From Gonium pectorale (taxonomy: Eukaryota > Chlorophyta > Chlorophyceae > Chlamydomonadales > Volvocaceae), in assembly GCA_001584585.1 (NCBI GenBank), contig LSYV01000009.1, forward strand, positions 456,756 through 497,973: 41,218 bases of DNA, read 5' to 3'. Shown one piece after another: positions 1 to 41,218 of the stretch. The position numbers were made by a program, and so were the translations under genes. Positions within the stretch are counted from its first letter, which is position 1, and every line of letters starts with the position of its first letter. The notes beneath the pieces were generated by a model. The model ran no database searches, was not told the DNA's origin, and saw nothing but the letters and a program-made list of their open reading frames with translations.

Positions 1-32
1 CCCCCCCACATGCACCGCATGGCTTCCCCCAC

Positions 33-1891
33 CTGGCGCACGGTGAGGTGGTAGGTGCGGCCACCGACCGACGACAGCGGCTGCAGGCAGCTCTCGTTGC
101 CGACGGCGCCGCCGAAGGTGCGCGGCAAGAGCTCCTCGTACGGCAGCAGCAGCTTGTGCGCGTCAACGAAGCGCGCGACAAAGGGCGGCGTTATGAAGGT
201 GGCGGGGAAGTACGCGGCGGCTTCCTTGGACACCTCCTGGGCGAGGCCCTCGAGTCCCCTGATGTGGGTGCGGTAGCGAGACATAGCGGCCACTATCGCC
301 GCCATGGGGTCGGGGCCGCCAGCAGTGGCGGGGTCGCCTCCAGTCTCGACGCCGGTGCCGGGGTCGCCTCCAGTTTCGTCGCCGCCCTGCCCATGCAGAT
401 GGTGCTGCCCGTCTGGCGGCGGCTCAAGGGTGTCGCCCGCTGCCCCGTCTGCTACTGGGTCTGCTGGCGCCGGGCCTGCTGCCGCCGGGCCCGCTGCCGC
501 GCGCCGCCTCAGGGCGCAGCGCTCCAACAGCCGCGTGTACAGCTCGTACGTGTCCGCCACCGGCGCGCTGCACGCATAAATGGCACGAACGTACGGCAGG
601 TCTGGATACCTTTACGGCAGGTATGTATCAATGTACGGGGTGCACGGTCGGGCGGGGCGCTCAGCAGACTGCGTGGGACTGCACGTACTGGCGATGCGCT
701 GCGCTGGGCGTTCTACACTTCAGAAGGTTTCGTATGCGTGCGTGTCGTTAACTTCGATTGAAGAGGAGCCGGCAGCCAGCGCATAACGGATGCGCGCAAT
801 GCAACGCAATACAATTCAATCCACGTATGTGCGTGTGTGTGTGCGCGCGCGCGCGGATGGGCGCACAGCCGCCGCCCCCGTGGCAGTGCCCCGACGGTCG
901 ACAGGCAGGCATGTCGGGAACGACTCACCCTCCGAAGGGGACTACGGCAGTCACCTCGCACATCATGCGCCGCTCAGCGTTGCTCAGCCGGCCCCACAGG
1001 CCCTCGCGCAGCCGCAGCACCTTGCGCGTCTCCAACACGACGGGCCAGGGCGGGAAGCAGTGCCACTGCTCCCGCCAGACCTGGGCGCGGACGGGTATAC
1101 GAGGCGGGAGCGCGCACGCACGCAGCTTGTTATCATATCCAACCATTGCTCCGGGTAGCTGTTGGCGGCCAATGCGGTACTTTACTCATTTTCACAGGAA
1201 ATTTCGCGCCGACGGCAGCACGGGCGGTTGTAGCTCAAGCCGCCATATGGCAGCGGGCCAGCGGCACGACACTCCACGCGAGAGCTCCCTCCAAACGAGG
1301 TACGTATCATATCTTGCTCACCTGCATGAGCTCCACCAGCTCGCCCGCGACGCCTGGCTCCGGGTCCGACAACGAGTCGATGGCGAACGACACGTTTGTG
1401 GCGATGCCCCCCACGAACATGGTCTGCCGGGTGCGGATAACCGAGAACGGCTGGTCCAGGTCGGGGGTGCTGGGCGTGGCCACCGGTGTAGATGCCGGTA
1501 CCGAGGGAGTTGACATTGCCGCTGGAGGCCGTGGCATCGTCGATGAGGGAGGCGAGGCCGCGTCATCGGTCGTTGCATCGGCACACTGCGGGGCCGCTCC
1601 GGTCGTCCCAGCCTGCGCAGGGTCGCCGAGGGCTGATACGGATGTGACGCTGGCGTCCGCCACCGTTAAGCAAGCAGAGGCGCCCGCGTTGCTGGAGGTG
1701 CTCGGGCTGTCTCCTGTTTCTGCATGTCTTTCTTTGCCGACGGCATTGTCGACCCCGCAAGCTCCAGGCACTTGACTAACTGCATTGGAAGAAGATGGGT
1801 CTTGCCGTGCCCCTTTCGTCAAGTTGTCCCCGTCGCGGACCGATACGGGTGCCGGAGGGTAAGCCTGGTCTTTGCTTGCTCCGCAGCCCAT
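33..1891 (-). CDS. MGCGASK-type putative acylated hypothetical protein (5' part; continues past the left edge)
   Basis: Three exons join in frame on the minus strand: 1891-1322 (190 codons, phase 0), 1080-929 (phase 2) and 567-33. All have GT-AG borders, for example CAG|GTGAGC at 1322. A further donor at 33 means the gene continues outside the window. The product starts MGCGASK: Gly2 fits N-myristoylation and Cys3 fits palmitoylation, so membrane or ciliary-membrane anchoring is plausible by inference. Residues of about 8-140 are Ser/Ala/Pro/Thr-rich and probably disordered. A more ordered part follows (exon 1 end to exon 2), rich in Trp, Arg and hydrophobics. Exon 3 has a Gly/Asp/Pro/Ala-rich insert and then a helical-looking part. 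I do not recognise the family. The ATG at 1891 was chosen because it creates the acylation signal. Confidence 0.7.
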
Positions 1892-4800
1892 AGAGGAGCT
1901 TGAGGCACTACTGTCAAGTTATCGTTGTGTTCTACAGCAAGACTGTGAAGCAAGAGATATAAACCAGCCTCTCGAAGCGCTCTCGCCGCGCTGAAGCGCA
2001 TTCAGTGCGTGACACCCCACAATTGCTACTGCAAAACGTTTGTAACAAGAAAGCTCAAGCAGGTATGGAGATACCGTTCCGACGCAGTTCTAACCACTAG
2101 CACGTACGCAAGGTACGCACGGTGCGCAGGGTACGCGCACATATTTGTTCTGGCAAAAGCGTCATTCTTGAAAGCTGCATTGTCCCAGGACTCATTGCCG
2201 TCATTGGGCCTGTAGGGGCCTGTTCGGCGCCCCGCCAACCGCCACCCGCTACCAGCAGCGTGCAACCTGGAACCAGGGGAGACTCCCCTGCCTAGAACCT
2301 ATACGTGGCATACTTACGGGCGGACGGTTTGCCATCCATGTCTTGATGTTGATGCGTGAAGAAATTGTTGAGTTTCCATTCACAAGGTACCGGTACGGTC
2401 GGTCACCTCGCGAAAAGTGTTTTGAGCGTGCTCCGCGGCGTCGCCGACTCCGCCGCCACCAGTCCATCGGCGGTCAGCTGTTCTCAGAACTGCATGCACC
2501 CGACCCGCCCACCCAGAACCCCCTACCCGGCTGTATGTATACCTGTAAATAGGCACGGCCGTGCCACTGCCGGTGGCACCCCTGCCCGCTGGCCCCAAGG
2601 CTGCTGCCACGTCACAGCCGCACAGCACCAAAAAGCAGCCGCATATTCATGGTCCTGTATAGAGGTTACAGCAGCGGAAGACCACCGCCGCCGGCGCAAG
2701 CCGCGTGCTTTGCAAGGGAAATTACAGCGCGCGCGGCGCTGAAACATGAGCGCGGGCTGCGCTGGCGAGCCGTCCCACACTACGAGCGTGAGCGCTTCTG
2801 TAGCTGCCCCCGTGCCCTCCGGATGCCGCTGGCGACCCGCGCGCTAAAGCACGAAGCTAACGGTGTCGTCGGGACTGCGCACAGCGCTGCCGTCGCCATC
2901 TGGAAAGGAGTGTGACTGTGTGAGTATGTGGCGCATGGGCGTCGACGGCAGCGGCGAGGGCGCGCCCAATACGCCTCCCAGTTCAAGCACAGTCCAGCTG
3001 CCACGGCCATGATCCGTGTCCCGGTATCCCCAAAAGCGCCATAGCCACTGGCCATCCTGCCCTTTCATCGCCTCCTCCAACCCCTCGGGGCCGCCGGCCC
3101 TTGCGGCGCCCGTTACTGCACCCGCTGCTGGACCGGTTGTGCCGCCGCCTGCCATGCAGCCGGAGGGGCCCCACGCTGAGCTGTCCAAAAGTCGCCCCTG
3201 CGACATCCCCCGCCCTTCCAAGTGCCATGCATGTCCGTCTCGGCACCGAGATCGGCTGGGCTGCAGCAATGACGGTGCCGGGGCCTCAGGTAGAGCGGCC
3301 CTCCAGCTGCCGCAGGGAGCCAATGCCACGGCGGCCGCTCTATCTGGAGGGACTGCCTAAGCAACAGACGTGGTTTGCGGTGGGCGGCCAGAACGAAAGA
3401 GAATGTCCGCTCACTTCAATGGTTGCATTGCTGCCTGCTAGCGGTCGCAGGCTGCCGGGTTGCGCACGGCAAGCATGGATGTATAGTCCTGCCGATGAGC
3501 GGATGGTCACGGTGGCTTTTGCGATGGGTGACCCGCGCCGCGAGTGCAGCCACGAGTGCCAGGAACATAAATTGCCGTTCCACCCTGTGGCGTCGCGTGT
3601 TAAACTTTGGCTGGCGGTGGGCGGATGTCACTCATGAACCATGCGTCGTGGATGGCAAAAGTGGCAAAGGACGCTATGGCGCTTGGGGCTCGGCACACGT
3701 TACTGGCAGGCATCTCCTTGTGGCGCTACTCATCCAGGTCACTTCGGCTCACTGTCGGGTCTGGCCCTTCCGGCTTAAGCCGGCGCAAGATGGATCACGA
3801 CAACGACAGCTGAACCCTGGGGTGACAGCTTTCATCTACAAATATAGAAATCACGCTAGCGTGATGCAATGATGCACCACCGTGGCTATCCTCCTATCAC
3901 ACCTACGCACGGCATGCACGTTGCTTTCTTTGCCCTGCATGATCTGATGTTGATCATGCTACGGTAGGTCGAGTCAGGTCCTCCACGCAGCAGTGGCCCT
4001 AGGGTGGGGTGTTAGGGCTGGCATAGTCCTAGCCAGGGCGGGCGTGCAAAAGCAAACCAGTCAGCTTATTAGCGCTGGTTCAACTCTTCGCTCCCTGAGC
4101 GCCTCGGTCGACACGCGTGGCGAGCACCCTTTGCTGTGTCTGATCCCCTATTGCAGGCAGCAGGTAACGCCGTACATGCCGCACATGCTTCTTATATAGT
4201 GCCACAAGCATGTCTGTTTCTGTCCATACGATGGTGCGTCCACGTGCGCAGCGAAGCACTGTCCCCCCCAAGATCGGGCATTCGGCTCCCAAGCAAGGTC
4301 GGGAGTCTCGGGACAACGGCACTGCAATCACTGCGAACCGCCGCGAATGCGGGCACCAGCACATGCACTTGTATGTGTCCACGAGGCTTACTGAGAAGAC
4401 GATGTGCCCGGGGCTGGTCAGGGGCCCTGCGCACGCTTACGGGGGCCGACACGCGGGCACGCCGCTTGCATTTATGACCCGTGGGTCACGGACATCGGGA
4501 CCTATATGGGGCATCCAGTACAGGCTTCGACATTCCCACAAAAATCCAATACAATCACTATGCTTGCGTGGAACATGGCAAGATTCAAAGGAAGCAAGTA
4601 ATGGGCGAGTCTCGGGCTTCTTCCGACGGTCGTGCACCCGCGCTAATGTTCTGTGCCGCAACATGGTAGGGTGCTACTGCAGAAGCCGAAGCCGAAGCAA
4701 GTAACGACACGGCTTCCCTCTTCTGAGGTCTCCAAGGAAGCACCCAAGGCAGTCGCGTCATCGATACGGCAGTATCGCGGGCGGGTTGGCATACATTTAC

Positions 4801-4916
4801 TCTTGCACTGCGCTCACATCCCAAACTCTTGCAAGGAGTACTCACTACTTCACATTCGTCCCTGACGATCCCAACCCGCATTCCTTGCTGCAAGCTCTCG
4901 CGAACTTCTTGACAAC
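1892..4916. other. Intergenic region between divergent genes; no convincing gene
   Basis: It separates the start of the MGCGASK gene (minus) from the start of the small membrane-protein gene (plus), so it should hold both promoters. A short stretch of repeated GGTACGC-type units lies at about 2101-2139. The longest open frames here (minus 2844-3329, plus 3101-3637, plus 4210-4704) have shuffled, Arg/Cys/Pro/Ser-rich compositions and no recognisable domain or consistent splice partners. I regard them as chance frames in GC-rich DNA. A GACCC-N2-GGGTC near-palindrome lies at 4476-4487. Confidence 0.5.
4476..4487. repeat. GACCCGTGGGTC near-palindrome (1 of 4)
   Basis: This is the first of four sites of form GACCC-N2-GGGTC in the window. 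It lies in intergenic DNA about 430 bp upstream of the small membrane-protein gene. Function unknown. Confidence 0.4.
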
Positions 4917-5988
4917 ATGCCTTCCCTCACGCACAAGGCTGAGAAGGCTGGCGAGGACACTGTCAAGTGCGCCAAGGTGGGCCTCAATGCCTTTGATCTC
5001 AGCCATGGGGTCCGTCCGGAACCAAGAAGCCTCACATCGACTGGGCGCTGCGCCGCCCTCGCCACCAGACGTGCGCGCGACTGGCGTTACGCGCATTCGC
5101 ACTTTCTCTGACCTTTGCTCAGCTCCTGGATGCTTGGCACTGTCAGGGCTGGCTATGATTGGCGCCCTCACCCTGCGCTGGCAACCGGCGATCTCGAACC
5201 GCTGCGACCCTCAACTTCCCTTGCTCTTTCAGCTCGCTTTTTGCGCCCGAGAGCGTCGATTATAGGGCCATCTAACTCGTCAGAGTCTCATTCATCAATG
5301 GCCCTGTTTGCCCCCTTGCCCTCTACCCCCGCGTGAGCAGGAGAAGACGCAGCGCGCTCGCACGCGCGTCGAGACCGACGAGGATCTCCGCCGCAACCTC
5401 ATCATCGGCGGCATCGCCACGCTGGCGGCCGGCGTGGTGGGCGTCGGTGGTTGGTTCCTCTTCAAGAAGCGCGGTGAGCGGGCGCCGGGAGGGGCGATGG
5501 GGTCCGTGCCAGAGGCTGGCAAGCATGTATGCGGACACGTGCATATCTTCGTGCTTGTCCTATGAAGATGCGAACGTGAAATGCACTTTGGGTGTGGGTG
5601 GAGGTGAGGCTGGTACTGGGAATGGCGCTGTCGTGGCATAATTCAGGATTAGGCACGCGCCTCGCGTGGGAGTTGCGTGGAGGGGCGGGCTCGCGTCGCA
5701 TACTGACACGCCGCTGCTGCGCATGTCCATGGCCTGATGTGCGCAAAGTTGCGCCGGAGGCCAGAAGAGTAGCTGCTGTCCTGTTTCCTAGTCGAGCCGC
5801 AAACCCAATCCTTACTTGACCACCCTTTCACCAAGCCAGCGCCATAACCAAGGTCCCTTTCCCCTTCCCTGCCCGGCCCAACCCTCCCTTCAGATGACAT
5901 TAAGAAGGGCCTCAAGGACGCTCGCGACACCATCAAGGACAAGCTCGAGCACCACTCCAACAAGCCCACCGCCGGCGCGGCGTCGTAA
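4917..5988 (+). CDS. Small single-pass membrane protein with basic amphipathic tail (95 aa)
   Basis: Three exons: 4917-4976 (20 codons, phase 0), 5341-5473 (phase 1) and 5894-5988 (stop TAA at 5986-5988). Splice borders are AAG|GTGGGC, AGCAG|GAG, GCG|GTGAGC and TTCAG|ATG. The 95-residue product has a charged, Lys/Glu/Arg-rich N-terminal half. One Gly/Ala-rich transmembrane segment follows at about residues 41-61, with small-residue spacing (GG, AAG, GVG) typical of helix packing. The C-terminal tail repeats Lys/Asp pairs (IKKGLKDARDTIKDKL) and should form an amphipathic helix. The layout resembles YtxH-like or LEA-like small proteins, but I cannot assign a family. Stress or membrane-shape roles would be guesses. 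The ATG was chosen because the first exon then reaches a good donor in frame. Confidence 0.7.
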
Positions 5989-7941
5989 GAGAGCCGTCGA
6001 GACGTGAAGAGGCGGCAGCGAGCCGCCTCTTTGCGCTTGCAGGCTTCGCGAGGCGGAGCTACGCGCGTGCCGGTGACGGTGGCCTTGATGGATGCTGTCT
6101 CGGTAGTTGCATTGATGTGCAAGGCGTGACATCAGACGTGGCACGAGGCGATACGGGCCTGTCAGCAAAGGCCGTGCGTTGTGAGGTTGCTTGCATACAA
6201 ATGTCAGTTTGGGGCATGGATTGGAAGGATTGGGAAACTGGGCCGAAAGGCCGCTTGCATGGCGATTGCCCGAAGGGGCGGCGCGGGTGCACGGCGGGTG
6301 AGCCGTGGACGGCTGTAGGTCGCCCTTCATGATTTGGTGTGTGGACCTCGCTCACGCCGAAGTACAATGCGACTGCTTCGCTCAATGCCGCCGCAAGGCG
6401 GCGCCGGCACCAATTGTAGCGCTGATGCAATGCTCGCTTGTCGCAGCCTCTGGCCCCCTTGCTGTCGGCCACCAGGCACATGCAATTGATGGGTCTAGGA
6501 GCAACAGAGAACCGAGCAGGCCTGGCCACCACATAAGCGTGGCGACAATGCGTGCCTGCACTTGATCAGTTGTAGTGCACAGGCTGACTCTCTAAATCTA
6601 TTTTTTTTGGAAAGCACACCCTTTTTGGGCGGGGCCAGACGAAAAATGGGGGCCGAAAGAAGAGGTGCCCTACCGAAAAAAACAGCCCCTGGAAAGGGGC
6701 TCCGTCTAAGGAGCGGACGAAAACTGCCATCCGGAGGTTGTCCCCGGGCGACAAACCTCGTCGAGTTTCAAGCTTTCCGAGTTTTCGTCGGGCCACACGA
6801 ATAACCCCGACGGAAGATAGCCAGGCTGTGCCTGCACCACCTGCCGGCTGAAGCGAACCCAACGCCGCAGCAGCCAATGCATGCGCAGCCCAGAACGTGC
6901 CATCGTCAACGCATATAGCACGAAATGCTCTCGCATAATCTTGCGTCACGATGTATCGGGACACTGCCCAGATGACGGGCAAGCCGGTGGGAAGAACAGC
7001 GGGTGCCAGCATTTCAGCTGGTGTTTCGTGTCAAGTGCGCGTCAGCTAGCACAGCTAGCACAGTCCCGGACTCCCGGTGGCACATGTCCGTCCAGGCATG
7101 CATACACACGTCACGCCATCGGCTGCAGGCCGGCTCCGCCATGCCCTTGCCTCGTCGCGGCAGCGGATATAAACCGAGGGGTCGAACCGGGCATCGCCGG
7201 CCACCTACCCGCCCGGCTGGACAGCGTAATCTCGCCTCGCTCCAACGTTTGAATGGCCAGTGCCACATCGCGCAACTGTGATGGCAATCATCCACGACGA
7301 CCACGAGGGCACGTGGTGGTGGTGCCGCGAATGCCGTGGCTAGCGATGGCATACGACTGCGGGGCACTTGAGCTGTCGTACTGTAACACGTGCTGTGACG
7401 CGGCTAATCTGGCTTAGCGGCTCACACCTTATGAGTACTGTCACGTATGTAGAGGGATCTAACGTTTCCGGACCCCTGCCTCCCTCCGTCCTTCTTCCAC
7501 CGCCGCGAGGGGCATCAAGAGGTGTATGGAGGCCTGCAATGTGCCAAACCCGTCTCCCGGCCCCCGTCTTCACCTGAAATCCGCTCTCCCACAGACACTC
7601 CATCCCTACGGCGCCATCCCTAGCGGCCCTACCCAAGCCCCTCCGTCTCTTACGTGACTGCGTCTTCAGGTGCCGGTTTTCCGGACCCCGTTCAGGAGCT
7701 CAACGTCGTTATCAGTCGTGGCGTGATGCACATGGTCAGCGAATATATGTACCTCTCCTTATTGAATACGGCGCCCGGCGGGCGCGGACGAGTTCCGTCT
7801 TGTAAGAGGTGCTGCGTTGTTGATACATCGACCAGCGAAGCTTTGTGAATAGCGCTCCTTTCAGTGCAGTCGATTTGAATTGTAATCCCAGTACTCATCT
7901 GGGCACGTCGCTTTTGCAAAGTTTTATTTTGCACCCTACAG
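5989..7941. other. Intergenic region, partly A/T-homopolymer-rich
   Basis: It follows the small membrane-protein gene. A hairpin-like GGCGGC...GCCGCC element lies at about 6012-6028, just after the stop. The stretch 6596-6690 stands out for runs of T and A (TTTTTTTT, AAAAAAA), unlike the GC-rich surroundings. It also contains a 6-bp-stem hairpin (GCCCCT-N4-AGGGGC, about 6683-6698). The pair GACGAAAACT / AGTTTTCGTC (about 6715-6724 and 6779-6788) is inverted. A short CAGCTAGCA duplication lies at about 7042-7060. This could be a decayed mobile element, but I see no terminal repeats or coding remnant. Plus-strand TGTAA occurs at 7382-7386 and 7801-7805. No convincing gene. Confidence 0.4.
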
Positions 7942-7943
7942 AA

Positions 7944-8279
7944 ATGGCCTTAAATGAAAAAGGAAACTTCTGTTACCTTGACGAAGACTCCCACTGGATT
8001 CGGCTTGACGCAAACCTGACTGCCAGAGTGGAGCGCGTGACCAACAGCGTTGCGCGCGTGTACCTGGTGGACAATGCTAGCGTGCAACAGGTGGTGCCGG
8101 CCAACGTGCGCATGACGGACTCAAGCGGCAGCCTGGTACCGCCCTACCAAAATAACTTCCTAATAGCCTGGATGGAGAGCTACGAGCTAACCCTCAACGG
8201 TCAAGTGGTGCTGAGACTTAACAATTCAAAGCAACAGGCAATATACGCGCCACCAAACGCTCGTCATGGCATCGACTGA
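7944..8279 (+). CDS. Hypothetical protein exon (111 codons)
   Basis: The frame begins MALNEKGNFCYLDEDSHW, directly behind a possible splice acceptor (CCCTACAG, ending at 7941), and ends with TGA at 8277-8279. The residue mix is balanced: hydrophobic alternation, Val/Asn/Leu-rich, few Arg/Cys/Pro. It reads like a beta-rich folded domain rather than a shadow frame. There could be upstream exons, because the frame stays open back to about 7845 and the acceptor implies an intron. A donor (GAAG|GTAATG) just after the stop, an acceptor at 8922 and TGTAA at 9377-9381 suggest a spliced 3' part. I do not recognise a family. Confidence 0.45.
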   Translation: MALNEKGNFCYLDEDSHWIRLDANLTARVERVTNSVARVYLVDNASVQQVVPANVRMTDSSGSLVPPYQNNFLIAWMESYELTLNGQVVLRLNNSKQQAIYAPPNARHGID

Positions 8280-9053
8280 AGGTAATGGCGGGGGGGGGGA
8301 GGGGAAACGGGTTATTGGATGTGCAATACCAATCTTTGAGCAGGACTATTACAGTCTTGATATACGGGATACTTCGGCGTGTGCTGGGGAGATATGGCCG
8401 GACCCCATGCAGCCCCACAAACCCACCCTGAACTGCCGTCCAGCAGGAATGCATGTGTGTAGCTTTTGTTCAGGCGACTCGAACGGAGTGGGAGCCCTTG
8501 CTGCGCTTTGATTGGGCTGGAAATGGGTTTCAGCTCTGGTCCGATACAGGTCCATGTGGGCTGCACGGCCCTAAGCTCTCCCCCCACCTGACCCCTGGGT
8601 CTGCCGGCGTGACAATCCTTGTGCACCGCTGCCGTACCTCTTGGGCTCCATTTGCCTTTGCAGCTTCTCAATTGCTCCTCGGTTTGGCCTGCGCAAGCGT
8701 GCCTCGCGCACCCCAGTGCAACACATTACTCCACTGCTCCTAAGTTATGGCATCGCGCGGCTCACGCACCCAGCGCTAGCGCGCACATACCACATAGGCA
8801 GGCAGCAGCGCCCGCACCCGTGTGGCCGCTGCCTGATCCCAACCCGCAAGCAACTCTTCTCCCTGCAAACCTGCGTACATGACCTACCGCGCTGGACCCC
8901 ACTCATGCTGTCCCATTGGCAGGGTTCGAGCGCGCTTCTCTCTGGCCAGCATCAAAGCAGCAGATGGAGGAGTCTGGGAGCGGCACAACCTTGCTTGCTG
9001 AGAGCGAGCGGCTGCTGGAGCGTTCTTTGCTGGAGGTGTTAAGAGGGAGCTAG
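8266..9053 (+). CDS. Possible two-exon 48-residue ORF, or spliced 3' UTR of the preceding gene
   Basis: An ATG at 8266, in another frame within the end of the previous ORF, gives MASTE up to a donor at 8281|8282. An acceptor (TTGGCAG) at 8922 continues the frame from 8923 to TAG at 9051-9053. The exon encodes a Ser/Glu/Leu heptad-like stretch (LLAESERLLERSLLEV). This faintly recalls the start of a Vti1-type SNARE helix, but it is far too short to claim. Equally, 8923 to about 9395 may just be the 3' UTR exon of the 7944 gene. Low confidence. Confidence 0.2.
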
Positions 9054-9376
9054 AGGGAGAGCGGGGCAGGAAGAGGAGCTATGCAGGTCTGGGGCTGCTG
9101 GTGGCAGCGACGGGCAAGCAGCGGCTGTGCCTGTCCCTCCCTGAGCTGAACGGACTTTGGTCCATGGCCATGCCTGTTTTGTCCTACACCGCACGTTTGA
9201 TAACCATCCGTCCTGAAACCCATGCTAAGCGTGTTTTGTTTGCTCTTGTGTATGTATTTGTGTGATTTCGTACGGGCATAGTTATTAGGATGAGACAGTG
9301 CAAGTTTGCACATATCAGCTCGCCCGTAAAAAGTAGACCACCGATCGGTGTTGTTTCCAAGGGTAGCAGTTGGGTC

Positions 9377-9381
9377 TGTAA
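9377..9381 (+). promoter_or_regulatory. TGTAA poly(A) signal candidate
   Basis: TGTAA is the usual polyadenylation signal in Chlamydomonas-type algae. This copy lies 324 bp after the TAG at 9053 and would fit as the 3' end of the 7.9-9.4 kb transcription unit. Confidence 0.35.
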
Positions 9382-10756
9382 GGGAAATGCACCTACATCG
9401 TGCCTTGTTTTCCGACCAGACTTGACATCCATGCTCAGATCTCGGCGTTCTGGATTTCCGTTGATTTCCGATTTCCGTTGATTTCCGTCGCGCTCATCAG
9501 CGCTGCATGCTAGGTTTTGGCCGCCGGCTGCGCAAACGACAATCAGTCACGGCAGTCACGGGTACGCACATCCCCACCGGTGTTCGTCGTACATCCGTTG
9601 TAACAGTGAAGTGAATCTACCGTATTGCTCTCGCTTGTTGGGTTTGAACCCGCTACTGGCATGCATATCACACGGGTGTGCACAGGGCAGAGGCCCGGCA
9701 AGAGCCCGCCCCTAGGACATCGGCATGATGAGCAAGACTCCCTGCTTAGCTCCGTTAGACGACCCGCAAGGGCTCTGAACCCCTACACATACCATGCTCA
9801 TAGGTCCCGCAACCACTGCTGACCCAGGTATCAACACCCGAGATTCGATTCCATTATCTTACGTGACAAAATCCCATACGGTGCCTTGCTCAAGCAAGGG
9901 GCATGTGCGGAATCCCGTAGAGCACTTTCAGCCGGTCGCATTGCGTGAAGTAAACGGCGCGACATACACGGCATACGGCGTGGTGACTTTGCAACATCCG
10001 CGCTGACGTTTCGAGCGGTGCAGTTGTCAAAGGTCCTTCGGCTCCCTTTCTCAACTTGCCGTGTCGTCCGTGCACCACTGACAGCCAAGTAAAAGTTAAA
10101 CCGCACGGGCTGCACATCAGTAGCAGCCGATGGGCGTGCCCACCATCAACGCATTTGCAATCCTAATACGTCTCTCCACCCGCCGGCACTATTCCACCAC
10201 GGCGGTTGTGACCCGTCGCTAACGGCGGCAGGCGTAGAGCCGACCGGGCGCGCTGGTTTGCCCCTCGGGTTGAGCACTCCCTTGTCGGTCGAGAAGGGCA
10301 CCGCTGATAGGAGCTCCGCAACCCGCAGGCAGCAGGGAGAATGCTGCTTCGGAGCTGTGTCGTCTTGCGGCAGCATCATGCGGTGAGATAGGCGCAGCAG
10401 AAAGAGTCCGGCCCGCGCACCAGGAGCGTGGTGCCTCCCCGGCTCCAGCTGCAACCAAAGGCCTGAGGTGGGAGAAGCAGGGCGGTGCTGGGTGTTGAGG
10501 GCAAAACTCGGTGTACGGCCTGAAGGCACTGCTCATCATGCGACGGTTTGCATCAGCCGGTTGACGCGCGTGTGTAAATGTGGAGCGATTAGCAACAAAA
10601 AAACAGGGATCGGTTACGAGGCCACGCGTGGAGGCACGCCGAAGCGGGAGCTGCCAGATGACCCATGCTGCACCGCTTCATGCACGCAGGCCGGAACGTG
10701 AATGCCGGGCATGCCTGGTGGTGGTGTAACGCCACGCATGTCCAAATGCCCGTCCG
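9382..10756. other. Intergenic region upstream of the WRAP73 3' end
   Basis: No convincing gene. It contains the GATTTCCGTT repeat and two sequences resembling the tRNA T-arm/B-box (GGGTTTGAACCC at about 9650). Neither has an A-box or cloverleaf, so at most they are remnants of a tRNA-derived SINE. The WRAP73 3' UTR should extend into the right part, but I found no TTACA (minus-strand TGTAA) to mark its end. Confidence 0.4.
9453..9488. repeat. Short tandem repeat of GATTTCCGTT units
   Basis: Four consecutive near-copies of GATTTCCGTT or GATTTCC are visible, in a local low-GC patch between genes. Confidence 0.7.
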
Positions 10757-13700
10757 TCATCCAACTCTCAGGCGCGCACGCTCGCTGTCACAGCCGGACA
10801 GCCTTGCCGGCCGCCAGCACTTCTTGGCATGTGGCAACGGCCCACAGCCCTTATTTCTGCCCTGGGGCTCCGGAGCCCACCACAGCGGCAAAAACACCGG
10901 CCGGTCGCACACCTGGAACCCGGGCAAGGGGATGTGTACAATGGACGCGCCCGCAGGCGTCCACAGGTGCACCTTGGTGGCTCCCGTCACCACCGCCAGC
11001 GTGCTGCCCTGACGGGTCAGATCGCGACGGTGGGCAGGCGTCAAGAGGGGATTTAACTAGAGAGGCCTTGGGCTGAGATGCAGGATAAGCATATCCAACA
11101 CTTGAGTGTGCCATTACTGGAATCAAATGCAAATCGGTTGTGGCAATGTACGGCTTTATCATTTGCGCTCCCTCCCTGCGTGGCGCCGTCAAGAGGAGAA
11201 TTGGAGGCGCCCTGCACCACACCCTGCGATGTACCTGCCTTAGCCCCCGTCAGCGGCCCAACCTCTCCCACCTACCTGCGGCGCCCACGCCAGGTCTGTC
11301 ACCGGCGCCATGTGCAGGAGCACTGCCCCCAGCTCCATGGAGCCAAGGTCCCACACCCACACCGCAGGCCCGGAGCTGTCCTCAACGGTGGCCAGGAAGC
11401 GACCGTCGCCGCTCCAGGCGCAGCGGCCTGTGGTCGGGTTAAGAAGGAGGGGCAAGGAAAAGGGTCAGCGCAAAGCCGAAAAGCGAAGCTAGCCCACATA
11501 TACTGGGGAGCATTGAGGACCTAGCCCTGCAAGCTGGAGCGTGCCTGCCCACGGCGTTAGGGAGGATTTGCGCCTGGACTGCCATGGCTCACCGACGCCG
11601 ATCTTGGGCGACGGCGCGTCTAGCGGCGGGTTCAGGCGGGGAACCGAAGCGGGCAGCGGCGTGATGACGTACTTGGAGCGCGCGGCGGGGTCCAGCGACC
11701 GGGCCGTGGAGGACGGGCCCGGTCCAGGCTCGTCCAGCTCCTGACGGAGTTTGTGCGGGGAGGGTGTGCAGGGAGGGATGGAGGTGCTCCGTGTGAGAAG
11801 AGGGTGAGCCGGCAAGTCGCCGCATGGGGGGGTCCAGGTCACGAGCAGAGGAGACAGTACAAAGCCCGGAAGCGCAGCGCTGGAAGAACAGTTGTGAGCG
11901 CAAAGCGCCCGGCTCTCTCATGGCCGTATTACTGCTCGCCCATTCCACAGATAAATGAGTGCTGATCAAACACCAACAACAGTCTATGAGCGCTTTTCAC
12001 AAGGAACACCGGCAGGCAAATCCCTATGACCGCTGCGATGCTGGACGGAACCCCACGCTCCCACACACCCCAGCGCCCGCCCTCTTGCCTCGCTGTACAC
12101 CACTACCCCTGCCGGCCCGTCCAGCCGTCCGGGATGCTCCGCCTCCAGCAGCGGCTGCCAGCTCACGTGGTTGAGCAGGCGGGCCACCCGGTCGAAGGAG
12201 CCCACCGCAAGCAGCTCGCCGGCGGGGCTCCAGGACACGCACTGAGGGCCGGCGGGGGGAGGCGGGGAGGGGGGGCCTGGGAGGGAGCGCCACACGCAGC
12301 CTCAAGGCAATCAAGGAGCACGGCAGTAGTGGCTCGGCAGTTTATCCCTGGGGCTGAGAAGCTATCCAAGGAGCTCGGAAACGGCGCAGCCAGTGGAAGG
12401 GGAGGGGCAGGGACGGTGGCCGGATGGGCATGTGCACAAAAGGGCTTGGAGTTGCCTCGGCCCCGGCTATGTGAGCCACCTTCCTCCTTCAATTCATCCG
12501 CCCCACGACCAAGGTCGCGGTAAATAACGCTTCCCACAAAGCTCCTCCGGCGAGGAACGCCTTTGTTCCCGCTGTCCTAGACGACCACCTACCTTGACCC
12601 CCAGCGCCTCGGGGCCGTACGCCGCGTAGGTGGCCAGCGTTGCCCCGCTGCTGGCGTCCAGCAGGGCCACCTGGGGCACGGTCAAGCGGGCGGGCGACAG
12701 GGGGCAAGGCAGGACTTTGTGTGTTTAAAGCATATGATCACTTCACGGGCGGTGGAGGAAGACCGAGGAGGCTGCTGATACAATGAGTGCGCTTCTCGGC
12801 TGTTTGTACTTGCTTGCCTGACTCATGCTTAGGCCTCCAGGGACGGCGGGACCTCTCCATTGCGCCGCAAGATCTTCATGGACAGCCTTTCACTATGGCA
12901 GTTACGTGCAGGCACCTCTAAGGACCCTACCACCGCAGTTACACAAGGACAGCAAACCCACCTACCTTATACTGCAAGCAGCTGTCCCAAACCGCCAGCA
13001 CGCCCCCCTCGGGCGACCAGGCCAGGTCCGCAGCGTCCGATGTGGGCAGCGGAAAGCGCGCCGCCTCGCCCCAGCTGCTCGTGTCGTACACCGTCACCCA
13101 GTCCTTCATCTCAGAGCGCTGGGGCAGGTGGGGGTTACAACAAAAGTAAAACATCATCCAGGTCTTGCCAGGTGACAGGCGAGCCGGTGGTAAGTAGGGC
13201 GGGCGCCAGTCCAGCTGGCATTCTAAGCCAACTGCGCAGCAACAGCGACGCATGCCCGCGTTCGTTTGTCGCAGCGTACACACTCTCCAGATTCGGCAAA
13301 GGTCCGCCCAAGGCTTGCGTGCCCCTAATACGCAACCCGCCCATGTGCCCCGCCCCGTAACCCCGGTCTTGTCACGCCCACCTCCAGCACCGCCAGGTGT
13401 GCCCCGTCAGCGCTGAACGCGGCACCCGCGCGCACGTGCTTGGGACCCCGCAGGTAGGCGCACGAGCGCTCGCGCAGGCTCCACACCGTGACCCGGAGCC
13501 CGAATTCCGAGGTGGCCAGCACGCACGAGCCGTCGGGGCTCCAGCGGACTGAGGCCACGCCCGCGGGGCCCTCGTCGATCTTACAGCTCCAATCGGGGGA
13601 GTCCACCGACCACACCTGTGCAGGGGCAGGAGCAGAGCGTAGGCGGGGGTTTAGAGTTGTGCAAGAGGATCAGTAGTCTTGCTGCGCTGGCGGCGTTGTA

Positions 13701-14339
13701 CTGCGTGGAGCGAGTGCTGGTCGCAACCTCGTCTTGGCCCAGGCACGGGACGAGACCCGTGGGCTGCATCAATCAATCAGTGATGGCGCCGACAGCACAT
13801 GTGGCAGCTGGATGGAGCCGCGGCCATACTGCAGGACCCAAAGGCCTTCCGCGTGTCCTCCGCCTTCTCAGGGTATTAGTATGGTGTCGCCCTACCTGGA
13901 TAATGCCTCGGGAGAAGAGCCCCACCAGCACATAGGTAGAGTTGGGCGACCACTCCAGGCTGGTGACCAAAACGTGACCAGGTGTCAAACACCAGGCAAA
14001 GATGGCCGGGAATGTCGGGGAATGTCGGAAAGTAGGGGTCATCGGCGTGGCTAGATGCCGTCAGCAGCTGATGCGAACCCCCTTAATCTTGCCATGCACG
14101 CTCCGCCCCACCACCCCGTCCCCCCTCCCGGCCAGCTCTCGAGCATGTGCCACGCTAACGGATAGTCCCTCTAAAACGCACCTGTCGATTCGGTCGAGGC
14201 ACGGATATAGCTGCACAACGCGCTGCGTCTCCACCTCGCGGATAATTAGCCGATGCTCAACCGCTGCCGCTGTAAACTGCCCGTCCGGTGAGAACACAGG
14301 AGCTGGGCCCGAACATCGATAGCCCTCACTAAAGTCCAT
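10757..14339 (-). CDS. WRAP73: WD40-repeat protein WRAP73 (WDR8 family)
   Basis: Nine exons on the minus strand: 14339-14182, 13959-13896, 13615-13382, 13118-12966, 12670-12593, 12241-about 12065, 11740-11593, 11427-11276 and 11008-10757. Phases agree throughout and give 471 aa, against about 460 in human WRAP73. The order of family segments is clear: N-terminal MDFSEGYRCS with FSPDGQ; LYPCLDRI; LEWSPNS; the KIDEGPAG segment with WSPDG; DWVTVYD; AVWDSCLQYK; VSWSPAGELLAVGS; RLLNHVSW; SPKIGVG; VWVWDLG; and HLWTPAG. The family forms beta-propellers and, with SSX2IP and minus-end kinesin, acts at centrosomes, spindle poles and centrioles (established for yeast, fly and vertebrates). A basal-body role is the natural inference in a flagellate. 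The exon 6 donor and the last ~35 residues are uncertain. Confidence 0.9.
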
Positions 14340-14685
14340 TTCCCGCAGGGCCGGGTTACCGAATCGTCTGTCAGCTCAGCTGTCGGTGCGTATTCTTGTC
14401 AATGGTCGTAACAACAGCTTGAATCATGCTTTCACCGGGTCGTCCTATCCTGCGCCTCGCTATGATGCTGTCCTTCCAGTTCCGGATGGAATTCTTCTTA
14501 CCGCGCTTGCAGTAAAGCTCGCTGTTCCTCCGATAGACGCAATTGTGTAATTGTTTGCACCCCTTTCTTCTGGATGTTGCAACGAATCCAGGTTCTTGAC
14601 GGTTTCCGTTGTGAGCGCGGACACACATTGGCGCAATATTGAACGTTTGGGAAAAGTGAATAGGTGTTTATTTCTCTGTCGTTAA
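14340..14685. promoter_or_regulatory. Divergent promoter region of WRAP73 and GLDH
   Basis: These 346 bp separate the two start codons and must contain both 5' UTRs and a shared promoter. The segment 14500-14690 is less GC-rich than the flanks. I see no confident TATA box. Confidence 0.6.
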
Positions 14686-17600
14686 ATGAACAAAATGAGG
14701 CGCCTGCCTTGGAGCGGGAGCCACTTCGGCGCTTGGGCGAGACACTTTCAGACGCAAAGAGCTCTTTTGGCTGAAGGGAGCATTCCGCCCTACTTTCGAG
14801 GTGAGCACGCGTCGGAAGCATCTAGCGGTCCTTGCCACGCTGCCCCTCGCACCGCTCTGCCGTGTCCGGTGGTCTGCGTGGGGACCTGCGCGCGAGCCGT
14901 TGCCGAATAGTGCAAGGCGTGCCGTGTGGGCCGGTAGTCGCAACGGCGCTAGTCCTCGTGGTCCTCCTGGTCGTCACTCCGGACGGGGCCGAGCCCATTC
15001 ACATGAGAAACTGCAATGTTTTGCCCCCCCCCAAAGCCCTTCATAGATAGAGGCAGCACCACCCGCAAACCCCGTATACCCCTCCCCCGCTCACCGTTCC
15101 CATTTCACACTGTTGGGTTCACCCCTCCTGCCAACGCCCCGTCACCTTTCGCGCTTTCAGATCTGGGCCGCGCTGGCGGTGCCGCAGCGACCGCTGGCGA
15201 GTCCGTCGGCGGCGCTGCTGGCGTGGGCGGTCCCTACGGCGGGCCGCTCCCGCGCAGCTACGGCCCCTATCAGAGCCCCGGGCGGAGGCTGCTTGGCAAC
15301 ATGCTGCGTGTGCTGCTGCCAGTCAGCGGCGTCTCGCTATTTTGGTACGCCTACACGCACCCAGACGAGGTGCGTAATTGAAGCGTGGGGGTGCGTGGGT
15401 GTGGGGGTGTTGTGGTGCAACGCCAGCCGCCTCCCGCCCGACGCACGACACCTGGGCACGGCAGTCGCGGGGTGAGCCTCCACTGGAGTCACCTCCACTG
15501 GAGTCTGCCGTAGCAAATCCCACTATGAAACCCAACACATGTCCGAGACGGTTCAGGTGGTTTGGTCAACCCCTGCTCCCGAATTGCCGCTTCCCACGAC
15601 CCTACTGCATGGAGTGTGTACGCTGCCCTTCCTTCTCGGTGGCCCACATTCACGGCGCCCACCCCACCCCGCCTTCGCCCCCGCCTCCGCAACCCCCCGC
15701 CCTCCCCTCCAGGACTCGCTCGTCGGCCGCAAGCTGCCCCCCGAGCTGCAGTACCTGGCGTCCGACCAGACGCCCAACTCTGACACGCTCACCAACTGGA
15801 GCGGCACACACGAGGCCACGCCCAGGTGGGGCGGAGGGGGCCGCAGGGCGGGGCGGGAAAGCCGATTCCCGGCACATACGTTGCTGACGGCCGGGCGGGG
15901 ACTCGAGGGGCTGTCACAGCCGCCATCGTAGAGTGCCGACCGCTGGAGCCACGGCCTCGCAAGCTCCAGCCCTGTTGCCATACGAGCCCCCCGCTGCCAC
16001 CCCGCGCCGCCGAGCCACCTCCCCTGCCTATAGTTAAGTCGTTGCCCTGCCGTCGCTCTTCAGCTTTGCCCCACCCCGCCTCCCCGCCCTTGGCCCGAGC
16101 CTCCCCCCGCCCCCTGCGTATGCACCCCGCACGACACCCGCCGTCCTGGAGAATGCAGCTGGCTTCCAGTCCCTCGTCATGTAATCCTCAACCCTCGTAT
16201 CAACCCTCGTCGCCTCCGCCGCCAGGCGCTATTTCCATCCCGAGCGGGAGTCCGATGTGGAGGCCTTCCTGCGCGTCGCGGCCACCCGCGGGGACCGCCT
16301 GCGCCCCGCCGGCAGCGGGCTGAGCCCCAACGGCAGCGCCCTCAGCCGCGAGGGCGTGCTGGCGCTGGGGGCCATGGACCGCGTGCTGTCGGTCGACCGG
16401 GACAAGAAGCAGGTGGGGGCGGAGGGCGGCGACGGCGAGGGCCGGGAGGTCGGAGGGCCGGAGAGGACAGTGGCGTGGGGGTGGCGGCCATGTGACACGC
16501 GCGCGTTGCCCCCCAGTTGCCATGGTTGCCTGCACCGCTGGTCAAGTGCTTACTAGTACTCAGCCCGCCCCCTTCCCCGCGTGCCCCGTGTCCCCGCCCG
16601 CAGGTGACGGTGCAGGCGGGCTGCCGAGTGCAGGCCCTGGCGGACGCGCTGGCGCCGCACGGGCTGACGCTGCAAAACTACGCGTCGATCCGGGAGCAGC
16701 AGATCGGCGGCATCACGCAGGTGGGGGCGGGCTGGGGGGCGGGAGGGCGGGTGGTTGAGCGGGCAAGCCGGAGCGCATCGGGAAGCGCGCAGCGGGGGGG
16801 CGCGGGGCTGACAAAAGCGGGAGTTCACCTCACAGCACGGAGGTGGGGGCCCAGTGGGCAGGTGGGAGCCGGAGGTCGGCGCAGCACGGGGATTGGGCCG
16901 GGCCCCGCGGACCCGCCTACGACCCCCCACACACACACATGTACATGTACGTGTGTTCCATTTCAACACACACTCACAAACTCCACCCGCTTCCCCACCC
17001 CGCAGGTCGGCGCGCACGGCACGGGCCCCCGCATACCCCCCTGCGACGAGCAGGTGGTGGCCATGCGGCTGGCCACCCCCGGGCTGGGCGTCATCAACCT
17101 CAGCGAGGACGAGGAGCCGGAGCTGTTCAGGTGCGGGAGGTGGGGGTGGGGGGAGGGCGAGGATGTTGCCGTTGCCATCCTTGGGCAGACACACACGGGG
17201 TGCAGGGACATCACCCCTTCGACTGTCTCCGGAGCTGGGTCCTACACCGACGCCGTCACTTTCGCGCTTACGCTCGTCGTATGCGTTTTCCTTTTCAACA
17301 CACGGGGTGGTTCCACCTTTCACGCTCGTCACGACGGTGTACGGCGCGCCACACCCAGTCGTTATCGCGCCTCGTCCCGTCGGCCGTCGCACCTCGCGCT
17401 CCTCCCTCTCCAAGCCCCTCGCCCGCTCACCATCAAAGCCACCCTCAGCTCCACCGTCCGGCCCCTCGTCTGCTTCTCCCGCCCGTCAACCCCGACCCCT
17501 TAGCCTCGTGGAGACTGCCGTGGACGTTAAATGCGAGTTTACATGCCTAGGACCGCTCGGTGTTCCAATTCACTGAACACGCCCCACCCTCGTCCCCTTC

Positions 17601-20600
17601 GTCGTCGTTCGGCAGGCTGGCCCGCGTGGGGCTGGGCGCCCTGGGGGTCATGACGCAGGTATGGCCAGGGGGGGCTCAGGCCAGGCGGGAGGGGGCAGCC
17701 CTACCTCACATGCGAGGGCTGCCGCTTGCTTGTCGGTGGCAGAGCGCTGCCACGTTGACAGGTGCACAGGAGGCGACACGGGCGCCGGCGTATTTGCATG
17801 ACGGCCACCGTCCCGTTCCGCACTCACCCACCAGCTGCTCGAGTGTGGTATCTTGTGTGCAGATTCCCCGGTGGCGTGCGGCGCTTGGCCGCCCTCCTTG
17901 CATTCAGCCCTCCACCTCCATCCCGTCGTCAGGGTCTCGCTGCTCTCGCTCCTCGTCCCACCTGCCTCCCATCCGTCCCCTCATCCACCCCTTCCACCTA
18001 CTCGCCCACCCACTCGCTCCGCTCCCAGGCTACGCTCCGGGTTGTCCCGCGCCACCAGCTCATAGAGCGCACCTTCACCGCCACCCCCGCCGAGGTGCGC
18101 CGCAACCACGTGGCCTGGCTGCAGCAGAACAAGCACATCAAGTGAGCGGGGCCGGCAGGGCGAGCCGTGGGATGGTCCCGTCTGGGCAAGCCGGGAGGAG
18201 CCTCGAGGGCCCTGGCGCAGTCGTGGGGCTGTGGCGCAGTGCCGGGAACGTTCGCCGTCGTTCTAGGAGTCCCGCCCACTGCACCCGCCAAAAGCTTCTG
18301 CGATAACAGTGCTCTCCGAGCTCTGGAAATCCGCACCACCCCACCACTCCGACCCACCAGGCCCCACCCCGCACCCGGTGGTTCGGAATGGCATGCGCCT
18401 TAGGGCCTGTCTGGTAGATAAGCCCACTATTCCTGTGACCCCGCACCCCGTACCCTCCCGCCCGCACAGGTACCTGTACATCCCCTACACCGACACGGTG
18501 GTGGTGGTCACGGCCAACCCGCCGGCCAGCAGCGAGCAGCTGCGCGAGGCGCAGCAGGCGGCCGCGACGGCAGCCCACGGGCCCGAGCAGCGCACAGAGG
18601 CGCTCAGGTGTGTGATGATGCCGTAATGCCGTCGTGTGCGTACGTGTGTGTGTGTGTGTGACTCGGTTGTCAGCAGTCGCCATGCTCGGCCCGGGACACC
18701 GTTGCCTATTGCTCAGCCCGGGACACCGTTGCCTATTGCCTATGCCTCCGTGCGTGACTGCCGCCAGGAGTCGCAACGCGCCTTTACTTAGAACCTGAAC
18801 GGAACGCACTCTCCCCTTCACCGACCCCGCCCAGGCGGCTCTACGCCTCCGTCACCCCCGCCACGCCCGCGGCCGCGCCCTCCGCGGCCGTGCCCTCGTA
18901 CTCCGGCCCCGCGCCCGGACCCGCCTCCACTGCCTCTTCCTCTCCCTCCACCGCCGCCTCCGACCCGGGCGCCGGCCTGAGCGGCCCGCAGCTGCGCGAC
19001 GCGCTGCTCGCCTCCGGCCCCGGCCCGCTCGACCCCAAGTGGGTGGCATCCGTGAACGCCGCTGAGGCCGAGTACTGGCGGCGCAGCGCGGGCACCAGGG
19101 TGGGCTACAGCGACCAGGTGGGGCCAGCACGCGCGGGAGGGGGGGAGGGGGGCAGCGGAAGGGACGCCGCGTGGGCCCAGAGCTCGGCAACGTTTGGTGG
19201 AGCTGCACGTACCTTTACGCGCGCATACGTATGGAATGATGTGGTTGTCATGTTTTGACCGCGCCGTCGCGTTGTGAGGGGAGTGAATGCTTGTTGTGCG
19301 GGGCGCCCCACGGCAACGCAGATCCTGGGCTTCGACTGCGGCGGGCAGCAGTGGGTGCTGGAGGCGGCGCTGCCGGTGGCGCCCTCGCTGGACGGGCTGC
19401 GCCCCGGGGCTAGGACCAAGGACCTGGACTTCGTGGAGGCGCTGATGGCGGAGATTGAGAGGTGCGCGGGCGGCGGGGAGTGGAGCGGGCGAGGTGGAAT
19501 GGGCGCCAGGGCGCAGGAGGTGGAGGAGGGGGGCGAGGCGGGTATCGGCAGGGGGTGCATTGGCATGGGGCCATGCGGGCCGGTGGTCGAGGTACAGAGA
19601 GGACGATCGGGGCAGGGTGGGCACAGGAAAGCGAGCGACGATGAGGCAGGGAGGGCGAGGTAGGTGAGGAGGTACGGTCCTCCCCAGATGACGGCAGCCA
19701 CTGGCGTACGATAAACTCTTGTGAGGAAGCAGTGTTCAATAAGCTGCCAGGACCAGCTCCGGTCGCACTGCTTCGCACTAACAAGTGTGAGCCACGGGCG
19801 GCTCTGCGCTAAGGCCCGCATGCGTTGTTGGAGTGCCCCTAGATTGCCAGGAAGCGCTCGCACCTGAGTCTCTACCCATCTTTCGTTCGGGCTTACCCGC
19901 CCGCGCTGCCCCGTCTCCACACGGCCCCAGGTCCCGCGTTCCGGCGCCGGCGCCCATCGAGGTGCGCTGGACGTCCGGCAGCTCCTCCCCGCTGTCGCCC
20001 GCCGCCGGGCCGCCCGAGTCGCTGCACTGCTGGGTGGGCGTCATCATGTACCTGCCCGACGAGCCGGAGCGGCGGGAGGCAGTCACGGCAGCGTGAGTGG
20101 CGACCCTCGCTCCTGCCGGTGGCCAGATGGCAGTTCGCGGAGTGCAACACAGGAGGCGGACGGGGTCATGGCGCGAGGGACGGGGGCAGCGAGGAGAGCC
20201 TGGGTTTCGGGGCCCGAGGGGAGGGGCGGATGGCGCGGCGCGGACGGCCCATGGTAGAGCTTAGCGGCAAAGCACCGGGCGCACGTGGGTTGAAGAGCCT
20301 GGTGCCGTAACAGCCTGCAGCCGCTTGCCGCGCGTCAACGCAGGCAGTCGCTGGCGCAGCACCACAGCGACTGAAGGCCTCTGTCCTCGACACCATATCC
20401 TGGCACCGCACAGCGCTTAGTCCCGACCCTTGATGCCTTGCGCCGCTCGCCGACCCTGCCCGCAGCTTCCGGGAGTACGCCCGACTGGTGGAGACCAAGC
20501 TAATGCCGCGCTTCAACGCCACGTGGCACTGGGCCAAGCTGGAGGCGGGGCCGGGGCGACGGCCCGAGGGCGAGATGGAGAAGGTGGTGGCTCCGCGCCT

Positions 20601-20763
20601 GGCCGCCCGCTTCGGGCCCGCGCTGGCGGCGCTGCGGCGCTACCGGGCGGTGCTGGACCCGAGCGGGACCCTGGGGAACAGCTGGCTGGACGCGGTGGTG
20701 GGGCCGGCGCCGCAGCAGGGGCAGCCCAGGGCAGCACAGGCGACGGCCGAGTCCAAGGCATAG
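14686..20763 (+). CDS. GLDH: L-galactono-1,4-lactone dehydrogenase, mitochondrial
   Basis: Thirteen exons join in frame to 680 aa: 14686-14800, 15161-15369, 15713-15825, 16226-16412, 16604-16720, 17006-17130, 17616-17658, 18029-18141, 18470-18607, 18835-19117, 19322-19461, 19931-20092 and 20466-20763. The enzyme oxidises L-galactono-1,4-lactone to ascorbate, passes electrons to cytochrome c, and in plants also helps complex I assembly. The N-terminus is an Arg-rich mitochondrial presequence. A membrane segment (LLGNMLRVLLPVSGVSLFW) follows in exon 2. Family motifs then appear in order: NWSGTHE, AGSGLSPNG, TVQAGCRVQ, IREQQIGGITQVGAHGTG, KHIKYLYIPYTDTVVVVT, ILGFDCGGQQWV, APIEVRW, GVIMYLP. The Leu of GSGLSPNG stands where covalent-FAD relatives have His, and the Glu-x-Arg of IEVRW matches the plant active-site pair. 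An Ala/Ser/Pro-rich insert in exon 10 (about 18890-18990) is algal. GT-AG borders are good throughout. Confidence 0.95.
17265..17302 (+). repeat. Dispersed 38-bp sequence, copy 1 (GLDH intron 6)
   Basis: About 38 bp beginning CGCTTACGCTCGTCG and ending CCTTTTCAACACA recurs at 22167-22204 with one difference. This copy lies inside the intron between GLDH exons 6 and 7. Confidence 0.8.
18684..18737 (+). repeat. 27-bp tandem duplication in a GLDH intron
   Basis: Two adjacent 27-bp units (18684-18710 and 18711-18737) differ at one base. They lie in the intron between GLDH exons 9 and 10, just after a (GT)n run at about 18640-18660. Confidence 0.85.
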
Positions 20764-20869
20764 CATGATGTGCTCCTGATTACGAAGGCTGGAGAGGAGG
20801 GGAGAGGGTTAGGACGGTTGAGGCTGTGACAGGGAGTGAGGTTGGGAGGGTCGGGAGGAACAGAGCATC

Positions 20870-20874
20870 TGTAA
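20870..20874 (+). promoter_or_regulatory. TGTAA poly(A) signal of GLDH
   Basis: TGTAA lies 107 bp after the GLDH stop codon and is the first such signal downstream, as expected for a chlorophycean 3' UTR. Confidence 0.6.
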
Positions 20875-22150
20875 TAGCGCGCAACTGCAAGGCGAGAGCA
20901 GTTGTTGGGCAGGCCTCTACAGACAGTCTCCAATGTGAGCGGCTGTTACTATCTTCAATCACTGCGTTCCTCCGATAGTAACCTAGGTTAGGCGCTACGG
21001 ATCTTAGGAAGCGAATGGGCCTCAGCCGATGGCCTTACACACGCAGAGCAGGCGGGGTGAAGGCCCGAGCCAACACCCCGCACGAGCGGGCCAGGCGCAA
21101 CAAGCGTTCTGGCGCTCGGCGCCCACACAACACACAGCCAACAGCAACCACGCGGGCAAGCAACAGGGCGGGCGGGTGGGGTCACCACACGGTGGCACTA
21201 AAAAGCAACGAGCTCTATAGTGGTACGCAGAACGCCTGCCTTGGCTCGTTGCGCGCCAAAAGACCGACGCTGCTGCCGTACAATCGCTAAGACCCTCCTC
21301 GCCAAACCATCTATTGTTGCGGACACCGTGTCGCCTCGTGTGCCCGTGTGCTACCCCGCCTGTGCGGCTCTGGGAGCCATCGTTGGGAGGCCTTAAGGAG
21401 TGAGTAGGCCTTGGTGTCAAAAATCTCAAAATGGACTTGCGGGTGCGGCGGCTCGGTCGTTCCTGCGGGCTGCTCCCCTGATACCCAACCAGCCTCGTCC
21501 CCAGAGGGTTTGGACCACCCGCGTGGGCGTCGCGCTCTGCGGCCCACAAGCCTGGCTCCCATGAAGCTTACCCTTGCGTGTAGCGGTGGTGCCGCTTGCG
21601 TGCAGAGAGGAGCCAGGCGTGCTGCGGTGCTGACCGGTGCCGGTGGGATGCAGTGGCGGTGGCCGCAGGTGCCAGTCCATGAAGCGTGTTGCAAGTATAA
21701 GTGCCCTGGGCGCCGGATGGGAGCGGCCCCGCCTGCCCCATTATGCGTCTGGCTCATACAGCCGTACGACCATACCGCATACCCCGCAACGGTGATTGCC
21801 CGAAGTCTAATCTGTGATTCGTTTGGGAAGCTCAACGACAATGTACGTCTTGTACACACAGCGAACGCAATGCAATCCATTTTGCACAGAATCTACATAC
21901 TTCCAGCAGCACAACCCTTCGCAGCCCGCAGCCCCTGCTGTATTCGCAACGGCAGCCCGCCTGAGACGCGCCAGCTACTCGGCCATTGCTGCAGTCTTCA
22001 GACAGACGGCGATAGGAAGACCACTGCGCCACACCACCCATCCATTGTTGTCCTGATTGAGAGGCCGTGCGCCCAGCCGCACGCGCGACACGCACCTGCC
22101 ATCATCTCCACACGCTTTGCAAAAGGGCCTGACCCCCGAGCCACACACAC

Positions 22151-22215
22151 ACACAGGGGGAGATCACGCTTACGCTCGTCGTATGCATTTTCCTTTTCAA
22201 CACAGGGGGAGATCA
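22151..22215 (+). repeat. Dispersed 38-bp sequence, copy 2, flanked by a 16-bp direct repeat
   Basis: The core at 22167-22204 matches 17265-17302. Here it is bracketed by two exact copies of ACACAGGGGGAGATCA (22151-22166 and 22200-22215). This looks like a small duplication or insertion footprint. Confidence 0.75.
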
Positions 22216-22340
22216 TGCAGTGCATCTCCCCAGGTCTGCGCCCGCCCCCAACGCCCATATCCATTTCCCAGAAGCTGCTTGGCGGGTGGCATCGCCAGCG
22301 GCAAAGCCCTACCCGCGCCATCCTGCGGACAACACACCAC

Positions 22341-22376
22341 TGCAAACTGAAACGCTGCAAACTGAAACGCTGCAAA
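22341..22376 (+). repeat. 15-bp tandem repeat
   Basis: Two perfect units of TGCAAACTGAAACGC followed by a partial third (TGCAAA). Confidence 0.85.
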
Positions 22377-23093
22377 GTGGTGACCCTCATCTATGGCCAT
22401 ACGCATCCAAAGGCGCCAGCAGGGTAAGCGTGGTCAAGGCAATACGGGCGAAGCCAATGAGCAGACCCGTCCCCCGCTCCGCAAAGCAGTGCTGCTCACA
22501 TGGCATACCGGTACAACCTTCTCCCACCGTACGACCGTAGCCGCTGCAGCGACACTAGCCTCCTGCGTCCCAAAGCGCAAACAGCCCACGTACGCACATG
22601 TGCGCAACAGGTACGGCCGCGCGCGCAGCCCTCGAAGCTGCCAAGCCGCTGAACCCCTACCCACAGTGTCGCCTCCCAAACGTAATCTAAGCAACGTAGC
22701 CAAGGAGCATCCCCGCCACGAGTCGACTAGCCCCGTGCATGACCACCAAAGTACTAGCGGTGTCGCCCGTCGGAGGCTTCGCGGAAAGTGCTTCGTGCAC
22801 TGATACGCCTCCCGTCTCAACGCACCCGGTTATGGTGCGTTGCACGCCTGCTCATGACTCATAGTACTACGGGTGTTGCCCGTCAGCAGCTGACTCGGCT
22901 AAGCTGTGTGTCGTGGTGCCGCTTCTTGCTCTACGGCCCAACTACACCCAATGACACCAAGGTGCTTTGCGCTCCTGCACACGCACTTCTCACAGCACTG
23001 GACTGAGTCCCTGCCGCCTCCGCCCGTCCTTCCATCGGCCATCGTGTATACTAACCAGCAAACTCGTAAGAGACCTGTGTAGCAGCCACCCCG

Positions 23094-26000
23094 TCACGCC
23101 AGGATGCACCTGAGCACCGAGGCCGCCGGCACCCCGCACCGGGGGCACGGGTCGCCCACCGCAAAGCCCGGCACGCAGTCCGCGCACAGGCACAGGTGCA
23201 CGGACCGGCCGTGCAGCACGCCCACGGTCGCCGGCGCGGAGCAGCAGCGGAGGCACTGCTTCTTAGCCGGCACATCCCCAGCAGCTGTGCTTGCGGCCGC
23301 GGCCCCAGCCACCAGGACGGCCCGCGCCGCGGCGGGAGCAGACTCGCTGCCGCTGTCGTCACCGCTGCCAGTCACCGGAGACTCTCGCTCAAGTGGCCGC
23401 GGCGTTGCGCGCCGCAGCGCCAGGGCCAGTGCTGGGTTCATGGCCCCAAGGATGCATGGCTGCAGCGGCACGGGCGGCACGGACAAGGAGGCCGCCGACC
23501 GTGTCGGCGTACCCGGCGGCGGCGGCGCAACACGCCGCAGCTGCGGCAACGCAGACGGTGCGGGCGCGGCGCCTGGTGGCCTTGTGCGCGTGGATACGGG
23601 CGCCTCTAGCGCCGGTGGCGGTGGGTCGGGTGAAGATGGCGAGGCGCCGCCCGACACACGCCCGCAAGCCTGCCGTGCCGGTGGGCTCGGGGTTTCGGAC
23701 TGAGGTGCGGCGGCGGCGCTGCGGCTGTCGGGAGCGGGCGCAGGAGCGGACACGGCGAGGGGCGGCGGCGGGAAGGCGGTGGTGCGCAGGAGCTGTGGAC
23801 TGGGCGCGCCAGGGCCCGTCGTCGCCGCAGGTGGAACTGCTTCGGCTGGTGGCTGCGGCGGCGTTGCGGGGGCCAATGCGGCTGGAGGGGACCGCTGGGA
23901 CATTGACCTGCTGACGCGCGGAGGTGCTTGAGCGGGCGGTCTGCCGGGCTGCGGCTGCGGCTGAGGGCCGCCGGCAGCTGAGGTGGGCTGGAAGACGGTG
24001 CGGCCGCCGGTGGAGCGGGGACGCGGCAGAGACGGGGCCGTGGTCGCGGCTTTTACAACCTGGCCCCGGGCTGCCTGCGCCGCCTGAGGGCGTGCGGGCA
24101 TTGCCCCCGCCGCTGCGGTCACGACGGCAAGCCGTGCATGTGCTGACGCCGTGGGCATCCCGCCTCCCACACTACCGCCGCCCCGCTTCTGCTGCCGCTT
24201 CGGCGGCTGCGGCGGCGGGTGGGCACGCGTCGCAGCCCGCGGCTTGTTCGTCCCGCCCCGGCCACTGCCGGCCGCTGCCGCCTGTGCTTCCTCCTTTTGT
24301 GCCCGACCGCTGCTGCCTCCAGCCCAAATGGTCCGAAGCCGCCTCACCGCTGCAGCCACGGACGCGATGGACACGATGGGCGGACGAATACAGTCTGGAC
24401 GGTGGGCGAAGAGCCAGAGCACGAGCATCACGGCGAGCGCCCGGAGGAGTGGCCAGTAGGCCAGAAGTGGCTGCATCGCCAGAATCTCCTGCAGCAGGTG
24501 GACAGCATACGCTTTCGGACGGTGCTGCTGGTTGTGTGTTGTTGTAGCTGTTCCTGACGTTGCTTCTTTGGTGTTGTGAGCGGGCACCCCTCGCCTCCCC
24601 GCATACGGCGCCGCGGCTAGGGTATCAGCGGTGTCAGCGGTGCGTCCCCGAAGTCGCCCAGCCCGCCTAGGCGCCCATAGTCGGGCTACGTTCCACGCAG
24701 CCTGCGTGTCCTCGGGCCGTGCACGCGCGCGGCAACCCAGCGGCTAGCTAGTTTTCTCCCCGGCCGCCCCAAGTAAGCCCGCGTGCCATACAAAGAACCC
24801 AGCCCGGCATGAGTGTACTCACGCAGTGCTGGGCCATTTCTGATTTTGGGGCATCGCCGCCCTCCGACGGCGGCCCAAGCGCATCCGCCGTCGGCTCCAG
24901 CTCTGAGGCAGGGGCCTCCTCGCTGCACTCCGCGCGCATTGCCGCCAGCACATGATACAATTCGGGCCATCCGCCCGCCCTCCAGCCGCGCACGGCGAGC
25001 AGGTTGATTCCGGCCGCCAGCCGAAGGTGGCACCAGGAGCGCTCCAGCAGTCCGTGCGGCGCCTTGCAGCCCGGCACGCGGCATGCGGAGGCGCCGTCCC
25101 AGGCGGGGACCAGCGGGCGCCCCGCCGCCGACTCATACAGCAGGTTTAATACCCCACCACCGTACGATGGCAGGACGTACGCGGGAAGGTATCCAGGGGA
25201 CAGGAGCAAGACGCCCAGGCTAAAGCCTAACGCTGTTCCGAGCGACCAGAGGTAGTAGCCCCAAAGCCAAGCGAACAAAACCCGGCCAGTGGTGGGACAG
25301 TCACCATGATACTTCTTCGTCGCGCAGTGGGCCATCACCCAAACCTTGTCATGCTTGGGCAAGATGAGTGGATTGATGTGGGACCTCCCCGACGAGGCTG
25401 CGGCATCGAGCACGTTGGCAGTGAAGGCCTGGTTCCAACGCGTCCTTCGATGCGCCGCCACAAGCACGGCGGCCAGAACTGCCAGCCCAAGCGAGGCAAG
25501 ACACATCAGGACGGCTCGGTTCTCCAAGCAGTTCATATTGGCCGTCCAAAGCAGGTACGACTCTGCAGGCGCTGCCACGGCCGAGTGCCAGAACGAGCCT
25601 CGGGGCAGGATGGCGGCCCAGCTGGGGCGCAGGGCGCCACAGAGTGACCCCGTCGCCAACAGCCACCCGCAGAGGGTCGGCCGGGACACATTCCATCGCT
25701 CCCACACAGTGGGTGCCGACTCTGGGCACGTGACGATGTGCCTGCGTGCGGTGGGGAAGGCGGGAACCCGCACAGACCTCCATACACACATACCACACCA
25801 GCAGGCAGCTGGTCACGAAACAATAGTAGCTGTGATACAGTGGCATACAATAATGAAGATGTCGCTGAGGCGGGGCATTGCGCCAGGAGCTGTGGCGTTG
25901 TCGGGTAGTGTCTGCTTGGACCCACGACCCATGGGTCATTAAGAAACTTAACAGCCTTTCCGGTCAATTACATGAGCACCGTCAGGATGAGGCGACCCGT

Positions 26001-26854
26001 TCCATTCTTTTCTCCATGCCCTGCCGACGCATAATGCACCCCACTGGGATCGATCGGGCTGCGGCCACGCCAGTCCAACTGCCACCCCGTCACCCGGTTG
26101 CTGTAAGTCACCCCAACTCGCCCCCACGCGCGCACGACGATTTCCAGCTCACTGCATGCGTGAGGCCATTGCGTCCGCCACCGGGCTATGAGGCAGCGCT
26201 CCGGGTCGCGGGACGGCCGCCGAACCAGCCGAACCCAGATTCCGCCGCTGGTTCCGCTTCTCCAGGAGCTCCCTCCGCTTCATGCACTCCTCGTGGAACA
26301 GCAGTGCCATGCCGACACTGGCGAAAAATAGTACGGACGGTTCAAGCCTCGGCATAGCTGCCGGCACGCTGGCCTGCATAGCAGCCCAGTCGGCCACGTC
26401 GGCGAGTGGCCAACCGCTAGGAAGGAGCCCGCCTGGCGCGACGCTTGCCAGCACCTCCGGGCCCAGCAGCATGTATGGCGGTGAGCACCATGAGGGCGAG
26501 CATGACGTAGAAAAGGTGGCCGACGCAAGCGCGAGAGCTGGGAGCGCCTCTCTTGTAGGCTTGAGCTTTCGCTGCCAGTCTGGCAGCGCCCTCTTTGAGC
26601 AGCGCCGCCGTTCCAATCGCAGTAAGGGGCAGCAGTAGACACGAGTACTGCAGAAATGATATCAGCATAAAGAAAGCGCCGTCGAATGGGTGCGTTGACG
26701 GCCAGAGCGGAGCAGCCTCTATCGCGCTTGTCGGGGCCTCGCAGGTTTCGTAGGTTTCAGCGACAGCAACGAGGATAGATAGTGCAAAACCAATCGCCAC
26801 TCCAGGTCCTCTGCTAATAGCAAATGCTCCAAAGAGCCACCCCGAACGCGCCAT
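23094..26854 (-). CDS. Multi-pass membrane protein with C-terminal MDM2-like RING, copy 1 (possibly frameshifted)
   Basis: By comparison with copies 2 and 3, the exons are 26854-26153, 25741-24823 (306 codons plus a split codon) and 24488-23094 (464 codons plus stop). Donors are GCA|GTGAGC and TGC|GTGAGT; acceptors are GCAG|GCACATC and GCAG|GAG. Phases (2, then 0) equal those of the other copies. The first exon has the family motif THPFDGA and two or three membrane segments. It lacks about 75 residues present in copies 2 and 3, including the equivalent of their first intron. It also needs a +1 shift near 26470-26480 to continue in the homologous frame (LLGPEVLASVAPGG). The middle exon has PAYVLPSYGG and the Cys motif (ACRVPGCKAP, ERSWC). 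The last exon has a membrane helix (WPLLRALAVMLVLWLFA), about 350 Pro/Ala-rich residues, the motif NPALALALRR and the RING. It could be a decaying copy, or an unrecognised small intron may restore the frame. Confidence 0.65.
23097..23255 (-). other. RING domain of copy 1 (MDM2-like C2H2C4)
   Basis: Ligand pattern: C-x2-C-x10-H-x4-H-x3-C-x2-C-x9-C-x2-C, then exactly 13 residues (GVPAASVLRCILA) to the stop. The two His lie in HGRSVH. MDM2/MDMX RINGs use the same order, with HGK/HGR-like spacing and a 13-residue hydrophobic tail needed for dimer formation. IAP-type RINGs share the tail length but have a Cys-Gly-His centre instead. Confidence 0.8.
25926..25937. repeat. GACCCATGGGTC palindrome (2 of 4)
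   Basis: A perfect 12-bp palindrome inside the first inferred intron of RING gene copy 1. Confidence 0.5.
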
Positions 26855-27054
26855 GTCTGCGTGATGCGGTGAACGGAGCTGCGCCTGAGCGCCTCTGACT
26901 TGCAATAGTATTTAGTGTTATCTTTGCAAGGCCTGAGGGGCTTCGTTCGACGCGCGCGAGCAGTCAACGTGAATCAGATCCCATTCTGGATCCGGCGCGG
27001 GAATGCCTCTGCGCGCCATGCATGGGCGGGAGGACGATGATGGGCCTGCTGCAC

Positions 27055-27066
27055 GACCCGCGGGTC
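27055..27066. repeat. GACCCGCGGGTC palindrome (3 of 4)
   Basis: A perfect 12-bp palindrome about 200 bp upstream of the copy 1 start codon. It is a possible regulatory site or element footprint. Confidence 0.45.
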
Positions 27067-27596
27067 AGTTCGTATCATTCCTTCATCCTCTCATCATACA
27101 GTTCCTTTGAGGAGTCCATGTGCTTTACACATGAGTGCAACGTTGCTGGTACGTCCTTGGTCCACACTCCTAAACTGCTTCCGTGGCCTGTTGGAGGCCT
27201 CGTACGATGTGTTACTGGACTTGCCGCGCAAGGGAGAACGGGGTTGAGGGATACTAGTTTCACAGTCCAGGTGGCGTGCGTGCATCAGCTCTGGACCGCA
27301 CCCGTGCATGTAGCCTCGGAGAAATGCCCAAATGCAAGAGACTCTTAGCCACTATCCAGCCCACGTTCTGAATCTAACCCGTGAAAGCTGGACTGCAAGG
27401 CAGGTGCGGTGTGGCGTCGAACCACACGGTGTATCCTACGCAGCTGCGGTAGGAGCCTACCTACAGGCTGTCTGGGATACTAGGCATGCCATACTTCGGC
27501 GTCAGGCGCTGAAGCGGGGTAGAGACGAGGACCATAACCTGCTCCCCCACTCCAATACTCGCATTCGTGCATGAACCCCCTGGCTTTGACGGACGT

Positions 27597-27626
27597 GTAA
27601 CCTGCAACCTGTAACCTGTAACCTGC
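27597..27626 (+). repeat. TGTAACC short tandem repeat
   Basis: TGTAACC/TGCAACC units occur four times in tandem. They do not match the algal telomere unit TTTTAGGG. Confidence 0.7.
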
Positions 27627-27936
27627 CTGCAGGCCTGCTGCTGCTGCTCTTACACGGAACGATGCAGATTGCTTAACGGGCGGCGAGATCTGCTGCTGGA
27701 AGACACAGCGGGCAAGCCGCAACCGACCGACAGCAGGAGCACGTTCTTCAGCCCAGACGCGAATGCAAAGGCGGGTTGGGCGGCACCACCACCGCGCCAT
27801 CAGACGCCAATTTTGTACAATTCAATGCAACACATCCTGCCCAGTGAGTTGGTACACGCTCCCAGTTCGGGACTCTCAAAGCGCAACATCAACAGGCACG
27901 CTACCAAAATACACACGCAGGGCCGATAGGCAGCAC

Positions 27937-27941
27937 TTACA
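27937..27941 (-). promoter_or_regulatory. TGTAA poly(A) signal of RING gene copy 2
   Basis: TTACA on the plus strand reads TGTAA on the minus strand, about 325 bp past the copy 2 stop. That is a normal 3' UTR length for this kind of genome. Confidence 0.5.
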
Positions 27942-28264
27942 ATGGTACGGCATACATGTGCACCTGTTCTAATGCTGTCGTCGGCCACCTCGGTCCAATG
28001 CAAGCCTATTTACGATCTCAGGAGCGTGCAGCTCGGCCAGCACAGCTAGCGCAGATACTGAAGGCTGCGGAGCACACGCTGCCCTCGCGTGGGGCGTAGC
28101 ATGAGGTCGTGGCGTGTTCCGCTCTGCAACGCATGCATGCTACTGGGCAGGTCGTTCAGCATCATTTACCATGGGGCGCATTTACCATGCCCGCGCGCAG
28201 CACTTCGATCAGCCGTACCTCGCTTCAGTCAAACAAAGTGGGAAAACGGATTCCCTCCCCGCCG

Positions 28265-31200
28265 TCACGCCAGGATGCACCTGAGCACCGACGTCGCCGG
28301 CACCCCGCACCGGGGGCACGGGTCGCCCACCGCAAAGCCCGGCACGCAGTCCGCGCACAGGCACAGGTGCACGGACCGGCCGTGCAGCACGCCCACGGTC
28401 GCCGGCGCGGAGCAGCAGCGGAGGCACTGCTTCTTAGCCGGCACAGAACTGGCCGCAGTCGCCTCAACAGGGGCGCTGCTGGCATGTGCTCCTGGGACGG
28501 CGGTGAAGCCATTGCTGCGGGCCGCCTTGATCCCCGTCGTCACGACCTCCGGCGCCGCGGCCGCGTAGTCGACCTGCGGCACCGCCCGCCGCAGCGCCTG
28601 GGCCAGTGCCGGGTTCACGCCGACGAGGCATGGCGGAGGCGACAGGGGTGGCCGCGGCGGCGGCACGACCGGCGAGGGAGGCGGCGGCGGTGCGGCAGGC
28701 CCGCTGACGGGGATGGGTATGGGCACCTCGAGCGGGGGCGAGTGCGGGATGGGAAGAGGTGCCGTTGAGCTGCACGCCGGGCTGCCGACCCGCTCTCCGC
28801 TGCCGGGCTGCCGCTTCGGAGGATAAGGGATGTCTGGCGGGGTTAAGGCAGCGCTTGTGGGGCCGATCTGGCTGACCGGCGCCACGGGAGCGGGCGCCGC
28901 AGCAGGCTGCGGCGCCGTAGCGAAGGGCGCCATGGCGCCCCGGGCACGGGAAATGGGGGTGGCAGGGGCGGTCGGTGACGCCGGAGGAGGCACACCCGCT
29001 GCCGCCGACGGTGGTGTCGAAGGCGACTCGGCTGCTGCGGGCTGCCTGGTGCCTGTGCGCTTGGCGAGCGGCGCAGCGCGGGGCGAAGCAGCCGCTGCCG
29101 TAGCGGACTGAGGGCAGCTGGAACGTGCCCCGGGGCCGGCGGCGCAGCGGGTACTGCCCACCCGGGTCCAGCCCGCACCCGCCCCGTCGCGTTGCTCTGC
29201 CGCGCCCCTCACAGGAGCGTTGGCCTGGCCGCCTGGCCGGCGCGTGTCTGGAGCTGTGGGGACGGAGGCCGCCGGCAGGAACGCTGTGGGACCGCCGGTC
29301 GAACCCGCGCGCGAAGCCGGGGCCATGGCCTTGGCTGGTGCCTTCGCAGCGTGGCTCCGGGTGGCGGTAGTAGTGGGCCGTCCGCTGCCGCTGTTGTTGC
29401 TACTGCTGGCTGGTTGGGACGGCGACGCGCTTTGGGCACAGGCGCCGGCGTCGTCACCGCTGCAGCTGGCGTCGCCGACTCGCAGTGACAACGCCGAGTC
29501 AGGGTCGGCGGCCGCAGGGGCGGCACGTGTGTCGCTTGAAGGCTTGGCTGCTGCAGCTGCTGCCATCCCCGCGGACACCTGCGACGGCGCGTGTGCACGC
29601 GTGCCGGCCTGGCGCCTGCTGCGGCCTGCTGCCCCTGCGGACTGCGCGGCCGTGTGACTGCCGCCGCCGCACCTGGTGCCGCCGCCACTGCGGGCGCCGC
29701 GGCCGCTGCGCAGCCGCCCTTTGACCGCTTCAGCTACGGCGTTCAGAATCGCTTCCGGCGATTGAAGGCAGTCGGGCCGGTTGGCGAAGAGCCAGAGCGC
29801 CAGGATGGACGCCAGGGCCAGGTTGGTGAGGAGCGGCCAGGGGAGACGCGAGCCACCGTTCGTAGCGGGAGCCTACGCGCGAGTAGGCAGTAGGGAGGGG
29901 GAGGTTAGGAGGTTCAGGAGGCGAGAAGTGGTACAGGTCTGCCGGCCCCGTGCCGATCGCCGTGCGGTGCTTGGGCACGAGAAAAACCCTGCGCGGACGA
30001 CACGACGGACATGCCCTCCCGTTGGGTGCCCGTCTACCCGCACCATGCAGTGTGGCCGCCGCTCGCCACCTGTCGTGCGTCCCCCCATCTCACGTCATGA
30101 AACCCTCCCCCCAAAGGCGCCTCTCCTAAAGGCGCCTGCCTCCCCCAAACGCGCCTCCCCCAAAGGCGCTGCCTGCCTCCTTACATGTCAGCAGTGAGGA
30201 AAGGGCGAAAGACCCATCGCCCAGCGGCGGCGCCGCGCACCATAACGTCCATAAGGGCACTCACCCCCGCAATTGATGAGGGCTTGCCGCGCATGTCGCC
30301 GCCGCCGTCGCCGCCGCCGCCGTCGTGTCGCCGTCCCGCCTCCATTCCCGCACTCACGGGCCCGGAGGCGGCACGTGGCCTGACATGCACCGGTCGGCCG
30401 TCACCTGCCGTACCGCCCGACTCGGGCGCCTGCCGCCACGCGGCCGCAGGTGGCTGCTGCTGCTGCCCTGGGCCTGGCGACCAAGTCGCCCGGCGGCGGG
30501 GCTCGGCGCCGGTGGCGGGGGGAGGCGGCGTGCTGCGGCGCTGCTGACAAAGCGCGTCGCGCTCCACCCAGCCCTCCCCAAGAGCCTCCCAGCCGAGCCC
30601 CAGGGCCCAGCGCCCGCCCATCTCCCACAGCGCGGGCCGCGAGGCCAGCACACGGCGCACCGCATCAGCGGCCAAGGCACGGAGGGTCTCGTCGACCGCG
30701 GCCTCCTCGCTGCAGGCCGCCCGTGCCGCCTCCATTGCGATCTGTAGCCCGCCCACCCCGCCGGCCTCCCATGCGCGCACGGCAAGGAGATTCACCTTGG
30801 CCGCCATCCTGATGTCGCACCACGTGCGCTGCCACAGACCTTGCGGCGTCCCACACCCCGGTACGGCACACGCAGCAGCGCCCCAGGCGCGGCTCGCTGG
30901 GCTCCCCGTCCACACGTACGGTAGTTCGGCAGGCTGTCCGCCGTACGACGGTACGACGTACGCGGGCGGGAATCCCGGGAACAGCAGCCATCCGATGAGC
31001 ATTGACCCCGTACGGACGCCGAGGCACCAGAGCGCACAGCTCTGGAGCCAGCCCCACACCACCCGTCCGTACGTTGGGGCGTCGCCGCGGGCCGCCGTGG
31101 TGGTGTTGTACGCCTGTAACCAAATCGCGTCATTGGTCGATACGCCGGCCGCCTTGTGGGGCCGACCAGCAGCGGCAGCGGCGTCGACCATGTTTCTCGC

Positions 31201-33300
31201 AAATTCCACCCTCCACCTGGCCTTCCGAAACCTCGCCACCGGCACGGCGACCAGGCAGGCGAGTCCCAGTCCCATCACAGCCCACACGACCGCTAGCGGC
31301 TTGAGCGCGTTGAGCTCACGCATCCACGCGACAAATGCGGCGCCAGGCCGTATCAGGCGCCAATGCCACGGCAAGCGGGCGGGCAGGATCAGGTCCGCTC
31401 CACCGGACGCCAACACGCCGCAGACAAAGCCAGCGAGCTCCAGCCGCCCGAGGCGGAATGGTCGCGGCACGCCCCCGCGCTCCCGTACGGTGTTAGGCGA
31501 CGCCATGCGCGCGGCGATGCGCCTGCGTGCAGCAGACAAGGGGGAAGGATTGCCGTGCGGGTTTGAAGACGGTTAAGTAATGGTTATGAAGATACGATAC
31601 TGCCAAGAATCTAGAGTAAGTGGGAGGGAAGGTACTGCACAGGGCCTGCCGAAACCGAACACCGAATCAGCCTAACTAAAGGACGAGTTGTGGGGTCGCA
31701 CAGACACCTGGAACAGCCTGAGACCTCAGTGGAAGAGATGTCTGAGGCAAGGAAGCAAAAGAATAAAACGACTGTGCCAAAGGCACGGATAGGAAACGCC
31801 GTGAATGGGTGTACCAAGAGGCTGCTGAACCGTGGGCCATTTTCGGGTTGAGGTTGCTGCGGCATCGCCGTCGCTATGCACCATTTCCAGGTTAAACACC
31901 TTCAGGACGCAACCAAGGCCCGTCTGCTCGTCGCCTTCCCCCGTCATGCCACCCGGCGCCATACTGGACACGTAGCCTACCCTGTCCCTGTTTGCTTCAC
32001 CAATCCCTCGCGTTGAGCATCATCTGTGTCCCCACCTGCGCCCCATTCTAGACAGTGCCAACCCTCATATCACCGGGGCAAACGGCTCCCCACTCACTGC
32101 GTGCGTGCTAGTTGGGTCTCCGACAGGGCTTCGCACGTGCGCATTATCAACTTGATGGTTTTGGAGGACAGCGTTGGCGAGGCACCATTGATAGGCCCCT
32201 TTCGCAGCCTCGCAGCCTCCGGAAGCTCCCTAATGCTGTCCCGCAGGTAGTCAATCAGCGAAACGAAGACGCCGAAGCACACCAGTTGGGCGACTGCACC
32301 ACGCTTGTTCGTGAACACAAAAGTGGCCTGCATCCACACCCATGTCACCACGTCGGCAAACGGCCGGCCACGGGAAACGCAGCTAGGAGCGAGGGCCACC
32401 AGGGCCCAGGCGCCCAGCAGCGCGCAGCCGAGCATGGAGACGAGGCAGAGCGTAAACTCAAACTTTTGCCGGATTGTCCTGCGGGCGGGCGGGGTGAAGA
32501 GCGTTTCGTCAACCGTGGTGTGGGCCACCAAAATGGCGAGGGCAGGAGTGGGGAGCAGAACGGCGGATGCACAGGAGGTGTCGGGGCTCGCAAGAAATGA
32601 TGGTAGGATCAGGAGGATCCGGGTAGGATGACCTGGAAGACACGGGCGCCCCTTGTGTCGGGTAATCAGGCAGCAACAGGCCCCTCCCCCACCCGAGCGT
32701 GGATGCTAGCATGTCCCACGCGCCGTCGTGCCCGCCCACCACGACCCTCAGCCCCCGAGCCTTTTCTACTCACATTGGCTCATTGTTGCCATCCTGGACC
32801 CGACGGAGCAATCCCGGAAGGTGATTGACGTGGGTCAGCAAGTTCAGGCCAGAGCTGCTGCTGTTGTTGTTGTCTAGCAGCAGGCGCCGCTTCCGGTTCC
32901 GTTCTGCCATGGCCCTCTGAACATGACCAGCAAAGGAGCTCCGCGATCCGCAAGGCGCGGACGCAGGAGCGCCGGCCTCGCGACCCGCCGTGAGCAGCGC
33001 GCCGCCCTCCAACAACAACACGCCGGTAATGACCGCGGCGAGGGGCGTCAGCATGCGGCAGTACTGCCAAGCAGATATCATTAGGAGGAAAGCTCCGTCC
33101 CAGGGGTGCGACCTCGGCCAGTCGACGGTTAGCGCGTCGGCAGCCTCTGCCGCCACGCTGCTGGAGACCGTGTCCGCTTTGGTTGTGGTGATAGCTGCCA
33201 AAATTGCCGTTGTCAGCATGATTGCCGCGGCAGGCCTTCCGCTGCTGGGTATGAGCGCAAATTCCACTATAGTCTTAAGCCCACCAATGCCCCGAGCCAT
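28265..33300 (-). CDS. Multi-pass membrane protein with C-terminal MDM2-like RING, copy 2 (1257 aa)
   Basis: Five exons: 33300-32774 (phase 2 end), 32478-32098 (phase 2 end), 31522-30265 (phase 0 end) and 29872-28265 with TGA; the last is one long exon, giving four coding exons in total. Borders: CCAAT|GTGAGT, CCGCAG|GACA, CGCA|GTGAGT, CGCAG|GCGC, GGGG|GTGAGT and GCGTAG|GCTC. The product has membrane segments near the N-terminus, motif SHPWDGA, then a very hydrophobic MLGCALLGAWALVA helix (exon 2). The middle exon has more membrane segments and PAYVVPSYGG, with cysteines in ACAVPGCGTP and QRTWC. The final exon has the helix WPLLTNLALASILALWLFA, some 400 residues of Pro/Ala/Ser linker, NPALAQALRR and the RING (last 53 residues). 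The start MARG at 33300 aligns with starts of the other copies, although the frame is open upstream to 33651. Inferred membrane-bound E3 ubiquitin ligase. Confidence 0.75.
28268..28426 (-). other. RING domain of copy 2 (MDM2-like C2H2C4)
   Basis: All eight putative ligands are identical to copy 1, including HGRSVH. The only change is Ala to Thr in the 13-residue tail (GVPATSVL). At DNA level the 185-bp block 28262-28446 differs from 23091-23275 at two adjacent-region bases only. Confidence 0.8.
30109..30180 (+). repeat. Degenerate tandem repeat of CCCCCAAAGGCGCCT-like units
   Basis: Four degenerate units of C-rich/AAAGGCGC sequence lie within the inferred intron between the third and fourth coding exons of copy 2. 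Confidence 0.7.
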
Positions 33301-33699
33301 CAGCACGGATGTCAGCGTCACTGAAGTTATTGCTGTGAGTCTGCTAGTTGCGGACGAAGTGGGCACGGAAGAGGAGCGCTGTAAAAGCGATTCGCGATGC
33401 AGTCCTTGGGGAGGCAGCGACGCTCTAATCACGTCACGGGCGTTGTGTGGTTTGCAGAAGTGACCTGCGGTTAATAAGACGCGGTAGAGAGCCATGGCCT
33501 TTCCTGAGCTCGTCCACCTCGTACCCACGTGCGGCCTCCGGGCAGCGCCCGCGGCAGCCCCTTCAAGCCCCTCGCTACTTTCTGCGCGGCTTTGCAGCGG
33601 CCGCGAATGTTCCTCTGGTTGTGCGACGAGGCGTGGCATGGTCCACGCCACCCAGGGGCGAGAATGGAGCAGGAGGCGGCCTCCGCAGAACGCACATGT

Positions 33700-33711
33700 G
33701 ACCCACGGGTC
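33700..33711. repeat. GACCCACGGGTC near-palindrome (4 of 4)
   Basis: It lies 400 bp upstream of the proposed copy 2 start codon and shares both half-sites with the other three occurrences. Confidence 0.4.
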
Positions 33712-34340
33712 GCGGCCCCCGCACCCTTATCATGTGCTTTCCCCCGTGACTGTTGGTGAAAGAAGAGAAGTCGGCGGTAACTTGCACCCGACCCCGCTGG
33801 GACGGCGCACGGCAGGCGCTGCTCGACGATGCAGCCGATCATGGTCTTCGTAAACGTTCTTGCGCTAACTGGCGGCGACGCGTACCAGCCTGATGAGCCG
33901 GCGTCTCCTGGGCCCCGGGCTGTGTGCGGCATCACTGTTGGAACAGGTGACATGCGGCACACGGCATACCTACAGCCAACAGACATACTGGGTCAATCGC
34001 CCTGCAAGCCCATGCGGCCTATGCGGGCCATTGCCCAAGCCATCCATCACAGCTTTATGCGCAGGTGAGGACCCAGGGACTCGCGGACGCCGGAGGAGCA
34101 GGAGTTGCAAAGTAGCGCCGCACTCCCTGTTATGTTACCCGAACCCTGGCTTCCTTCCATGCCCGCCGTTCTAACAGTTGCACGTGGCCGTTGTGACACG
34201 AGTTCGATCGCTATGTTCGACAGTCGCCCTCGAAGAGAATCCACGGAGGTCTGCCATGGCGCGAGGTGTATGGGTTGCTACCCGTAAAAGACCTGCGCAC
34301 GCTGTGCTGGGCAGGGCAATCCGTGCCCGATAGTAGGCGC

Positions 34341-34345
34341 TTACA
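34341..34345 (-). promoter_or_regulatory. TGTAA poly(A) signal of RING gene copy 3
   Basis: TTACA on the plus strand, about 363 bp beyond the copy 3 stop. The distance is close to that seen for copy 2, supporting both assignments. Confidence 0.5.
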
Positions 34346-34707
34346 TAATGATAACCATCCTTGAAATCCGAGCAGCTTGCGTCCTGCAGTCCACTCAGCA
34401 AGGTAGCTTTGCTCAACCCCTCCGTACACAATGGGCGGTTGCGCCTACATATCGAGGATTAAGTATCGTAACCCTGTACTAAACTGCCCTCTCATGCGTC
34501 TCGACCTGGGCCGTCCCAAGTGCGCGCTGCGTTGCTTTCCCGTGCCCACCGCCCACCGCCTACACTAGCGACCTCTGCCAACGGCGTTGGGGAATCGCAG
34601 CGATCAGGATGCGCCCTCACTCGCCGCGCATGTCTGCTGTCAAGGTATCAAACAGTACCCTCCAGATTCGCCAGGGCACCGCCCTCGCCTCCGCCCTGTT
34701 CATACCT

Positions 34708-37700
34708 TCAGGCCAGGAAGCACGACAGCACCGACGTCGCCGGCTCGCCGCACTCAGGGCACGGGTCGCCCACCGAAAAGCCCTGGCCGCAGCCCGAGCA
34801 CAGGCACAGGTGCATGAACCGGCCGTGCACCACGCCCACGCGGGCCTGCGCGTTGCAGCGGAAGCACAGCTTCTTGACCGGCACCACCCGCCCCGCCACA
34901 CCGCCGCCAGCAGCCTGGGAGGTCAGCGGCTGCACGCCCGGAGCGGCCGCGCCGGCCGCCCCTCCAGCGGTGCGCCGGAGCGCATGCGCCAATGCGGGGT
35001 TGACGCCGACCAACGGGGCCGCCGCCGGAGTCGGCGTGACCGCGGGCGGAGCGACGGGCGCCTTGACGGGGATGGGTTTGGGAATCTCCAGATCGGGCGA
35101 GGGCTGCTCGGTAGGAGGCGCTGCGGGCTCCTCGCGTGTGCCAGGTGCGGCCGCCGGAGCCTGGCGCACGGGGGAAGCTGGTACCGGCGGCGGCCGCAGC
35201 GGCGTTGTCGGCGGCGGCGGGCGGGCGGTGGCGCTCGTGGCGGCGGCAGCAGCCCAGCCCCAAAAGCTGGATGCGGGTGGCACCGACGGCGAGTGCGTCT
35301 GCGATAGCGGAGGCGGCGGCACGGGCCTAGCCTGCTTGGGCGCCACAGCTGCCGGGCCAGCAGTTGGGCGTGTCGCAGCGGCCGACGGCGCTGCTGTGGA
35401 CCAGCTGGCCGGAAAGGCGTCCTCCGGCCGCGCATCGCCGCCCAGCGCAGCCGTGAAAGGCAGCGCAGCAGCCAGCGCAGAAGCGGCGGAGCTGCCGGTG
35501 CGGCCCTCTGCAAAGCTCGCCACCGGCTTCCCCTTGGGAGCCCGTTCCATCTGCTGCTGCTGCTGGTGCTGCACGCCGGCGTCCGGGAGGCAAGTGCTGG
35601 CGGGGACGAATGCCGTCTTGCTGGTACCCGGCCGGGCCTTGGGGGCAGTGGATTTGGCTGGTGGGGCCTTGGCGGCCTGGCTTCGTGCGGGGGCCGTGGG
35701 AGGCGCGTCAGCAGCAGAAGTGGACTTGCGCTCCGCTGCGTGCGCCCGCGCCGAAACCGATGCCTTGCCGCGGCTGGAATCCCTTGCGCCCAGAGCTTGC
35801 TTGGGCGAGCCAGCGCTGGTTGTACATACGGCAGGCGGGGCTGACGCAGGAGCATCCGTTAGCTGCGGAAGCTTATGCTGCTGCTGCTGCTGCTGCTTCA
35901 GCGGCGGCTGCGACAGCGGCTGTGATGGGGGGGACTCCTTTGCCCTTGACGCTGCCTGCTTCCCGCCAGCCTGCCTACCGCGTTTGCCCCCACCGGCACC
36001 TCCACCAGCCTGGCGCGAGTTCCTGCCGGCCCCAGTGCGCGACTTGATCACCTCCATCGCCGTGTTGACAAACGCCTCGGGCGAGCGCAGCCAGTTGGGG
36101 CGGTAGGCGAAGAGCCAGAGCGCCAGGAAGGACGCCAGCGCCAGGTTGGTTAGCATCGGCCAGGTGATGCGCGAGCCGCCATTCGTAGCGGCAGCCTGCC
36201 GCGAGTAGAGAGAGGGAGGGACGCGGGTTGAGGACTGTTTGGCGACCAGGCACGGCAATGGTTGCCTGATAAATGCACGCCGCGGATCAAGCCCGCAGCG
36301 TGCAGGGTGAATCCCTGCCACAAAGGGGATCCCGGCGGACGGGTCAGGGTGATAAATGCGGGACGAGGGTTGGCCGGTGGGGCCCCAAACGCAGCAGCAC
36401 AGGCCGTCACAACCACGCCAAAGAACCGGCTTGCATCCACGGCAAACTCTTTAGGCCACCACCAGAATGCTTACCAAGTGCAACCCAAAACGGCACAATG
36501 CCAGCCGCATAGCGCCGCCCCGCTCCTGCCAGCCTACCCACCTTCCTGGCCGTCGCGCTCTTGCTGCGCGAAGCCGGCGCGCTGCTCCGCTGCTCCTTGG
36601 TCGGGCGGCGGCGCCTGGGCGCTTGGGCGGCCTGCTGCGCCGCCTGGCCTACGCCAGCCGACGACGCGTGGACCGACCCGGCGCCGCGGTCCTCAACGCA
36701 AATCCAGATAGCTCGCCACCATGGCAGGACCGGACACACGTTCTTTAGAGGCTCTTGACCATTGCCACCGCAGGCGGCGAGGTCGGGCACGTTGGGAGGC
36801 GGTAGGAGATTGTCGTCGAAGCCGCCTCCATCAAAAGCTCGCTGCTCCCGGGCCTGAAGGGAGCTCTCCTGTGCCTGGAGACCCTCGGCAGGGATCTCCT
36901 TGCGACGCACCCAGCCGGGCCCCAGCAATTCCCACGTGACGCCTAAAGCCCACAGCTCGCCCATGGCCCATCGGGTTGGCCTCGCAGCTAGCACCTGGCG
37001 CACAGTCTCAGACGCATGGGCGCGCAGTGCCTCACTCACTGCGGCCTCCTCGCTGCAGGCCACCCGCATCGCCTCCATCGCGGTCTGCACCCCGTCAAGT
37101 CCATCCACCTTCCAAGCGCGCACCGCGATCAAGTTGACTTTGGCCGCCAGCCGAACGTCGCACCAGGAGCGCTCCCACAGCCCCTGAGGCGCCTCACAGC
37201 CCGGCAGGCGACACGAGGCGGCGCCGCCCCAGGCCGGCGCTGGCTGTTTCCCCGCCCACACGTACGGCGTGCTCACTGGCCCTCCCGGAAGCAGCGCCAC
37301 CCCACCGCCGTACGACGGCATGACGTACGCCGGAAGGTACGTTGGGAACCGCAGCCAACCCAACGCCAAGGAGCCAAACCAGACGCCCAACCAAAAGCGG
37401 GTGGTGTGCCTAAGGAGCGGCAGCAACGCACTACCGAAGTTGGGATAAGGCCCATGATATTGCGTTGTCAAGTCCGAGGCCTGTTGACACAGGCGATCAT
37501 AGATCAAGTCTGCTGCAGGCGAGAAGGGATCGAAGTACAGCGGGCTGGTGTACTGTGACACGTACGCTCTATATGTTTTCATCCACCGGTTGCGGCGGAT
37601 TGCGTTAATGACTGCGGCCAGGCCACAGTACATCAGCACCAGCAGCACGCCCCAGCCGAGAGCGCCGGCCTTGAGGGCGCGGAGGCCGGCGAACCACCGC

Positions 37701-39287
37701 AACCGAGCCAGAACCGGCCACGCCAGCAGTGCGCGCCACCGCGAGCCCGCGGGCAGGAAGGCGTTCGCGCCGCCGTATACCAAAATGCCGTACACCGTAC
37801 TGCTCAGCCAGAACAGCTCGATGAAGGTTGGACGAGGCGTGCACCAGCGCTCCCACACCGTCGGCGGCGTCATTGCCCGCGTGGTGATCTGCCTGCGGCG
37901 TGGCGAGGTGAGGAGCAAGGGGACTCCATCGTGGGCAGCGGCCGGCCAGGCGGAATGCGCTGGGTGCCGTGCGCAATGAGGTAGGGCCGGTGGCAACGCG
38001 CACACACGCACACATACGCTCACACACGCCGCGTGCACACTGTCAAGCATAGATCTTTTATATCTTATAGGACAAGCGTCGCGTCATCCGCTTCGCGCAC
38101 AAGCCCTCCCGTGCGGGAAGCACTGCCGTAGGTACTGCCCAGGTGCCCGCGTGTGCCCGCGTGGCGCCGGTGGAGAATTTGGGCGGAGCCATCGGGCCGC
38201 TCCCACGAAGCCACGCTGGGAGCCGCCCCGAGTGAGTGCACGTACGGCCTCACCGCAGCCGCTCTGCCTTCCTGCGCGCCTGTTCGTCTGTATCATACGT
38301 GGGGTCCACCACCAGGTGCGACGGTATCTCCATCATCAGGCCGAGCGTCCTGCGCACCCGCGCGGTTGCCAACAGGTCCTTCCGACGATCCGCCCAGCCC
38401 CCTCCAATGCTGCTCGCCAGATAGCTGACGACGACGGCTGCGAATACCTGCCAGGCGGTGTCCAGCTTGCTCACGGCAGCGAAGCTGATCTGCATCCTCG
38501 CCCAGGCAGCCGCGTCCCCAAAGGGCCGGCCACTCGAAAAAAAGTTGGGGGTGCAGGCCACCAGGGCCCAGGCGCCCAGCAGCGCGCAGCCGAGCATCTC
38601 GGGCACGGAGACGAGACAGAGCGCAAACTGCATCTTGTTGTAGACAGACCTGTGGATTGTCGGGCGAGTAGGGCTGGATGGCACGTAGATGTAGGTGCAC
38701 GGATGTCCAGTATCCGATGCTTCAGGCGGTGTGCCTTCCCAGTTTCCCCAATTGGGTTGCCCCTCCCTGGTGTCCCACACCGGTGTCCATAACGCAAAGC
38801 CTTCCACCCTCTTTAGACACACTCACATTGGTTCTCCAGCTTCAACGCGTATCCGCTCAAGGAGGCGCGGCAGCCGCCGGTGATGGGTGAGCAGGCCCAG
38901 GTAGGATAGGCCGCTCTTGTTCAGCAGCAGGCGCCGCTTCCGCGTCCGTTCGCATACGGCTTCAATCCCCCTCGTGCCCACCAGAAGTGTTAGCATGAAT
39001 TCCACAGGACGGAATGAGCCGAAGACGAACATCGTCAACAGACCATTCAGGGCCCTCCTGACTGCTGTGAGCGCACAGGCCATTGCCAGCGGGGTGAGCA
39101 ACCGGCAGTGCTGCAAGGCGGATACGAGCGTTAGGAGGGCTCCATCCCAGGGGTGCGTCGAGGCTGAGTCTGTGACATATCCAGTAGCGCTAAAGCTGGA
39201 CGCCGCAGCCACAGCGACTACAGCAACCAATCCGATAACTGCCACGTCGCGCATGTCGTAGGTCCATTTACGAAGCGTTGCGTGCAT
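34708..39287 (-). CDS. Multi-pass membrane protein with C-terminal MDM2-like RING, copy 3 (1231 aa)
   Basis: Four coding exons: 39287-38827, 38649-38254, 37892-36542 and 36195-34708. Phases are 2, 2 and 0, identical to copy 2. Borders: CCAAT|GTGAGT, CCACAG|GTCT, CTGCG|GTGAGG, CCGCAG|GCAG, GGAAG|GTGGGT and GGCAG|GCTG. Likely membrane segments lie at about residues 15-35, 48-76, 82-103, 161-185, 219-236, 309-331, 362-383, 451-478 and 748-768. Family motifs are STHPWDGA (43-50), PTVWERW, PAYVMPSYGG (about 474-482) and a Cys set C-x4-C-x11-C (513, 518, 530), then VACSEEAA. After the last helix come about 400 residues rich in Pro, Ala, Ser and Gln, including HQQQQ and KQQQQQQHK tracts. NPALAHALRR and the RING (1180-1231) follow. 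This is the most intact and best-supported copy. Substrate, membrane and biological role are unknown. Confidence 0.8.
34711..34866 (-). other. RING domain of copy 3 (MDM2-like C2H2C4)
   Basis: Pattern C-x2-C-x9-H-x4-H-x3-C-x2-C-x9-C-x2-C, with the two His in HGRFMH, and again 13 residues to the stop (GEPATSVLSCFLA). It is clearly homologous to copies 1 and 2 but diverged at many positions, unlike the near-identity between those two. Confidence 0.8.
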
Positions 39288-40676
39288 CCCGAATCGCGCG
39301 CCAAAAGCCGCCTGGAAGAAGTTCCAAGGATGTGACCTATGGCAAAGTCTCTGCGATTCAATAAAGCGTTAGGCTACGCGCTTGAAGAGAGCCTCTGCAT
39401 CAGAACACAACGGAGGCTACCGTAGGCGAGGGGCGGGAGGCAAGCCACAATGTGAATGGGCACTGCGTACTTGGACGTACACGATTACCTGCTTGACAAC
39501 AGCGATGGCACGCTCCTTGAAACATCGTACACTCGACAGTCGTACAGGCTGCCAGCGGTGCGCTTCATTGCCAGTTAAAGCTAAGTAAGAATGTATACAA
39601 TGGAATGTATACAACGGAATGTAAGAGGTCCTGTGCAGCGCCTGGACAGTCTGCCTCCCGCCCGAAACCCGCATCTCGACGCCTGTGCCGCCCTCCAACA
39701 ACGAGCAGGACCAAGTCCTGCACTTTCTTCCCGTAGACACATCGCAAACTCTGTCAAACCCTCTGCTACCCTTGCATAGAGTGCCAGCTTGCGACAGTGG
39801 AGGCGGGCTCCCCCTTTCTCTGCAGACTTCTCTTTTTTTGGCTCCTTCGCCTCACGTCGGCCAGCCAGGCCAGGCAATCCGAGATGCCTGGAGACAGCTA
39901 ACCCATGGTACTTGGCAATACTTTCCCGCGTCGTCCGCCGCCTCGCCTGATTGGAAAGCACTTTAACGTGACCAGCGCATTGAGGCGACGCTGGGCGACG
40001 TAGAGCTATGTACCAACATCGCCTGACAGCTGTGCACACCCAATAGGCGTTCTGCACCTGTCCCGTATCAACCCTCTCTTGCATATTAGTTGCCGAGCCA
40101 GGAACGCGGCACTGCCAATAGTTGCCCGCCACGGTTGCCCGTATGGGTGTCTTGGCACCTACTCCCTCTCCAAGAGAGGTGAGGGAGGCAACGCCGTTTC
40201 CAATGCTAACTGAGAGACACGTTGATGGGAGGCGAGCAGCAAGCACCAGACTATGTTTGGCATGTCGCAACAGATTTAACGCGGCGCCCTTTGTGGCTCC
40301 AGTGGCATTCAAGTCCAGTGCACTCTGGAAAACAGGGCCTGTCGACATGATGGCAGTAACAGAAAATGGTGTGCCGTGAAAACAGTCGGCCTCGTCGGGA
40401 CCCAACACATAGCAATCGCGACCCAGCGCACGGCTCGCTGCGGCGAACGAGAACAGAAAAAGGCCGTGAGCTGGCTGTCAGTGGCTCCTTTCGCCCCTCT
40501 GGCTCCGACGTCGTACGATGATTTTACTTGCAGGCTGAAGGTTCTTCGCCATGACATACCCCTCGGCACTTTCAAATGCGCAGCGTGCATTCTTTACAAT
40601 CTCATATTTGACGCCTCGACGTTAGGCTGCTAGGCTGCTTGATCGGGGAAGCCTAGCTCAATTTCCACTCGTGAAC
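39288..40676. other. Intergenic region between RING copy 3 and the PAP2-family gene
   Basis: A divergent gene pair borders this stretch, so both promoters should be here. A minus-strand open frame of 275 codons (40408-39581) has no recognisable domain, ends in a repeat-derived sequence, and has no obvious splice context. It may be chance or a remnant. A repeat lies at 39589-39622. Confidence 0.4.
39589..39622 (+). repeat. GGAATGTATACAA short repeat
   Basis: Three successive units of GAATGTATACAA(T/C)G type occur, the last one degenerate. Each full unit contains the palindrome TGTATACA. Confidence 0.75.
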
Positions 40677-41181
40677 ATGCAAATGCAATCTAGAGGAGTG
40701 CGGACGCGCGCTCTGCCGGGCGGGGACCGGCCGACTGGGTGCCTCGTTCGCCGTCAGCCTGTCAGCGTCAGCTCAGCATCCTGCTCATATGCATCAACAT
40801 CGGAGGATGCGCCTCAGAGAGGCAGTGGGAGGGCCGTGGCGTCGACCCTGGAAAGCGCTCGCCGAGCAGTGCTCCTTAACGTATTGAAGGCCAGCCGCGC
40901 TATCAAGCAGCATGCACGGAGGTATTACCCCCAGCTAGTGACTCTTGCAAAGATCGCCCTTGGGCGCCCTTGGGCGAGTCCGTAACGCCACGATGTAACG
41001 CCATCCACCCCGCAGCGGGCAACCCGACGGCAGCACCAGCAGGGACTTTGCGCGCCCCGGCATGGCAATGATGGCCGCTCTGGCCATCCCGGCCATCCCC
41101 GGCAACGGGCTCAGCGACCTGCTCGTCAACCGGGTGTTCCTGGTCGGGTTTTGGTCCTGGTTCCTAGCGCAGTTCCTGAAG
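40677..41181 (+). CDS. Divergent PAP2 (DUF212) family protein, 5' part; continues past the right edge
   Basis: Exon 1 is 40677-40921 (81 codons plus 2 nt; donor GGAG|GTATTA). Exon 2 is 41016-41181 (acceptor CCGCAG, donor GAAG|GTGAGC). They join in frame through a 94-bp intron. Exon 1 is Arg/Ser/Ala-rich with almost no acidic residues near the start, as in chloroplast (or mitochondrial) transit peptides. Exon 2 ends with a membrane segment, NRVFLVGFWSWFLAQFLK. Its LAQFLK ending matches the first helix of plant DUF212 proteins, which precedes the conserved GG-P-S-[ST]-H-S region expected just beyond the window edge. The family is related to type-2 phosphatidic acid phosphatases and vanadium haloperoxidases; the substrate is not established. 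ATG 40677 is the first in-frame ATG. Confidence 0.6.
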
Positions 41182-41218
41182 GTGAGCCACACACACTCTC
41201 TCTTAGGGCTGCAGGCTG

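Follow-up and report, generated by a model that had tools for sequence, protein, structure and literature searches.

The window, a stretch of 41,218 nucleotides from contig LSYV01000009.1 of the volvocine alga Gonium pectorale (positions 456,756 to 497,973), carries between 23 and 39.3 kb three head-to-tail gene copies on the minus strand, as claimed by a first-pass annotation made from the sequence. In all of them, membrane exons and an exon with Cys residues are followed by a single helix, a linker of low complexity and, at the C-terminus, a C2H2C4 RING. This shared architecture, also claimed in the annotation, was recovered as open frames with splice sites, in full for copies 2 and 3 and with a frame break near 26.5 kb for copy 1. 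The features are as follows.

38827 to 39287, minus strand: copy 3 exon 1, encoding membrane part and carrying the start codon, at 39287 (open frame, GTGAGT donor, homology to copy 2 exon 1)
38254 to 38649, minus strand: copy 3 exon 2, membrane part (own-genome search; phase 2 introns on either side, by eye)
36542 to 37892, minus strand: copy 3 exon 3, membrane helices and Cys-containing domain (45% identity to copy 2, 39% to copy 1)
34708 to 36195, minus strand: copy 3 exon 4, helix, low-complexity linker, RING and stop (open frame)
36106 to 36168, minus strand: copy 3 single helix, ending LWLFA, then YRP (hydropathy, conservation in three copies)
34972 to 35001, minus strand: copy 3 linker motif NPALAHALRR (alignment, shuffles)
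34711 to 34881, minus strand: copy 3 MDM2-type RING, with Arg in place of I440 and Gly in place of R479 (alignment)
32774 to 33300, minus strand: copy 2 exon 1 (homology to copy 3 exon 1)
32098 to 32478, minus strand: copy 2 exon 2 (exon 2 genome search)
30358 to 31522, minus strand: copy 2 exon 3, which an alternative donor would extend to 30265 (exon 3 genome search)
28265 to 29872, minus strand: copy 2 exon 4 (helix 29783-29845, NPALAQALRR 28586-28615, RING 28268-28441)
26152 to 26854, minus strand: remnant of copy 1 exons 1 and 2, the frame being broken between 26501 and 26469 (tblastn matches in two frames)
24823 to 25741, minus strand: copy 1 exon 3, 25741 being the last base of a split codon (exon 3 genome search)
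23094 to 24488, minus strand: copy 1 exon 4 (helix 24405-24467, NPALALALRR 23409-23438, RING 23097-23270)
36541-36196 (copy 3), 30357-29873 (copy 2) and 24822-24489 (copy 1), minus strand: last introns

The four exons of copy 3 join into one 1231-aa frame across introns of 177, 361 and 346 bp, all of them GT..AG, and four exons at homologous places give 1226 aa in copy 2, or 1257 aa if a second GTGAGT donor is used for its last intron. The intron phases, read by eye, are 2, 2 and 0 in both copies. Hydropathy, taken by itself and at a loose threshold, yields 6 and 8 hydrophobic segments, and the membrane spans are thus predicted ones; the single helix before the linker is conserved in all three copies by hydropathy and alignment. 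The linker is 340-409 residues long and consists to 71-73% of A/G/P/S/T/Q, and its motif NPALAxALRR is identical across the copies at nine of ten residues, a level reached by none of 200 shuffles. It is highly improbable that the RING exon forms a gene of its own beside one made of the membrane exons: the models, built from open frames and splice sites, were predicted from genomic DNA alone, and the last intron of copy 2 has two possible donors, but the exon order is the same and the last-intron donors and acceptors keep the frame in all three copies, and annotated volvocine proteins share the plan.

The copies have diverged strongly outside a few motifs, as had been noted earlier, exon 3 of copy 3 retaining the identities given above, with E values of 1.8e-71 and 3.8e-43 to the other copies. 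In the 128.9-Mb genome, five candidates were scored in the exon 3 search and three matched, all within the window, while exon 2 matched the three copies only, copy 1 weakly (E 0.028). Exon 3 is under purifying selection, judging from dN/dS values of 0.43 for copies 2-3, 0.48 for copies 1-2 and 0.63 for copies 1-3. The proposed fast evolution of the family holds for this divergence and not for the RING, which in copies 1 and 2 lies in a shared tract.

23091 to 23274, minus strand: copy 1 tract that agrees with copy 2 at 182 of 184 bases and has abrupt edges
28262 to 28445, minus strand: copy 2 partner tract of the probable gene conversion

The two differences in 184 bases point to gene conversion as the probable origin of the near-identical tract, and so does the synonymous divergence of the RING, far below that of exon 3, which is about 1 (dS 0.02-0.21 and 0.94-1.19, respectively). 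Between the RINGs of copies 2 and 3, dN and dS are about equal (0.221 and 0.209), which is also compatible with relaxed constraint.

The break in copy 1 concerns its 5' part. Exons 3 and 4 are open over 770 aa, and exons 1 and 2 are still recognisable (tblastn E 8e-13 and 0.004), lying in different frames 31 bp apart, with the intron 1 stretch missing. A scripted listing of GT-AG introns of at least 40 bp with donors at 26650-26351 contained none that restores the frame from a GTGAG or GTAAG donor; among GT donors, only non-consensus ones could still reconcile the frames, and a wider listing with GC donors also allowed holds 130 combinations. This break and lost stretch, which may mark a damaged gene or an assembly error, and the near equality of dN and dS in the RING would fit a trio whose ancestor coded for an active ligase and whose function is being lost, with the RING identity of copies 1 and 2 reflecting recent conversion only. 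Such decay is nonetheless quite improbable: copies 2 and 3 retain full open frames, of 1226 and 1231 codons, interrupted by GT..AG introns, dN/dS in exon 3 is 0.43, and the linker motif is kept in every copy.

The earlier assignment of the RING to the MDM2 type is borne out. All eight zinc ligands of MDM2 are present near the C-terminus at MDM2 spacing, one loop of the copy 3 RING being a residue shorter. A PDB search gave 17 sequences at E 0.025 or better, every one of them a chain of MDM2 or MDM4 (the best at 8.6e-5), and below E 0.1 these two proteins are the only relatives. The domain misses the 27-bit cut-off of Pfam zf-C3HC4_3 (PF13920), scoring 17.3 bits in the copy 3 model and 24.7 (copy 3) and 22.3 (copy 1) as an isolated RING; its AlphaFold single-chain model has a mean pLDDT of 42.5. 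The sub-threshold zf-C3HC4_3 is the only Pfam match of the 1231-aa copy 3 model.

The E2-binding face departs from that of MDM2 at three of the five positions compared, in every copy: the I440 place is Arg, preceded by Leu or Phe, V477 is replaced by Arg or Glu, and R479 by Gly. P476 is kept, and the L468 place holds Phe, an aromatic residue. According to PMC6465955 and PMC7010608, MDM2 activity requires I440, L468, P476 and R479; I440E/K blocks E2-ubiquitin binding with the RING structure unaltered, and changes of R479 disable MDM2. PMC7010608 gives as a rule of catalytic RINGs that the E2 is contacted by a hydrophobic residue lying between the first two Cys, describes the I440 position as 'barely conserved' between RINGs, and reports debate over what the residue following the last Cys does. 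The place of MDM2 Cys449, which sits at the dimer interface (PMC6465955), is Gly in the three copies and, by eye, likewise in the catalytic-looking RINGs of contigs C3 and C30.

The two diagnostic places were compared with other RINGs of the genome, namely the 50 strongest of 59 further Pfam matches. Among the 41 with a readable first Cys pair (nine rows omitted), the first place (C1-x-X-C2) is Ile, Val or Leu in 39, and Arg, found in all three copies of the trio, occurs in one other match (C27). After the last Cys, where the trio has Gly throughout, Arg or Lys stands in 36 of the 41 RINGs in which the last pair is complete (excluding nine rows where the frame runs out of the RING), and a basic residue is absent from five. 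Eight further loci encode MDM2-type RINGs (C3, C30 twice, C11, C40, C72 and C86 twice); they include two local pairs and one locus with ankyrin repeats, and on C3, C30 and C40 the genes have retained Ile/Val/Leu at the first place and Arg at the second.

The trio thus appears to encode tandem paralogous proteins, predicted to span the membrane several times, whose RING, at a probability of about one half, is an E2-blind, non-catalytic dimerisation partner resembling MdmX. The changes of the E2 face, including Arg for the Ile needed by MDM2 and Gly for the Arg after the last Cys, make an active ligase less likely than such a partner and weaken the earlier suggestion of ubiquitin ligases; since Phe stands at the L468 place and P476 is kept, E2 binding may only be weakened. 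A membrane-anchored RING ligase with modified E2 binding, ubiquitinating substrates in the membrane of the ER or an organelle, remains rather doubtful. In its favour are the retained zinc ligands, P476 and aromatic residue and the catalytic look of a relative of the same plan, and the double change of V439-I440 to Ser-Leu left MDM2 active towards p53 (PMC6465955), but the Arg, charged residue and Gly at the I440, V477 and R479 places recur in all three copies, and the I440E/K and R479 changes mentioned above disable MDM2.

MdmX (MDM4) offers a close parallel to a non-catalytic partner. It shares with the trio the C2H2C4 ligands, the C-terminal place and a tail of 13 residues beyond the last Cys, its -F-x-A type of end is present in copy 3, and it serves MDM2 as a partner without E2 binding, a class in which PMC7010608 also places BARD1 and Bmi1. 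The trio differs from MDM2 and MdmX in the absence from the copy 3 model of Pfam matches to a p53-binding (SWIB) domain and zf-RanBP, and in its predicted membrane anchoring.

The plan of the trio is not unique, because it is also found in GPECTOR_2g1377 and its relatives from Astrephomene and Volvox. A protein search with the RING of the C3 gene gave six matches among 14 candidates, the gene itself matching GPECTOR_2g1377. Hypothetical proteins of Gonium, Astrephomene and Volvox, named as RING-type domain-containing, combine, like the trio, a multi-span N-terminus, a last helix, a disordered linker of several hundred residues and a C-terminal MDM2-type RING; the last helix is present in the genomic frame of GPECTOR_2g1377 but passed over in its annotated entry, and the entry from V. 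reticuliferus is missing the first membrane part. Unlike that of the trio, the RING of this family scores above the Pfam cut-off, and its E2 face retains the Ile and the Arg. Its membrane domain has no homology to that of the trio detectable by hhalign (probability 0.1%, E 0.48, shallow alignments). The earlier statement that no described family has this combination therefore stands as far as our literature search found no paper describing it, and fails in that these hypothetical proteins share the plan.

In the searches made here the trio membrane domain had no credible match outside the Gonium genome. Protein searches gave no match among 7,993 candidates scored for the full copy 3 model and 7,998 for the exon 3 alignment; since both candidate lists were filled, relatives with few exact shared words may escape them, and proteins of about 596 to 676 aa fall outside both searches by a length rule. 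Exon 3 had no credible match in PDB or in the three NCBIfam members scanned, an Argonaute-2 match in PDB (E 1.4) being taken as chance, and viral contigs held no relative of exon 3 or the RING, as judged by two short peptide patterns each. The AlphaFold model of exon 3 has a mean pLDDT of 49.1, and like that of the RING it is too poor to serve for comparing folds. MUL1/MAPL and plant SP1 are RING ligases anchored in organelle membranes, with a C-terminal RING of the zf-C3HC4_3 type; unlike them, the trio has more hydrophobic segments, a long linker and a changed E2 face, and a Pfam scan at E 5, covering the copy 3 model and, of copies 1 and 2, exon 3, gave no match to the GIDE/MULAN domain. 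The XB3/XBAT ankyrin-RING ligases of land plants share with the trio the C-terminal RING and are known to associate with membranes; the same Pfam scan, of the same three sequences, showed no ankyrin repeats.

If the trio RING is a non-catalytic partner, the N-terminal part would anchor the protein in the membrane so that linker and RING face the cytosol, and the conserved ligands and 13-residue tail would permit pairing with a catalytic RING of the MDM2 type, in the manner of MdmX with MDM2, the genes on C3, C30 and C40 in the same cell being candidate partners. The diverging membrane part may pick the place or client and the RING bring the ligase, while ectopic gene conversion would keep the copy 1 RING and the copy 2 RING interchangeable. 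A bolder version, which we regard as unlikely, would make the locus a receptor-like cluster whose membrane domains diverge freely while conversion maintains a common E2-blind RING, each copy docking the same catalytic partner on a different membrane client; this would be a modular membrane-tethered MdmX system of volvocine origin outside the p53 pathway. Partner RINGs that lack E2 binding, such as those of MdmX, BARD1 and Bmi1, tune their catalytic partners, and a natural membrane-tethered MDM2-type pseudo-RING in an alga, if real, would mean that labour came to be divided in this way once more outside animals, and would offer a simple system for studying it.

An expansion of ubiquitin genes has reportedly been described in volvocine algae. 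C-terminal MDM2-type RINGs, known in these algae only from hypothetical proteins so far, form a diverse class, as the eight further loci of this genome show. One gene on contig C86 combines ankyrin repeats, hydrophobic segments and an MDM2-type RING, and on contig C30 hydrophobic segments lie upstream of the RING frame.

The minus strand of the window carries one gene plan in three head-to-tail copies (23094..39287, copy 3 at the highest coordinates), with exons 1 and 2 coding for a predicted membrane part, exon 3 for predicted membrane helices and a Cys-containing domain, and exon 4 for a helix, a linker and a C-terminal RING. Copy 3 comprises 1231 codons in four exons, separated by introns of 177, 361 and 346 bp, all GT..AG, and copy 2, also of four exons, 1226 codons, or 1257 if the second donor is used. 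The intron phases, read by eye, are 2, 2 and 0 in copies 2 and 3, and those before exons 3 and 4 of copy 1 (2 and 0, respectively) agree with them. Exons 3 and 4 of copy 1 are open over 770 codons; the stretches homologous to exons 1 and 2 occupy separate frames and are 31 bp apart, no GTGAG- or GTAAG-type GT donor reconciling them was found, and the break may reflect decay or an assembly error. These models bear out the head-to-tail genes of common architecture described in the first-pass annotation. The window also contains:
7824-8279, plus strand: Tudor domain, a weak sub-threshold match (E 0.014)
16496-17503, plus strand: FAD_binding_4 domain scoring exactly at the Pfam cut-off, which we take to resemble sugar-lactone oxidases or dehydrogenases
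17262-17307 and 22164-22209: a 46-bp repeat (93% identity), outside the trio

The RINGs of the trio are of the MDM2 type, as had been proposed: all eight zinc ligands are found at the MDM2/MdmX places, and below E 0.1 a PDB search retrieved MDM2 and MDM4 chains only. Copy 3 has one loop shorter by one residue; the trio RINGs, like that of MdmX, continue for 13 residues past the last Cys. The E2 face is altered in all three copies, with Arg in place of I440, Arg or Glu in place of V477 and Gly in place of R479; L468 corresponds to Phe, and P476 is retained. In MDM2, according to excerpts of PMC6465955, mutations of I440, L468 and P476 abolish activity and those of R479 disrupt it. According to excerpts of PMC7010608, the I440E and I440K changes prevent E2-ubiquitin binding but leave the RING structure unaltered, in numerous RINGs this binding is aided by Arg or Lys following the last Cys, and E2 is not bound by MdmX, BARD1 or Bmi1; the I440 place is described there as "barely conserved" and the role of the final basic residue as debated. 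For comparison with the other RINGs of the genome, 50 of the 59 other Pfam hits were fetched, with a by-eye correction to one row. Of the 41 whose first Cys pair is readable, 39 have Ile, Val or Leu at the I440 place; of the 41 whose last Cys pair is complete, 36 continue with Arg or Lys.

The trio had been suggested to encode membrane-anchored ubiquitin ligases. The MDM2-type RING agrees with this, but the altered E2 face speaks against it, and we propose, with a probability of about one in two, that the proteins would be membrane-tethered, non-catalytic MDM2-type partner RINGs; both membrane insertion and the partner are our inference. Replacement of V439-I440 by Ser-Leu left MDM2 active towards p53 (excerpts of PMC6465955), which counts against the partner-RING reading; our confidence in it is unchanged, since Leu is much closer to Ile than Arg is, and the remaining two substitutions still stand. 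The 40 residues following the last helix include 6-7 basic and 2-3 acidic ones in each copy; as copy 3 is equally basic before this helix, the charges favour no one topology, and the AlphaFold models are too weak to help. Among the exceptions to the genome pattern is the C11 gene, in which Ala stands at the I440 place and the last Cys is followed by Gly, so partner-like RINGs may extend beyond the trio.

The C11 gene (C11:1161600-1171500, L048) has a C-terminal MDM2-type RING, possibly another E2-blind one. On C27 (752774-753049, L075) a RING start has Arg between the first two Cys (CLRC); its frame exits the RING before the end, perhaps at an intron.

Exon 3 differs between the copies at dS 0.94-1.19 and dN 0.51-0.59, and the linker (including the helix for copy 1) at dS 1.27-1.75; the helix of copies 2 and 3 shows dS 0.56. 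The strong divergence noted earlier thus holds for exon 3 and the linker, but not for the RING, with dS of 0.02 between copies 1 and 2 and ca. 0.21 to copy 3. Copies 1 and 2 are identical at 182 of 184 bases in a sharp-edged tract that starts shortly upstream of the RING and ends shortly downstream of the stop codon, for which gene conversion is the simplest account. Within the linker, the motif NPALAxALRR is conserved in every copy at 9 of its 10 positions (0/200 shuffles) and is likely a docking site.

With exon 2, exon 3 and the RING as queries, good matches in the 128.9-Mb genome were confined to the three copies (for exon 3, E 1.8e-71 and 3.8e-43), exon 2 of copy 1 matching weakly (E 0.028). 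Exon 3 gave no credible match in Pfam, NCBIfam or PDB, and a large protein collection including volvocine proteins yielded no match to the copy 3 model or exon 3 among the candidates scored, both candidate lists being full. The RING query also reached a stretch on C14 (E 0.59) and a gene on C3 (E 0.009), whose 66 residues used as a query are all identical to those of Gonium pectorale GPECTOR_2g1377. In the C3 gene, too, membrane segments and a long disordered linker come before an MDM2-type RING at the C-terminus, and its relatives, all "hypothetical proteins", occur in Astrephomene gubernaculifera, Volvox africanus (two entries), V. reticuliferus and V. carteri. The GPECTOR_2g1377 entry omits the last helix and some of the linker, both present in the genomic frame; from that of V. 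reticuliferus the first membrane part is missing. The C3 family and the trio have membrane parts with no detectable relationship to each other. The overall plan, earlier matched to no described family, is thus shared with volvocine hypothetical proteins, although the literature listings and excerpts covered contained no on-point description of green-algal membrane MDM2-type RINGs.

More C-terminal MDM2-type RINGs lie on C11, C40, C72 (its frame without the last Cys pair) and, as pairs, C30 and C86. The two C30 loci (C30:543700-553600, L047) are ca. 7 kb apart; the first has hydrophobic segments upstream, and the first Cys pair is absent from the frame of the second. An open frame of 970 codons on the minus strand of C86 (56500-66400, L049) ends in such a RING, which is preceded by ankyrin repeats (Pfam E 5.9e-18) and by two strongly hydrophobic segments; ca. 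8 kb away is a second RING, whose frame leaves it incomplete. Two other volvocine algae, C. reinhardtii and V. carteri, yielded no XB3-like ankyrin-RING gene according to excerpts of PMC3596331. The gene on C86 is of the same general type as XB3-like genes, but differs in its hydrophobic segments and MDM2-type RING.
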